Positions 1 to 64,000 are shown, counted from the stretch's first letter. The stretch: 64,000 nucleotides of DNA from Bacteroidales bacterium (GCA_016287075.1 JAEEVC010000015.1:1-64000); one strand, 5' to 3'. Notes: a model not told the origin generated them from the letters alone. Program-made: numbers and translations.

Positions 1-833
1 GTATAATATCCCGTCAGCTGGTTGTTGACCCAGTTCTTCATCGTGCTTTCGCTGGAAGCAATCGCCTGCCGGATGGCCGTGGTGTAGGCTGCGGTGATTT
101 CGTTCTTGGCCGCAGAAATGGCAGTATTGCAATTGCCGACCGCCTCGCTGATTTTGGCTTGAAGAGATTCGTCAAGGGCGCCGATGGCATTTTCAAGGTC
201 TTCCTGCGTCACTCCGGCGATGGTCGTCGACAACTGCTGGATCTGAGTATTGATGCTCGTTATCTGGGTTTGCAGCCCGGCCACGATTCCAGCGGTGGTG
301 TTATACTGCTCCAGGGTAACGAATGTCGCGGATGCCCAGTCCTTGGTGCTTTGGATTTGGCCGTCAATATAGGTCTTGAGATTGTTGATTTGATTCTGCA
401 GGTCGGTGTCCTTGCTTTGGAGCTGCCCGATGGTCGTATTGATGGAAGAAATCTGCCCGTCGATGGCGGTCTTGTAAGACTGCAGCTGCGCTAGGACATT
501 CGCCTCAGCGGCGGTTATTTCCCCGTGAAGGGCTGACTCCTTGTTCGCAAGGCTCTGCTCCAGTTCGGAGATACTCTGGCCAAGAGCTTGGTCGGCCTGC
601 TCCAGCGCAGTCTTCTGCTCCTGAAGGGTTGTGATATAGCCACGCAGTTCGCTGTCAATGGTTTCCAGACTCCCGATGGAAGCTCTGATTGACATAATCT
701 GCGTCTCAATGGACGCAATCTGGTCGGACACGAGATCATCAATCTGCTTCTGGAGGTTCTCCACATCAGATTGTTTCGCGCAGCCGAAAAGAGCAAGCGC
801 CAGCAATGATAACAAAAATTTCTTCGTACTCAT
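1..833 (-). CDS. Coiled-coil surface lipoprotein, C-terminus runs off the left edge
   Basis: Minus-strand translation from ATG at 831-833: MSTKKFLLSLLALALFGCAKQSDVENLQKQIDDLVSDQIASIETQ...; lipobox LFGC, then heptad-like Q/L/I-rich coiled coil. Open to base 1, so absent from the ORF track. Confidence 0.8.
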   Translation of the reverse strand, partial: MSTKKFLLSLLALALFGCAKQSDVENLQKQIDDLVSDQIASIETQIMSIRASIGSLETIDSELRGYITTLQEQKTALEQADQALGQSISELEQSLANKESALHGEITAAEANVLAQLQSYKTAIDGQISSINTTIGQLQSKDTDLQNQINNLKTYIDGQIQSTKDWASATFVTLEQYNTTAGIVAGLQTQITSINTQIQQLSTTIAGVTQEDLENAIGALDESLQAKISEAVGNCNTAISAAKNEITAAYTTAIRQAIASSESTMKNWVNNQLTGYY

Positions 834-861
834 GTTCAATAGTTCGTTAATTTTATAAAAG

Positions 862-1392
862 TTACGCCACGGCGCGAACGCCGTAGAATAAAAGTTCTTT
901 GAAATCAGTGTTATTTAACCGCAAGTTCGCGTGTTTCGCGGACATTGCAATAAATCGATCCACCATTGCAGCGTTGTGCAGCAGGGCTTTGGTTGAACCG
1001 ACCGAAAGGTTGTGCCCCTGCTGCCGGGCATAGGCTCTGGCAACGTTGACGGAAGACAAGGACGCGTTGAACGCAAAGGCAAGGGCCTCCTTGTTGCGGG
1101 CCTGACAGTGCGTGAGCCCGGTGAACTGCTTGGCAGCGCGGAAGACGAACTCCAACTGGATCCTCGTCCGGTAGATGTCGAAGATATCACGAGCAGACAG
1201 AGTCAGATCCGTTGAGAAGAACACCTTCCTGGCCTGCGTCTTCTTGTCCGCGTCAATGTAGTCAACGATGACTACTCTTACTTCACGGCCAAGACTCACC
1301 GCCCAGACTTCTGCAGTGTACAGCTTGTAGACAAGTTTGTCATCCACAGAGTACTCTTCTTTGAAGATGTCCATGTCAAGGTGTTTAAACAA
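862..1392 (-). pseudogene. Truncated DDE transposase (IS4-like), C-terminal fragment
   Basis: Contains RTRIQLEFVFRAAKQFTGLTHCQARNKEALAFAFNASL, typical of the C-terminal catalytic E region of IS4-type transposases; the N-terminal half is missing. Confidence 0.75.
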
Positions 1393-1449
1393 GCCTACAA
1401 ATCACATCCACGCGACCCCCACGAAGCATCCACGCTAGCCTGGAGGAAT

Positions 1450-2493
1450 TCACACATAATTCTCCGCCTTGCACATTGAGTTGAAATCCTGAAGGGCCTG
1501 AATAAACTCTCCGGCATTCAGGAAGTAACTCGGGTAAGCCTCCTGCAGTTCTTTCATATTAGAGACAGAAACCAATACTACAGCAGAGGTAGAGTCATTG
1601 ATATTTTTCTCTACATCTGAATAATACTGGCTGGCCACGTCCAATGCACCAACACTAAAATGCCTCAACTGGACGCGACGTGCATCAAACTGAATAAAGA
1701 TCACCGCATAACCTTCCTTCAAATCGTGCGACTCCGTTATCTTCACCGCACTGACCAGGGCTTGCAACTGATCCAGAAACATATTTTGTTTCTCCAGCTT
1801 GCCGTATTCCAGACAGTAATCACGTTCCGAGTAAGCAGAAAACGATTCTGCCACAGGCATCTGTTCCTTTCTGGCAAACACAGCACTAGAGAGCCGGAAA
1901 AAAGCCAGCCAATTCTCGTCTCCGAGACTCGCCTTCAAAGAAGATTTGGAGATGAGTTCGGCAACTTCCACAGCCATAGCCCAATCGTGTTGCAGACGGG
2001 TTCTAATCTGGAGTTCAACCCTGAGGCCATCATAATCAGGATTATCACTTATATATTTGTAGGCGAAATGGATGCTCCTGTAGCCACTCGCTTTAGGTCT
2101 TTGAACATAATCATATACTTCTCTATCTGCAACAAAATGCGGGAATTGGGCTCTGGAAACGATTTCTTGGGCTTTCAACAAAGTCTGAATATCATGAAAA
2201 ACGAACCGCGCTCCTCCAATGTCCTGCAGACCACCGAGCCCCATCCCGGGATTGTGACGCAGTTTCGCGACGATGGATGTCATCCGCTTCAGACGATGAG
2301 ACGAAAAGTCAGCCGTCACGCCAGCCTGCGCCAACAAACGCGTAACATCCCCGACCAGTTCCTCCAAAGGAGTCATATGAAGCCTGCGCCAATCATCCAC
2401 AATCAGATGGGCATCCGTATATGCAAAGCCCATCTCCGGACCTTCCAACAATGCCTTTCCGGCTTTATTGATCTGATCCCTTGAATATTTCAT
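1450..2493 (-). CDS. RelA/SpoT synthetase-domain protein (possible toxic small alarmone synthetase)
   Basis: 347 aa; LGGLQDIGGARFVF, YVQRPKASGYRSIHF and VELQIRTRLQHDWA match the RelA/SpoT synthetase motifs; no hydrolase, TGS or ACT regions. Confidence 0.85.
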   Translation of the reverse strand: MKYSRDQINKAGKALLEGPEMGFAYTDAHLIVDDWRRLHMTPLEELVGDVTRLLAQAGVTADFSSHRLKRMTSIVAKLRHNPGMGLGGLQDIGGARFVFHDIQTLLKAQEIVSRAQFPHFVADREVYDYVQRPKASGYRSIHFAYKYISDNPDYDGLRVELQIRTRLQHDWAMAVEVAELISKSSLKASLGDENWLAFFRLSSAVFARKEQMPVAESFSAYSERDYCLEYGKLEKQNMFLDQLQALVSAVKITESHDLKEGYAVIFIQFDARRVQLRHFSVGALDVASQYYSDVEKNINDSTSAVVLVSVSNMKELQEAYPSYFLNAGEFIQALQDFNSMCKAENYV

Positions 2494-2566
2494 TTGAGTT
2501 AAAGATAATTCTTTTAGGTTTCGTAATCAATCCTGCCAAACCCCATATTATGAAGTATACGAGAGT

Positions 2567-3562
2567 CTACACCCCCACCAGCGTAAACGCCTCGACATAC
2601 GGAATCGTCCCATTCCGGTGCAAGTGATTCTTCCAGGCCGGTTCGGCATGACTGAGTGCGGAGATGTCATGGGCGGAAAGATCTTTCATCTTCGCACAGA
2701 CTGTATCAATTACCGCTCGCTCCTGTTCCGTGAAGCAACTCATATCGGCATCTCCATCAGCAGAGAGCGCCACGCTCTCTTGATTGAAAACAAGTTTGGG
2801 CATCGGAATTATTTCGTCAAAGGCGCTATAGACCCGATCCCAGCGCTGCGGCACAGGGCCGAAGTCGATGGCGTTATAGGCCAGTCCTGAGATGGCCATC
2901 CCGCGTTCGCGATACGACAGGAAGTCGATATAGAACAACACTTTATTCAATTTGGTCTGGAAGGTGTCGCCCATCTGGCCCAAGATATAAAGCAACAGGT
3001 TCTTCAGACGTGTGGTGGATTGCGGGGCAAAACCATTCTCCAATCCACGTTCACAGCGGAAAACTCTTGATGCAGCCAACTGCTCATCGTGCCACGCAGA
3101 GGCAGCAGCTATTACGGCCTCCACGCGAGCTGTAATCTTGGTGTAATCCCGCTCTGTCAGTTGATGCCGAGAACTACGGACGAGGTCTAGAAAAACACGC
3201 GGGTTCATCGCACCCCGGATCATTTTGCCATTGCTTTCGCTGGGGACTTCCCCATCCTCATAAAGTCGGTATTGGTTGACACCAAAGCCCAGGATGGTGG
3301 ACATCTTGGTAGCGCTCAGCCCATAACGTCCCCGCAGGGCGATAATTTCATCGGTATAGGGAATCCCATATTTGGCGCGGTACTGATTGGTCACCTGGTT
3401 GAACCAGACGGTATCGCTCTCCGTCGTCGTAAACTCCTCACCACTCTCTTCGTCCTTGTATGAGATGTACACGCAATTGTACTTCTCACCCCGATACGTC
3501 ACCGTATCAGGCTTGTAACATACCTGCAAGGGTTTGCCGGAAGGGTTAAACAGCGCTTTCAT
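2567..3562 (-). CDS. Antitoxin: N-terminal MqsA-like HTH fused to a C-terminal Panacea/SocA (DUF4065) domain
   Basis: HTH-like IIALRGRYGLSATKMSTILGFGVNQYRLYEDGEVPS; Panacea-like KLNKVLFYIDFLSYRERGMAISGLAYNAIDFGPVPQRWDRVYS and HDISALSHAEPAWKNH. Confidence 0.85.
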   Translation of the reverse strand: MKALFNPSGKPLQVCYKPDTVTYRGEKYNCVYISYKDEESGEEFTTTESDTVWFNQVTNQYRAKYGIPYTDEIIALRGRYGLSATKMSTILGFGVNQYRLYEDGEVPSESNGKMIRGAMNPRVFLDLVRSSRHQLTERDYTKITARVEAVIAAASAWHDEQLAASRVFRCERGLENGFAPQSTTRLKNLLLYILGQMGDTFQTKLNKVLFYIDFLSYRERGMAISGLAYNAIDFGPVPQRWDRVYSAFDEIIPMPKLVFNQESVALSADGDADMSCFTEQERAVIDTVCAKMKDLSAHDISALSHAEPAWKNHLHRNGTIPYVEAFTLVGV

Positions 3563-3570
3563 TGTTTTAT

Positions 3571-3918
3571 CTATTTGAATGGATATGCCAACGGGTGCTC
3601 AGCAATATGGAACGAGATACAGATCGTCTGGCCGTTCTCATAGCCCAGCGTAATCTTGATGTACACCTCGCGTCCCTTCACATCCTTGCCAAAAACCCAC
3701 ATCTCTCCCTCTTGGTTCAGCACGTCGATAACCGGCCCCTCAACATAGTCCTGTACCTGCAGGTTCTTCACGATCAACTCACGTTGCATAGGCGTAATAT
3801 CCAACTGCAACAGCGCCTCCCTATTCTTCTCGCGGTCATTCCTAAAGCGAATTCCAAATACCTGCGCTTTGATGTTGAACAGGTCCAGAAAAGCTTTTAC
3901 GTCCTCAATCGTCACCAT
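3571..3918 (-). CDS. MqsR-like toxin of a type II toxin-antitoxin pair
   Basis: 115 aa, 8 nt upstream of the HTH-Panacea gene; GREVYIKITLGYENGQTICISFHIAEH resembles the terminal MqsR strands (GQVYLKITV..LIVSFK). Confidence 0.6.
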   Translation of the reverse strand: MVTIEDVKAFLDLFNIKAQVFGIRFRNDREKNREALLQLDITPMQRELIVKNLQVQDYVEGPVIDVLNQEGEMWVFGKDVKGREVYIKITLGYENGQTICISFHIAEHPLAYPFK

Positions 3919-3997
3919 TTCTCATGTTCTTCAGTCGTCGCAAAAATACAATAAGTATTTCAAATAACCGCGATTATTCAACGATAAAGTTTAATTT

Positions 3998-4744
3998 TCA
4001 AGATTTTTCGGCAATTCGTTGGGCGGCATACCTCCTCTTCGCCTCCTCATACGTATCCAAATTCCCGATATCAAACCGCGCGCCGGGCATGGGCCAGGCG
4101 TGGACAATGGTCTTGTCAACCAGATAGTGCGCCAGGTTGCCGGGGGCGTCGAAGCCGCAGCCGCCGGCGATGCTGGTGCGGATCAGCGGGAGGTCTTCCC
4201 GCCGATAAATATAGAACGGCGGGACGGCCCAGTGGCTGACCGGGGCCTGCGGTTTCTCCTGCATCTGGAGGACGCGCATACTCTCATCCACTTCGATAAC
4301 GCCCGTCCGCTGGAGTTTGCATAACTCAGGTTCATGGTGGCACATGATCATGGATGTACCCCGCCGCCTGAACTCCTCCACAAAGCCGCGGAGGCTGAAA
4401 TCCAGGATATTGTCGGCGGCGACAACGAGGATATCCTCGTCAATGCCAAAGGTTTCCAGAGCCAGGATCAGGTCGCGGACGGCGCCGAGACGGGTTTCGT
4501 TGGTGGAGGTGCCGTCGTCAAGAATCGTTACATTCGGGCGCTTCTCCGCCCATTTCCGGAAGATACCGGCGAACTTATGGTTGGTGACGACGATATGCCC
4601 GTCAACCTCAGGGATGGTGTCGATATCGTCCAGCAAGCGGTCCAGGATCGTGGACTTCCCGATTTCCAGCAAGGGCTTGGGGAAGTTCTCGGTCAGCGGG
4701 TACAACCGCGTCGCATATCCGGCAGCGATGACAATGGTTTTCAT
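3998..4744 (-). CDS. Sugar-1-phosphate nucleotidyltransferase
   Basis: MKTIVIAAGYATRLYPLTENFPKPLLEIGKSTILDRLLDDI: NTP-transferase signature; overlaps the kinase gene by 4 bp. Confidence 0.85.
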   Translation of the reverse strand: MKTIVIAAGYATRLYPLTENFPKPLLEIGKSTILDRLLDDIDTIPEVDGHIVVTNHKFAGIFRKWAEKRPNVTILDDGTSTNETRLGAVRDLILALETFGIDEDILVVAADNILDFSLRGFVEEFRRRGTSMIMCHHEPELCKLQRTGVIEVDESMRVLQMQEKPQAPVSHWAVPPFYIYRREDLPLIRTSIAGGCGFDAPGNLAHYLVDKTIVHAWPMPGARFDIGNLDTYEEAKRRYAAQRIAEKS

Positions 4745-5898
4745 ACGAATCGGGCTCCGTCGTCGCTCTTGCAGAAAAAGACGCGGAAGGTATTCTTATA
4801 CTGAGGGAACTGGGAGAGATACTTGTCGGTGATCTCCCGCTCGATGCGCGCTTTCCTGGAAGGATCCACCAGGGCGATACAGGCACCCTTGAAGCCGGCG
4901 CCGGAGAAGCGTCCTCCATAGATCCCGTCTGTTTCCAGCATGGCATTGTAAATGGCGATGAGTTCGGGACTGCCGCATTCGTAGTTGTGGATAGAGCTCT
5001 CGCAGGAGGCCTTTGAGAGCGAACCGAACCACTCCAGGTTGCCGGTCTCCCAGGCCGTGATGCCCTCACGCACACGTTTATGCTCACTGAAGAAGTGCTC
5101 GGCACGGCGGGCAAAACGAGGCGGCATTTCATCGCGGTGACGCTTGAACATCGATTCGGAAATGTCGCGCAGGAAGGTCTTCCCCTGCTCTTTCAGGGGG
5201 ATATTCTCATAGGCCTGCACCAGCCATGTGGCTGTCTTGCATTCCGCCACGCGGAGGTTATAATCGCTCGACATCAGGCTGCGCGTCAGGCCGCTGAAAA
5301 AGATACCGAGCTCGAAATCCGGCATATTGGGCGCCTTGGGGATGAGGCGGTACTCATTGCTCTCGCAGTCAAGCATGAGCAGATGATCCTTTTTCCCAAG
5401 GGCGATGCAGGCTTGGTCCAGCAGACCGTTGTTCAGACCGATGTATTCGCGCTCCGCCTCGGAAGCAATCTTCATCACCTCAAAGGGTTCCAGCTGGATG
5501 CCATTGGCCTTGGCGAAGGCCATCGTATAGGCAATGAGGACGGCGGCACTGCTGCTCAGCCCTCCGACGGGAATGGAGCCCCGGATAACACCGGTAATGC
5601 CTTTCTCCAGCTTGAATCGCTTCTGAAGGGCGAACTTGGCGCCACGGGCATAGTCACCCCAGTGGCCTTGCTTGACCAGGGCCGGGGTTGCAATATCAAA
5701 GCTGACATCGCCGGTAAAGGTCTCGCTGTGGAGGCTTACCTTGCTGTCGGCGGCTATGTCGAACCACAAATCGACGCCCTTGTCAATGGCGAAACCCGTC
5801 ACCAGGCCGTGCTGGTGGTCGACATGCGCGCCCAGCGGGCATACACGGTAGGGGCTGAAGATATGATACTGCATTACTGATAGTACGCTTTGTACCAC
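4741..5898 (-). CDS. GHMP kinase, galactokinase / galacturonokinase-like
   Basis: SPYRVCPLGAHVDHQHG, GGLSSSAAVLIAYTMAFAKA and GIYGGRFSGAGFKGACIALVDP; resembles plant galacturonokinase more than GalK. The true start may be MQYHIFSPYR, about 8 codons in. Confidence 0.8.
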   Translation of the reverse strand: MVQSVLSVMQYHIFSPYRVCPLGAHVDHQHGLVTGFAIDKGVDLWFDIAADSKVSLHSETFTGDVSFDIATPALVKQGHWGDYARGAKFALQKRFKLEKGITGVIRGSIPVGGLSSSAAVLIAYTMAFAKANGIQLEPFEVMKIASEAEREYIGLNNGLLDQACIALGKKDHLLMLDCESNEYRLIPKAPNMPDFELGIFFSGLTRSLMSSDYNLRVAECKTATWLVQAYENIPLKEQGKTFLRDISESMFKRHRDEMPPRFARRAEHFFSEHKRVREGITAWETGNLEWFGSLSKASCESSIHNYECGSPELIAIYNAMLETDGIYGGRFSGAGFKGACIALVDPSRKARIEREITDKYLSQFPQYKNTFRVFFCKSDDGARFV

Positions 5899-6920
5899 TC
5901 GGCGAATTTGCGGAGTCCCTCGCGAAGGGTGATTTTCGGCGTAAATCCGAAGTCACGCTCCAGTGCGCTGGCGTCCGCATACGTGGTGGGGACATCTCCG
6001 GGCTGCATGGGCACAAGTTCCTTATGTGCCTCGAAGTCATAATCTTCCGGCAGCACGCCGGCCCGGACAAGTTCCTCCTGGAGGATGTTCACGAAGTCCA
6101 GCAGGTTCTCCGGCTGGCCGCCGCCGATGTTGTAAACCTTATACGGAGGAACCGGCAGGCCGTCCTCCCCTTTCCTGCGTTCCGGGGCCTTCCCCATTAC
6201 GCGGACAATGCCTTCGACGATGTCATCGACATAGGTGAAGTCCCTGCGGCAGTTGCCATAGTTGTATATCTGGATGGTCTGGCCCTTGATGAGTTTGTTG
6301 GTGAATCCGAAATAAGCCATGTCCGGCCGCCCGGCGGGGCCATAGACCGTGAAGAACCGCAGTCCCGTTGTCGGTATATCGTAAAGCTTGCTGTAGCAAT
6401 GGGCGAAGAGTTCATTGCTCTTCTTGGTGGCGGCATACAGGCTCACGGGGTTGTCCACCCGGTCGTCCGTGCTGAATGGCACCTTCCTGTTGCCGCCATA
6501 GACACTGCTGGAACTGGCATACACCAGGTGCCGTACCGGATAATGCCGGCAGGCCTCCAGGATGTTGTAGAACCCGATCACATTGCTCTGGATATAGGCA
6601 TCCGGATTCTCAATGCTGTACCGCACGCCAGCCTGCGCTGCAAGATTCACGACAATGTCGAAGTGGTTTTCCTTGAACAAGTTGTCAATAAGTGCCTTGT
6701 CGGCCAGATCTCCCTTGACGAAGCGGAATGCATGCTGCGGATGCTCCGCCGCCTTCGCCGCAATCTGCCGCAGCCGGTACTCCTTCAGCGACGGGTCGTA
6801 ATAGTCGTTGAGATTGTCCAGCCCGACAATCCTGAGCGGTTCCTCGCGCTCCAGCAGCCGCAGGACCAGATTCGCCCCGATAAACCCGGCTGCGCCGGTG
6901 ATGAGAAGGGTATTCATCAA
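5874..6920 (-). CDS. NAD-dependent epimerase, UDP-glucuronate 4-epimerase-like
   Basis: LLITGAAGFIGANLVLRLL, YASSSSVYGGNRKVPF, SLYAATKKSNELFAHCYSKLYDIPTTGLRFFTVYGPAGRPDMA. Confidence 0.85.
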   Translation of the reverse strand: MMNTLLITGAAGFIGANLVLRLLEREEPLRIVGLDNLNDYYDPSLKEYRLRQIAAKAAEHPQHAFRFVKGDLADKALIDNLFKENHFDIVVNLAAQAGVRYSIENPDAYIQSNVIGFYNILEACRHYPVRHLVYASSSSVYGGNRKVPFSTDDRVDNPVSLYAATKKSNELFAHCYSKLYDIPTTGLRFFTVYGPAGRPDMAYFGFTNKLIKGQTIQIYNYGNCRRDFTYVDDIVEGIVRVMGKAPERRKGEDGLPVPPYKVYNIGGGQPENLLDFVNILQEELVRAGVLPEDYDFEAHKELVPMQPGDVPTTYADASALERDFGFTPKITLREGLRKFAEWYKAYYQ

Positions 6921-6960
6921 ATCAAAAGTCTGTAATTAGTTAAGCCTGCTAAACCCCTCT

Positions 6961-7389
6961 CTACTTGTTCATCGCGAGAGCGGGACAAAGGCTGGCGCTT
7001 TCGTTTTCATTTCTAAGTATCACCTTCTCGAAGCGTCCGACCAGCGTCTTCATCCAGGAGACAAAAACAGACACGGCATTTTTGTTCATCCAATGCCTCA
7101 TGTTGTATGCGGCGGCCGCCATCATGGTGTTGATGGCGTCTCCCAATGTGCCTTTCAGGAAGTTCCGCATCATCCCCACCATCTTCCGGATCGGTACGCT
7201 CAGACGACCATTGTCCGCGCAGTAGTACTCCGTGAACTTCGACTCCACTGCCTCCCAGTCAATCTGCTTGGACAGAAGGACCGGTTCGTGGTTCATGTCA
7301 ATGAAACTCTCCAGTGTGACTTCGAAAATGGACATCTGATGCTCCTTAGGTATCTTGCCGATCATTTTGCTTATTTTATTGTATATCAA
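6961..7389 (-). pseudogene. Internally deleted IS5-like transposase
   Basis: N-terminal part (VLLSKQIDWEAVESKFTEYYCADNGRLSVPIRKMVGMM) runs directly into the C-terminal part (RNFLKGTLGDAINTMMAAAAYNMRHWMNK); the central DDE core is missing. Confidence 0.75.
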
Positions 7390-7414
7390 TTAGTTTTGAA
7401 TAACGCAAGGACGA

Positions 7415-8884
7415 CTAATTAAGAGATAAAGAATAAGATCTTTTGGGATCATGCGTCGTTCCATTCGCTTTAATTACGCCCAAGGATAACAGTCTAGTTA
7501 TTATTTTCGAAACAAAACCATTTGATCTGTTCAGGTGTCTTTGAATCTCGCTCTTCGTAACAAAAGACTTTCCGGACATATATACAAGAACTTGACGTTC
7601 GACTTCCCTTAACGAATCCCACACATCTTTTCCAACTGAATCGACGGCACGGTCTGTCTTTCTTAAATTCCGCATGACAATGTTATTCTTCAGGACAAGC
7701 CGAACGGCTTGCTCCGGTTCTGTGTATATCGGAGCGTCCAAGAAAAATTTTGCCATATCGGAATAAATCCGCTTGACTCCTTCGTTTAATTCTCTGACCC
7801 AGCCAAAATCCGTCAAGACACGGGCAATCCTGGGATTACGGGAATAACGAGTTTCCATTATGTTGTCTAAAGTAACAATGTTTGGTAGCTTTCCAGGGCT
7901 CTCTATTTCAAGCCGGTCATCATACATCGTGACTCTGATATAACTCCCTACCATCGCATATTCCCGATGGGTAACAGCATTGACAATGCCCTCATACCAG
8001 GCAAACTCAGGATACTCAGGAACAATTTGAAATCTGCCCGTATTTGGATTGAGAGCAATGAACTCTCTGAGTTGAGTCTTGATAAAATCCCGAGTCTTAT
8101 CAATAATACGCAGCAACGGCATTTCAATATTGATATCACGGATGATATTCATCTCTGTTCCAATCTTAGCCGAAGTCCCTTCATACCTGACAAAACGAAT
8201 GCGACAATTCGGATAAAACTGCTGGATGTTACGGGCGAATAAAAGGACTGCAGCATTGGTCAAATACTTATCCCCATGATGTTTCTTAATAAACCCCCGT
8301 GCTTCCAATACTTGTTCATAAGGGAGATCACCAGCTTGAAGTATCTCGCAATAGGCATGCAACAACTCCTTATCAAGATCATCCATCGATGCATCCGGGT
8401 TACATTCATCTTCATAAACACGGATGCCCTTGCTATACTCAAGATTTCGTAAATCATCTCCCTTCAATTCCTTTGTTCTGTCTCCCATCCGCAAAAATGT
8501 CGAATCATTGTTCGTCCGTACAACTTGCTCATGCGTGGCTTCTATATGCAGCAGTAGAAGATGATCTGCCTTCCCTTCCCTATTGACTACGTCTAAGAAC
8601 TCCTCCCGGAATGAAGGCATAGGCTTGCAACAATCTTTCGGTGCGGTAACAAACTCATTAATCTTTACCGTCCCGATAGAATCAACTCCTTCAATCTCTC
8701 TTGTCTTTTCGTCAATACCCAAAACGATTGTTCCCCCATCAGCATTGGCAAAAGCGGAAATAAGTGGTGCAATATCCGCTACTTTTACGCGGGCGGATTT
8801 TCTATCAAACCACTTGTTTTCATCTTTTTCCAAAATATAAGAAAGAGTCAACACTGGGTTGATTTTTGATCGAATATCACTCAT
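7415..8884 (-). CDS. Schlafen AlbA_2 domain ATP-binding protein with C-terminal winged-helix-like region
   Basis: ENKWFDRKSARVKVADIAPLISAFANADGGTIVLGIDEKTREIEG (AlbA_2); GIVNAVTHREYAMVGSYIRVTMYDDRLEIESPGKLP (HATPase_c_4-like). Start placed at MSDIRSK (CAT 8882-8884). Confidence 0.8.
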   Translation of the reverse strand: MSDIRSKINPVLTLSYILEKDENKWFDRKSARVKVADIAPLISAFANADGGTIVLGIDEKTREIEGVDSIGTVKINEFVTAPKDCCKPMPSFREEFLDVVNREGKADHLLLLHIEATHEQVVRTNNDSTFLRMGDRTKELKGDDLRNLEYSKGIRVYEDECNPDASMDDLDKELLHAYCEILQAGDLPYEQVLEARGFIKKHHGDKYLTNAAVLLFARNIQQFYPNCRIRFVRYEGTSAKIGTEMNIIRDINIEMPLLRIIDKTRDFIKTQLREFIALNPNTGRFQIVPEYPEFAWYEGIVNAVTHREYAMVGSYIRVTMYDDRLEIESPGKLPNIVTLDNIMETRYSRNPRIARVLTDFGWVRELNEGVKRIYSDMAKFFLDAPIYTEPEQAVRLVLKNNIVMRNLRKTDRAVDSVGKDVWDSLREVERQVLVYMSGKSFVTKSEIQRHLNRSNGFVSKIITRLLSLGVIKANGTTHDPKRSYSLSLN

Positions 8885-8994
8885 TATCAAGACTCGTGTT
8901 AAAAATGTGATGCACAAAGTCCATGTAAACTTCGCACATGGTCAAACTAATCAAAAGGACACGTTCAATTGACGATATGTTGAATAAAAGTAGC

Positions 8995-9087
8995 TTTCGT
9001 GTAAACTTCGTGTAAACTTCGTGTAAACTTCGTGTAAACTTCGTGTAAACTTCGTGTAAACTTCGTGTAAACTTCGTGTAAACTTCG
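8995..9087. repeat. 11-bp tandem repeat array (gtaaacttcgt)n
   Basis: Seven consecutive perfect 11-bp units from 9001 plus a 10-bp partial unit ending at 9087; a degenerate copy lies at about 8923-8935. Confidence 0.95.
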
Positions 9088-9253
9088 GTTTTGGCATTCT
9101 ATTGTTTGCATCTTCAAACAGAGCCCTCCCTCCATCTCATGCCTCTCCTCCTCACTTCCTTGGCATATGCTCCCGACCGACCATCAATGCCCGAGGCCCC
9201 AGGAGCATGCTATTCTGATAACACAGCTCTACGGACTGACAAACCCATAACCC

Positions 9254-10507
9254 TCAATCCCTCCTGAAAATATCCCGCGTATACACCTTCCCCGCGACGT
9301 CGTCGAGGGCGGGGTCGTAGCGGTTGGCGATGATGGCGTCCGACTGGGCCTTGAAGGCGGCGAGGTCGTTGACGACCCGGGAGCCGAAGAAGGTCGTGCC
9401 GTCCGGGAGGGAGGGTTCATAGACGATGACGCGGGCACCCTTGGCCTTGATGCGCTTCATGATGCCCTGGATGGCGCTCTGGCGGAAGTTGTCGGAGCCG
9501 GTCTTCATGGTCAGGCGGTAGACGCCCACCGTGACCTCGCGCTCGCCGTCGGCGGACCATTCGTTGCGGCCCGTGTAGCTGTAGTAGCCGGCCTTTTCGA
9601 GGACACGGTCGGCGATGTAGTCCTTGCGGGTGCGGTTGCTCTCGACGATGGCCTTGATGAGGTTTTCGGGGACATCGTTGAAATTGGCCAGCAGCTGCTT
9701 CGTGTCCTTCGGAAGGCAGTAGCCGCCGTAGCCGAAGCTGGGATTGTTGTAATGGGAACCGATGCGGGGATCCAGGCAGACGCCCTCGATAATCGCCCGG
9801 GTATCAAGGCCTTTCATCTCCGCGTAGGTATCCAGTTCATTGAAATAGCTGACCCGCAGCGCCAGGTAGGTGTTGGCGAACAGCTTTACCGCCTCGGCCT
9901 CGGTCGAGCCCATCAGGAGCACCGGCACATCCGCCCGGACGGCGCCTTCCCGAAGGAGACCGGCGAAGGTGCGGGCGGCGTCGGAGAGGTCCGGATCGCT
10001 GCCCACGATGATGCGGCTGGGGTAGAGGTTGTCATACAGGGCCTTGCCTTCGCGGAGGAACTCGGGCGAGAAGAGGATGCGCGGTGCCTCCGCCCCGTCG
10101 CCGCTGCCGCTGGTGAATCGCTCCCGGATCCCCCGGGTATAGCCGACCGGCACGGTGGACTTGACCACCATCACCGCGGCGGGATTGACCTCCATCACCA
10201 GGCGGATGACCTCCTCGACATGGGAGGTGTCGAAGAAATTCCGGACGGGATCATAATTGGTGGGCGCCGCGATGACCACGAACGCCGCATCCCGGTACGC
10301 TGCCCGCCCGTCCAGGGTCGCCGTGAGGTCCAGCTCCGCCTCCCGGAAATACTGCTCGATATACGCGTCGGCGATGGGACTCTCCCGGCGGTTGATCTTA
10401 TCCACCTTCTCCGGGATGATGTCCACGGCCACGACCTCATTCCGCTGCGCCAGCAACGTCGCAAGCGACATGCCCACATACCCAGTACCCGCTACTGCAA
10501 TTTTCAT
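9254..10507 (-). CDS. ugd: UDP-glucose 6-dehydrogenase / nucleotide-sugar dehydrogenase
   Basis: [53 protein letters not shown] active-site motif. Confidence 0.92.
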
Positions 10508-10640
10508 AAGTGATAATCAGCTGGTTATGCTTACTCCTGGCTCCCAAAAGCCAATACCTCCCATTCCCCGCGCACCGAACGCATGCAGGGACGGGAACAC
10601 CTCGGATTCCATCCTCTCCAGGATTTCCTGCGAAGTGTTT

Positions 10641-10659
10641 TTATAGGTTAAACCTATAA
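10641..10659. promoter_or_regulatory. 19-bp near-perfect palindrome, possible operator
   Basis: TTATAGGTT-A-AACCTATAA, 9-bp arms around one base. Confidence 0.45.
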
Positions 10660-10695
10660 ACAAACAAAAATACAAATAATTCTTGTCAGAATCAA

Positions 10696-10768
10696 CTATT
10701 CCGGCAAACAAACCCGACAATTCGGTAAACAATCCCGACAAATCGGCAAACAATCCCGACAAATCGCG
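10696..10768. repeat. 21-22-bp tandem repeat (cCGACAAATCGGCAAACAATc)
   Basis: About 3.5 degenerate copies of (t/c)cGGCAAACAAtCCCGACAA(a/t)T read directly. Confidence 0.8.
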
Positions 10769-10879
10769 CGAAAAGTTTGTCGGCGGTTGTCATTTCTGCG
10801 CCAGCACGGTGAAAAAAGTTGGTTGGGTTTGCTGTTTTTTGTTGTTTCCGGCATCTTTCCCTGCACCGGCACTGTGAAC

Positions 10880-11021
10880 CGCGGGCAGAACCGCCTCTCC
10901 GTGCCCGCCACGATAGCATTTTCCCCCCGCCGCGGGCAGAACCGCCTCTCCATGCCCGCCGCGATAGCATCTCCACTTCGCCGCGGGCAGAACCGCCCCT
11001 CCGTGCCCGCCACGATAGCAT
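10880..11021. repeat. GC-rich ~51-bp repeat, cluster 1 (3 units)
   Basis: Units starting at about 10880, 10930 and 10981: cgcgggcagaaccgcc(t/c)ctcc(g/a)tgcccgcc(a/g)cgatagcat with gcgggca/tgcccgc inverted repeat. Confidence 0.9.
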
Positions 11022-11193
11022 CTCCCAACGCGAACGCAATCGCTGCCAACAATTGTTGCTTTCGCAGCACTGTGAGGAGCATCGACAGGCATTATCTGCA
11101 CGCGAGCGCAATGACGAGGTCGTTATTTTGCTTTCACTGATAAGCTGTCTCCGTGAATTGCACCTTCCAACCTATGACCAGCATTATCCACCC

Positions 11194-11445
11194 CGCCGCG
11201 GGCAGAACCGCCTCTCCGTGCCCGCCACGATAGCATTTCCACTTCGCCGCGGGCAAGACAGCCCCTCCGTGCCCGCCACGATAGCATTTTCCCCCCGCCG
11301 CGAGCAAAACTGCCCCTCTATGCCCGCAACGATAGCATTTTCCCCCCGTCGCGGGCAAAACAGCCCCTCTATGCCCGCCACGATAGCATTTCTCCCCCCG
11401 CCGCGGGCGAAAGAGCCCCTCCATGCCCGCCGCAACGCATTGCCT
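11194..11445. repeat. GC-rich ~51-bp repeat, cluster 2 (5 units)
   Basis: Units starting at about 11196, 11247, 11298, 11349 and 11401, same consensus as cluster 1, degenerating rightwards. Confidence 0.9.
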
Positions 11446-11513
11446 CTCTGCCACGGGTCTGCGTGCAGGGCATTAGCATGTGGGGAGGGGTTGCGTTTTT
11501 CGGGGAAGCGGCG

Positions 11514-11521
11514 TATATTTG
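11514..11521 (+). promoter_or_regulatory. Bacteroidetes -7 element TATATTTG
   Basis: TAnnTTTG match ending 7 nt before the ATG at 11528. Confidence 0.55.
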
Positions 11522-11527
11522 TGAGCA

Positions 11528-14500
11528 ATGAAAGAGAAGGATCCATACGGGGAGTTTCTGCGGTCGGTCAGGTGTTTCCTGCCGCAGGAGCGGGTCTATA
11601 CCGACCTGATCCGGCGGTTTGCCTGGGGGACGGACGCCAGTTTTTACCGGCTGGTGCCCCGGATTGTGATCCGGAGCGAAAGCGAGGAGGAGGTGGCGCA
11701 GATCCTTGCGGAGGCGCATGCGTGGCGCCTGCCGGTCACCTTCCGGGCCGCGGGGACGAGCCTGTCCGGGCAGGCCCTCAGCGACAGTATTCTCATTGTC
11801 GCTGGAAAGAGTTGGGAGAAAAGCACTTATCACGAAGATACGACAGTAACGCTTCAACCGGGGATTGTCGGTGCGGAGGTCAACCGGAGGCTGGCGCCGC
11901 ACGGGCGGAAATTCGGCCCGGACCCGGCTTCGATCGGGAGCGCAATGGTCGGCGGCATCGTGATGAACAATGCCTCCGGGATGAGCTGCGGGACCCACGC
12001 GAACAGCGACCGCTGCCTGGTCAGCGCGCGTCTGGTCCTGCCGGACGGGACGGTGCTCGACACCGGGTCGGCGGCGAGCCGCTCCGCCTTCCGGCAGCGG
12101 CATCCGGAGCTGCTCTCCGGCATCGAAAAACTGCGGGACGAGATCCGCGCCGACGCCGCGCTTTCCGAGCGAATCCGATACAAATATTCAATCAAGAATG
12201 TAACGGGGCTCAATCTCTTACCGTTCATTACCTATAGCGATCCTTTCGATATTGTCGCCCACCTGATGGTGGGGTCGGAGGGGACGCTGGCCTTCCTCAG
12301 CGAGGTGCGGATGACCACCCTGCCGGTGGCGCCGTTCAAGGCGAGCGCGATGATCTATTTCCCCTCCATCCGGATGGCGGCGGAGGCGGTCGTGGCCCTG
12401 CGGAAAGAGCGGATCACGGCGGCCGAGCTGCTCGATATCCGCTCGCTGGTCGCCGTCAATGATCCCCACCTGGACGGGTATGGGCTCAAGGGCAGAGTCT
12501 TCCGGCGCGACCCGGCTGTGCCGGCGCAGAACGATCCGGCCGCGGAGGAGAATCCGATGGTCCGGGAGAGCCGCTTCCGGCCCTTCCCGTCCGCGTCCAG
12601 ACCGGAGGAGATGGGCCTCATCGATCTCTCCGATCTCACGGCCGTCCTCACGCAGACGGAGGCGCAGATCCATGAGGAACTGATTGCGCAAATCGCTCGT
12701 ATCCAGGCGGTTCTGGAGCCCTTTGGCGTGGATGTGGATTTCAGCGAGGACCCTGCGGTCACGGCCGGCTACTGGGCCATCCGCGCCGGCATCTTCCCGG
12801 CGGTCGGCGGCCTGCGGAAGGAGGGAACGACCTGCCTGATCGAGGATGTCGCCTTCCATATCGAGGACCTTCCCGCCGCGACGGAGGATCTCTCCGCCCT
12901 GCTGGACAGGCATGGCTACGACGATTCCTGCATTTATGGCCATGCTTTAGAAGGGAACTTCCATTTTATTATCAATCAATCATTTGCAACAGAGGCCGAT
13001 GTGCGGAGATACGAGGCCATGATCCGCGATGTGGCGAAGATGGTCGTCGGCAAATACGACGGCTCCCTCAAGGCGGAACACGGCACCGGCCGCAACATGG
13101 CCCCTTTCGTCCGCCTCGAGTGGGGCGACAAGGCGTTCTCCGTCATGCAGCGCGTGAAGGCGCTGTTCGACCCCGACGGCATCCTCAACCCCGGCGTCAT
13201 CTTCAACGACGACCCGGAATGCTTCATCAAGGATTTCAAGGCCTTGCCGGTGCTGCGGCCGGACCTTCCCGCCGGCTCCGCCGCCAGCGAAGCCGCCGGC
13301 GGGCCCGATGATGCCGTCCGCGAGGCCTACCGCCAGCTCAACAAGTGCATCGAATGCGGTTTCTGCGAGGTCAACTGCGTCTCCTGCGGCTTCACCCTGT
13401 CCTCCCGCACCCGCATCGCCGTCCAGCGTGAAATCGCCCGCCTGCGCAGCGATGAACCCATTGACGGCATGGACCCGGCGACCCGGAAACGGTGGCTGGA
13501 GGAGCTGGAGCGGGGATACCGGTATGCTGGCGACGAGACTTGCGCGGCGGACGGGCTGTGCTCGAGCTCATGCCCCATGGGCATCAATGTCGCCGACCTG
13601 ACGCATGAACTCCGGCGCGAGAGACTGTCTGCAGCCGGCCGTGCCCTGGGGGCATTCACAGCCAATCATTTCCACAGCGCCAAGACCGCCATCCGCGGTG
13701 CCCTCCGCCTCGCCTCTCTCGGCCAGGCCGTCATTGGCACGGGCGGCATGGCCACGCTCGGCACCGCCCTTCACAAGGGCCTCGCCCTCCCCCTCTGGAC
13801 GCCCGCCACGCCCCGCGCCTACAATGCCTCCCGGGCCCTGTCGTCCGGGAAAACGGCCCTCTGCGAAGACGGGCGGCAGGAAAGCCGGACCGAATGTTCC
13901 CCGCGCAAGGTCGTCTATTTCCCGAGCTGCCTGAACCAGATGATGGGGCTCCCGGCCGATCCGAAACTGCGCTCCCGGCAGCCGCGCACTGAACCGCAGA
14001 CCCAAAGCCCGCTCACCGGATCGCGCCCGATTGCCGGACTGCTGCCCCGGCGCCCCCTCGCCGAAGAGACCGTCGCCCTCCTGCAAAAGGCCGGCTACGA
14101 AGTCATCTTCCCCGAGCACATGGACAGCCTGTGCTGCGGGATGATCTGGGAGAGCAAGGGAATGCCGGAAACCGCCGACAGGAAAACGGCCGAACTGGAA
14201 GCGGCCCTATGGAAGGCCTCCGAGGGCGGCAAGTACCCGGTCCTCTGTGACCAGAGCCCCTGCCTCCACCGGATGCGCGCGAAAATCCAGCGGATGAAAC
14301 TCTATGAACCTGTGGAGTTTATCCATGATTACCTGATGGACCACTTGCGCTTCCGGCAGATTGACGGCACGGTGGCCGTCCACATCACCTGCTCCACCCG
14401 GCTGATGGGCCTCGGCGACAAACTCGTCTCCCTCGCCCGCCGCTGCGCCAGCCAGGTCATCGTCCCCGACGGGGTCGGCTGCTGCGGCTTCGCCGGTGAC

Positions 14501-14821
14501 AAGGGGATGACCCGTCCCGAACTCAATGCCTATGCTCTGCGGAAACTCCGCGCCCAGGTGAACCCGGCCGCCGCGCCAGAAACCAGCGCTGCGCCAAACC
14601 CGGCCGCCGCTGCGCCAGAAAACGCCACTTCGCCAGAAACCGCCACTGCGCCAGAAACCGCCGCTGCATCAGCACCCGCCGCCGCCGGCTACTCCAACAG
14701 CCGCACCTGCGAGATCGGCCTCACAAGCCACAGCGGAATCCCCTACCAATCCATCGTTTACCTCGTCAACGCCTGCACGGAGCCGGAGGATCAGTCTTCC
14801 ATCACCGGGCGGATGAGATAG
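11528..14821 (+). CDS. FAD-binding / Fe-S oxidoreductase (D-lactate dehydrogenase / GlcD-GlpC-like fusion)
   Basis: RAAGTSLSGQALSDSILI (FAD_binding_4), LKAEHGTGRNMAPFV, CIECGFCEVNCVSCGF and CAADGLCSSSCPMGINV 4Fe-4S motifs, CCG-type C-terminus. Confidence 0.88.
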   Translation: MKEKDPYGEFLRSVRCFLPQERVYTDLIRRFAWGTDASFYRLVPRIVIRSESEEEVAQILAEAHAWRLPVTFRAAGTSLSGQALSDSILIVAGKSWEKSTYHEDTTVTLQPGIVGAEVNRRLAPHGRKFGPDPASIGSAMVGGIVMNNASGMSCGTHANSDRCLVSARLVLPDGTVLDTGSAASRSAFRQRHPELLSGIEKLRDEIRADAALSERIRYKYSIKNVTGLNLLPFITYSDPFDIVAHLMVGSEGTLAFLSEVRMTTLPVAPFKASAMIYFPSIRMAAEAVVALRKERITAAELLDIRSLVAVNDPHLDGYGLKGRVFRRDPAVPAQNDPAAEENPMVRESRFRPFPSASRPEEMGLIDLSDLTAVLTQTEAQIHEELIAQIARIQAVLEPFGVDVDFSEDPAVTAGYWAIRAGIFPAVGGLRKEGTTCLIEDVAFHIEDLPAATEDLSALLDRHGYDDSCIYGHALEGNFHFIINQSFATEADVRRYEAMIRDVAKMVVGKYDGSLKAEHGTGRNMAPFVRLEWGDKAFSVMQRVKALFDPDGILNPGVIFNDDPECFIKDFKALPVLRPDLPAGSAASEAAGGPDDAVREAYRQLNKCIECGFCEVNCVSCGFTLSSRTRIAVQREIARLRSDEPIDGMDPATRKRWLEELERGYRYAGDETCAADGLCSSSCPMGINVADLTHELRRERLSAAGRALGAFTANHFHSAKTAIRGALRLASLGQAVIGTGGMATLGTALHKGLALPLWTPATPRAYNASRALSSGKTALCEDGRQESRTECSPRKVVYFPSCLNQMMGLPADPKLRSRQPRTEPQTQSPLTGSRPIAGLLPRRPLAEETVALLQKAGYEVIFPEHMDSLCCGMIWESKGMPETADRKTAELEAALWKASEGGKYPVLCDQSPCLHRMRAKIQRMKLYEPVEFIHDYLMDHLRFRQIDGTVAVHITCSTRLMGLGDKLVSLARRCASQVIVPDGVGCCGFAGDKGMTRPELNAYALRKLRAQVNPAAAPETSAAPNPAAAAPENATSPETATAPETAAASAPAAAGYSNSRTCEIGLTSHSGIPYQSIVYLVNACTEPEDQSSITGRMR

Positions 14822-15588
14822 CCGTTGGAACGGTAGCTGTAGCCCAGGATGGAGCCGGTGGACGAGATGGTGAGATGAAGCGCATTGTGAGCCTCTTCAT
14901 GGCCCTCGGAAGCGGTCCAGTACATGCCCCTTTTTTCTTTGTCCCGGTCAGGAATCAGGGCATAGGAAAACCCGCCCGCCGGGAAGAAGAGTTCGTTGCC
15001 GGTCGCGCGCTGGACGATCTTGAGGCCATGGATGCTGACGCCGTCCTCCGACATCTCGGCCCAAGGAATCCATTCATACGCGGGATTGTCCTTCAAGGCG
15101 AGCAGCGCATTAATCTCTACCTCCGTCATCATCCGCCAGGAACCGCCGAGAAGGACATGCGCGGCGTCATCTTCCGGCAGGAGGGTCGTCAATCCGTCCG
15201 GTCCCTCGGGCCTGGCGGAACGGTCCCAGTAAAGGGTCTGGGACTTCGGGCAATACTTGGTCAGCCGGTACTCACTCTTGTTGGCATACTTGTAAGAGGG
15301 CATATCATAGCCCTTTTCCTTTCCCTCCTTCCATGCGAGCGGGGACAGGCTGGCGTAATAGGGCTCCGTCTCTCCCCAGGCATAATAATCGCCGATCTCG
15401 ACGATGGACGACGCGCCGAGATTGCACGCGGCGAACTTGAGGTTGTAGGTCGTTCCGTCCTCGCGGGTGATAATCAGGCCGATATCGACCACGGAGTCGC
15501 GCTTTCCGGAGGGTTTGGGATCCTTGTTGCAGGAAACCACGGGCAGTGCAAGCACTGCGGCCAGGAACAGATAGACAAGCTTTTTCAT
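14791..15588 (-). CDS. FISUMP-like lipoprotein
   Basis: Lipobox LPVVSCNKD; KFAACNLGASSIVEIGDYYAWGETEPYY and YWTASEGHEEAHNALHLTIS...YLIRPVMED. Confidence 0.7.
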   Translation of the reverse strand: MKKLVYLFLAAVLALPVVSCNKDPKPSGKRDSVVDIGLIITREDGTTYNLKFAACNLGASSIVEIGDYYAWGETEPYYASLSPLAWKEGKEKGYDMPSYKYANKSEYRLTKYCPKSQTLYWDRSARPEGPDGLTTLLPEDDAAHVLLGGSWRMMTEVEINALLALKDNPAYEWIPWAEMSEDGVSIHGLKIVQRATGNELFFPAGGFSYALIPDRDKEKRGMYWTASEGHEEAHNALHLTISSTGSILGYSYRSNGYLIRPVMED

Positions 15589-15609
15589 ATGTACGTCAAT
15601 TAAGGGTTC

Positions 15610-17616
15610 CTATCCGACAATCTGGTTGCCGGTAAACAGTTCATAGTATTTGCCCCGCTGCTCCAGGAGTTCCCAGTGCTTGCCGCGCTCGATGATGCGG
15701 CCATGGTCGAGGACCATGATGTAGTCGGCGTTCCGGACGGTGGAGAGGCGGTGGGCGATGACGAAGGTCGTGCGGCCTTTCATAAGCGAGTCCATGCCCT
15801 GCTGGATCAGGCGCTCGGTGCGGGTATCGATGGAGGAGGTGGCCTCGTCGAGGATCAGCACAGGCGGGTCCGCGACCGCGGCACGGGCGATGGCGAGCAG
15901 CTGTCGTTCGCCCTGACTGAGGTTGCCGCCATCCGCAGAAAGAACTGTGTCATAACCGTTTGGCAGGCGGCGGATAAAGGGGTCGGCGCAGACGAGACGG
16001 GCCGCGGCGCGGCATTCTTCGTCGGTCGCATCCAGCCGGCCGTAGCGGATGTTGTCGAGGACGGTGCCGCTGAAGAGATGGGTCTCCTGAAGGACCATCC
16101 CGAGACTCCGGCGCAGGGATTCCTTCGCGATGGAGGCGACGTCGAAGCCGTCGTAGGTGATGCGCCCGTCCTGGATCTCGTAGAAGCGGTTGATGAGGTT
16201 CGTGATGGTGGTCTTCCCCGCCCCGGTGCCGCCCACAAAGGCGATCTTCTGGCCGGGATAGGCCGTCAGGTTGATATCGTAAAGCACCTGTTTCCCAGGT
16301 ACATAGCCGAAGTCCACGTCGCTCAGGGAGACGAGGCCTTCGAGCCGTTTCAGCGCGCCGGAGGGGGTCTTCCAGGCCCAGAGGCCGGTCCGCTGCGGCA
16401 CTTCGACGAGGTCATCGCCCACGTTCGGAGCGGGAGACGGCGCCGCATTTACCAGCGTCACCACGCCCGCATCGGGCTCGATGGCCTCGTCAAGCAGGGC
16501 ATAGAGCCGGTCGGTACCGGCGGACGCCATGACGATGCTGTTGATCTCGTTGGAAATCTGGGTGACCGGGCGCGTGAAATTGCGCTGGAGGGTCAGGAAC
16601 GAGACGAGCGTTCCGAGCGTCAGCATGGCGCCGTTCAGCCCGCCGAGGTACCATGCCGTCCATCCGGCCGCACTGCCCACGCCCAGCGTCCCGCTCGCGC
16701 CCATCGCCAGCACGGCACCGACGACGGCGAGGAGGACATAGGCGAAATTGCTGATATTGGAGTTGACCGGCATGATGATGTTGCCGATCTTGTTGGCGTT
16801 GTCCACGCTGGAGCGCAGCTGCTCATTCAGTTTCTCGAACGCCGCAACCGCCTCATCTTCATGGCAATAGACCTTGACGACCTTCTGGCCGGTGACCATC
16901 TCCTCGATGAAGCCGTTGACGAGGCCTAGGTTGCGCTGGCGCTCGACGAAGTATTTTTTCGAGAGCTTGCCGAGGCTGGTCGTGGTCTTGAACATGAGCC
17001 AGGCCATGACGATGCTGACGAGGGTCAGCGGGAGGCTCAGCACGACCATGCTCAAGAAGGTTGCGATGATGGTCGCGAGCGACTTGACGAGGTTCGGGAT
17101 GCTGCTCCCGATCACCTGCCGGAGGGTATCGACATCGTTGGTATAGACCGACATGATGTCGCCGTGGGCATGGTTGTCGAAATAGCGGAGCGGAAGGTCC
17201 TGCATATGCCGGAAGAGGTCCTCGCGGAGTTTCCGCATGGTCCCCTGCCCGACCTGGATCATCAGGAAGTTGCTCAGATAGCCCGCCACGATGCCGGCGA
17301 GGAGGATGGCCCCGAGGCGGACGAGGGCCAGGGCGAGCGGCCCGTAGTCCGGACCGGCGCCGACCCCTGCGAACAGGCCCGTCGGCCGGGAGAGCATCGG
17401 CGTGATGTAATCGTCGATGAGCGTCCGCGTGAAGAGCGAGGAGGCAAGCGATGTCACCGAGGTGACGAGGATGCAGAGCAGTACGATGCCGATCCGGACC
17501 TTGTAGTGCCGGAAGACGTAGCGGAAGAGCCGCCAGACGGTCGTGGCCCCTTTCAGGTCCTTGAGCGTGGCGCCGCCGCGCGGGCGGTCTCCCCTGGGTT
17601 GGAATCCGGGTGCCAT
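15610..17616 (-). CDS. ABC exporter, fused permease/ATPase (subunit B)
   Basis: Walker A GGTGAGKTT, signature LSQGERQLLAIARA, Walker B VLILDEATSSID; start set at MAPGFQPRGD (CAT 17614-17616). Confidence 0.9.
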   Translation of the reverse strand: MAPGFQPRGDRPRGGATLKDLKGATTVWRLFRYVFRHYKVRIGIVLLCILVTSVTSLASSLFTRTLIDDYITPMLSRPTGLFAGVGAGPDYGPLALALVRLGAILLAGIVAGYLSNFLMIQVGQGTMRKLREDLFRHMQDLPLRYFDNHAHGDIMSVYTNDVDTLRQVIGSSIPNLVKSLATIIATFLSMVVLSLPLTLVSIVMAWLMFKTTTSLGKLSKKYFVERQRNLGLVNGFIEEMVTGQKVVKVYCHEDEAVAAFEKLNEQLRSSVDNANKIGNIIMPVNSNISNFAYVLLAVVGAVLAMGASGTLGVGSAAGWTAWYLGGLNGAMLTLGTLVSFLTLQRNFTRPVTQISNEINSIVMASAGTDRLYALLDEAIEPDAGVVTLVNAAPSPAPNVGDDLVEVPQRTGLWAWKTPSGALKRLEGLVSLSDVDFGYVPGKQVLYDINLTAYPGQKIAFVGGTGAGKTTITNLINRFYEIQDGRITYDGFDVASIAKESLRRSLGMVLQETHLFSGTVLDNIRYGRLDATDEECRAAARLVCADPFIRRLPNGYDTVLSADGGNLSQGERQLLAIARAAVADPPVLILDEATSSIDTRTERLIQQGMDSLMKGRTTFVIAHRLSTVRNADYIMVLDHGRIIERGKHWELLEQRGKYYELFTGNQIVG

Positions 17617-17620
17617 GGCG

Positions 17621-19360
17621 CTACCTCCCGTCGAAATCGCCTTCTCCGCCGCTCGTCTGCATCTCGTAGATCTCGCGGTAGATGGCATTGGTTCTCAGTA
17701 AGTTCTCGTGCGTGTCAAAGCCGCTGACGCGGCCGTTGTCCATCACGATGATCCGGTCTGCGTCCTTGATGGAAAGGATGCGCTGGGAGATGATCAGGCG
17801 GGTGACGCCGGGGATGCGGGCCGCGAAGGTCTCGCGGATCCGCGCGTCCGTCGCGGTGTCCACCGCCGAGGTGGAGTCGTCGAGCACCAGCACTTTCGGG
17901 CGCTTCAGCAGGGCACGGGCGATGCAGAGCCGCTGCCGCTGGCCGCCGGAGACATTGGTGCCGCCTTGGTCGATGAGGGTCTCGTAGCCGTCGGGCATTT
18001 CGCGGATGAATTCATCCGCACAGGCCTGCCGGCAGGCTTCCACGCATTCCTCGTACGTGGCGTCCGGCCGCCCCCAGCGGAGATTCTCGAGGATGGTGCC
18101 GGAGAAGAGCGTGCTCTTCTGGAGGACCATCGCGACCTCCCAGCGGAGCGTCTTCATGTCGTAGGCGCGGACATCCCGGCCGCCGACGCGGACGCTTCCC
18201 TCCGAGACGTCGTAGAGGCGCGCGACGAGCGCGGCGAGGGTGGATTTGCCGCTGCCGGTACCGCCGATGACGCCGACGGTCTCCCCCGCGTCGATATGGA
18301 GGCTGATGTCTTCCAGGGCATAGTCGCCGCCCTGCGTGTAGGAGAAATAGACGTGGTCGAAATCGATGCTGCCGTCCGGGACGACCGTGACCGGCTCGTC
18401 CGGATTGGCCATATCCGGCTCTTCGTCAATCACTTCCACAATCCGCACCGCGCTGGCGTAGCTCTGCGTCAACTGGACGAAGACCATCGAGAGCATCATC
18501 AGTCCGGAGAGGACCGTCATGATGTAACTGAACAGCGAGGTCAGCTGTCCGGTGGTCAGCGAACCCTCGACGATGAAATGGGCCCCGTACCAGCTCAGGG
18601 CGATGGTGCAGCCGTTGACGACCAGGTTCATCACCGGATGGTTCAGGGCCATCAGGCTCTCGGCCCGGACATTCATCGTGAAGAGCGACAGGGCGGCCCT
18701 GTCGAACTTGGAGATCTCATGGTGCTCCCGGACGAAGGCCTTGACCACCCGGATCGCCGATACGTTCTCCTGGACCACGGCGTTGAGCGCATCGACCTTC
18801 TGGAGGATCTCCTTGAAAAGTTTCGCCACGCGGGTGATCAGCACGGTCAGGAAGATGGCCAGGACGAGCATGGCCACCAGGAAGATGAGGCTCAGCCGCC
18901 GGTGGATGAAGAAGCACATCACCAGGGCCGAGACCATGTTGAGCGGTGCCCGGAAAGAGGTCCTGAGCAGCGTCTGGAAGGCATTCTGGATGCTGGAGAC
19001 GTCCGTCGTCATCCGCGTGACCAGGCCGGCCGTGGAGAATTTGTCGATGTCGGAGAAGGAGAAGCGCTGGATGTTCCGGTACATCGCCAGGCGCAGGTTC
19101 GCGGCCAGTCCGGTGCTGGAATAGGCGGCGAAGCGGCCGGCGAGGAAACCGAATACGAGGCTGAGGAAGGCCAGGATGAGCATGATGCCGCCGTAGCGGA
19201 GCACGGCGCGCAGGTCTCCCGCGTTGATCCCCTTGTCGATGATGGAGGCGGTGACATAGGGGATGAAAATCCACAGCACCACTTCAGCCGTCGTCCAGAC
19301 CGGAGTGAGCAGGGCCGGCCACTTGTACTGCCGGACTTCGCGCAGGAGGGTCTTCAGCAT
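17621..19360 (-). CDS. ABC exporter, fused permease/ATPase (subunit A)
   Basis: Walker A GGTGSGKST, signature VSGGQRQRLCIARAL; degenerate Walker B VLVLDDSTSAVD suggests a heterodimeric exporter. Confidence 0.9.
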   Translation of the reverse strand: MLKTLLREVRQYKWPALLTPVWTTAEVVLWIFIPYVTASIIDKGINAGDLRAVLRYGGIMLILAFLSLVFGFLAGRFAAYSSTGLAANLRLAMYRNIQRFSFSDIDKFSTAGLVTRMTTDVSSIQNAFQTLLRTSFRAPLNMVSALVMCFFIHRRLSLIFLVAMLVLAIFLTVLITRVAKLFKEILQKVDALNAVVQENVSAIRVVKAFVREHHEISKFDRAALSLFTMNVRAESLMALNHPVMNLVVNGCTIALSWYGAHFIVEGSLTTGQLTSLFSYIMTVLSGLMMLSMVFVQLTQSYASAVRIVEVIDEEPDMANPDEPVTVVPDGSIDFDHVYFSYTQGGDYALEDISLHIDAGETVGVIGGTGSGKSTLAALVARLYDVSEGSVRVGGRDVRAYDMKTLRWEVAMVLQKSTLFSGTILENLRWGRPDATYEECVEACRQACADEFIREMPDGYETLIDQGGTNVSGGQRQRLCIARALLKRPKVLVLDDSTSAVDTATDARIRETFAARIPGVTRLIISQRILSIKDADRIIVMDNGRVSGFDTHENLLRTNAIYREIYEMQTSGGEGDFDGR

Positions 19361-19369
19361 CGGGCGCGC

Positions 19370-20245
19370 TTAGGTGGACAGCAGGCCCATCAGGTACTGC
19401 CCATACTGGTTCTTGATCATCGGCTTCGCGATCTCGGCGAGGCGCTCCGGGGTGATCCAGCCGTTGCGGAAGGCGATCTCCTCGAGGCAGGCGACCTTGA
19501 GTCCCTGGCGCTTCTCGATGACTTCGATGTAGTTGGAAGCCTCTGACAGGGAGTCGAATGTGCCGGTGTCGAGCCAGGCAAATCCGCGCCCGAGGGTCTG
19601 GACCAGCAGTTCGCCGTCGGCGAGGAAACGCTGGTTGACCGTCGTGATTTCCAGTTCGCCGCGGGCGGAAGGCTTGATGGTCTTCGCCACCCCGACGACC
19701 TTGTTCGGATAGAAATACAGGCCGGTCACGGCGTAGTTCGACTTCGGTTCGGCGGGTTTCTCTTCGATGGAGATACAGTTCCCCGCCGCGTCGAACTCGG
19801 CGACGCCGTAGCGCTGCGGGTCGCTGACCCAGTAGCCGAAGACGGTCGCCTTGCGCCTTTCCTCCACGTCGCGGACGGCCTGGCGCAGCTGCGTCTCGAA
19901 GCCGGTCCCATGGAAGATATTGTCACCGAGGACCATACAGACATCGTCCGTGCCGATGAAGTCCTCACCGATGATGAAGGCCTGGGCCAGGCCGTCGGGA
20001 GAGGGCTGCTCGGCGTACGAGAAGCGGACGCCGTAGTCGGAGCCGTCGCCGAGGAGGCGGCGGAAGCCCGGCAGGTCGGTCGGGGTGGAGATGATGAGGA
20101 TGTCCCGGATGCCGGCCTGGAGCAGGACGGAGACCGGGTAATACACCATCGGTTTGTCAAAGATCGGGATCAGCTGCTTGCTGATGCCCTTCGTGATGGG
20201 ATAGAGCCGGGTGCCGGAGCCGCCGGCGAGCACGATGCCTTTCAT
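19370..20245 (-). CDS. rfbA: Glucose-1-phosphate thymidylyltransferase
   Basis: [46 protein letters not shown]. Confidence 0.95.
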
Positions 20246-21182
20246 CTTTCTGCGCGCATGGGGTTGTTAAGGAAATCTTCGTAGGAGAGGCGGATCCCTT
20301 CTTCGAGTTCCGTCTTGTACGTCCAGCCGAGGGCGGTCGCCTTGGAGACGTCGAGCAGTTTCCGCGGGGTGCCGTTGGGCTTCGAGGGATCCCAGCGGAT
20401 TTCGCCGGTGTAGCCGACCACCTTGGCGACGAGCTCCGTCAGGGCCTTGATGCTCAGTTCCTTCCCGGTACCGGCATTGACGGTCTCATTGCCGCTGTAA
20501 TGGTTCATCAGGAAGACGCAGAGGTTCGCCAGGTCGTCCACATAGAGGAACTCCCGCAGGGGGGAACCGTCGCCCCAGCAGACCACGTAGGGGGCGCCGG
20601 ACTCCTTCGCCTCGTGGAAGCGGCGGATCAGGGCCGGAAGGACGTGGCTGTGGGTCGGGTGGTAGTTGTCGTTGGGGCCGTAGAGGTTCGTCGGCATGAC
20701 ACTGATATAGTCGGTGCCGTACTGGCGGTTGAGATATTCGCAGTACTTGAGGCCCGAAATCTTCGCGAGGGCATAGGCCTCGTTGGTCTTCTCCAGTTCG
20801 GAGGTCAGCAGGCAGCTTTCCTTCATCGGCTGGGGGGCCATGCGGGGATAGATGCAGCTGGAGCCGAGGAATTCGAGCTTCTTGCAGCCATTCTTCCAGG
20901 CGGCGTGGATGACGTTCATCTCGAGGACCATGTTGTCGTACATGAAGTCCGCGAGGGCGTTCTGGTTGGCGACGATGCCGCCCACCTTTGCCGCCGCAAG
21001 GAACACGTAATCAGGCTTTTCCGCCTCGAAGAAGGCCTCGACGTCCGCCTGGCGGATGAGGTCGAGCTCCCGGTGGGTGCGGGTGATGATGTTCGTGTAG
21101 CCCTGGCGCTGCAGCTCCCGGACGATGGCCGAGCCCACCATCCCGCGGTGGCCCGCCACATAGATTTTCGCGTTCTTCTCCA

Positions 21183-21186
<4 letters not shown>
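20242..21186 (-). CDS. fcl: GDP-L-fucose synthase
   Basis: [72 protein letters not shown]. Confidence 0.95.
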
Positions 21187-22277
<1,091 letters not shown>

Positions 22278-22350
22278 ATCGGTAATCTGCATATTTTCAG
22301 AATATCTACAAATATACGCCTTTTTTTGCGGCCGTTTGCTTTTTTTCCGA

Positions 22351-22358
22351 TATATTTG
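22351..22358 (+). promoter_or_regulatory. -7 element TATATTTG upstream of the WecG-like gene
   Basis: TAnnTTTG 19 nt upstream of ATG 22377. Confidence 0.5.
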
Positions 22359-22376
22359 CCGCAAACTTGCACGGAA

Positions 22377-23105
22377 ATGCTCACGTTACGCGAACTGAAC
22401 CTGTTCCCGGACCTTGCCGGGCTGGACGGACTGCCCGAAGGGAAACTGCTCATCAATACGGTCAACGCCCACTCCTTCGTGACGGCGCAGAAGGACGCGG
22501 AATTCGCCGCCGCGCTCCGGCGCAGCGACGTCCTCCTCCCGGACGGGATCAGCATTGTCTGGGCCTGCAAGTTCCTGAAAATGAAAAACGCCCCGCGCGA
22601 GAAAATCGCCGGGACGGACCTGTTCCGCCACCACATGGCCCGCCTCAACGAAAAGGGCGGCACCTGCATGTTCATGGGCAGCAGCCCGAAGGTCCTCGCG
22701 CTCATCCGCGAAAAGGCGGCCGCCGAGTACCCCCGCATCCGTGTGGAGACCTACTCCCCTCCCTTCAAGCCCGTCTTCTCGGAGGAGGATGACGCGGCCA
22801 TCCGCGCCGCCATCCATGCCGCCGACCCCGACCTCCTCTGGATCGGCATGACCGCGCCCAAACAGGAAAAATGGCTCGTCAGGAACTGGGAACTGCTTGA
22901 CATCCACTGCCATGCCGGAACCATCGGCGCCGTCTTCGACTTCTTCGCCGGCACCATCAACCGCGCCCCCGCCTGGTGGATCGACCACGGCCTCGAATGG
23001 CTCTACCGGCTCCTGCGGGAACCGGGCCGCATGTGGCGTAGAAACGTCGTCAGCGGCCCGGTATTCCTGTGGTATGCCCTCCTGGAAAAACTACGTCTCC
23101 GGTAG
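22377..23105 (+). CDS. WecG/TagA/CpsF family glycosyltransferase
   Basis: [80 protein letters not shown]. Confidence 0.9.
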
Positions 23106-24209
23106 GGGTTTCATGTGGCGGTTGATCTGCCAGTGAATGAGGATGAACAGCAGGATGTCGATCGCGAAGACCAGGTTGACGTTCCATTTGAGCAGGCCCA
23201 TCCCGACATTGAGCAGGATCAGCCCGACATCCAGCCCCAGGATGATGAAGAGGACCTGGCGGTAGGTGAAGCCGCAACGGTGAATCTTGTGATGGATATG
23301 GTTCATGTCCGGCAGGAAGGGGCTGCGGTGGTTGCGGAGCCGGTAGATGATCAGCCGGACCACATCCAGCATCGGAATCATCAGGGATGAGAACGCAATC
23401 GTGAAATAACGGCAGTTACGGGTCGTCGTGATGCCGTGCGCCCCGATGAAGGAGCCGAGGTTGATGATCAGGTAACAGATGATCAGCCCGAGCGTCATCG
23501 ACCCCGTGTCTCCCATGAACAGTTTGTGCCCTTTCTCGCGTTTCCCGAACATATTGAACAGCCAGAACGCAACCAGAGCCCCCAGAAGGGTCAGTCCGAC
23601 CATCGCATAGACGAATCTCCGTTCCACGAGGAAGATGCCGGAAAGGCAGGCGACGGAAATGATGCAGAGCCCGGACGCCAGCCCGTCGATGCCGTCGATC
23701 ATGTTGATGGCGTTGATCAGGTACATCAGCAGGAACACCGTGACCGGTATTCCGAGCCAGGCCGGCACTTCATAAAGTCCGAACAGCCCGTAGAAGTTCC
23801 TGATCCACAGTCCGGATGATACCAGCAGTACGGAGGAAACGAACTGTCCGGCCAGTTTGGCCCTGTAACTGAGTTCCGTCAGGTCGTCGACGACGCCCAG
23901 GATGTAAAGGATGACGGCGCTGGAGAGCATATACGTCATCTGGACCATATGGATGTTGTCGGTGAACTGGGTGGAGGTCAGGTTCAGGTTGAAGAGTTCC
24001 GCGACGGTCAGGGCGATGACGATGATCATCGTCGGGAGGAAAGACATGCCGCCCAGGCGGGGTACGGGCAGTTCGTGGATCTTCCGTCCGCCCGGCTGGT
24101 CGAATACTTTGTTGTGGTAGGCGATCCGCAGGAGGAACAGGATCATTCCCGTTCCCAGCGCGAACGCGAGGACGAAATCCACAACGAGGATAAGGTAGTG
24201 AGTGCTCAT
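23091..24209 (-). CDS. MraY/WecA-like glycosyl-1-phosphate transferase
   Basis: DQPGGRKIHELPVPRLGGMSFLPT, NAINMIDGIDGLASGL, FMGDTGSMTLG, DMNHIHHKIHRCG. Confidence 0.92.
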   Translation of the reverse strand: MSTHYLILVVDFVLAFALGTGMILFLLRIAYHNKVFDQPGGRKIHELPVPRLGGMSFLPTMIIVIALTVAELFNLNLTSTQFTDNIHMVQMTYMLSSAVILYILGVVDDLTELSYRAKLAGQFVSSVLLVSSGLWIRNFYGLFGLYEVPAWLGIPVTVFLLMYLINAINMIDGIDGLASGLCIISVACLSGIFLVERRFVYAMVGLTLLGALVAFWLFNMFGKREKGHKLFMGDTGSMTLGLIICYLIINLGSFIGAHGITTTRNCRYFTIAFSSLMIPMLDVVRLIIYRLRNHRSPFLPDMNHIHHKIHRCGFTYRQVLFIILGLDVGLILLNVGMGLLKWNVNLVFAIDILLFILIHWQINRHMKPLPET

Positions 24210-24225
24210 AAGCGAGTCTGATTAA

Positions 24226-25791
24226 TCAATGCGCCGGCACGGCCGCGGCTTCCTTGCGGCTGAGGACCGTGTTTTTCCCGATCCGGCATCCGTCCACCCC
24301 TCCCCTGCATTCGAAGCGGACGGGGCCGTCGACCGTGTTCCCGTCCAGTTCGTTGCCGATATTCGTGCGGCTGACCCGGGATTTCGGGTTCCGCTCCACG
24401 GAGGCGACGCGCCGGAGGTCGATCGTATAGGAGTTGGCGACCCGGAGCACCTTGTTACGGAGAATCTTCAGATGGATGGCGCCGTCGTCGCAGAAGATGC
24501 CGCGGTTGTCGCAGGGGCCGTTGATGTCGTGGATGTAATTGTCCCGGATGGTAACGTCGTCGTGGTACGTGCTGGTATAGATGGCGCCGCTGTCCATCAA
24601 CCCTTCCATCGGGGCTTTTTCGAAGGCCTCGGCCGTCAGGTAGATTTCGTTTCCGCACACCACGCCGGTGACCCGGAACGTTTCGGGATTCTCGGTATAG
24701 TGCATCCCGACCCCGATCGCGCCATAGCCGAAATCCGCTACCGTGTTCCCCTCGATCCGGAACCCGTCGCCGCGGCAGAGGATATTGACGTCGTTCATCA
24801 GGGCGACGCCATTACCGCTGAGCCTGTTGTTGAGGACGCTGGCACGGGAAGAGAATTCATCCGTGACGAACACCCGCCTGGCGCATCCCGTCGCGAAACA
24901 ATCCGCGACGGTGATGTCGGCCGTCCCGGACGAATAGACCGCTTCGCGCATGATGCCTTCGAAACGGCAGTTCCGGACGGCATAGCTGCCGGCGCTGCAG
25001 AAATGGAAATGGACCAGGCGTTCGCCGGCGGAATTGCCGCGGAAGGTCAGCCCCTCCAGGGCGAGCGACTTGAAACGGCAGCCCGAGACCATCAGGAAGC
25101 GGGCGGCCTCGCAGGCATGCAGCCATCGTCCGCGCATCTCCGGGAGATTGAACAGACGATACCGGGGAAGTTGCATGTCATAGTTGAAATCGGCGTTCAC
25201 ATTATATTGGAGACCGATGATAGACAGGTCCGCCGCCTCGAACAGGATCTTTCCCCTCCGGATACTCCGCACCGGATAAACGCGGCTGAGATACCATTGA
25301 GGGATTTGAATATATACGTCCCTGCAATCTGAAACCGTCAGTTTCCGGTCACCGGTATCCAGGACACACAGTCCCTTCTCCTTGTCCTTGACGATGATCA
25401 GACGTGTCGCGCGCCGCATATCGGTACAAAGCCGGACAGGCTGCATATCGCTGTCCAGATAGCAGGTTTCCGTGCTGAATCCACGGCCGTCGAAGATTCC
25501 TTCCTTTCCTTTTCCGACCAGGACGGTCCCTTCGGAACCTCGGATCGTCAACTCCACCTGAGGCCAATCCATTCCTTCCAGGACCAAGTGCCCATCCTTG
25601 AAGAAATAAACGCCCGGGGCGATGTCAACAATGATGGAGCGCTTGCCGAGACGGATCGCCTCCCTGACCGACGTTTCCATCCCGTCGAACCGGGACTGGT
25701 CGGTGACGTCGATGCGGTATGGCTTCACTGCGGCGGCTGCCGGTGACAGAACCAGCAGCAGGGTCAGTGCCAGTGCGGACAAACGTTTCAT
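24226..25791 (-). CDS. Secreted right-handed parallel beta-helix protein
   Basis: Signal peptide MKRLSALALTLLLVLSPAAAAV; repeated turns such as CRFEGIMREAVYSSGTADITVADCFATGC and DNYIHDINGPCDNRGIFCDDGAIHLKILRNKVLRV. Confidence 0.8.
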   Translation of the reverse strand: MKRLSALALTLLLVLSPAAAAVKPYRIDVTDQSRFDGMETSVREAIRLGKRSIIVDIAPGVYFFKDGHLVLEGMDWPQVELTIRGSEGTVLVGKGKEGIFDGRGFSTETCYLDSDMQPVRLCTDMRRATRLIIVKDKEKGLCVLDTGDRKLTVSDCRDVYIQIPQWYLSRVYPVRSIRRGKILFEAADLSIIGLQYNVNADFNYDMQLPRYRLFNLPEMRGRWLHACEAARFLMVSGCRFKSLALEGLTFRGNSAGERLVHFHFCSAGSYAVRNCRFEGIMREAVYSSGTADITVADCFATGCARRVFVTDEFSSRASVLNNRLSGNGVALMNDVNILCRGDGFRIEGNTVADFGYGAIGVGMHYTENPETFRVTGVVCGNEIYLTAEAFEKAPMEGLMDSGAIYTSTYHDDVTIRDNYIHDINGPCDNRGIFCDDGAIHLKILRNKVLRVANSYTIDLRRVASVERNPKSRVSRTNIGNELDGNTVDGPVRFECRGGVDGCRIGKNTVLSRKEAAAVPAH

Positions 25792-26861
25792 TCGTCTAAA
25801 ATAGCGGAAAGCCGGTTTTCAAAAGCATCCCGGGTAAAATGAAGGGAATAATGCCGCCGGCCCTCCGAACCCATCCTTCTGCGAAGGTCCGGATCGTCCA
25901 GAAGCCTCGCCAGGCAGTCGGCGAGTCCCTCCGGCCTGGAATCGTGGCAGACAAACCCGGTTACGCCGTCCAGGACCATGTCTTCGATCGCTCCGGCATC
26001 CGTGGAGACGACGGGCAGTCCGCAGGACATCGCCTCCAGGATCACCAGCGGGAAAGATTCGTTGGGATAACGCGTCGGAAAGACGAACACGTCCGACTCC
26101 GCGAACAACCGTTCCTTTTCCACGCCATAACGGGGTCCCACATATTCGACGACATCCTGCAGTCCCCTCCTTGTCACCTCTTCCGCAAAGGCTTCGACGG
26201 AAAGGTCATACGATGCGGAACCGGCGAAAACGCAACGGAAACTGGCGCCCGCCTCCTTCAGGATGCGGCAGGCGTCCAGAAGGACCAGAACCCCTTTGGA
26301 GACGATGAGATTCGACAGGAAAAGAAGGACCGGCACTTCCCTGTCCGACAACGCCGCCGCGGGCAGGGCATCGATCCCGTTGGGGCAGAAACGGACCGAA
26401 CGGGCGAAGCGGGAGAATTCCGGGAGAAGGCGTTCGGAAAGGAGAATGACCTGCGTCCCGGAGAAGAGACGCCTGTAAAAGAAATCCTTCCACCCGCTCC
26501 GCGAAGGTATGCCCCTGTTGTGGAAATGGGCCACCAACGGGATATGACGGCGACGTACGGGAGAAAGCACGACGGAATCTTTCAGCAGACCGGGGAATGC
26601 GGCGGACGGCGTACAATACACCTTGTCCGGGCGGAACTCCTTCAGTGCGCAACGGACTTCCCTGCGGATTTGCACGAGGCGGAAGAGTTTGCGCACGGAC
26701 CATTTCCCGATTTCATCACCGCCGGAAGAGGTGGAAAGGTTGATGAAACGCATCTCGAAACGCTCCGCGAGGCGGGTGCTCGTCCGGATCGTCTCCCCTA
26801 CCGCCGAAGCCCCGTGGACGGGCGGCGGAAGATGAAGGATCATCAGTATCCGTTTCCTCAT
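25788..26861 (-). CDS. GT4-like glycosyltransferase
   Basis: ESDVFVFPTRYPNESFPLVILEAMSCGLPVVSTDAGAIEDMVLDGVTGF. Confidence 0.9.
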   Translation of the reverse strand: MRKRILMILHLPPPVHGASAVGETIRTSTRLAERFEMRFINLSTSSGGDEIGKWSVRKLFRLVQIRREVRCALKEFRPDKVYCTPSAAFPGLLKDSVVLSPVRRRHIPLVAHFHNRGIPSRSGWKDFFYRRLFSGTQVILLSERLLPEFSRFARSVRFCPNGIDALPAAALSDREVPVLLFLSNLIVSKGVLVLLDACRILKEAGASFRCVFAGSASYDLSVEAFAEEVTRRGLQDVVEYVGPRYGVEKERLFAESDVFVFPTRYPNESFPLVILEAMSCGLPVVSTDAGAIEDMVLDGVTGFVCHDSRPEGLADCLARLLDDPDLRRRMGSEGRRHYSLHFTRDAFENRLSAILDE

Positions 26862-27925
26862 AGACTCGAAAAAGCCTCTTCCAGACGATCATGGAAGGTA
26901 TATGGCATCTTGTCGCCGCGTAACTCGACCTGTGTCCGCGCCGGAATCCGCGCCAGCAACTCCGCCAGAGCGGATGCCAGGCTTTCGACAGAAGGGTCTG
27001 CAACCATCCCGTTCTCAGAATCGACAAGCACACGTGCTCCGGCCCTGCTGCTGACAAGCACGGACAGGCCGGCGACGAGCGCCTCGTTCACGACCGCCCC
27101 GAACGCCTCCACGCGGCTGGGAAGGACAAGGACGTCCCCGAGAAGGAAAACGGCGGACAGGTCCGGGCCACCGCGCTGTCCGAGGAACCGGACATCCCTG
27201 CCCGACTGCCGGGCAAGGGCCTCCCATTCCTCGCGGCAAGGTCCGCTCCCGACGACCAGCAGGGTCACCGACGGATCGTCCGGAAGGGCGCGGATGAGCA
27301 GATCCACATTCTTCAGGGGGATCAGGCGGCCGACGAAGAGGACGACCTTCCTGCCGGCAAGGCCCAGGGAAGAAAACAGGTCTTCCGCAACCGGCAGGGC
27401 CTTTTCCAGGTCGGCCCGCAGACGGACTTCGTCGGCGATGATCGGGAAAGAGACGCCTTTGCCGAAATGCCGGCGGTACCAGGCTGCCGTCTCCTCGGAG
27501 GGGACGATCAGATTATCCAGAAACAACGGAACGATACGACGGGCCAGCCGGTGGCGGAAAGAAAAATCATTCCCGGTTATCATGTCGATGCTGTCGTCAC
27601 ACACGGATACGACACGGAAACGCCTCCGCCCGAGACGGGAGAAAAGAATCATCCAGAGCGTCGTCAGGGAGAATTCGCTGACCAGTACGGTCTCCGGCCG
27701 ATACTGCCGGAGCAGCGAGCGGAAACGGCGATAAGTGCGCGGGCCCCATCCGGGTTTCGGATAACGATGGTCCTCGAACTGCGCCAGCCCTTCCACCCGG
27801 GACTGGTCGAATCCCAGATCCACGGTCCGGTCCAGGTGGAAGATGGCATAATCGTATTCCCGGGCCAGCGTGTTGCAGAGGTCGATGCGGTAGGGAGCGA
27901 TCTGTATGCCGAAAAACAGGTTCAT
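26858..27925 (-). CDS. GT4-like glycosyltransferase
   Basis: VVLFVGRLIPLKNVDLLIRALP; LLGDVLVLPSRVEAFGAVVNEALVAGLSVLVSSRAGA. Confidence 0.9.
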   Translation of the reverse strand: MNLFFGIQIAPYRIDLCNTLAREYDYAIFHLDRTVDLGFDQSRVEGLAQFEDHRYPKPGWGPRTYRRFRSLLRQYRPETVLVSEFSLTTLWMILFSRLGRRRFRVVSVCDDSIDMITGNDFSFRHRLARRIVPLFLDNLIVPSEETAAWYRRHFGKGVSFPIIADEVRLRADLEKALPVAEDLFSSLGLAGRKVVLFVGRLIPLKNVDLLIRALPDDPSVTLLVVGSGPCREEWEALARQSGRDVRFLGQRGGPDLSAVFLLGDVLVLPSRVEAFGAVVNEALVAGLSVLVSSRAGARVLVDSENGMVADPSVESLASALAELLARIPARTQVELRGDKMPYTFHDRLEEAFSSL

Positions 27926-28827
27926 CGAAGGGCGTTCTTCAGTCTCTTGAGCCGGTAGAAGAGGGAATAACTCCCGTTCAGCAACATCATCGGCAGGCGA
28001 CCCTTCCGGATATCGCCGAGCTGAAGGGGCAAGGCGATGCCGAAACCGGTTTCCTCAAACACCTCCCGGGCGCTTTTCCCCATCCGGATGCCCGCGAGCA
28101 TGATACCCTGTATCAGGCTGTAACAGGTCCGGGTCCGCAGAGACGGGTCGCTGATGCGGGTTGCGACGCCGACCGACCGGCCGATACGGGAGAGGAAGTC
28201 GCCGTACAGCCGGTTCGAGGCGCTGTCCGGCCGGACATGGACGTCATAGAAACGGATATCCGTCATCCGTACCGTGCCTCCATGGTCAAGCGCCATGGCG
28301 AAGAAAACGGTATCCTCCGCGATCGAGAGCGTCGGATCGAACGCGATTCCGTTCTCTTCCAGATACTTCTTCCGGAATGCGCAGCCGCAGACGCTACCCC
28401 GGACGTACGCCTTATCCACGATTTCCCGGAGCGTATAATCCCTCTCCCCGACAAACAGACCTTTCCAGGGGTAATGCTCCTCCTCATTGCAGAAACTGCG
28501 CATTACGACGATATCCGGTGCGGCGGATTCCAGAGCGGCGGACAGCTTTTCCAGTCCGCCCGGAATGATGACGTCGTCGGCGTCGGCAAAGACGACATAT
28601 TCCCCTCCGGCACACCGGATGCCCGCATTGCGGGCGGCGGAAACGCCGGCGTTGGCCTGGCTGACGACCCGGACCGAAGGAAAACGCGTCCGGACCAGAC
28701 CGGCCGTCCCGTCCGTGGAACCGTCGTCCACGACGATCACCTCAACGTCCGGACACTGCATCGTGGACAGGGTTTCCACGATGGTGGCGGAAGCGTTGAA
28801 GGCGGGGATGATGACGGAAAGTTTCAT
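27922..28827 (-). CDS. GT2 glycosyltransferase
   Basis: MKLSVIIPAFNASATIVETL, VEVIVVDDGSTDGT, AGVSAARNAGIRCAGGEYVVFADADD; start set at MKLSVII (CAT 28825-28827). Confidence 0.92.
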   Translation of the reverse strand: MKLSVIIPAFNASATIVETLSTMQCPDVEVIVVDDGSTDGTAGLVRTRFPSVRVVSQANAGVSAARNAGIRCAGGEYVVFADADDVIIPGGLEKLSAALESAAPDIVVMRSFCNEEEHYPWKGLFVGERDYTLREIVDKAYVRGSVCGCAFRKKYLEENGIAFDPTLSIAEDTVFFAMALDHGGTVRMTDIRFYDVHVRPDSASNRLYGDFLSRIGRSVGVATRISDPSLRTRTCYSLIQGIMLAGIRMGKSAREVFEETGFGIALPLQLGDIRKGRLPMMLLNGSYSLFYRLKRLKNALR

Positions 28828-30281
28828 CGGATACGGACATTGTTGTAAGCGGCGCTGGAAGGATCGTCCCTGCGGACGAAGATGCGGGACCTGCCGTCGA
28901 ACGTATTGTCGTAGATGCGGTTGCCCACGTTCCCTTTCGGGATCTTGCTGTCCGGGAGACGGTGTACCCGGAAGCATCTGCGCAGATCGATGCAGTAGCC
29001 GTTCCGGATCCGGAATACGCGGTTGCCGCTGATCTCCACCTTCACGGCACCGTCATCGGCGAAAATCCCCCGGTTTCCGTGGGGGCCGACGATATCATGG
29101 ACATAGTTGTCCCGGATGACGGTCCGTGTGTTACCCGTATTGACATAGATGGCGCCGCCGTCGATCAGAGTGGGACGCAGCTCACTCCGGAACGCTTCCG
29201 ACATGCAGATCTCATTCTTCTCCACGACGCCGCAGGTTCCATATTTGTCTTCCAGCGTATAATGGATGCCCAGCCCCATGGCGGAATGGGAGAAATCCTC
29301 GATATAGTTCCCGGAGACCAGGTAGTCGACACCCCGGCAGACGACCGTGGCCGCATTGCTCATCGCAAGGCCGTTGTTCAGGAAACGGTTGGAGACGATC
29401 CGTGCATTCCTGCTGCCCTCGAGGATACGGACGGCACTGAGATAATCTTCCCGGAAAACGCAATGGGAGACCTCGACCCCGGATGCCTCGTCCGCCGTGA
29501 TTACGTGGGAACGGAGCCCCAGGAAGGAACAGCCGGCGAACCGGATACCGTCCGCCTGCACCCGTTCCAGCGCAATGAGCGATCCACCTTCCCGGTTTCC
29601 TACGAAGGAAAGGCCTTCCAGACGGATTTCCCCGATTTCACAGTCCCGGACCGTCAGGAAATTGGAGACGCCGCAGACGTGCACCGTCGGTTTCAGCTCC
29701 GGAACCGGACACAGGACATAGCGCGGAAGGCAGCGCCCGAAGCGCAATTCCGACCACATGCCGGTCCCGTAATAGGTCTCCCTTTTAAAATACAACCAGC
29801 CGTTCCGGATCTCAAGGACGGGATATACCGCCCCTTTATACCACTGCGAGAGAACGATGTTCCAACCTTTCACCATTTCCGGCGAACGGTCCGGCTCATT
29901 GCAGGGAATCTTGAAAACCCGTTTCCGGAACAGGACGCGCAAGGGCCAGAACTTCGCCCTTTTCGCGGGTGCGCGGACATAGACAGGCTCGCGCGTTACA
30001 GTATCCATGTATCCGTTTTCCGGAGAATACCCCGTTCCCGGATCACGGGCAACCAGGCAGGCGCCCTCCCCTTCCAGGGATAACGACAACGCGGGACGGC
30101 GCAAACCCTCCAGGCGGAGGTGTTCCTCACCGTAATAATACAGCCCGGGAGCGAACTCGACCCGGACGGAATCCGTTCCGGCGGTCAGACACTCCTCCAG
30201 CCTGAGGGGCAGGGCGTCAAAGTCGGACTGGCTGACGACCTGCAGAAGAATGGAAGCGGCACACAGCAGGGTCCGGATCAT
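28824..30281 (-). CDS. Secreted right-handed parallel beta-helix protein, paralog of 24226-25791
   Basis: Shared architecture and motif IRDNYVHDIVGPHGNRGIFADDGAVKVEISGNRVFRIRNGYCIDLRR. Confidence 0.8.
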   Translation of the reverse strand: MIRTLLCAASILLQVVSQSDFDALPLRLEECLTAGTDSVRVEFAPGLYYYGEEHLRLEGLRRPALSLSLEGEGACLVARDPGTGYSPENGYMDTVTREPVYVRAPAKRAKFWPLRVLFRKRVFKIPCNEPDRSPEMVKGWNIVLSQWYKGAVYPVLEIRNGWLYFKRETYYGTGMWSELRFGRCLPRYVLCPVPELKPTVHVCGVSNFLTVRDCEIGEIRLEGLSFVGNREGGSLIALERVQADGIRFAGCSFLGLRSHVITADEASGVEVSHCVFREDYLSAVRILEGSRNARIVSNRFLNNGLAMSNAATVVCRGVDYLVSGNYIEDFSHSAMGLGIHYTLEDKYGTCGVVEKNEICMSEAFRSELRPTLIDGGAIYVNTGNTRTVIRDNYVHDIVGPHGNRGIFADDGAVKVEISGNRVFRIRNGYCIDLRRCFRVHRLPDSKIPKGNVGNRIYDNTFDGRSRIFVRRDDPSSAAYNNVRIR

Positions 30282-31531
30282 ACCAGCGAACGATATCTGC
30301 GAATGGACCGCTTGACATCCCGCTCTTCCTTCACCTTCTTCGCCTCGATGTACTCTTCGTCGGAATAGAACAGGTAGAAAAACAGGCAGAGCCAGAGACT
30401 GTACTGGATGTCAAAGAAATAGGAAATGCTGAGCGTTCCGACCAGGATATTGGCCGCATTGGCCCTGACCACCAGGGAACGCAATCCGGACAATCCCCGG
30501 ATGCAGAACAGCAGGACGACGAACGCCGGAATGACGCCGAACTGATGCCAGAATCCGAGGAGTCCCAGGTCGCAGTTGAAAATACCTTCCTTCATCAGGT
30601 TTTCCATGATCGGGTGGACGTGACCGGATATGAATCCGTTCCCCCAGAAATAGGATGCCAGGCCGTTTTCGCCCGAAATGAAATAGTAGAAAGCCTTGAC
30701 GCGGTTGTAGTCCATATTGGTCAACTGCTCCGTCGTCTCATTGATCAGTCCCGTAATATATCCATTGGCCAGAACGACGAATATGACAAGGAATATCGCC
30801 ATCAGGGTTTCCGTAACGAGACGCCGGCCGGCATTCTTGTCCATGATGGCCGCCATCACAACTACGACGACGGAACTCATCAGCAGGGTCCGGCTCTGGA
30901 TGAGGAAGATATCGAAAAAGATGAAAGCGGACAGCAGCGCCCAACGGACCTTTTTCTTAAGATAACGGAGATCGTTCAACGCAAATATCAGCGCCGGGAC
31001 CAGGAACTGGTCGCCCGGCAGGCGGTGAACGATGTCGCTCTCTTCCATGAAATCGGTGTTTTCGGGTACGGGGACCCACTCCGGGCTCACGAACGTCACC
31101 CACAGCACCATGAAGAAGTAAATGGCCGCGAAAGCATAAAGCCCCCGTTTCAATTCGACCTTCGTAGGACGGATGGACAGGAGGACCGGATAAACCAGAT
31201 ACCCCAGGAACTGCCTGTATACGACTACGGAGTAATAAAGATGCTGCCCATAGTACAGGTAGGCGGGGACGAAAGACAGCAGCACGCCGGCCAGGATCCA
31301 CCACATCGGCTTCAACTTCGGGAACACGCCCAGGCGGATCTCGAATCCGACATTCCGGATGTATATCACCGCGAGGGCGACCATATATATGGTGAACGTT
31401 CCGTTCCCCTTCGTAACCGCCTCGAACGGAGTCAGACCGAACAGACCGGTCGATGCCAGAATCAGGATCAGAATGTCAATGCTGACATTGGTCCGTTCCC
31501 GTTTCTTTCTGATTACACCCCAATCACTCAT
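30278..31531 (-). CDS. Multi-spanning membrane protein, probable Wzy polymerase / O-antigen ligase-like
   Basis: About 10 hydrophobic segments and long periplasmic-like loop; position within the glycan operon. Confidence 0.7.
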   Translation of the reverse strand: MSDWGVIRKKRERTNVSIDILILILASTGLFGLTPFEAVTKGNGTFTIYMVALAVIYIRNVGFEIRLGVFPKLKPMWWILAGVLLSFVPAYLYYGQHLYYSVVVYRQFLGYLVYPVLLSIRPTKVELKRGLYAFAAIYFFMVLWVTFVSPEWVPVPENTDFMEESDIVHRLPGDQFLVPALIFALNDLRYLKKKVRWALLSAFIFFDIFLIQSRTLLMSSVVVVVMAAIMDKNAGRRLVTETLMAIFLVIFVVLANGYITGLINETTEQLTNMDYNRVKAFYYFISGENGLASYFWGNGFISGHVHPIMENLMKEGIFNCDLGLLGFWHQFGVIPAFVVLLFCIRGLSGLRSLVVRANAANILVGTLSISYFFDIQYSLWLCLFFYLFYSDEEYIEAKKVKEERDVKRSIRRYRSLV

Positions 31532-31534
31532 TTG

Positions 31535-32422
31535 CTATGACATTCGCAGGCCGGCGAAGGCACCCCGTACCATCGCCCAGCCGAAACGATAAAAACCCAT
31601 TTCCTTTCCGTGCATCACGGCGGACCGGATTTCGTCCAGCCCGCAGTATACACGCCTGAAAAACACACGGACCACCCGGGAGCGGGGGCCATATTTCCGG
31701 GCGATATAAACCGCATTCCGCCCCATCAGGTAGGCCGCCTGCGGATTACGGGCGGCCTTCCCGTCGCGGTTCACGTGCTGATGCCAGGCACATGCGCGGG
31801 AGGTCGCGCCCATCCGGTAGCCCAGGCGCTCCACCCGGATCCCCATGTCGATCTCGTCCGCATACATCATCAGCGACTCATCCTGGATCCCGAACCGTTC
31901 ATACAAGGCTCTCTTAGCCAGGAAAGCGCCGCCCGGCAATCCGGTAGCCCCTACCTCCTTCACTCCGACTTCCGACAGAGTCCGGCCGCTGTCATTCAGC
32001 ACGAAATCCAGATTCCTCGGATTGATGCTGCAGCCGAAGGAATCGATGACTTCCGAATCCTTCCGGAGCAGGACCGGAGAGACCATCGCCAGCTCCGGAT
32101 CCGAGTAAAGATAGTCATATAACACGCCCAATGCGCCGGGAGAGAGACGGACATCGTTGACGATCTGGGCGATGGCGTCCACCTCCGGATAGAGGAGGAC
32201 TTCCCGGAGGGCCAGATTGTAGGAAGCCATCATGTTACTGGTCGGGCTCCATAGCACCGTGGACCCGGGGAATGATTCCTGAAGGAGCGCGCTGTCCTCC
32301 TTGTCCCCGTTGTTGACGATGACGTGGAGATGGACCTCATCCCGATACTCCTGATAGTACCGTTGCCAGGCCTCCAGCCGGAAATGCTCCCGACAGAACA
32401 GCGTTATGACCGCAATCTTCAT
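31535..32422 (-). CDS. GT2 glycosyltransferase
   Basis: GALGVLYDYLYSDPELAMVSPVLLRKDSEVIDSFGCSINPRNLDF...GATGLPGGAFLAKRALYERFGIQDESLMMYADEIDMGIRVERLGYRMG. Confidence 0.85.
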   Translation of the reverse strand: MKIAVITLFCREHFRLEAWQRYYQEYRDEVHLHVIVNNGDKEDSALLQESFPGSTVLWSPTSNMMASYNLALREVLLYPEVDAIAQIVNDVRLSPGALGVLYDYLYSDPELAMVSPVLLRKDSEVIDSFGCSINPRNLDFVLNDSGRTLSEVGVKEVGATGLPGGAFLAKRALYERFGIQDESLMMYADEIDMGIRVERLGYRMGATSRACAWHQHVNRDGKAARNPQAAYLMGRNAVYIARKYGPRSRVVRVFFRRVYCGLDEIRSAVMHGKEMGFYRFGWAMVRGAFAGLRMS

Positions 32423-33390
32423 CTTCCCTTGGTGAACAGGTTCTTGAGCCGGTCCATCCGGTTCAGCACCTGGCGCTCCCGGATGTATCTTTTCCCAATC
32501 TGCTCCCGGTTCCTGCGCCAGGCCTTCTCCAGCGGCTGATCAAAGATGGCGGTAAGCCAGTTTTCCAGACACCGGATCTGTGAATCGACGGAGGGCGCGT
32601 CCGGCTGCAGCATCGGTTCCCTGAGATAGGCCATGTAAAGCGCGTCATCCGCATCGATCCGGGCCACTTCCTTCACGAGATCCTCCGGGGAGGCGAAGGC
32701 GGAGGCGTCGATGAACGCCTTCGGATTGAAAACCCGGGACACGTCCGGGTCGCCCCAATAAATCGGAACGGTCCGTGCAGCAAAGGCTTCCACGAGTTTT
32801 TCCGTCGTATAACCGCTGTGGCTCCCGTTTTCAAAACAAAGGGAAAACTTATGGCTCTTCTCGAAGGCCAGCTTGTCCGCCACCGGCCCGCCGACATTGT
32901 TCCGATACCGTCCTCCGGAGTCGACCGTGCGGTAAGCGCTCAGGGCATCGAAAGCCCGGTTCCGCACGGGATTGTCGGGATTGCTGACCACGAAACTGCA
33001 GAATCCGGTTTTTTCCGCGCCAAGGTCCCACCCTTCAGGAAGAAGGTGCTTCCCCACCGCCTTGTCCAGCATGGCGCGGTCATAGAACAGATAAAGAGGG
33101 AACCGCAGGTAGCGGTCGGCATATTCCATCCATTCGAAACCGATGGCATAATCGCAGGCGTTGAAGTCCGGAGCAAGATTCTCCCCGGTATGGAAGATCT
33201 TGACGCAACGGTCCGGAACCGTCCAATGGGACTCTCCGAACACGGAGAAGAATACGTAATCCGCGTCATCGCAGACCTCGACCTCATAATGCTTCCGCAG
33301 CAATTTGAGCGGAAGATACTCATCCCGGGAAGCGGAAAAACCGCTCCAGTAATCGAGGAAACGGACCTTGACGACTTTTCTATTCTCCAT
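32419..33390 (-). CDS. GT10-family fucosyltransferase
   Basis: KFSLCFENGSHSGYTTEKLVEAFAARTVPIYWGDPDVSRVFNPKAFIDA, the GT10 donor-binding signature. Confidence 0.93.
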   Translation of the reverse strand: MENRKVVKVRFLDYWSGFSASRDEYLPLKLLRKHYEVEVCDDADYVFFSVFGESHWTVPDRCVKIFHTGENLAPDFNACDYAIGFEWMEYADRYLRFPLYLFYDRAMLDKAVGKHLLPEGWDLGAEKTGFCSFVVSNPDNPVRNRAFDALSAYRTVDSGGRYRNNVGGPVADKLAFEKSHKFSLCFENGSHSGYTTEKLVEAFAARTVPIYWGDPDVSRVFNPKAFIDASAFASPEDLVKEVARIDADDALYMAYLREPMLQPDAPSVDSQIRCLENWLTAIFDQPLEKAWRRNREQIGKRYIRERQVLNRMDRLKNLFTKGR

Positions 33391-34840
33391 GGGGCTTTTG
33401 ATTCTTTTTGAGACCCGTCACCCGGGAAAGGACCTGAAGGACTTCCGGGTTCTTCATCACGAAGCAGGAGACGACGATGAAAAAAACGGCGGTGACGGAA
33501 CCGGTTATGCACAGCCTGAAGATGGATTTTTCGACCGGCAGCGCGTTGCACGCATACAGCAACGGGATCAAAGGGACATACGAGAGGACGGTTTTCAGCA
33601 GATCCGCAGCGGAAACGGGGAAACCGATCCTGCGCCGTACGGCAAACAGCGCCGCCAGGAACACGGCGAATTCGGCGCCGATCCATACCACGGCCGAACC
33701 GTTTGCGCCCATCCGCCCCACCAGCAGGATGCTCAGGAGGACGGCGACGGATGCACCGATGGCGGAATTCCGCAGGACCTTCTGGTCCATCTTCATCGGC
33801 ATCATGATCTGGATGATCAGAATCTGGTCCATGCCGGCGATCAGGATCATGGGAGAGACGATCTTCATCGGAAGGACCGCACCTTCATACCCGGATCCGG
33901 AGATGAGCTGGATGATGTCGACGGTGCAGATCTCCATCAGGATAAGGACAGGTATGCCCATCAGGAACAGCAGGTTGGCGGTTTTGCTGACATAGGACTT
34001 GAACTCCTCCGTCTTCCCTTCCGAAAGGACGGCGCTCATCCGCGGCAGAAGGACGGTCGCACACGCGGAGAACAAAGCCATCACGATGGACAGGATCTTG
34101 GTCGCGGAGGTATAGAAACCGACCTGGTCCGCATCGGTCCGGAGTCCGAGGTACATCACGTTGAACGAGGTGTACATCGAAGACAGGATAAAATTGAGAC
34201 CCAGGATGAAATACGGTTTGACAAACCCCTGCGGACGGACAAGGGACGGCTTAAAGGAGACGTACTTCCGGGAATGGATGGCATTCACCAAGGCGTTCGC
34301 GATAGCCGTAAGTGCCAGAAGGAGGAAATAAATCTCATAGTCGTCAGCCGTCCGGATAAAGAGGAATACGGAGACAACGTATAGTGTCTTGATGAGGATG
34401 GAACGCCTCGTAATATACTGGAACTGTTCGACACCCTGGTACAGCCATTCCAGAAACAGCCCGTTGGCGACCAGTTTGGCAACACCCACGAACAGCAACC
34501 GCCGGTATTCATACAGGGAGGGGACCAGGAATGTCACAACCAGCAATACGGCGGCGGCGATGAAGGTCGTCAGGGCATTCAGGGACAGGAGGCTGGAAAA
34601 CACCTGATTGAGGCGCGACCGGTCATCCCGTGCAACGGCGATTTCCCGGACGCCTAGGATGGAAATGCCCATCGTCGAGAATACGAGGAAATAGTTGACG
34701 ATGTTGTCGACGAAGTTGCAGATGCCGATATTCGTCACTCCCAGCACCCTGGATACGTACGGATACGTAATCAGGGGGAAGACATAGTTCGCAACCGTCA
34801 GGAGGGCGCTGTAGAAGATATTTTTCTTCAGGTTAGACAT
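33380..34840 (-). CDS. Oligosaccharide flippase (Wzx-like)
   Basis: LKKNIFYSALLTVANYVFPLITYPYVSRVLGVTNIGICNFVDNIVNYFLVFSTMGI. Confidence 0.93.
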   Translation of the reverse strand: MSNLKKNIFYSALLTVANYVFPLITYPYVSRVLGVTNIGICNFVDNIVNYFLVFSTMGISILGVREIAVARDDRSRLNQVFSSLLSLNALTTFIAAAVLLVVTFLVPSLYEYRRLLFVGVAKLVANGLFLEWLYQGVEQFQYITRRSILIKTLYVVSVFLFIRTADDYEIYFLLLALTAIANALVNAIHSRKYVSFKPSLVRPQGFVKPYFILGLNFILSSMYTSFNVMYLGLRTDADQVGFYTSATKILSIVMALFSACATVLLPRMSAVLSEGKTEEFKSYVSKTANLLFLMGIPVLILMEICTVDIIQLISGSGYEGAVLPMKIVSPMILIAGMDQILIIQIMMPMKMDQKVLRNSAIGASVAVLLSILLVGRMGANGSAVVWIGAEFAVFLAALFAVRRRIGFPVSAADLLKTVLSYVPLIPLLYACNALPVEKSIFRLCITGSVTAVFFIVVSCFVMKNPEVLQVLSRVTGLKKNQKPHGE

Positions 34841-35977
34841 CTATCTTCCCTTGTACATCTCCTCGTAATACTTCTGGTACTCCCCGCTTGTGACGTTGTC
34901 CAGCCAGTCCTGGTTGTCCAGGTACCAGCGGACGGTCTTTTCCAAGCCTTCCTCGAACTGGAGCGACGGTTCCCAGCCGAGCTCCTTCTGGAGCTTCGTG
35001 GAGTCGATCGCGTAGCGGAGGTCGTGGCCGGCACGGTCCGTGACATACGTAATGAGATCGTCATCAGCACCTTCCGGACGGCCGAGGAGGCGGTCCGTGG
35101 TACGGATGAGCGCCTTGACGATGTCGATGTTCTTCCACTCGTTGAAGCCGCCGATGTTGTAGGTCTCGGCAACCTTGCCTTCATGGAAGATCAGGTCGAT
35201 GGCCCGGGCGTGGTCTTCCACATAAAGCCAGTCGCGGACGTTTTCGCCCTTCCCGTAGACCGGAAGCGGCTTGCGGTGGCGGATATTGTTGATGAACAGC
35301 GGAATCAGTTTCTCCGGGAACTGGTAGGGGCCATAATTGTTCGAGCAGTTGGTCACGACGGTCGGCATGCCGTAAGTGTCGTGGAAAGCGCGGACGAAAT
35401 GGTCGCTGGAGGCCTTGGCGGCGCTGTACGGGCTGTGAGGCTGGTACTTCAGGTCTTCGGTGAAGAACTGCTCGCCGTATGCCAGGTGATGACTGCCGGA
35501 GGAGGCTTTCGTCGTGAAAGGCGGCTCGATCCCCTCCGGATGGGTCATTTCCAAGGCGCCGTACACCTCGTCCGTGGAAATATGGTAGAAGCGCTTGCCT
35601 TCATATTTCTCCGGCAGGCTTTCCCAGTAAAGGCGGGCCGCCTGCAGGAGGGAAAGCGTTCCCAGCACGTTCGTGCGTGCAAAGGTGAAGGGGTCCTTGA
35701 TGGAACGGTCGACGTGGCTCTCCGCCGCAAGGTGGATGACCCCGTCGACGCGCTCTTCCCGCATCAGGGCCAGCACGCCGTCGAAATCACAGATGTCCAT
35801 CCGGACGAAGCGGTAATTCGGACGGTCTTCGATATCCTTGAGGTTCGCGAGATTGCCCGCGTAGGTCAGTTTGTCCAGGTTGATGATCCGGTAGTCCGGA
35901 TACTTGTTCACAAGAAGCCGCACGACGTGGCTGCCGATGAATCCGGCGCCGCCGGTGACGAGGATCGTTCTGTTCAT
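34841..35977 (-). CDS. rfbB: dTDP-glucose 4,6-dehydratase
   Basis: ILVTGGAGFIGSHVVRLLVNKYPDYRIINLDKLTYAGN; YHISTDEVYGAL; SPYSAAKASSDHFVRAFHDTYGMP. Confidence 0.96.
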   Translation of the reverse strand: MNRTILVTGGAGFIGSHVVRLLVNKYPDYRIINLDKLTYAGNLANLKDIEDRPNYRFVRMDICDFDGVLALMREERVDGVIHLAAESHVDRSIKDPFTFARTNVLGTLSLLQAARLYWESLPEKYEGKRFYHISTDEVYGALEMTHPEGIEPPFTTKASSGSHHLAYGEQFFTEDLKYQPHSPYSAAKASSDHFVRAFHDTYGMPTVVTNCSNNYGPYQFPEKLIPLFINNIRHRKPLPVYGKGENVRDWLYVEDHARAIDLIFHEGKVAETYNIGGFNEWKNIDIVKALIRTTDRLLGRPEGADDDLITYVTDRAGHDLRYAIDSTKLQKELGWEPSLQFEEGLEKTVRWYLDNQDWLDNVTSGEYQKYYEEMYKGR

Positions 35978-36510
35978 AACTCTCTCAGCAAGGGATGATT
36001 CCGGTCTTTCGCGGAAAGCAGGACGCGGTCGGCGGGAATCCGCCAGTCGATGGCGAGGTCCGGATCGTCCCAGGCCACGGCACCCTCCGCTTCCGGATGG
36101 TAATAATTGTCACATTTATATTGGAACACAGCCGTTTCCGAAAGGACGGAGAAGCCATGTGCGAATCCGCGGGGGATGAACAGCTGCCGGTGGTTCTCCC
36201 CGGTGAGTTCGACGGAAGCATGCCGGCCATAGGTCGGAGACCCCGGACGGAGATCTACCGCCACGTCGAGGACGCGGCCTTCGACAACCCGGACGAGCTT
36301 CGCCTGCGCCCACTCCCCTTTCTGGAAATGGAGACCGCGCACGACGCCGTAGGAGGAACGGCTTTCGTTGTCCTGGACAAAGTCCACCTCGCCGACGGCA
36401 TCGGTGAAGGCCTTGCGGTTGAAGGCCTCGAAGAAATAACCCCGGCTGTCGCCGAAAACGCGCGGCTCCAGGATCAGGAGGCCGGGGATACCGGTTTCAA
36501 TGACATTCAT
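35974..36510 (-). CDS. rfbC: dTDP-4-dehydrorhamnose 3,5-epimerase
   Basis: DSRGYFFEAFN, VDFVQDNESRSSYGVVRGLHFQ, LFIPRGFAHGFSVLSE; start at MNVIETGIPG. Confidence 0.95.
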   Translation of the reverse strand: MNVIETGIPGLLILEPRVFGDSRGYFFEAFNRKAFTDAVGEVDFVQDNESRSSYGVVRGLHFQKGEWAQAKLVRVVEGRVLDVAVDLRPGSPTYGRHASVELTGENHRQLFIPRGFAHGFSVLSETAVFQYKCDNYYHPEAEGAVAWDDPDLAIDWRIPADRVLLSAKDRNHPLLREL

Positions 36511-37379
36511 AACCTTTCCATGCATTTTTTCAGGGAGTCATACCAGTGCGGGACCGTGATCCCGAAGGTCTGCTTCACCAGGGTTTTGTCCAGGACGGAA
36601 AAATGCGGCCGGCGGGCCTTGGAGGGGAATTCGTCGCTGTGGCATGGCCGGATGTCGCAGGTGTTGCCGCTCAGGTCGCGGATGGCGCAGGCGAAATCAT
36701 ACCAGGAGCAGACCCCCTCGTTCGAATAATGGTAAACGCCGGTCTTTCCGAGCTGTCCGGTTTCGATGACATGCAGGATCAGCGCTGCCAGGTCGGCCGC
36801 ATACGTCGGTGTGCCCACCTGGTCGAAAACCACGTTCAGGCTGTCCCTGTCCGCCGTCAGCTGGCGCATCGTCTTGACGAAATTCTTCCCGAAGGGGGAA
36901 TAGAGCCAGGCCGTCCGGAACAGGATGTACCGGCACCCGGCGTCTTTCACGGCCTGTTCTCCCTGGAGTTTCGTGACGCCGTACACCCCAAGCGGGTCCG
37001 TCGGCCAGTCCTCCCGACAGGGCAGGCAGCGCTCTCCCTGGAAAACGTAGTCCGTCGAGATATGGATGAGCGTCGCCCCGCGCTCCTTCGCCGCCTCGGC
37101 GAGGATGCCGGGGGCGACATGGTTCAGCAGGTCCGCGAGGGCGTAATCATCCTCCGCTTTGTCCACGTTCGTATAGGCCGCGCAGTTGACAATCAAGTCG
37201 ATCCGCTCGGAATCGCAGATCAGCCGGACGGCATCCCGGTTCGTGATGTCGAGGTAGGTGGTATCGACACCCGGAATCCGGGAGACATCCGTAAAGAGGA
37301 AACGGTGGGCGGAGCGGAGCGAGGCTTCGCGCAGTTCCGTCCCAAGCTGGCCGTTGGCACCGGTAACAAGGATGTTCAT
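36507..37379 (-). CDS. rfbD: dTDP-4-dehydrorhamnose reductase
   Basis: MNILVTGANGQLGTELRE; NCAAYTNVDKAE; ISTDYVFQGE; start at MNILVTG. Confidence 0.95.
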   Translation of the reverse strand: MNILVTGANGQLGTELREASLRSAHRFLFTDVSRIPGVDTTYLDITNRDAVRLICDSERIDLIVNCAAYTNVDKAEDDYALADLLNHVAPGILAEAAKERGATLIHISTDYVFQGERCLPCREDWPTDPLGVYGVTKLQGEQAVKDAGCRYILFRTAWLYSPFGKNFVKTMRQLTADRDSLNVVFDQVGTPTYAADLAALILHVIETGQLGKTGVYHYSNEGVCSWYDFACAIRDLSGNTCDIRPCHSDEFPSKARRPHFSVLDKTLVKQTFGITVPHWYDSLKKCMERL

Positions 37380-37479
37380 AAATATAAAATACTCCCATTC
37401 CCCCGGCTTCCTGAAGCAGTCGAGGGGATGAATCCCGCGGCGCAAACTCCTGTCCAGGAGCGCTTTCCGAGGGATTTAT

Positions 37480-38205
37480 CTACTCTTGCCCGGCCTCACG
37501 ACACATCAGGTCGGAGAGCAGGCCGATCGTCTTCTTGTCCAGGACCTTCTTCGTGTCCTGCTCCTGCAGGGCATGGAAACGGTGGCAATCCGATCCCACC
37601 ATGCAGTACCATCCGCGGCCGAGCAAATACTCCGCCCGCTCCTTCGAATCATTCCGGTAGGAGCCGACGATCGACGGAAGGTTCAGTTGCAGCAAGACGC
37701 CCATCTCATGGAGGCGCTTGTAATCATCTTTCCGCATGTAGCGGTATCTTTCCGGATGGGCCAGGATGGGGCGGTATCCGGCCGCCAGCGTCCGCTCGAG
37801 CACACCCCATAGGTCAATAGGCGGAGACCAGGTCGAAGTTTCAACCATCACGTGATCTTCGCCGTGCGTCAGCAGGTCTTTGGCGGCGAGGCGTTCCTCA
37901 TAGAGGTTGTCCATCATGTATTCGGCGGCCAGCCCGAAAGACAGGCCGCCCTTGTATATGGCCGACAGTTCGGCAAAGCGCTGCCGGATGCCGTCCGTGG
38001 TATTCGGCACATCCTCCATCACATGGGGGGTGAACCAAAGGGTTTTCAGGCCCTGTTCCTCCAGCCAGGCGAGGATGGAGAGGGAATCTTCCGGCGTCTT
38101 GACCCCGTCGTCGAGGCCATAGAGGATATGGCTGTGGTTGTCGACGGCGCCCTGGAGCAGGCCGCTGCCGACAACCGAGTCTTTATTCCGGAAGAGTCCG
38201 AACAT
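37480..38205 (-). CDS. CpsB/CapC-like PHP tyrosine-protein phosphatase
   Basis: VDNHSHILYGLDDGVKTPEDSL; FTPHVMEDVPNT; PILAHPERYRYM; GSDCHRF. Confidence 0.88.
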   Translation of the reverse strand: MFGLFRNKDSVVGSGLLQGAVDNHSHILYGLDDGVKTPEDSLSILAWLEEQGLKTLWFTPHVMEDVPNTTDGIRQRFAELSAIYKGGLSFGLAAEYMMDNLYEERLAAKDLLTHGEDHVMVETSTWSPPIDLWGVLERTLAAGYRPILAHPERYRYMRKDDYKRLHEMGVLLQLNLPSIVGSYRNDSKERAEYLLGRGWYCMVGSDCHRFHALQEQDTKKVLDKKTIGLLSDLMCREAGQE

Positions 38206-38210
38206 CCCGC

Positions 38211-40634
38211 CTATGCCTTCTTGTCTTCCTCTCCCGTCGAACCGTAGCCGTAGCCATAGCCGTAACCATAGCCGTAGCCATAGCCATAGCCCTTTGCCTG
38301 ATAGGTATCGACACCGTTGAGGATGATGGCCATGCGGTTATACTTCCCGTCCTCGTGCATCGTTTCAACGGCAGGGAGCGCACGCTTGTCGAACATCTCC
38401 GCCCTGATGATGAACAGCGAGATGTCGGCGCAAGGGGCGACGATGGAGGTATCCGCCACCAGGTCGACCGGAGGGCAGTCCAGGAAAACATAGTCGAACT
38501 TGTCGCGCAGACCGTTGATCATCTCGGAGAAACGGTCGGAGACCAGCAGTTCCGCAGGGTTCGGAGGGAGGGAACCGACCGGCAGCAGGAAGAGCGAATC
38601 CTGGACGGTACGGATGGACGAAAGGAGGTCGTCGTGCTTGCCGTTGAGATAGGAGGCGACGCCGGACGAATTCATTTTCAGCGTCTTGCTGAGGGTCGCC
38701 TTACGAAGGTCCAGGTCGACCATCAGGACCCTCGAGCCCTTCAGGGCCATCGAAGCGGCGAGGTTCAGCATGGTGAAGGTCTTACCGGCATTGGGATTGA
38801 ACGAGGTCGTCAGGATCACCTTGTCGTTGCCGGAACCCGAATGGATCATCAGGTCGAGGTTGGTACGCAGGACGCGGAAGGCCTCGTTGATCATGTCACG
38901 CTTGCCGCTCTGGACATAGACCCGGGTATGGGTGTCGTCGAACTTGTCCGCCCGCAGGCGCTGCCAGTAATTGCCGTTGATACCGATCTGGGGAATCTCC
39001 GCCAGGAACGGCGTGGAGAGGGTAGCCAGGTCATTGCGGCCGTGGACGGCGTTGTCAAGAACCTTGCGCACGTAGAAGTAGGCGAAAGGAATGCCGAATC
39101 CGAGCACGAGGGAAATCAGGATGATCATCACCCGGTTCGGAGCGACCGGCTTGGACGTACCGGTAGGCCGCTGGATCAGACGGGTGTTTCCGACGGTCAG
39201 CAGGCTCTGGAGTTCATTTTCCTCCCGTTTCTGGAGCAGGAAGATGTAGAGCTGCTCCTTGACCTTCTGCTGGCGCTCGATGGAGAGGAGTTCAAGTTCC
39301 TGTCCGGACGTGGAAGAAAGGCGGCTCAGGATGTCACGTTCCTGATTGTTGATCTTGTTGACCTCCAGCTGGAGCATGGAAATCAAATTGTCGATGGAGC
39401 GGTTGATGGAGACCTTGTAGGCGTCCAGCGTGTTGTTCAGGTCCTGCACCAGCGGGTTGGCCGCACTCGACAGGGCCAGAAGGCGCTCCCGTTCCAGGTA
39501 GGCGCGGTTGTATTCCGCGATCTGCAACTCCACCTTGTCGCCTTCGATTCCCATATTGGCGGGAATCATGTCGTCCGCGTGGGTGGGATCGTTGATCCAG
39601 CTCTTGATCGAACGGGCCACTTCCAACTGCTTGGATTTCTCGAAGGCCTGGGTCGAATAGATGCTGGACTGCTGGATGATGGCGTTGGCCGTAGACTGGA
39701 TGTTCGTCAGGCCGTGGGCTTCCTTGTAGTCCTTCAGGTCGGATTCGATGCCGCCCAGTTCCCTTTCAATGACATTCAGACGGTCGTTGATGAACTCGGA
39801 GGTATTGCGGGCGGAACGGTTCTTGTCCGTCACCCACATGTCATTGTAAATGTCCAGCAACGTCGAAAGGATGCTTTCGGCGCGGGCCGGGAAAACATCC
39901 TGCAGGGAAAGGACGACGACGGAAGACTGCTTGCTGGAGAGGGACGAAGTCAGCCGGCCGCAATAACTCTTGGCACGGACGGCGGCGGGGACCCAGGAGA
40001 TGGAAATCACGTCGTTCCAATCACTTATATGCGATGTCGGGATAAAATACAGCGGGCCCACGGGCGTCTGGATGGTGTCGTTCAGGACACCGTCAATCCG
40101 CTCCTTGGACAGCGGTTCTTTCCCGACGTGGAACGACTCGAGGCGGAAGGAGTTCTCGCCGGTCTTGACCAGGTCGAAGGAGAAGGAGGACGCGGTGACA
40201 GGCTGGCAGATCGTCATTTCGACCGGCGTGTTCTTGTACATCTCGCGCCAACGGAAGAACTGCCTGTCCACGTACATCGTTTCCAGATTCAGCCGCTCGA
40301 CCACCTGCTCCATCAGGTCCGGGGAGGCGAAGGCCTCAACCTCGTTATCGACATTGGTGCCCTGGGAATAACGGCGGTAGCCGCCCGTAAAGGCCGTCAG
40401 GTCCCGCATCATCGAGTTCTGCGAATCTTCGTCCACGATGACCTTTTCCGTCCGGACGAAGGAATTCGGAATCTTATAAAGGCGCATTCCCGCAAAGGCG
40501 AGGAACACCAGGAGCGAGAAGATGTACCACCATTTGTGTTCCCAGATCAAGCCCCAGAGATCGGACATCTGCAGGGACTTCTCTTCATCTGTATTCGTTA
40601 CGACGGGAAGGGCGTTCTGTTTTGCGTCAGCCAT
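38211..40634 (-). CDS. Wzz/Wzc-type polysaccharide co-polymerase and BY-kinase with (GY)n C-terminal tail
   Basis: Wzz N-terminus; LTTSFNPNAGKTFTMLNLAASMALKGSRVLMVDLDLRKATLS; DYVFLDCPPVDLVAD; tail GYGYGYGYGYGYGYGYGYGS. Confidence 0.93.
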   Translation of the reverse strand: MADAKQNALPVVTNTDEEKSLQMSDLWGLIWEHKWWYIFSLLVFLAFAGMRLYKIPNSFVRTEKVIVDEDSQNSMMRDLTAFTGGYRRYSQGTNVDNEVEAFASPDLMEQVVERLNLETMYVDRQFFRWREMYKNTPVEMTICQPVTASSFSFDLVKTGENSFRLESFHVGKEPLSKERIDGVLNDTIQTPVGPLYFIPTSHISDWNDVISISWVPAAVRAKSYCGRLTSSLSSKQSSVVVLSLQDVFPARAESILSTLLDIYNDMWVTDKNRSARNTSEFINDRLNVIERELGGIESDLKDYKEAHGLTNIQSTANAIIQQSSIYSTQAFEKSKQLEVARSIKSWINDPTHADDMIPANMGIEGDKVELQIAEYNRAYLERERLLALSSAANPLVQDLNNTLDAYKVSINRSIDNLISMLQLEVNKINNQERDILSRLSSTSGQELELLSIERQQKVKEQLYIFLLQKREENELQSLLTVGNTRLIQRPTGTSKPVAPNRVMIILISLVLGFGIPFAYFYVRKVLDNAVHGRNDLATLSTPFLAEIPQIGINGNYWQRLRADKFDDTHTRVYVQSGKRDMINEAFRVLRTNLDLMIHSGSGNDKVILTTSFNPNAGKTFTMLNLAASMALKGSRVLMVDLDLRKATLSKTLKMNSSGVASYLNGKHDDLLSSIRTVQDSLFLLPVGSLPPNPAELLVSDRFSEMINGLRDKFDYVFLDCPPVDLVADTSIVAPCADISLFIIRAEMFDKRALPAVETMHEDGKYNRMAIILNGVDTYQAKGYGYGYGYGYGYGYGYGSTGEEDKKA
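38241..38292. repeat. 6-bp tandem coding repeat for Gly-Tyr tail of the Wzc-like kinase
   Basis: Plus strand ccgtagccgtagccatagccgtaaccatagccgtagccatagccatagcc. Confidence 0.9.
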
Positions 40635-40662
40635 ATTGCGTTGAGATAAAAGGATTCTGTGT

Positions 40663-41472
40663 CTATCGGGTCATGGTAATGATGAGGTTCGCGACCGTGA
40701 TGGCGATGGAACCGAGGGAAATCCAGAACGAACCGGACTTGAAGTAGTTCTCGTTGATCGTGGACTGGCCGGCGCGGACCTCGTTCGGCGTCACGTAAAT
40801 GACGTCGTTCTGCTGAAGATAGTAGGCGGGGGAATCGAACATGTCGCTCCGGGTCAGGTTGACCTCGTAGGTGTTCCGCTTGCCTCCCTGCTCCCGGATG
40901 ACCATCACGTTGTCGCGGCGGCCGTAGATCGTCAGGTCGTGGGCCAGAGCCAGCGCCTGAAGCAGCGTTATCTTGTCTCCGGACACCGCATAGGTACCCG
41001 GATTCGTCACCTCGCCCAGGACGGAAATCTTGAAGTTCAGGTATTCGACGGTCACGACGGCATCCCTCAGGAGGCCTTTTTCCGACAGTTTATCGGCAAT
41101 CAGGTCCTGCAGCTCCCAGCGGCTCATACCCGAAACGTAGAGTTTGCCAAGGGCCGGGAAAATGATGTATCCGTCGTTATCGACCACATATCCGGAGATA
41201 TACTGGCCGCCGCCGCCGCCGAACTCGGAACCGGCGAAATACGACGCGATGGACTTGTTGAACTGGAACGAGAGTTTCGGATCGGCGCTGTTGACGACGA
41301 TCGAAAGCTGGTCCTGCGGCTGGATGATGATTCCCTTGTTGACCGCCTTGCCGGTCGGGGCGTCCCCGCTGATGTCCTGCAGGTAATTGATGTTCTTGTA
41401 GGTCTCCGGATTACAGGCGGCCACCCCGCCGAGGAGCGCAAGAGCCACGAATAAACGAACTATTTTTCTCAT
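40663..41472 (-). CDS. Wza-like polysaccharide export lipoprotein
   Basis: Lipobox GGVAACNPE; IIQPQDQLSIVVNSADPKLS; SVLGEVTNPGTYAVSGDKITLLQALALAHDLT; start at MRKIVRLF. Confidence 0.92.
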   Translation of the reverse strand: MRKIVRLFVALALLGGVAACNPETYKNINYLQDISGDAPTGKAVNKGIIIQPQDQLSIVVNSADPKLSFQFNKSIASYFAGSEFGGGGGQYISGYVVDNDGYIIFPALGKLYVSGMSRWELQDLIADKLSEKGLLRDAVVTVEYLNFKISVLGEVTNPGTYAVSGDKITLLQALALAHDLTIYGRRDNVMVIREQGGKRNTYEVNLTRSDMFDSPAYYLQQNDVIYVTPNEVRAGQSTINENYFKSGSFWISLGSIAITVANLIITMTR

Positions 41473-41518
41473 ACGTAGTTTTGTTGTCAAACCAAAGGGC
41501 ATAAAGCCAATATTCGTG

Positions 41519-41526
41519 CAAAAATA
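41519..41526 (-). promoter_or_regulatory. -7 element (reverse TATTTTTG) upstream of wza-like gene
   Basis: Plus strand CAAAAATA; ~46 nt upstream of the ATG at 41472. Confidence 0.5.
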
Positions 41527-41562
41527 CTGAATTATTATAAGGAAAGCAAAAAATTATTTCGC

Positions 41563-41570
41563 TACCTTTG
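41563..41570 (+). promoter_or_regulatory. -7 element TACCTTTG upstream of rnhA
   Basis: TAnnTTTG match 10 nt before ATG 41581. Confidence 0.55.
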
Positions 41571-41580
41571 CAAAACGGAA

Positions 41581-42090
41581 ATGGAAAAGGACAGACCGGT
41601 CATCTATCTCTTCACGGACGGGGCCGCCAGCGGCAACCCCGGTCCGGGCGGGTACGGCGTCGTAATGAAATGCGCCGTCGAAGGCCCGGACGGACAGAAA
41701 CGCCTCGCTGTCAAGGAGATGTCCGGCGGATTCCGCCGCACGACCAACAACCGGATGGAGCTCCTCGCGGTCATCACCGGCCTCGAGGCCATCCGCTGGA
41801 AAAACGCCGAGGTGGAGGTCTGGAGCGATTCCTCCTACGTCGTCAAGGCCGTCAGCGAAGGCTGGCTGGAGAACTGGAAGCGCACGGGGTTCAAGAAGAA
41901 AAAGAACATGGACCTCTGGCTCCGCTTCGATGCCGTCAACAAGCTGCACCGCGTCCGTTTCCACTGGCTGAAAGGCCACGCCGGCCACCCGGAGAACGAG
42001 CGCTGCGACGCGCTCGCCGTGGCGGCATACCACGCGCCGGACCTTCCCGAGGACACCGGCTACACCGAAGAAGAACAAACCCTGATATAG
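41581..42090 (+). CDS. rnhA: Ribonuclease HI
   Basis: IYLFTDGAASGNPGPGGYGVVM; TTNNRMELLAVITGLEAI; VEVWSDSSYVVKAV; HAGHPENERCDALA. Confidence 0.95.
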   Translation: MEKDRPVIYLFTDGAASGNPGPGGYGVVMKCAVEGPDGQKRLAVKEMSGGFRRTTNNRMELLAVITGLEAIRWKNAEVEVWSDSSYVVKAVSEGWLENWKRTGFKKKKNMDLWLRFDAVNKLHRVRFHWLKGHAGHPENERCDALAVAAYHAPDLPEDTGYTEEEQTLI

Positions 42091-42092
42091 CT

Positions 42093-43133
42093 ATGCAGTA
42101 CAATAGGAAACCCGTCGTCGGCATTACCCAGGGCGACGGAAACGGCATCGGATATGAAGTGATCATCAAGGCCCTCGCGGACAGCCGCATCCTGGAATCC
42201 TTCACCCCCGTCATCTACGGCTCCTCCAAGATCTACGGCTTCTACCGCAAGCAGATCCACGACATCGAGCCCGCCGACACCAACGTCATCTCCTCCGCAA
42301 AGGATGTCCATCCGAAGCGCATCAACATCGTCAACTGCCTGCCCGACAACGTCTATGTCGAGCCCGGCCAAGCGACGCCGGAATCCGCGAAAGCGGCCAT
42401 CCGCTCGCTCCAGGCCGCGGTCCGCGACATCAAGGACGGCCACATCGACGTCCTGGTCACCGCCCCGATCAACAAGCGGGCGATGGTCAGCGAAGGCTTC
42501 GGTTACACCGGCCATACGGAATACCTCCAGAAGGAGTTCGGCTGCGCCGACGTCGCCATGTTCATGGTCAGCGAGCAGCTCCGGATCGGCGTCGTCACCG
42601 GACACATCCCGCTGAAGGACGTCGCCGCCTCCCTGACGAAGGAACGGATCCTCGGCAAACTCCGCCTGATGGACAAGTCGCTCCGCCGCGACTTCGGCAT
42701 CGACGCGCCGAAGATCGCCGTCCTCGGCCTCAATCCCCATTGCGGGGACGGCGGCCTGCTGGGCGATGAAGAGCAGTCCGTCATCCTCCCCGCCGTCCAG
42801 GCGGCACAGGCGGAAGGCATCCTCGCCTTCGGCCCCTACTCCCCCGACGGATACTTCGGGATGGGCCATTACGGCAAGTTCGACGCGACCCTCGCCATGT
42901 ACCACGACCAGGGCCTCGCCCCGTTCAAGGCCCTCTCTTTCCAGGACGGGGTCAATTTCACCGCCGGCCTCCCGATCGTGCGCACGTCCCCGGACCACGG
43001 CACGGCCTACGAACTGGCCGGCCGCGACCAGGCGGACCCGCATTCGATGATGTGTTCGATCTATACCGCCATCGACATCCTCCGCAGCCGCGAGGACTAC
43101 GACGACCTCCACGCCGCGGCGGACAAGCGGTAA
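42093..43133 (+). CDS. pdxA: 4-hydroxythreonine-4-phosphate dehydrogenase
   Basis: KPVVGITQGDGNGIGYEVIIKAL; TGHTEYLQKEFG; LGLNPHCGDGGLLGDEE; MYHDQGLAPFKALSF. Confidence 0.93.
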   Translation: MQYNRKPVVGITQGDGNGIGYEVIIKALADSRILESFTPVIYGSSKIYGFYRKQIHDIEPADTNVISSAKDVHPKRINIVNCLPDNVYVEPGQATPESAKAAIRSLQAAVRDIKDGHIDVLVTAPINKRAMVSEGFGYTGHTEYLQKEFGCADVAMFMVSEQLRIGVVTGHIPLKDVAASLTKERILGKLRLMDKSLRRDFGIDAPKIAVLGLNPHCGDGGLLGDEEQSVILPAVQAAQAEGILAFGPYSPDGYFGMGHYGKFDATLAMYHDQGLAPFKALSFQDGVNFTAGLPIVRTSPDHGTAYELAGRDQADPHSMMCSIYTAIDILRSREDYDDLHAAADKR

Positions 43134-43137
43134 AGTG

Positions 43138-44769
43138 CTAAGACAGGCGCAACTGGGCGCCGCACCACTCCGCAATCCGCTCGCGGTGGGTGATGAAGAT
43201 CATCGTCTTCCCCTCCGCATGGGCGGTCAGTCCCTCCATCAGCTTCTCCTCGGTCTCGGGATCGAGCGAGGAGCTGAATTCGTCGAGGAGCAGGATGCTG
43301 CCGGGGCGGAGCAACCCGCGCGCGATGGCGATGCGCTGGGCCTGGCCTTCGCTCAGGCCGGCGCCGCCCTCGCCGCAGACGGTGTCCAGTCCGTCCGGAA
43401 GATCCAGCACGAACCGCGCCTGGGCCAGTTCCAGGGCCCATTCCATGCGCTCGTCCGTCGCATCCGGATCCCCCATCAGGAGGTTCTCGCGGACCGTTCC
43501 GCTGAAGAGCGTATTGCCCTGCGGCACATAGACAAGGTTGCAGCGGGTACGGGGCGAGGCAGGCTCTTCCCGCCCGCCGCTGAAGAGCGTCACGCGCCCG
43601 TCCGTTGGCTTGAGAAGCGCGAGCATCAGGCGGATGAGCGTGCTCTTCCCCACCCCGGTCTCGCCGACGATGGCGGTCCGGGAGCCCGGCTCAAAGCGGA
43701 AACTCAGGTGTTCCAGGATGTTCCGCTGCCCGTCCGGATAGCGGAACGTGACGTCGTCCACGGCAATGCCGGCGGGCGCCTCCATCCAGACCGGCTCCCC
43801 TTCCTCCTCCTTCGGGATGTCCTCGAGCTCCATCAGGCGGTCGATGGACGCCGTCGCGAAGATGAACGAGGGAATCTGCCGGGTGAGGTTGACGGTCGGC
43901 CGCTGGATCTGGCTGACCAGCTGGAGGAAAGCCGTCATCATACCGAAGGTCATGCCGCCGTGGAGGATGCCGTAGGCGCCCCAGAGGAAGGCGGCGATAT
44001 AGCCGAAGGAGAAGGCGGCGCCGACCATGGTCCGGGCGAAGATGTTCAGCCGCGTCCGCTCGACGACCTGGCCGTATTCCGTGTTCTGGAGGTCGTCCAG
44101 GCGCGTTTCCATCCGCTCTTCATTCTCCATCGAGCGGATGACGACCCGGTGCTGGAGACTCTCCTGGAGATGGCTCTGCACCTTGCTTTCGGTATCGCGG
44201 ATCCCGCGGGTCATCGTCCGCATCCGCCGGAAGAAGACTTTGCTGAAGACCGCGAACAGCGGCGTGACCACCACCAGCAGCAGGGCGAGCCGCCAGTCCA
44301 TCATGCACATGAAGACCACGGCGGCGGCCAGCTGGAACAAGGTGGTGACCAGCTGCGGGACATCCGAACAGATGACCCCCGTCACGGTGGACACGTCGGT
44401 TTCCAGCCGGTTGATCATGTCCCCCGAATGGTGGCGTTCCTTGCCGATCCACTCCGCCTGCATCAGGTTGCTGTAGAGGCCTTTCCGTATGATGAAGTTC
44501 ATTCGGGAGTTCGTCAGGCTCTCCAGCCGCATGTTGAGCGCGGTCACGGCGAGCCGGAGCGCGGTCACCCCGAGCACCAGGCCGGTGAACAGCCCGATGC
44601 TGCCGGCCGCATCGCCCGTCGCGATATCGACGATCCGCTTGCAGAGCCAGATGAAGGTCAGGTTGAGGGCAATGCTGACCAGTCCGAGCAAGACGTTCAG
44701 TACCAAGCGCTTCCGAACACCCTTCGAGCGGGCATACAGCCATTTGAAATATTTCAGGATCGTTTTCAT
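43138..44769 (-). CDS. ABC transporter, fused permease/ATPase, no C39 peptidase
   Basis: Walker A GETGVGKST, signature LSEGQAQRIAIARGLL, Walker B ILLLDEFSSSLD; start at MKTILKYFKWLY. Confidence 0.9.
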   Translation of the reverse strand: MKTILKYFKWLYARSKGVRKRLVLNVLLGLVSIALNLTFIWLCKRIVDIATGDAAGSIGLFTGLVLGVTALRLAVTALNMRLESLTNSRMNFIIRKGLYSNLMQAEWIGKERHHSGDMINRLETDVSTVTGVICSDVPQLVTTLFQLAAAVVFMCMMDWRLALLLVVVTPLFAVFSKVFFRRMRTMTRGIRDTESKVQSHLQESLQHRVVIRSMENEERMETRLDDLQNTEYGQVVERTRLNIFARTMVGAAFSFGYIAAFLWGAYGILHGGMTFGMMTAFLQLVSQIQRPTVNLTRQIPSFIFATASIDRLMELEDIPKEEEGEPVWMEAPAGIAVDDVTFRYPDGQRNILEHLSFRFEPGSRTAIVGETGVGKSTLIRLMLALLKPTDGRVTLFSGGREEPASPRTRCNLVYVPQGNTLFSGTVRENLLMGDPDATDERMEWALELAQARFVLDLPDGLDTVCGEGGAGLSEGQAQRIAIARGLLRPGSILLLDEFSSSLDPETEEKLMEGLTAHAEGKTMIFITHRERIAEWCGAQLRLS

Positions 44770-45905
44770 TCGCCTTTGAGGAGTCTGCCGAGCCCGTAGC
44801 CGAAGGCCCCGGAGAAAAACCGGAGCGACGCGGCGGGGAACGTGAGGAAATGGCGCAGCCGGTCCCGGACGACCAGCATCCAGAAGGAATGGACCTTCCG
44901 CACGAGGTAGGATTCCTCGCCGCGGGTCCGGTCCTCGTTCTTCCCGAAATTGCCGCTGCTGCGGATGAAGCGCCAGATGCGCTCCTCCCGCCGGCCGGAA
45001 CGGACGGGTTTCCAGGAGACTGCGTCCACCGCTTCCGCGGGCATGGCCAGGAAGGTGCCGGCAAATGCGAGGAATGCGTGCCAGAGCCGCGTCATGCCGA
45101 GATACCCGATGTCGGCGCGGAGCTGCGCCTTGTCGATTTCCGCATGGTGCCGCTCCAGCAGGAGGGCCCAGTCGATGATCTGCCGGAGACCGATGCCGCC
45201 GGACCAGTAATGGTGGAGGAAATGGACGAAGACATAGACGGCGCTGAAGTTCACGTCCGGCACCGGAATGGGATGCCCCTCGACCGGACACATCGCGACA
45301 CCGCTCCGGAACATCCGCTCCTGCAGCACTTTCAGCTTCGCATCCAGGGAGCGGGACATCAGGGTGGAAATCGTGCCGTGCAGTTCCACCTCGATGCTGC
45401 CGAAGAACATCCCGAGGTGGAGGATTTCGGTCGCCTCCTCCTCGACGCGCGTCGCCTTCGGGACAAGGATCTCCCGGGCGCGGGCATAGTCTTCCGGCGG
45501 CAGCAGGAGGTCGATGTCACCGGGCTGCCGGCGCATCGGGTCGGGATAGTTCAGGCCCAGCGGCTGCCCTTTGACCACGGCGACCCGGAGGCCGGCCAGG
45601 GCCTTCACCAGCCGGGGAAGGGCGCGGTTGAGCTGGCCGTTGCGGGTTTCGGTGAACATCACGTCGCCGAGGAAGGGGTCCAGCGTCTCCTCCTGCGGGG
45701 GGAGGCATTCCGCCGGAAGATGGTGGATGCCGTCGGTCACCAGGCCGACGACGGTCTGCCGGAAAGAGAGGTCATACAGCGCTGCCCAGTCGGTATCCGG
45801 GGGAAACAGCGCGGCATCGGGCGCCCCGCCCCTCAGGCCGGAGCGGAGCAGGGAGAAAAAACGCTGTTCCAGCAGCGTCATTCGAGGATGCCGGCTTCCG
45901 CCCAC
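44766..45905 (-). CDS. Uncharacterised nucleotidyltransferase (NTP_transf_5-like)
   Basis: VAVVKGQPLGLNYPDPMRRQPGDIDLLLPPEDYARAREIL; VELHGTISTLMSRSLD; 4-bp overlap with the ABC gene. Start may be MTLLEQRFF. Confidence 0.78.
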   Translation of the reverse strand: MGGSRHPRMTLLEQRFFSLLRSGLRGGAPDAALFPPDTDWAALYDLSFRQTVVGLVTDGIHHLPAECLPPQEETLDPFLGDVMFTETRNGQLNRALPRLVKALAGLRVAVVKGQPLGLNYPDPMRRQPGDIDLLLPPEDYARAREILVPKATRVEEEATEILHLGMFFGSIEVELHGTISTLMSRSLDAKLKVLQERMFRSGVAMCPVEGHPIPVPDVNFSAVYVFVHFLHHYWSGGIGLRQIIDWALLLERHHAEIDKAQLRADIGYLGMTRLWHAFLAFAGTFLAMPAEAVDAVSWKPVRSGRREERIWRFIRSSGNFGKNEDRTRGEESYLVRKVHSFWMLVVRDRLRHFLTFPAASLRFFSGAFGYGLGRLLKGE

Positions 45906-46147
45906 TGCTCGCAGAGTTTCCCTGCGTCGGCGAGCGCGGTCTCCGGATCGACCTCGTATTCCTCCAGCAGCAGGTCGCGGAGCGTTTCCGGGGTGAATTC
46001 GCCCTGGCCGTTCACCTTCGCGAAAAGGTAGGCGGCCGACTCGTTGAGGCTGACCAGCTTGCTGAAATTGACATTTTTCGGGCCCACGGCCTGGACGACG
46101 TTCTGGCCGCAGAGGGTCCGCATGATGAATCCTTCCTTAATCTTCAT
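45878..46147 (-). CDS. PqqD-like protein (RiPP recognition element fold)
   Basis: 89 aa; NVVQAVGPKNVNFSKLVSLNESAAYLFAKVNGQGEFTPETLRDLLLEEYEVDPETALADAGKLCEQWAEAGILE. Confidence 0.8.
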   Translation of the reverse strand: MKIKEGFIMRTLCGQNVVQAVGPKNVNFSKLVSLNESAAYLFAKVNGQGEFTPETLRDLLLEEYEVDPETALADAGKLCEQWAEAGILE

Positions 46148-46646
46148 ATTGTTTCAAAGCTTCTGCATATTGGGGTTTGAGCCACCGGCGGTTCCACGGA
46201 AGGTTCCGGTAGATGAACAGCAGGTAGCGGCGGACAGGCCGGAGGGCCTGCCAGAGATGGACCTTCCGGAGTTCCCGCGGCGAATAGGGATCCACGGCCT
46301 TTTCCCCGTCCCGGAGGATGGAGACGGCCTTGCCGAAGATCTGGCTCCGGAGGACGCGCTCCCGGTTCACGGGAACGCCGTCGCCCTGGATCTCAACCCG
46401 GTCGCCGGCAACGGAGAGGACCCGGTGCATCACATAGCGGCCGCCCTTTTCCGGCCCGATATGGAAAAGGACGATGTCGTCGGGGCGCACCTCGCCGACG
46501 GGCTCCAGGACGACGAGGTCCCGCTCGCCGCGGATGAACGGGAGCATGCTGAAGCCCTTGACGGGAATCGTGACCGAATGGCCTTCCTCCAGCATCTGAC
46601 GCACCGGGACGAAGAATTCGTCGTTGGCTATGACCATCTTTTCCAT
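46137..46646 (-). CDS. S24/S26-family signal-peptidase-like protein
   Basis: VTIPVKGFSMLPFIRGERDLVVLEPVGEVRPDDIVLFHIG...YVMHRVLSVAGDRVEIQGDG; start at MEKMVIANDEFF. Confidence 0.82.
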   Translation of the reverse strand: MEKMVIANDEFFVPVRQMLEEGHSVTIPVKGFSMLPFIRGERDLVVLEPVGEVRPDDIVLFHIGPEKGGRYVMHRVLSVAGDRVEIQGDGVPVNRERVLRSQIFGKAVSILRDGEKAVDPYSPRELRKVHLWQALRPVRRYLLFIYRNLPWNRRWLKPQYAEALKQYED

Positions 46647-46654
46647 ATAGGTGG

Positions 46655-46684
46655 CAAAGATACAAAAGAATTTTGTTATTTTTG
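46655..46684. promoter_or_regulatory. Divergent pair of TAnnTTTG elements (S26 operon and recG)
   Basis: Minus TATCTTTG at 46655-46662; plus TATTTTTG at 46677-46684, 5 nt from the recG ATG. Confidence 0.55.
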
Positions 46685-46689
46685 CCAAT

Positions 46690-48813
46690 ATGACGCTGGA
46701 GACCAGCATACAGTATCTCCCCGGAGTGGGGCCGAAACGGGCCCGGCTCCTGCAGGACGAGCTCGGAACCGGGACCGTCGGGGACCTCCTGCGCCTGTAT
46801 CCCTTCCGCTACATCGACCGCACGGCCGTCCAGCGCATCGCCGACCTCCTCCCGGACCAGGCCTACATCCAGATCCGGGCGACGGTGCGGAGCGTCAAGC
46901 TCCTCGGCAAGGGCGGCAAGCCCGCCGATCCCGCAAAAGCGGGCGCCGGGATGCGCCTGAGCGCGATCGTCGAGGACGGCAGCGGCGAAATCGAGGTCGT
47001 CTTCTTCAAGGGCGTGAAATGGATGGTGACCCGGATCGTCCCGGGCGCCACCTTCATCTTCTTCGGCAAGCCGACCGTTTACGGCGGACGCATCAACCTG
47101 GTCCATCCGGAAGTGGACGCCCCCGACAACGTCGGCACAGGCGGCCTCACCGGCGTCTATACCAGCACGGAGAAACTCAAGACGGCGGGCGTCACGGGCA
47201 AGGTGATGACCAAGCTCATCGCCGCCGCCCTGGAGGGCGTACTGCCGGAGTTGCATGAGACCCTTCCCGACTATATCCTCCGGGAGAAGGGCCTGGTCCC
47301 GCTGACCTTCGCGCTCCGGCAGATCCATTTCCCGACCGACCAGAACGCCCTCGCCAAGGCCACCTACCGCCTGAAATTCGAAGAACTCTTCCTCCTGCAG
47401 CTTTCCCTGCTGAAGCAGAAATACATCCGCAGCCGCAATGAAAAGGGGCTCCCCATGCCCCATGTCGGCCCGGCCTTCAACGCCTGTTTCAATGCCCTCC
47501 CCTATGAACTGACCGGCGCCCAGAAACGCGTCATCAAGGAGATCCGGGAGGACCTCCGGAGCGGCCGCCAGATGAACCGGCTCCTGCAGGGAGATGTGGG
47601 CAGCGGCAAGACGATGGTCGCCGTGCTGACAGCCCTCCTCGCCATCGGGAACGGCTACCAGGCCTGCCTGATGGCGCCGACGGAAGTACTTACCCAGCAG
47701 CACTTTGCGAACATTTCCCGCTACCTTGAGCCGACCGGGGTCCGCGTCGTGCTCCTGACCGGTTCGACCGGCGTCGCCGCCCGGCGCGAGATCCACGCCG
47801 GCCTCCGCGACGGCTCCATCGGCCTGGTCATCGGCACCCACGCCCTCATCGAGGACAACGTCGTTTTCCGGCGCCTCGGCCTCGCCATCATCGACGAGCA
47901 GCACCGTTTCGGCGTGGACCAGCGTTCCCGCCTCTGGGCCAAAGGGGCGGACGGCATTCCCCCGCACGTCCTCGTCATGACCGCGACGCCGATCCCCCGC
48001 ACCCTGGCGATGACCCTGTACGGCGACCTCGACGTCTCCGTCATCGACGAGATGCCGCCCGGACGGAAGCCCGTCATCACCAGGCAGTTCGGCGAGAACA
48101 AGCGCTATGCGCTCCACCGGTTCATGCGCGACCAGATCGCCCTGGGACGCCAGGTCTTCGTCGTTTACCCGCTGATTTTCGAAAGCGAGAAAGTGGACTA
48201 CCAGAACCTGGAAAGGGGCTATGAGGAAATCGTGGAGGCCTTCCCGCTCCCGCAATACAAGGTCGCGATCGTCCACGGCAAGCAGACGAACGAGGAGAAG
48301 AATTTCAACATGAACGCCTTCGCCGCGGGCCGCGCCCACATCCTCGTCTCGACGACCGTCATCGAGGTGGGCGTGGACGTGCCGAATGCCAGCGTCATGG
48401 TCATCGAGAGCGCCGAACGCTTCGGACTCAGCCAGTTGCACCAGCTCCGCGGCCGCGTCGGCCGGGGCTCCGAGGCCTCCTACTGCATCCTGATGAAGGG
48501 GCAGAAGGTCTCCAAGGAGAGCCAGAAGCGGCTCGACCTGATGTGCGCGACCGAAAACGGTTTCGACCTGGCCGAGGAGGACATGAAGATGCGCGGGCCC
48601 GGCGACCTGGAGGGCACCCAGCAGTCCGGGCTTCCCATCTCCCTCAACATCGCCTCCCTCGCCCGCGACGGGCAGATCCTCTCGGACGCCCGTTCCTACG
48701 CGATGCACATCCTCGACAAGGACCCGACACTCGAATCGGAGGCCAACGCACTCCTCGCCGCGGAACTCCGCAAGGACAAGTACATGGCCCCCGATTACTC
48801 GAAGATTTCCTGA
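46690..48813 (+). CDS. recG: ATP-dependent DNA helicase RecG
   Basis: YLPGVGPKRARLL; MNRLLQGDVGSGKTMVAVL; IIDEQHRFGVDQR; MTATPIPRTLAMTLYGDLDVSVIDEMPPGRKPV; start at MTLETSIQ. Confidence 0.96.
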   Translation: MTLETSIQYLPGVGPKRARLLQDELGTGTVGDLLRLYPFRYIDRTAVQRIADLLPDQAYIQIRATVRSVKLLGKGGKPADPAKAGAGMRLSAIVEDGSGEIEVVFFKGVKWMVTRIVPGATFIFFGKPTVYGGRINLVHPEVDAPDNVGTGGLTGVYTSTEKLKTAGVTGKVMTKLIAAALEGVLPELHETLPDYILREKGLVPLTFALRQIHFPTDQNALAKATYRLKFEELFLLQLSLLKQKYIRSRNEKGLPMPHVGPAFNACFNALPYELTGAQKRVIKEIREDLRSGRQMNRLLQGDVGSGKTMVAVLTALLAIGNGYQACLMAPTEVLTQQHFANISRYLEPTGVRVVLLTGSTGVAARREIHAGLRDGSIGLVIGTHALIEDNVVFRRLGLAIIDEQHRFGVDQRSRLWAKGADGIPPHVLVMTATPIPRTLAMTLYGDLDVSVIDEMPPGRKPVITRQFGENKRYALHRFMRDQIALGRQVFVVYPLIFESEKVDYQNLERGYEEIVEAFPLPQYKVAIVHGKQTNEEKNFNMNAFAAGRAHILVSTTVIEVGVDVPNASVMVIESAERFGLSQLHQLRGRVGRGSEASYCILMKGQKVSKESQKRLDLMCATENGFDLAEEDMKMRGPGDLEGTQQSGLPISLNIASLARDGQILSDARSYAMHILDKDPTLESEANALLAAELRKDKYMAPDYSKIS

Positions 48814-48816
48814 ATC

Positions 48817-51036
48817 CTATTCGGCTTTCAGCCAGCGTTCCAGCCAGTCGAAATACGACCTGTGCCAGTACAGGGCGTTCTGCGGCTGGAGAATCCAGTG
48901 GTTTTCCTCCGGGAAGACGATGAGTTTCGACGGGACGCCCATCATCTGCGCGGCGTTGAACGCCGCCATGCCCTCGTCGTACGGGACGCGGAAATCGTTG
49001 CCGCCGTGGATGCAGAGAATCGGTGTGTGCCAGTTCTTTACGAGGGTGTGCGGGGAGTTGGCGTAGTGGCGGACGGCCTTCGGTGCGGAGCTCCAGGGCG
49101 AGCCGCCCTGGCGGATGCCGCCGAAGGTCTCGCCGTCGCCGCGCGCCCCGGTCTCACCGGGGGTAAAGGCGTATTCGTGGAGGCCGCCGTTGTCCCAGTT
49201 CGGGAACCACATCTCCTCGGTGGTCATGTACATATGCTCCTCGTTGAAGATGCCCGCGTGGGCGATGAAGCAGTCATAGACATCGCCGTGGATGCCGGCC
49301 AGGTAGTACACGCTGTAGCCGCCGTACGACGCGCCGCAGGCGGCCAGTTTGCCGACATACGGCTCCGCCTTGACCATCTTCGCGGCAGAGAGATAATCCT
49401 GCATGTTCAGGCCGATGTAATCGCCCGAAATCTGCTCGCACCAGGGCTGGCCGAAGGCGGTCGTACCGCGGCGGTTCGGGAGCACGACGACATAGCCCTG
49501 ATGGGCCATCAGCAGGTAGTTCCAGCGGTAGCTCCATCCCTGGGAAAGCGTCCCCTGCGGGCCGCCGAGGGTGATTTCGATGGCCGGATAGACCTTCGTG
49601 GAATCGAACTCCGGCGGATAGAGCACCCAGGTCGGCATGTCCTTCCCGTCCACCGTCTTCACCGTCCGGAGCTCGGTCCTGTGCTGCCTGAGCTGCCGGA
49701 GGATCGCCTCGTTCTCATGGGTCAGCTGGAGGAACTTGCGGTCGGAAGGCCGGATGGAGATGAGTTCCGTCGGGAAATCCATGCTGCAGTACGAGGCCAG
49801 GACGGTCCCGTCGGCGAGGAAGCCGAAGGGCGAGTTGTAATCGTGCCAGTCGCCGTCCCGGGTCAGGAGTTTCGCCTCCGAAAGGGACGGATCGGTCTGG
49901 TAAATACCCTGTACGGCCTTGTCATAGAGCGCATTGAAATAGAGGATCGAGCCGTCCGGATTCCAGACGGGACCGGCGGCGTTGAACGGGAAATCCAGGG
50001 TGCGGACGGCCGCGACGGCGGGGTTCCCTGTCTGCCCCTCCCCTTCCGCCTCGAAAGCGAGGTCCGCGACCTTCAGCCAGGTCTGGTCGGCCTCATAGCC
50101 GTCCCGGGCCATGCTCAGCCATGCGAGCCGGCTGCCGTCCGGGCTCCAGGCCGGGTCGGTGTCATACCCGCCGCCGGAGGTCACCTGCGTCGTCTCGCCG
50201 GTGAGGATGCAGTAGATGAAGATGTCCGTGTCGGTGGAGAAGGCATATTCCCGGCCCGTCTTCTTCTTGCAGGAATAGGCGATGTAGCGGCCGTCCGGGC
50301 TCCAGCAGAGCTGTTCGATGCCGCCGAAGGGGCCGTTCGGGAGCTGGAACAGCACCTCCGGCCCGCCGAGGATGTCCAGCGAGCGCTCCGGGGTGACGGG
50401 GCCGTTCGCAAGCGCCGCGACGAAGGAATGGTCGATGGTTTCCACCCAATGGTCCCAGTGGCGGTACATCAGGTCCTCGGTCGCATAGGCGTTCGCCTTG
50501 TCGAGGGCCGGGTCGGTATCGACGGGCCGTTCGACGGCGCTGTGGACGCCGCTGGCATAGAGCACCTGCTGCCCGTCCGGCGAGAGGGAAAACTCATTGA
50601 TTCCCGCAGGGACATCGCTGATTTTCACCTTCTTCCCGAGTTTGTTTGCAGCGAAGGATGCCTTATACAACTGCCCGCCCTGCAGGAAATAGACGGCCTT
50701 GCCGTCCGGGGCCCAGCGGGCGTTGGAGACACTCTTTCCCTCGAAGGTCAGCTGGGTCTTCTCCCCGCCTTCCGCAGGCGTCACGAAGAGGTTCCGGACG
50801 CTGCGGTTTTCAGGGATGGAGGTATAGCTCACGCCATAGAGGACGGTCTTTCCGTCCGGGGAGAGCTGCGGGTCGCCCAGGCGGCCGAAGGAGAGCAGCG
50901 CCTCCGGCGTCATGATGCCGTCTTCGATCCGGATCTCCGACGGGCCGATGTAACCTTTCTGCTGTTTCATTTCCGATGCACACCCCGCCGCGACCGTCCA
51001 GGCCGCGAGCAGGGCTCCGACTGTTTTAAGGTTCAT
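48817..51036 (-). CDS. S9-family prolyl oligopeptidase-like lipoprotein
   Basis: Lipobox TVAAGCASE; WD40-like beta-propeller repeats (SPDGKTVLYGVSY, SPDGRYIAYSCKK); GASYGGYSVYYLAG serine motif. Confidence 0.92.
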   Translation of the reverse strand: MNLKTVGALLAAWTVAAGCASEMKQQKGYIGPSEIRIEDGIMTPEALLSFGRLGDPQLSPDGKTVLYGVSYTSIPENRSVRNLFVTPAEGGEKTQLTFEGKSVSNARWAPDGKAVYFLQGGQLYKASFAANKLGKKVKISDVPAGINEFSLSPDGQQVLYASGVHSAVERPVDTDPALDKANAYATEDLMYRHWDHWVETIDHSFVAALANGPVTPERSLDILGGPEVLFQLPNGPFGGIEQLCWSPDGRYIAYSCKKKTGREYAFSTDTDIFIYCILTGETTQVTSGGGYDTDPAWSPDGSRLAWLSMARDGYEADQTWLKVADLAFEAEGEGQTGNPAVAAVRTLDFPFNAAGPVWNPDGSILYFNALYDKAVQGIYQTDPSLSEAKLLTRDGDWHDYNSPFGFLADGTVLASYCSMDFPTELISIRPSDRKFLQLTHENEAILRQLRQHRTELRTVKTVDGKDMPTWVLYPPEFDSTKVYPAIEITLGGPQGTLSQGWSYRWNYLLMAHQGYVVVLPNRRGTTAFGQPWCEQISGDYIGLNMQDYLSAAKMVKAEPYVGKLAACGASYGGYSVYYLAGIHGDVYDCFIAHAGIFNEEHMYMTTEEMWFPNWDNGGLHEYAFTPGETGARGDGETFGGIRQGGSPWSSAPKAVRHYANSPHTLVKNWHTPILCIHGGNDFRVPYDEGMAAFNAAQMMGVPSKLIVFPEENHWILQPQNALYWHRSYFDWLERWLKAE

Positions 51037-51925
51037 ATAATGCGATAGTTTTCTTCAGTTCATCGCGCACCGCGGCGCGGAGGGAGGCCGGCTCGAGCAC
51101 CTCGATGCGGGGGCCGCGCCGGCAGAGTTCCATCACGAAATTCTCCGTGGGGACCAGATAGAGGCGGAAGACGGAAAAACCGTCCCCCCGCTCCACCAGC
51201 GCCTGGCTGGGATGGATCGGAAGGTCTTGCAGGAAAGCCGCTTCCGTCCCGAAGGCCTTCAGGCGGACAAGTTCCGGTTTCCGACCTTCCGGGAGATAGG
51301 GGCCATAGCTGAAGACGAACTGCTCCTGCAGGTCGAAATCCTTCGGCAGGCGGAAGGTCCCCCCCGTTTCTTCCAGCGAGCGGATACGGTCCATGCCGTA
51401 CACGCGGAGCGCCGCGCGCTCCACGCACCAGGCGACAATGTACCAGCGCTTGGCGAATTCCTTGACCCCGTACGGGTGGATATGGAGGCGCTCCGACTCG
51501 TCGCGGCTGTATTTCCGGTATTCGATGAGCAGTTCCTTCCGTTCCATCATCGCCTCCATCGTCCGGGTGAGATACTTGTGGCCGGACGGGATGTCCTCCA
51601 CGGAGACACGGCCGCTCAGGCGCTCCTTGCCGAGCGCGAGCAGGCTGTTGACGGAGAAGGTGTTGACCAGCCAGTCCACGGCCTGGCGCCGGTCGATGGC
51701 GCACTCGTCGAGCGAGTAGGCGTTGGTGCTCCGGTCGCAGACGATCTCCACCCCGAACAGTTCCGCGACGGCCGCGCGGTGGTTGTTGAAGGTCCGGCGG
51801 GGGTACTCCTTCCCGAAACGGTCGCGGTAAAGCCGGGCGATCCTCCCGAGGGGGAGGCCGGCGGGGCCCGCATCCGTCAGGGTCTGGATGAGCCAGATAT
51901 AGGTATCGACCAGGTGGGAGACCAT
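51026..51925 (-). CDS. WYL-domain transcriptional regulator
   Basis: MVSHLVDTYIWLIQTLTDAGPAGLPLGRIARLYRDRFGKEYPRRTFNNHRAAVAELFGVEIVCD; MERKELLIEYRKYSRDESERLHIHPYGVKEFAKRWYIVAWC. Start at CAT 51923-51925; the longer listed ORF is antisense extension. Confidence 0.9.
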   Translation of the reverse strand: MVSHLVDTYIWLIQTLTDAGPAGLPLGRIARLYRDRFGKEYPRRTFNNHRAAVAELFGVEIVCDRSTNAYSLDECAIDRRQAVDWLVNTFSVNSLLALGKERLSGRVSVEDIPSGHKYLTRTMEAMMERKELLIEYRKYSRDESERLHIHPYGVKEFAKRWYIVAWCVERAALRVYGMDRIRSLEETGGTFRLPKDFDLQEQFVFSYGPYLPEGRKPELVRLKAFGTEAAFLQDLPIHPSQALVERGDGFSVFRLYLVPTENFVMELCRRGPRIEVLEPASLRAAVRDELKKTIALYEP

Positions 51926-52015
51926 GCTTGTGCTGATTTCCGGCAAATATAAACATATTCTTGGCAAAAAGGGAAGAATTTCCGAACTTTGTAAGGACGA
52001 ACCAGACAAAACCCT

Positions 52016-54949
52016 ATGCACACCAAAACGGACAGCATTCCCCTGATGCAGCGGCGGATCCGCCGCATCCTCCTCGTATGCAGCAACTACGACAGTTTCT
52101 CCCTGGAGGAGGACGGGCGCATCGAAGCGCAGATCACGCGCGAATACTCCGAACTCAACCTGTCCAACCCGCCCCAGTTCGTCCGCGTCGAGTCCACGGT
52201 CGAGGCGCTGGCCCTTGCCGGGAGCGGCGAACGGTACGACCTCGTCATCACGATGTACAATGTCGGGGAGATGGACGTGTTCGATTTCGCCGCCCGGATG
52301 AAGGGGTATGCGCCCGGGACGCCGGTCGTCCTCCTGACCTCGTTCTCGCGGGAACTGTACCGGCGGATCGCCGAGCGGGGCCGTTCGGCCGTCGATTATG
52401 TCTTCTGCTGGAACAATTCGACGGACCTGCTGATCGCCATCATCAAGCTCCTCGAGGACAGCCTGAACGCCGAGGCCGACATCCTGGAAGCCGGCGTCCA
52501 GGCCATCCTGCTGGTGGAGGATTCCGTCCGCTACTATTCCACCTATCTTCCGCTGCTGTACAAGACCGTCCTCCAGCAGAACAGCGATTCCATCCGCGAC
52601 GCCCTCAACGAGGACCAGCAGGTCCTCCGGAAACGCGCGCGGCCGAAAATCCTCCTCGCGACCAACTATGAGGACGCCGTGGACATGTACCACCGGTATG
52701 CGGGGAACCTCCTCGGGGTCATCACCGACATCGGCTTCGTCCTCCACCGCGGCGACAGGCCGGAAACCGAGAAACTCGACGCCGGCGTGGACCTCGTCCA
52801 CCTCATCCGCAAGGAAACCCCGAAGATGCCGGTCCTCATGCAGTCCTCCCAGGAAAGCATGCGGGAGACCGCCAGCGCCCTGGGCTGCGGATTCGCGATG
52901 AAACGCTCCAAGACCCTCACCCACGAGGTTTCCGAGTACATCGGACGTGAATTCGGCTTCGGCGACTTTGTCGTGACCGACCCGGCGACCGGCGCCGAAC
53001 TCTACCGCGCCCACGACCTCCACGGGGCGGAAAAGATCCTGGAGATGCTCCCGGAGGACATCCTGAAGCCGATGATCCGGAAGAATTACCTGTCCAAATG
53101 GTGCCTTGCGCGCGGCCTCTTCTCTGTGGGCAAGCGCGTCCGGCCGCTCGAGGGCGAGGACGTGGAGGCCATCCGCCGCGCCGCCTGCGACGCCATCCAC
53201 GACTACCGCATCAACCAGGCCCTCGGCGTCGTCGCCCGCTTCGACACGGCGTCCTTCAACGACGCCATCTGGTTCTCCCGGGCCGGCGACGGTTCCCTCG
53301 GCGGCAAGGCCCGCGGCCTGGCGTTCCTGAACCACATCCTCCAGAAATACGACCTCTACGACCAGTGGGAAGGCGTCCGCGTCATGGTGCCCCGGACCCT
53401 GGTCGTCACGACGGATTACTTCGACCGCTTCATCCGGGACAACGACCTGCAGTACATCATCAACGCCGACCTTCCGGACGAGGAAATCCTCGCCGAATTC
53501 GTCGCCTCCGTGCTGCCCCGGGACCTGCTCGAAAAACTGAAGGCCTTCATCCGCACCGTCCGGAAGCCGCTGGCCATCCGTTCCTCTTCCAAACTGGAGG
53601 ACAATTACTTCCAACCGTTCGCCGGGGTCTATTCCACCTATATGGTCCCGCGGACGGAGAACGCCGACCAGCAGCTCCGCCTCCTGTCCAAGGCCATCAA
53701 GAGCGTCTATGCCTCGGTCTATTTCGCCGCGTCGAGGGGCTATATCACCGCGACGGCGAACGTCATCTCCGAGGAGAAAATGGCCGTCGTCATCCAGGAA
53801 ATCTGCGGCAACGAGGAGGCGGGATATTACTTCCCGACCCTTTCCGGCGTGGCCCGGAGCATCAACTTCTATCCGGTCGGCTACGAACGGCCGGAAGAGG
53901 GCATCGCCAAGGTCGCGTACGGCCTCGGCAAGCTGGTCGTGGACGGGGAGCAGGTCCTGCGCTTCTCCCCCTCCTATCCGAAGAACGTCCTGCAGACCTC
54001 GACGCCGGACCTGGCCATGCGGGAGACCCAGCAGGTCTTCTATGCCCTGAACCTCCAGCCGGAGAGATTCAAGACGTCGGTGGACGACGCCATCAACCTG
54101 GAGCGGATCGACCGGAGCGCCGCCACCCGTTTCCCCTCCTTCGCCAAGGTATCCTCCACCTGGGACTACCGCAACCAGCGCCTCGTGGACTCCCCCCTCG
54201 CCGAGGGCCCCAAGTTCATTACCTTCTCCCATATCCTCCGCTACGGGACCTTCCCCCTCGCCGACATCGTCCGCAAGCTCCTGGACATCGCCACGCGGGA
54301 GATGCGCTGCCCCGTGGAGATCGAATTCGCCGCGGAACTGAACGGGGATACCAGCGTCTTCAACGTGCTGCAGGTGAGGCCCATATCGGCAGACAGCCGC
54401 TTCTCCGAGGTCGATTGGGACAAGGTGGACACCCGGGATGCGTTCCTCACCTCCTCCTGTGCGCTCGGCACCGGCTGGATCGAGGACCTGAAAGACATCT
54501 TCTACCTGAAGGCGGAGGCCTTCGACATCCTCAAGACGCAGGAAATCGCCGAGGAAATGACGGCCCTCAACGCCCGGATGCGCGCCGAAAAGCGGAATTA
54601 CGTCCTGATCGGCTACGGCCGCTGGGGTTCTTCCATCCCCTCCCTCGGCGTCCCGGTCCGCTGGAGCGACATCTCCGAAGCGCGGGTCATCGCAGAGTGC
54701 GCAAGGGAGGATTTCCGGGTCGATCCCAGCCAGGGTTCGCACTTCTTCCAGAACATGACCTCCTTCAACGCCGGCTATGTCAATGTCGATCCCTTCGGCC
54801 GGCGGGAGGACCATTTCGACGCCGCCGTGCTCGATGCGCTCCCGGCCGTGGAAGAGACGGAGTACATCCGCCACATCCGGCTGGAGAAGCCGCTTTCGGT
54901 CTGCATCGACGGCAAGGCCGGGAAAGCTTTCATCGCCCTGCCGGAATAA
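52016..54949 (+). CDS. Receiver-like domains fused to a PEP-synthase/PPDK ATP-grasp region
   Basis: AILLVEDSVRYY...GVITDIGF...VLMQSSQES (receiver-like); DGSLGGKARGLAFLNHIL and KPLAIRSSSKLEDNYFQPFAGVYSTYMVP (PPDK_N-like); FNVLQVRPIS. Confidence 0.82.
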   Translation: MHTKTDSIPLMQRRIRRILLVCSNYDSFSLEEDGRIEAQITREYSELNLSNPPQFVRVESTVEALALAGSGERYDLVITMYNVGEMDVFDFAARMKGYAPGTPVVLLTSFSRELYRRIAERGRSAVDYVFCWNNSTDLLIAIIKLLEDSLNAEADILEAGVQAILLVEDSVRYYSTYLPLLYKTVLQQNSDSIRDALNEDQQVLRKRARPKILLATNYEDAVDMYHRYAGNLLGVITDIGFVLHRGDRPETEKLDAGVDLVHLIRKETPKMPVLMQSSQESMRETASALGCGFAMKRSKTLTHEVSEYIGREFGFGDFVVTDPATGAELYRAHDLHGAEKILEMLPEDILKPMIRKNYLSKWCLARGLFSVGKRVRPLEGEDVEAIRRAACDAIHDYRINQALGVVARFDTASFNDAIWFSRAGDGSLGGKARGLAFLNHILQKYDLYDQWEGVRVMVPRTLVVTTDYFDRFIRDNDLQYIINADLPDEEILAEFVASVLPRDLLEKLKAFIRTVRKPLAIRSSSKLEDNYFQPFAGVYSTYMVPRTENADQQLRLLSKAIKSVYASVYFAASRGYITATANVISEEKMAVVIQEICGNEEAGYYFPTLSGVARSINFYPVGYERPEEGIAKVAYGLGKLVVDGEQVLRFSPSYPKNVLQTSTPDLAMRETQQVFYALNLQPERFKTSVDDAINLERIDRSAATRFPSFAKVSSTWDYRNQRLVDSPLAEGPKFITFSHILRYGTFPLADIVRKLLDIATREMRCPVEIEFAAELNGDTSVFNVLQVRPISADSRFSEVDWDKVDTRDAFLTSSCALGTGWIEDLKDIFYLKAEAFDILKTQEIAEEMTALNARMRAEKRNYVLIGYGRWGSSIPSLGVPVRWSDISEARVIAECAREDFRVDPSQGSHFFQNMTSFNAGYVNVDPFGRREDHFDAAVLDALPAVEETEYIRHIRLEKPLSVCIDGKAGKAFIALPE

Positions 54950-54973
54950 GTGCATCGAATTCGTTTTGAATTA

Positions 54974-55005
54974 TTTGCGAATAACAAGAGTTTATTTTAT
55001 ATTTG
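54974..55005 (+). promoter_or_regulatory. Bacteroidetes promoter TTTG-N20-TATATTTG
   Basis: TTTG at 54974-54977 and TATATTTG at 54998-55005. Confidence 0.65.
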
Positions 55006-55046
55006 CTTTTAAAACAGAAACGGCAACCAATTCAAACACCATCCAT

Positions 55047-55193
55047 ATGGAGAAAGAATGTAAAAAATGGTATGTAACGCCGGGAGCCAGGCTCTCAGCG
55101 CTGCAGCTCGAACCGTTCTGCGCGAGCGGCGAGCAGGAAGGCAACAACGGCCAGATTGACGACCTCATCAATTTCGATGATGTCTGGTTCTAA
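55047..55193 (+). CDS. Short peptide P1 (48 aa), first cistron of lipoprotein unit 1
   Basis: MEKECKKWYVTPGARLSALQLEPFCASGEQEGNNGQIDDLINFDDVWF; conserved with P2 in the next unit; not in ORF track as such. Confidence 0.8.
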   Translation: MEKECKKWYVTPGARLSALQLEPFCASGEQEGNNGQIDDLINFDDVWF

Positions 55194-55206
55194 TCGGAGA
55201 AGCGGT

Positions 55207-57699
55207 ATGAAAAAGGTATTGTTCTTCGCGGCCCTCGCCGCCTGCCTCTTCTCTGCATGCCAGAAAGAGATGAACGCACCCGCCGGGACGACCCTCACGG
55301 CGAGCATCCTCCAGACCCGTACTTCCCTCCAGAGCGACATGAAGGTCTTCTGGAGCGCCGGGGACCAGATCTTTGTCAACGGACAGGTTTCCAAGCCCGT
55401 CAGCGCCGCCGGCGCCTCCGCCAGCTTCCAGTTCGATGCGACCCTCTCCGCCCCGTTCAAGGCCGTCTATCCGGCCGCCTTCACCCAGGACGGGGAAGTC
55501 ATCACCCTGCCGGCCGAACAGGCCGCCGCTGACGGCACCTTCGCGGACGGCGTCGCCCCGATGATCGCCTATGCGGAGAGCGGCAACACCCTGCAGTTCA
55601 AGCATGTCGCCGCCTATATCCGCGTTCCCGTCAAGAGCGCCAAGACCATCACGAGCGTCACCCTCACCGGCAACAACGGCGAGCAGATCTGCGGTGACTT
55701 CGCCGTCGATTTCGCCGCCGGCACCGTCGCCACGACCGATGCCACCGACGAAAACCGGGCCGTCAAGGTCCTCGTCGGCAAGAGCGAAGCGACCCTCGTC
55801 ATCGCCGTTCCGGCCGCCACGTACGGCAAGGGTTTCACGCTGACGGCTGAAGACGCCGACGGCAAGAAGATGGAATATGTCAAGGCCTCCACGGCCGAAC
55901 TCGTCGCCGGCCAGGTCAACACCCTCCCGCAGGTCGTCTTCGAAGGCGTACCGGAAGGCACCGGCTCCGGCACCGAGGCGGATCCGTACCTGATCAAGAC
56001 GGCCGAGGATGTAGCAGCCATCTCCACCAGGGCCGCCAATGAATCCACGACCTACTTCAAGTTCGTCGACAACATCGACATGTCCTCCATCACGGAATAC
56101 ACCCCGGCCAACGTCGATTTCAACAACGCCAAGCAGCGTGTCATCATCGACGGCAACCACAAGGTGCTCAGGAACTGGAACTGGGTCAACACGACCACCA
56201 AGTATCCGGGGCTCGTCGGTGTCCTCGACGGTGTCATCAAGGACCTCGTCTTCATGGACTGCACCATCGAGACCCAGGTTTCTTCCCCGCTCGGCCTCGC
56301 CTGCGGCTGGGCCGGTGTTTCCAATGCCTCCCTCCACGGCGCTCTCGAAAATGTCCACGCCGTGCGCTGCCACGTCATTACGAACGTCGCGGGGAACAAC
56401 CACACGGGCGGTCTCGTCGGAAGTGCCCAGAATACGGAATTCATCAACTGTTCCTTTGACGGCATCGTCGAGCGGGTTCCCGCAAATTCCAGCAACACCT
56501 ATGTCGGCACCGGCGGCATCGTCGGCGGCTATCCCAATGCCGATCAAACCGGAACGCTGAACAAGATCGAGAACTGCTCCGTTTCCGGCCAGATCATCGA
56601 CAGGTCCCGTTCCACGGGAGGCATTATCGGATTCATGAACTCCAGTACCGTCGTCGACATCAAGAACTGCCATGTCGCAGCGGACATTTCCAACACCCGC
56701 GACGTCGTCGGCGGCATCTGCGGCTATTACGGAGGCGGCACCGTCCAGAACTGCACCTTCAAGGGCAACCTCGTTTCCGAGCAGACCTCCAGCAGTTTCG
56801 TCGGCGGCATCATCCCGCACACCAACTTGAGGCTCGAAGTCTACAACTGCCATACGGAAGGTACCATCACCTGCCCCGGTGACATCGTCGGCGGCATCGT
56901 CGGCCAGTGCAACTCGGTCGCCAACAGTGAAACGGTCAGTCAGGGCGGTCCCTGCATCGTCAAAGAGTGCTGGAGCACGATGAACATCAAGTGCAAGGGA
57001 GCCAGCGGCGGAATCATCGGCCGTTCTTCCAACAACTGGCCGCTCATCGTTGAGAACTGCTGGTACAGCGGTACCCTCAGCGGCGATGGCGCAGCCAATG
57101 CCCAGGGCGTCGGCGGTATCCTCGGCGACGGCCCGAAGCGCACGACCGTCAAAGACTGCTGGAACGATGCCGACATCATCGGCGGCTTTGGCATCGGCGG
57201 CGTGGCCGGACGGCTCTTCGGCCGCCAGGGCAGTTCCGCCAGCCTGGACGACGATGTCGAGTCCTCGATGACCGGCTGCATCTACTGGGGCCCGGGCATC
57301 AAGACCTCTACCGATCCCGGGGAAAGGGCCTCCAACCACTACAGCAGCGGTGCCATGGTCGGCTGCAGCAGCCGTCCGAACACGCTGAAGGACAACTACC
57401 GCAACCCGGCCATGACCTTCCAGGTGTACAGGTACGCCCCGCTCAACGAACTCTTCGACCACGCGGACACCAGTCCGTCGGCGCCGCTTGTCGAGCCGTA
57501 CAACTTCGGTGACACGCCGGTCGCGCTTTCCGAGACCGAAGGCGATACCGAAGACTTCAAGTGGTTCTCCCCGTACCACGGCAAGGCCGCCGCGGCCGGT
57601 TCGACCATCTCCTCGCTCGCGAAGACCATCGGCTGGGATGAGTCGGTTTGGGATCTCTCCGGAGAAAAGCCCATGCTGAAGAACACGCCCAAGGAGTAA
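55207..57699 (+). CDS. Lipoprotein: fimbrillin-like N-terminal region plus GLUG-like repeat C-terminal region (copy 1)
   Basis: MKKVLFFAALAACLFSACQKEMN lipobox; TRTSLQSDMKVFWSAGDQIFVNG; repeats such as GGLVGSAQNTEFINCSFDGIVE and GGIIGFMNSSTVVDIKNCHV. Confidence 0.82.
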   Translation: MKKVLFFAALAACLFSACQKEMNAPAGTTLTASILQTRTSLQSDMKVFWSAGDQIFVNGQVSKPVSAAGASASFQFDATLSAPFKAVYPAAFTQDGEVITLPAEQAAADGTFADGVAPMIAYAESGNTLQFKHVAAYIRVPVKSAKTITSVTLTGNNGEQICGDFAVDFAAGTVATTDATDENRAVKVLVGKSEATLVIAVPAATYGKGFTLTAEDADGKKMEYVKASTAELVAGQVNTLPQVVFEGVPEGTGSGTEADPYLIKTAEDVAAISTRAANESTTYFKFVDNIDMSSITEYTPANVDFNNAKQRVIIDGNHKVLRNWNWVNTTTKYPGLVGVLDGVIKDLVFMDCTIETQVSSPLGLACGWAGVSNASLHGALENVHAVRCHVITNVAGNNHTGGLVGSAQNTEFINCSFDGIVERVPANSSNTYVGTGGIVGGYPNADQTGTLNKIENCSVSGQIIDRSRSTGGIIGFMNSSTVVDIKNCHVAADISNTRDVVGGICGYYGGGTVQNCTFKGNLVSEQTSSSFVGGIIPHTNLRLEVYNCHTEGTITCPGDIVGGIVGQCNSVANSETVSQGGPCIVKECWSTMNIKCKGASGGIIGRSSNNWPLIVENCWYSGTLSGDGAANAQGVGGILGDGPKRTTVKDCWNDADIIGGFGIGGVAGRLFGRQGSSASLDDDVESSMTGCIYWGPGIKTSTDPGERASNHYSSGAMVGCSSRPNTLKDNYRNPAMTFQVYRYAPLNELFDHADTSPSAPLVEPYNFGDTPVALSETEGDTEDFKWFSPYHGKAAAAGSTISSLAKTIGWDESVWDLSGEKPMLKNTPKE

Positions 57700-57740
57700 T
57701 CCTGCCTGCCAGCGTCCCCGGACGCTTACCGCTCCATGAG

Positions 57741-57774
57741 AACCGTCCCGGACGAAAAATCCGGGACGGTTTTC
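57741..57774 (+). terminator. Rho-independent terminator after lipoprotein copy 1
   Basis: aaCCGTCCCGGAcgaaaaaTCCGGGACGGtttt. Confidence 0.85.
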
Positions 57775-57794
57775 CTGTTCTTGCGGCCCATTGA

Positions 57795-57825
57795 TTGCTT
57801 TTTCGGAAAGGAATCCGTAAATTTG
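57795..57825 (+). promoter_or_regulatory. Bacteroidetes promoter TTG-N20-TAAATTTG
   Basis: TTG at 57795-57797 and TAAATTTG at 57818-57825. Confidence 0.6.
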
Positions 57826-57858
57826 ACCGCTTGATGACACTACAACAACCATCTCCAT

Positions 57859-58008
57859 ATGAAAAGGGAAAACAAGAAAACATGTTATGCAGCGCCACGG
57901 ACCAGGTTCGTCGGCATGCAGCTCGAACCGTTCTGCGCGAGCGGCGAGCAGGAAGGCAACAACGGCCAGATTGACGACCTCGTCAATTTCGATGATGTCT
58001 GGTTCTAA
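57859..58008 (+). CDS. Short peptide P2 (49 aa), first cistron of lipoprotein unit 2
   Basis: MKRENKKTCYAAPRTRFVGMQLEPFCASGEQEGNNGQIDDLVNFDDVWF; C-terminal 28 residues differ from P1 by one. Confidence 0.8.
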   Translation: MKRENKKTCYAAPRTRFVGMQLEPFCASGEQEGNNGQIDDLVNFDDVWF

Positions 58009-58021
58009 TCGGAGAAGCGGT

Positions 58022-60514
58022 ATGAAAAAGGTATTGTTCTTCGCGGCCCTCGCCGCCTGCCTCTTCACTGCATGCCAGAAAGAGATGAACGCTCCCGCCG
58101 GGACGACCCTCACGGCGAGCATCCTCCAGACCCGTACTTCCCTCCAGAGCGACATGAAGGTCTTCTGGAGCGCCGGGGACCAGATCTATGTCAACGGACA
58201 GGTTTCCAAGCCCGTCACCGCTGCCGGCGCTTCCGCCAGCTTCCAGTTCGACGCGGCCCTCGCGGCCCCGTTCAAGGCCGTCTACCCGGCCGCCTTCACC
58301 CAGGACGGCCTCAGCCTCACCCTCCCGGCCGAACAGGCTGCCGCCGACGGCACCTTTGCCGATGGCGTCGCCCCGATGCTTGCTTCCACAGAGAGCGGCA
58401 ACACCCTGCAATTCAAGCATGTAGCTGCCTACATCCGCGTCCCCGTCAAGAGCGCCAAGACCATTACGAGCGTCACCTTCAGCGGCAATGAAGGGGAACA
58501 GGTTTGCGGCAGTTTCGGAATCAACTGGGATGAAGGATTCCTCATCGATACGGATGCAACCGAAGAGAACCAGTCCGTCAAGGTCCTTGTCGGCAAGAGC
58601 GCAGCGACCCTGGTCATCGCCGTCCCGGCCCGCACCTATTACAAAGGCTTCACGCTGAAGGCAGAAGATGCCGACGGCAAGGTCATGACCTATACCAAGG
58701 TCTCCGCGACCGAGCTCGTCGCCGGCCAGGTCAACACCCTCCCGGAGGTCGTCTTCGAGCCCGTTCCGGAAGGGGCCGGCTCCGGCACCGAGGCGGATCC
58801 GTACCTGATCAAGACGGCCGAGGACCTCGCAGCGATGTACACCAAGGTCGTCAAAGGCCAGATGACCTATTTCAAGATGGTGGACAACATCGACATGTCC
58901 TCCATCTCGGAATGGACGCCGGTCAACGTCGATTTCGCCAATGAGAACGGTGCGGAAGGCATCATGTTCGACGGCAACCACAAGGTGATCAGCAACTGGC
59001 ATTATGTCAACACCACCAGCAAGTATCCCGGATTCGTCGCCGTCCTGCACGGCGAAGTGAAGAACGTGGTCTTTGCGGACTGCGTCGTCGAGAACTCCGC
59101 CGGTTCCCCCTGCGGACTCGTCTGCGGATGGAACGGCGTCTCAAACGCATCGCTCCATGGCCATATCGAGGATGTCCACGCCGTGCGCTGCCAGGTCATC
59201 AGCACCCACAAGACCTCCAACGTCGGCGGTATCGCCGGCAGTGCGCACAACGCCGAATTCATCAACTGCACCTTCGACGGCCTCGTCGAACGCCGCTGCG
59301 AGGCGAACAGCAACGACACGGAGAAGAGCTCGTACAGACCGATCGGAGGCATTCTCGGACAGGTCGCACAGAAGGGCGACGACATGGTCAAGATGGAAGG
59401 CTGCTCGACAAGCGGCTCCCTGGAGAGCGGCAACGGCCGGGGTGTCGGCGGCCTGATCGGGACCTGCAACGGCAGCGCCGTCATCCACTTGAAGAACTGC
59501 CATTCCACCATGTACATCCATTCCAAGCACGACGTCATCGGCGGCCTGGTCGGTTACTGGGCAGGCGGCACCCTGGACCATTGCTGGTATGAAGGCATCG
59601 TCGTCAACGAAACGGCGACGAACAAGATCTCCTATATGGGCGGCCTCGTCGGTCACACGAACCTCGGCATCGTTTTCACGAACTGCCACTCCGCGGGCCG
59701 GATCGAAGGGCCCGGACAGATCGTCGGCGGCATCCTCGGCCAGAGCAACGCGGCCGCTACCGCCACGCCCGTCATCTTCAAGGAGTGCTGGAGCACCATG
59801 ACCCTCATCGCCGGCGGCAGCACCATCGGCGGCATCTGCGGCCGGGGCAGCGCGAACCAGCCGCTTACCATCGAGAACTGCTGGTACAGCGGCGAGATCG
59901 TCGGCGGGAAATCGACGGCCTATGTAGGCGGCATCCTGGGTGACGGCCCGAAGAATACGACCGTAACCAACTGCTGGACAGACGCCCAGATCGAATCCGG
60001 CTATGGCACGGGCGGTGTCTGCGGCCGTCTCTTCGGACGCCAGGGCAGCAGTGCCGATGTGAACGGCGACATGGAAACGGCCATGACCGGCTGCATCTAC
60101 TGGGGCCCCTCGCTGAGGACCAACACGGAAGGCGGCGAAAAGTGTTCCAACCACTACAGCAGCGGTGCCATGGTCGGCTTCGCCAGCCGTCCCACCACCT
60201 TCAAGGACAACTACCGTCCGGCCGTGCTTACTTTCGAGTACCAGCGCTATGCTCCGCTCAACACCCTCTTCGACCACGCGGACAGCAGCCCGGCGACCCC
60301 GCTCGTCCAGCCGTACAACTTCGGTGACGCGCCGATCACGCTTTCCGAGGCAGAAGGCGACATCGAGGACTTCAAGTACTATTCCCCGTACCACGGCAAA
60401 GCCGCTGCGGGAGATGCCACGGTCTCCTCGCTCGCCAAGGCCATCGGCTGGGATGAGTCGGTTTGGGATCTCTCCGGAGAAAAGCCCATGCTGAAGAACA
60501 CGCCCAAGGAGTAA
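58022..60514 (+). CDS. Lipoprotein: fimbrillin-like plus GLUG-like repeats (copy 2, tandem paralog)
   Basis: Near-identical signal peptide and C-terminus (ESVWDLSGEKPMLKNTPKE) to copy 1; diverged centre. Confidence 0.82.
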   Translation: MKKVLFFAALAACLFTACQKEMNAPAGTTLTASILQTRTSLQSDMKVFWSAGDQIYVNGQVSKPVTAAGASASFQFDAALAAPFKAVYPAAFTQDGLSLTLPAEQAAADGTFADGVAPMLASTESGNTLQFKHVAAYIRVPVKSAKTITSVTFSGNEGEQVCGSFGINWDEGFLIDTDATEENQSVKVLVGKSAATLVIAVPARTYYKGFTLKAEDADGKVMTYTKVSATELVAGQVNTLPEVVFEPVPEGAGSGTEADPYLIKTAEDLAAMYTKVVKGQMTYFKMVDNIDMSSISEWTPVNVDFANENGAEGIMFDGNHKVISNWHYVNTTSKYPGFVAVLHGEVKNVVFADCVVENSAGSPCGLVCGWNGVSNASLHGHIEDVHAVRCQVISTHKTSNVGGIAGSAHNAEFINCTFDGLVERRCEANSNDTEKSSYRPIGGILGQVAQKGDDMVKMEGCSTSGSLESGNGRGVGGLIGTCNGSAVIHLKNCHSTMYIHSKHDVIGGLVGYWAGGTLDHCWYEGIVVNETATNKISYMGGLVGHTNLGIVFTNCHSAGRIEGPGQIVGGILGQSNAAATATPVIFKECWSTMTLIAGGSTIGGICGRGSANQPLTIENCWYSGEIVGGKSTAYVGGILGDGPKNTTVTNCWTDAQIESGYGTGGVCGRLFGRQGSSADVNGDMETAMTGCIYWGPSLRTNTEGGEKCSNHYSSGAMVGFASRPTTFKDNYRPAVLTFEYQRYAPLNTLFDHADSSPATPLVQPYNFGDAPITLSEAEGDIEDFKYYSPYHGKAAAGDATVSSLAKAIGWDESVWDLSGEKPMLKNTPKE

Positions 60515-60554
60515 TTCCCGGGCAGCGTCCCTCGGACGCTCACCGTTCCATGAG

Positions 60555-60593
60555 AACCGTTCCGGACGAAAAATCCGGGACGGTTTTCTTTTT
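60555..60593 (+). terminator. Rho-independent terminator after lipoprotein copy 2
   Basis: aaCCGTTCCGGAcgaaaaaTCCGGGACGGttttcttttt. Confidence 0.85.
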
Positions 60594-60607
60594 TGAGAAA
60601 AAAGTCC

Positions 60608-60615
60608 TATCTTTG
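60608..60615 (+). promoter_or_regulatory. -7 element TATCTTTG upstream of tRNA
   Basis: TAnnTTTG match 11 nt upstream of the tRNA. Confidence 0.5.
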
Positions 60616-60626
60616 CAGTCCGATCC

Positions 60627-60698
60627 GCCTCTGTAGTTTAAAGGATAGAATAACGGATTCCGGTTCCGTTGGTCCCGGTTCGATTCCGAGCGGAGGTA
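60627..60698 (+). tRNA. tRNA-Arg (anticodon CCG)
   Basis: Acceptor GCCTCTG/CGGAGGT (two GU wobbles); D-arm GTTT..GAAT; anticodon arm ACGGA-TTCCGGT-TCCGT; T-arm CCCGG-TTCGATT-CCGAG with one mismatch; CCA not encoded. Confidence 0.85.
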
Positions 60699-60703
60699 CA
60701 CGG

Positions 60704-60735
60704 GAAGCCGGCTCAGCAGTGAGCCGGCTTCTTCT
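60704..60735 (+). terminator. Stem-loop terminator after the tRNA
   Basis: GAAGCCGGCTCA-GCAG-TGAGCCGGCTTC followed by ttctatta; 12-bp perfect stem. Confidence 0.7.
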
Positions 60736-60775
60736 ATTATATATACCCGCCTATATACCCCTACGCCCCCCCTTT

Positions 60776-60807
60776 TTTGGAAAGCCCGTTTTTTATGCCT
60801 AAATTTG
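60776..60807 (+). promoter_or_regulatory. Bacteroidetes promoter TTTG-N20-TAAATTTG
   Basis: TTTG at 60776-60779 and TAAATTTG at 60800-60807. Confidence 0.6.
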
Positions 60808-60853
60808 CGGCCGTTTTTTGCGTGGCGCCCACGCCGCGCACAAAGGATCGAAT

Positions 60854-60991
60854 ATGGAAGCAATGTATAAGAAACCTGAGGTCAGGACAACCATCCTGTT
60901 GATGGACAGGAACTTCTGCCTCAGCAATGTACCCGGAATCGGCGGAACGACCACCGATTACGAGGAAGACAACGAAAACCTGAACGGATAA
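60854..60991 (+). CDS. Short peptide P3 (45 aa), first cistron of lipoprotein unit 3
   Basis: MEAMYKKPEVRTTILLMDRNFCLSNVPGIGGTTTDYEEDNENLNG; stop overlaps the next start (TAATG). Confidence 0.72.
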   Translation: MEAMYKKPEVRTTILLMDRNFCLSNVPGIGGTTTDYEEDNENLNG

Positions 60992-61845
60992 TGAAAACGC
61001 TGCTGCACATCACCGGATGCCTCGCGGCCGTTTTCGCCGTTGCATCCTGCGCGAAAGAGGCCGCAGAGGCCGCTTCCGCCGCCGAAGGGACGCTTGTCCC
61101 CGTCACCATCCAGGCCTCCGTGCCTGCTGCCACCCGCACCGATCTGGACGGCACCACGCCCGTCTGGCTCGACGGAGACGCCATCGGCGTCTTCACCTCC
61201 GACGGGACGCTCTGCCCGCAGGCCTTCACGACCGATGACGACTACTCCGCTTCGGCGACCTTCTCCGGCATGAAGCCCGAATACTCCCGGCTCAGCATGG
61301 CCTTCTACCCCTATTCGGCCGATGCCGGGGTGGATGGGGACGTCCTGACGCTCAACCTCCCCCGCCAGCAGGGCGGGACGCCCGCCGACGCCGTCATGGT
61401 GTCGCTGGGAAATGAGCAGAACGGTTTCACGTTCGAGAATGTCTGCTGCCTGGTCAAGATGAACATCCCTTCGTCGCTTTCCGTCCGCCAGGTCGAGATT
61501 GTCCGGAACGACCAGGTCTCCGGCCCCTTCACGGTGGACACGAGCGACTCTCCCTTCCCGGTCGAAGGCCTTTCCGACCTGTCCGACCACCAGGACCGCC
61601 GCGCGTGGGTAAAGACCTCGTACAACCTCTCCGGGACCGTCTTCCTGTCGGTCCTTCCCTCTTCCAGCACCCGGCTGGAGATGGCCCTGACCAATGCCTC
61701 CGGCAAGGTCGGTTTCATCGCCACGGACTTCCGCACCGGGATTCCCTATGAAGCCGGCCGCATCAAGAACCTCGGGACGATTCCTGCGGGCACCGTTTTC
61801 CAGGACGCCGCCCTTGTCGCCAACCCCACCGCTACACAGTTATGA
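60991..61845 (+). CDS. Fimbrillin-like lipoprotein
   Basis: Lipobox AVASCAKE; TRTDLDGTTPVWLDGDAIGVFTSDGT...YPYSADAGVDGDVLTLNLPRQQ. Confidence 0.7.
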   Translation: MKTLLHITGCLAAVFAVASCAKEAAEAASAAEGTLVPVTIQASVPAATRTDLDGTTPVWLDGDAIGVFTSDGTLCPQAFTTDDDYSASATFSGMKPEYSRLSMAFYPYSADAGVDGDVLTLNLPRQQGGTPADAVMVSLGNEQNGFTFENVCCLVKMNIPSSLSVRQVEIVRNDQVSGPFTVDTSDSPFPVEGLSDLSDHQDRRAWVKTSYNLSGTVFLSVLPSSSTRLEMALTNASGKVGFIATDFRTGIPYEAGRIKNLGTIPAGTVFQDAALVANPTATQL

Positions 61846-63002
61846 TGATGAAAAGATTCTTCCTCCTTCTCGCAGCGGTCATCCTGTCTGCGCAGGCACA
61901 GGCCCAGAACGCGAACGAGCCGCAGGTCACCAACGGGGACTTTGAGCAATGGACCATCGACGGGGAGCACCTCCCGAACTATTTCAACTCCTTCCAGACG
62001 GCGGACGGCGACTATAAAAGCTATGGATATGACTCGGGTAACCGCCAGGTCGGCCGCTCCACGGATAAACGTCCCGGAAGCAAGGGAAACTACTCCTGCA
62101 AGATCTGGTCTCGGCGCTTCAGAGTCTTTCTGGTCGTCACAGTCACGGCCCAGGGCAACCTGACGACCGGCCGCGTCCATGCCGGTTCCACCAGCGCCGA
62201 GGCCCAGGGCAACCACAATTACTCCGACCGCGACGGCTACGTCACATTCGGCAATTTCAACAACCCCTGCGCCATGCCTTTCACCGGCCGGCCCGACTCG
62301 CTGGTTTTCTGGGCGAAATACACCCCGGACAACACCACCTCGCGTGCCAAGGTCTCCGCGGTTATCCACGACGATTATGATTACCAGGACTATTACGGCA
62401 ACCCGCTGACCGACGAGCATGTCGTATCGAAAGCCGTCAAAAACGATATCGCCACGACGAACGGCAAGTGGGTCCGCTTCTCCCTCCCGTTCGCAAAGGT
62501 CAAGAGCAACGACCCGCGGTACCTGCTCCTGAGCTTTGCCACCAACAACATTCCCGGCCAGGGCGGCGCGAACGACATCCTCCTGATCGACGACATCGAG
62601 ATGGTCTACAACCACAGCTACGACCTGACCGTCCCTTCCCAGGGCTGGGCGTCGATGTGCCTGGATTACAACGCGGTCGTCCCGACGGGAGCGACGGCCT
62701 ACTATGTCACCGGACTGGTGGCCGGCTATGCCCGGCTGACGGCGATTCCTGCGGGGAAAGTGATTCCTGCGAATACCGCCGTCATCGTCAAGTCCTCCCA
62801 GCAGAAGGTCACCTTCAAGAGCAGCAGCGCGACGCCGGTCAGTGTCAGCGGCAACATCCTCCGCGGCAGCCAGACCGCCACGTCCGTCTCCGGCCGCAAG
62901 TGCCTCGTCCTTTCACCGGCATCGACCCCGGAAAGGGCCGTATTCGGCCGCTATACGGGATCGACGCTCCAGGCCAAGAAGGCCTATATTCTTGAGAATT
63001 AG
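61842..63002 (+). CDS. Secreted PCMD-like (putative carbohydrate-metabolism domain) protein
   Basis: Signal peptide; VTNGDFEQWTIDGEHLPNYFNSF; DSLVFWAKYTPDNTTSRAKVSAVIHDDYDYQD; ILLIDDIEMVYN. Confidence 0.65.
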   Translation: MMMKRFFLLLAAVILSAQAQAQNANEPQVTNGDFEQWTIDGEHLPNYFNSFQTADGDYKSYGYDSGNRQVGRSTDKRPGSKGNYSCKIWSRRFRVFLVVTVTAQGNLTTGRVHAGSTSAEAQGNHNYSDRDGYVTFGNFNNPCAMPFTGRPDSLVFWAKYTPDNTTSRAKVSAVIHDDYDYQDYYGNPLTDEHVVSKAVKNDIATTNGKWVRFSLPFAKVKSNDPRYLLLSFATNNIPGQGGANDILLIDDIEMVYNHSYDLTVPSQGWASMCLDYNAVVPTGATAYYVTGLVAGYARLTAIPAGKVIPANTAVIVKSSQQKVTFKSSSATPVSVSGNILRGSQTATSVSGRKCLVLSPASTPERAVFGRYTGSTLQAKKAYILEN

Positions 63003-64000
63003 CTATTTCGCGTACTTGTACGTGTAAACCGGATCGATGCGGTAGAGGCCGGCGCCCTTGCGGCTGCCGAGGTAGAAATTGACGTAATAGTTCCCTGCCG
63101 CATAGAACATCGACTCGGACTCGAGGGTCAGCGGAATGGAAAGGATCCTGATGAATTTCCCCTCCCAGTCGTAGGTGACGAGGGCGTTGTCCTTGCTGCC
63201 GCTCATCGGGAAATAGACGTAGAAATCGTCGCTGCCCATGCCCTGGGCGGTATAACCGGTGTGGACATCCGTCCGGGACTTGCTCAGGGTGACGTTGAGG
63301 TCCCTGTCCGTGACATAGAAGGTCGAGCCGCCCTGGCTGATGGCATAGCCTCCCTTGAAGTCGTTGTAGGTAATGGCGCCGCTGCCGACCTTGATGGTGA
63401 TGTCCGGCTGGACGGCGAGGTTCTCCGCACTGACCGGGGTCAGGATCTTGCCTTCGGACTGGCCATGGGCGATGACGAGGCGCTTCTTCGCGGCGTCATA
63501 GGTCATGTCGTTGCAGTGGCCGGCATAGAAGGTGGCGGACTTGGCCACCTGGCTGAGGGTGGTCATGTCGTATTTGTACACGATGGACGAGGATTCGTCG
63601 GATGTACGGTTGACGAAATAGAAGAACTGCCCGTCGCTGGCGGCGCCCTGGGCGATCGTCATGTTGTTTTCGCCCGGACAGTTCATCACCAGGGTGGGGC
63701 GCAGCGTAAAGGTATAGCCCCGCTGGAGGAGCCGGGCGATCAGCTGCCCTTCGGCATAGGCCTCCTTGAACACGAGGGAACGCGGGATGGTCAGGGAATT
63801 CCCGGCGAGATAGGCATTGACTTTCAGGACCTTCTTCTGGAATTCATGGAGTGCGAGGGCGGTCCAGGTGTCATTGATGCCGGCGATGACCAGCTTCTCC
63901 CCGACCGGCTTGATGACGTATCCCTGCTTTCCGCCCAGTTCCTTGAGCGCTTCCGCCGTCTCGGGCCGTTCCGTCCGGCCGATGAGGATTTCCAGGGTCC
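63003..64000 (-). CDS. Secreted protein of unknown function, N-terminus beyond the right edge
   Basis: Same frame stays open past the listed Met at 63773 to 64000: ...ERPETAEALKELGGKQGYVIKPVGEKLVIAGINDTWTALALHEFQKKVL...; possible propeller-like C-terminal part. Confidence 0.6.
   Translation of the reverse strand, partial: TLEILIGRTERPETAEALKELGGKQGYVIKPVGEKLVIAGINDTWTALALHEFQKKVLKVNAYLAGNSLTIPRSLVFKEAYAEGQLIARLLQRGYTFTLRPTLVMNCPGENNMTIAQGAASDGQFFYFVNRTSDESSSIVYKYDMTTLSQVAKSATFYAGHCNDMTYDAAKKRLVIAHGQSEGKILTPVSAENLAVQPDITIKVGSGAITYNDFKGGYAISQGGSTFYVTDRDLNVTLSKSRTDVHTGYTAQGMGSDDFYVYFPMSGSKDNALVTYDWEGKFIRILSIPLTLESESMFYAAGNYYVNFYLGSRKGAGLYRIDPVYTYKYAK

Follow-up and report, generated by a model that had tools for sequence, protein, structure and literature searches.

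What are the three short reading frames that stand, each behind a promoter of its own, immediately ahead of lipoprotein genes in a 64,000-nucleotide stretch of a Bacteroidales genome (GCA_016287075.1, JAEEVC010000015.1:1-64000; hereafter the window)? A preliminary description of this DNA had reported three such frames of 45-49 aa (P1, P2 and P3) heading lipoprotein operons, and had hypothesized either a family of peptides whose core is cleaved or modified or a co-factor for the surface protein encoded downstream. The translations of the frames and the gaps behind them agree with that account, and the Bacteroidales-type promoter TTG-N20-TAnnTTTG that it placed before each frame was located upstream of all three (Table 1).

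Table 1. Features of the window considered here, with coordinates counted from its first nucleotide
Feature	Coordinates	Strand	Particulars
P1 promoter, TTG-N20-TATATTTG	54975..55005	+	From sequence; elements start at 54975 and 54998
P1, precursor-like peptide MEKECKKWYVTPGARLSALQLEPFCASGEQEGNNGQIDDLINFDDVWF, 48 aa	55047..55193	+	YxxP at residues 9-12; Glu at Tyr+13, Ser at Tyr+18
LP1, Mfa_like_1 and GLUG lipoprotein, 830 aa	55207..57699	+	PF13149 (30.8 bits) and PF07581, both over cut-off
P2 promoter, TTG-N20-TAAATTTG	57795..57825	+	Elements start at 57795 and 57818
P2, precursor-like peptide, 49 aa	57859..58008	+	Duplicate of P1 with diverged leader
LP2, paralogue of LP1	58022..60514	+	66% identity over full length, 84% over first 255 aa
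P3 promoter, TTG-N20-TAAATTTG	60777..60807	+	Elements start at 60777 and 60800
P3, precursor-like peptide, 45 aa	60854..60991	+	Divergent member; profile match E=5e-8
LP3, lipoprotein with lipobox, 284 aa	60991..61845	+	TAATG overlap with P3
S26/SipW-like peptidase	46137..46646	-	PF10502 over cut-off; Ser33-His74-Asp89
PqqD/RRE protein	45878..46147	-	Sole PF05402 match in this genome
NTP_transf_5 nucleotidyltransferase	44766..45881	-	PF14907, E=6e-39
ABC exporter, MsbA-like	43138..44769	-	Membrane and ATPase domains
Exopolysaccharide/capsule locus	19370..41502	-	Adjoins the cassette

Short reading frames ahead of lipoprotein genes

P1 and P2 each end 13 nt before the lipoprotein gene that follows, and P3 overlaps its neighbor by 1 nt (TAATG). 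P1 and P2 arose together with LP1 and LP2 by a recent tandem duplication, the peptide tails and lipoprotein starts being near-identical, so that the two cannot be counted as independent examples; P3 is divergent. Searches of all three peptides against Pfam and NCBIfam gave no match. The fimbrillin-like partner that had been claimed for each peptide holds in part: LP1 exceeds the Mfa_like_1 cut-off, whereas LP2, with an N-terminal domain 84% identical to that of LP1, scores below it, and LP3 returned no match in a Pfam search. Fimbrillin-like (Mfa_like_1, PF13149) and GLUG lipoproteins of Bacteroidales are the genes that stand behind the family peptides, and we know of no report that ties such lipoproteins to a system for peptide maturation; the literature searched contained none.

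Comparison of P1 with P2 gave 7.8 changes over 27.3 synonymous sites versus 15.2 over 116.7 nonsynonymous sites, that is, a dN/dS of approximately 0.4 rather than near 1 (Fisher P=0.04), which points to purifying selection on the encoded peptide.

A peptide family dispersed over the genome

Profile HMM searches with the peptides alone recovered about 31 family members in the 2.87 Mb assembly (E-values down to 2e-11), about 28 of them in addition to P1-P3, which extends the pattern far beyond chance. Relatives of the lipoprotein N-terminal domain occupy 27 places in the genome, many with a similar peptide upstream. Other queries were less productive: P1 as a single query over the genome contigs yielded no relative, a codon-style DNA pattern matched nothing, and the peptide profile had no match among solved structures. 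Linkage was counted only for members selected by HMM irrespective of context, and 11 of these 12 stand immediately ahead of a lipoprotein (in one case the member opens a tandem pair of peptides), compared with a background of 2.2% for other short ORFs at the same loci; the twelfth (C8) has no lipoprotein behind it. The TAnnTTTG element lies no more than 160 nt ahead of 14 of the 31 members, compared with 3.9% of random segments (P=2e-12). Small ORFs are common, and P1 and P2 duplicate one another, such that chance or non-coding ORFs might be suspected; this explanation is already contradicted by the HMM matches, the lipoprotein adjacency, the purifying selection and the behavior of shuffled peptides (none at or above 8 bits, versus 17 real ones), and we give it almost no credence.

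The family consensus comprises Tyr0, Pro+3, a hydrophobic strand, Glu or Asp, Phe+16 and Ser, followed by an acidic tail. Tyr0 and Pro+3 are present in 31/31 members of this genome, Glu or Asp at Tyr+13/14 in 29/31, and Ser at Tyr+18..20 in 30/31. Of the conserved Cys-Ser pair that had been proposed, the Ser is thus retained, whereas Cys at Tyr+17 is found in only 6/31 and is not conserved. The tail carries a mean charge of -5.8, with Trp near its end in 25/31. The YxxP element belongs to YxxPx[L/V/I], the leader motif that is bound by discrete RRE proteins in lasso-type pathways (PMC13381572).

A five-copy subfamily ending in NFLASGEGENAEPTPGTWSFFDELEME bears on how selection acts. Its tail shows zero amino-acid changes, and its DNA is 95-100% identical, with few synonymous changes, from the tail past the stop codon and into the opening codons of the lipoprotein gene; the lipoproteins behind it share 48-90% identity (dS 0.5-1.2). 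Because the DNA of the tail and lipoprotein start is unusually conserved, selection on the protein may be joined in this subfamily by gene conversion or by constraint on the RNA. Such constraint, together with the very short gaps and the TAATG overlap, would suit cis-acting leader ORFs that encode a functionless product and whose translation sets lipoprotein initiation through attenuation or coupling. Nevertheless, the amino-acid motif persists in paralogues and genera whose DNA is unrelated, the distance from motif to stop codon varies over a spread of approximately 17 residues, no conserved C-terminal arrest sequence is seen in the family peptides, and the RRE motif and the RRE/protease/kinase/exporter operons described below would be left unexplained; we therefore consider cis-acting leaders unlikely. 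The finding that a lipoprotein follows nearly all members could also be read to mean that the peptides, unmodified and cytoplasmic, serve the adjoining protein as cofactors or chaperones. The lipoproteins, however, have signal peptides and should exit the cytoplasm, whereas the family peptides show none; the NFLASGEGENAEPTPGTWSFFDELEME tail is invariant despite the divergence of its lipoproteins; and the linkage of YxxP with an RRE cassette finds no place in such a role, which appears less probable still than that of a cis-acting leader.

A candidate maturation cassette and its distribution

Genes that probably provide for the recognition, cleavage and export of these peptides lie in the window as well. 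The PqqD/RRE protein, the S26 peptidase, the NTP_transf_5 protein and the ABC exporter form one tight operon bordering a capsule locus (sugar-nucleotide enzymes, glycosyltransferases, a flippase, CpsB/CapC, Wzc and Wza). An HprK-like kinase sits apart from the rest of the cassette on contig C23, 71 bp from a divergently oriented family peptide whose lipoprotein starts 2 nt later. The Hpr_kinase_C match for this component is weak and below cut-off. A Parabacteroides kinase matched HprK_rel_A (TIGR04352) and SynChlorMet ScmC (TIGR04249) weakly, and its membership in either family was rejected given scores far below the curated cut-offs.

The catalytic triad of the peptidase is invariant in 11/11 relatives, and the fold of its model matches the LexA/signal-peptidase family. 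The model of the PqqD protein (pLDDT 92) finds its best fold matches in the lasso RREs TbiB1 and TfuB1, both solved in leader-bound form. Asn35 is conserved in 81/81 PqqD sequences and Asp74 in 80/81; paired by motif and residue numbers rather than by sequence alignment, these correspond to N33 and D70 of LppB, which fix the leader proline and hold the leader Tyr, respectively (PMC13381572).

Among 80 PqqD loci from named records, HprK is encoded nearby in 71, S26 in 65, ABC in 61 and NTP_transf_5 in 17 (pattern scans used a closer PqqD subset, alignments A3 and A4 being too variable). In Parabacteroides sp. An277, the operon reads Wza-Wzc-CpsB-like-peptide-GLUG lipoprotein-kinase-S26-PqqD-NTP-ABC. 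Loci at which a peptide and its lipoprotein belong to a same-strand cassette operon are L141 and L159 (Parabacteroides), L154 (Bacteroides sp. An322), L172, L149 and L201, the hosts of peptide-cassette operons including an uncultured Parabacteroides and a Cryptobacteroides; in genomes G012 and G050 they lie 68-70 bp past the exporter in the same operon, and G061, from another family of the same class, has two operons with peptide, lipoprotein and cassette. Across relatives from other genomes (n=34), Glu is kept in 30 and Ser in 32. The family was at one stage taken to be lineage-specific, the first profile (A3) having almost no outside matches at E<=0.001; this view was abandoned when looser, context-checked searches returned wide relatives. 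The HMM search for relatives of P1-P3 that the preliminary description had called for thus produced many members in this genome and others elsewhere in Bacteroidota, with the lipoprotein linkage kept both within and across genomes. At most of the 80 cassettes, no family peptide was detected within 10 kb, which agrees with dispersed precursors and is no proof of them. In a same-order sample of 119 genomes, PqqD was found in 77 and peptides were detected in 6, all 6 with PqqD, a weak co-occurrence (P=0.07); the short peptide profile misses divergent members, which bears on the number detected.

As the RRE is closest to lasso B1 proteins by both sequence and fold, the peptides might be precursors of lasso or otherwise cyclized products rather than linear ones. 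Paeninodin-type lasso clusters also carry HprK-like kinases and NTP transferases (PMC13381572), and share with the present system a discrete RRE, an ABC exporter and a [Y/W]xxPx[L/V/I] leader. The protease here is S26-like, however; the Thr at the penultimate leader position of lasso precursors has no conserved counterpart at any aligned position of the family; and neither a macrolactam cyclase nor a B2 peptidase is found among the genes scanned in the L159 operon or apparent in the gene list of the window. On these grounds, which for the cyclase and the B2 peptidase cover the L159 operon and the window, cyclization is judged very improbable.

Relation to linear polyphosphorylated peptides

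The closest parallel is found in the linear polyphosphorylated peptides (LPPs) of the Paenibacillus alginolyticus lpp cluster, which, together with their RRE clade, have been described as restricted to Bacillota (Popov et al., Nat Commun 2026, PMC13381572). Their precursors follow the consensus YxxPxVLxHQxIxFETxxS, in which Glu stands 14 and Ser 18 residues after Tyr. Within the core, Ser3 is the residue that LppK phosphorylates; LppS (triad S29/H68/D93), aided by the RRE, removes the leader after Phe-Glu-Thr, that is, before the phosphorylated Ser (PMC13381572). Both systems combine a SipW-like S26 peptidase, a discrete RRE, an HprK-like kinase, an NTP transferase and an MsbA-like exporter in the setting of a capsule locus, and both have precursors with a YxxP leader, a Glu before and a Ser after the presumed cut, and a variable C-terminus. 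Tyr, Pro, Glu and Ser are nearly equally spaced in the two (here with Glu at +13 and Ser at +18..20), whereas HQ and FET are absent from the present family; the Ser-His-Asp triad of LppS has its counterpart in Ser33/His74/Asp89.

Accordingly, P1-P3 are probably precursors of a RiPP-like system of Bacteroidota that is related to the LPPs and in which one cassette, acting in trans, serves dispersed, lipoprotein-paired precursors. As a hypothesis, the earlier idea of a cleaved or modified core draws good support from the RRE-binding leader motif, the RRE/S26-protease/kinase/exporter cassette and the operon linkage elsewhere. Points that weigh against an LPP-like system are the absence of HQ and FET, the lack of a detected peptide within 10 kb of most of the 80 cassettes, the presence of NTP_transf_5 near only 17 of them, the weak co-occurrence of PqqD and peptides, the member without a lipoprotein (C8) and the separate position of the kinase gene. 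The family, its motif and promoters, the lipoprotein linkage, the makeup of the cassette, the operons elsewhere and the folds of RRE and protease come from the sequences and models themselves, whereas RRE binding, phosphorylation, the point of cleavage, export and any joint action with lipoprotein or capsule are inferred. In the pathway that we propose, each precursor would share a transcript with a surface lipoprotein, fimbrillin-like or otherwise, and a single cassette would work on approximately 31 precursors scattered over the genome. The PqqD/RRE protein would bind the leader (up to about Tyr+14) through YxxP, and the conserved Ser at Tyr+18..20 would be the target of the HprK-like kinase. 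Cleavage by the S26/SipW-like protease near the conserved Glu would free a core of about 20-35 residues, acidic and often with Trp, for the ABC exporter to carry out of the cytoplasm; a further group would perhaps be added by NTP_transf_5. The cut is placed near Tyr+14, and the Ser is read as the kinase target, because of homology to LPP precursors; by this analogy, the conserved Ser is more likely a phosphorylation site than a cleavage site. FCxS, which had been put forward as the processing site, was demoted as a signal-peptidase-like cleavage site, given that LPP cleavage precedes the phosphorylated Ser (PMC13381572). The mature core would probably act with its lipoprotein, on the cell surface or within the capsule. 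In a more specific version, each of the approximately 31 precursors matured in trans by the single cassette is dedicated to the lipoprotein that follows it, and the phosphorylated products decorate, assemble or select fimbrillin-like proteins and capsule on the cell surface; if true, this would furnish the Bacteroidota envelope with a genome-wide peptide system. This version is offered tentatively, and we would hold it at somewhat less than even.

The proposal would supply substrates for an otherwise unexplained RRE/S26/HprK cassette of gut Bacteroidales, take a RiPP family described as confined to Bacillota into another phylum, and connect it to the fimbrillin-like surface lipoproteins, a large group of which little is understood. 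The identity of the short ORFs, the purpose of the cassette and the notion that surface lipoproteins act with modified peptides are thereby made testable. The main text of the LPP report makes no mention of Bacteroidota (PMC13381572), and the system goes unmentioned in the searched passages of a Bacteroidales RiPP-mining paper and of the RRE-Finder paper.

What would be new, then, is the phylum, the service in trans of about 31 dispersed precursors, and the surface lipoprotein that accompanies every one of them. LPP clusters of Bacillota hold 1-3 precursors each, whereas the precursors here are dispersed over a Bacteroidota genome; unlike in the LPP system, each heads a surface-lipoprotein operon, and the kinase gene lies apart in this genome. 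The LPP-like arrangement, with 1-3 precursors within the cluster, does hold at L159, L154, L172 and L201 and in G012, G050 and G061.

DNA island at the peptide-lipoprotein junction

Five loci of the source genome that encode relatives of the short peptides P1-P3 (L030, L031, L033, L034 and L049, on contigs C36, C43, C16 and C65) share a DNA island of ~115 nt, 95-100% identical between them, that starts where the peptide leader ends, covers the tail with its stop codon and extends into the opening codons of the lipoprotein gene. Outside it the promoters, leaders and lipoproteins of these loci have diverged, and the P1/P2 pair follows the same pattern. The island is possibly a site of gene conversion or recombination.

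Peptide arrangement and neighbouring genes

On contig C58 (L059, L048), a tandem pair of family peptides precedes a single lipoprotein gene. No family peptide was noticed in the lipoprotein/ABC group beside the capsule locus. The PCMD-domain gene behind LP3, the P3-associated lipoprotein gene, may belong to the P3 operon.

Further features of the window
Feature	Position	Strand	Setting
Lipoprotein and two ABC half-transporters	14791-19360	minus	adjoins capsule locus
tRNA-Arg (anticodon CCG)	60627-60699		between LP2 (P2-associated lipoprotein gene) and P3
PCMD-domain protein	61842-63002		4-nt overlap (ATGA) with LP3 end
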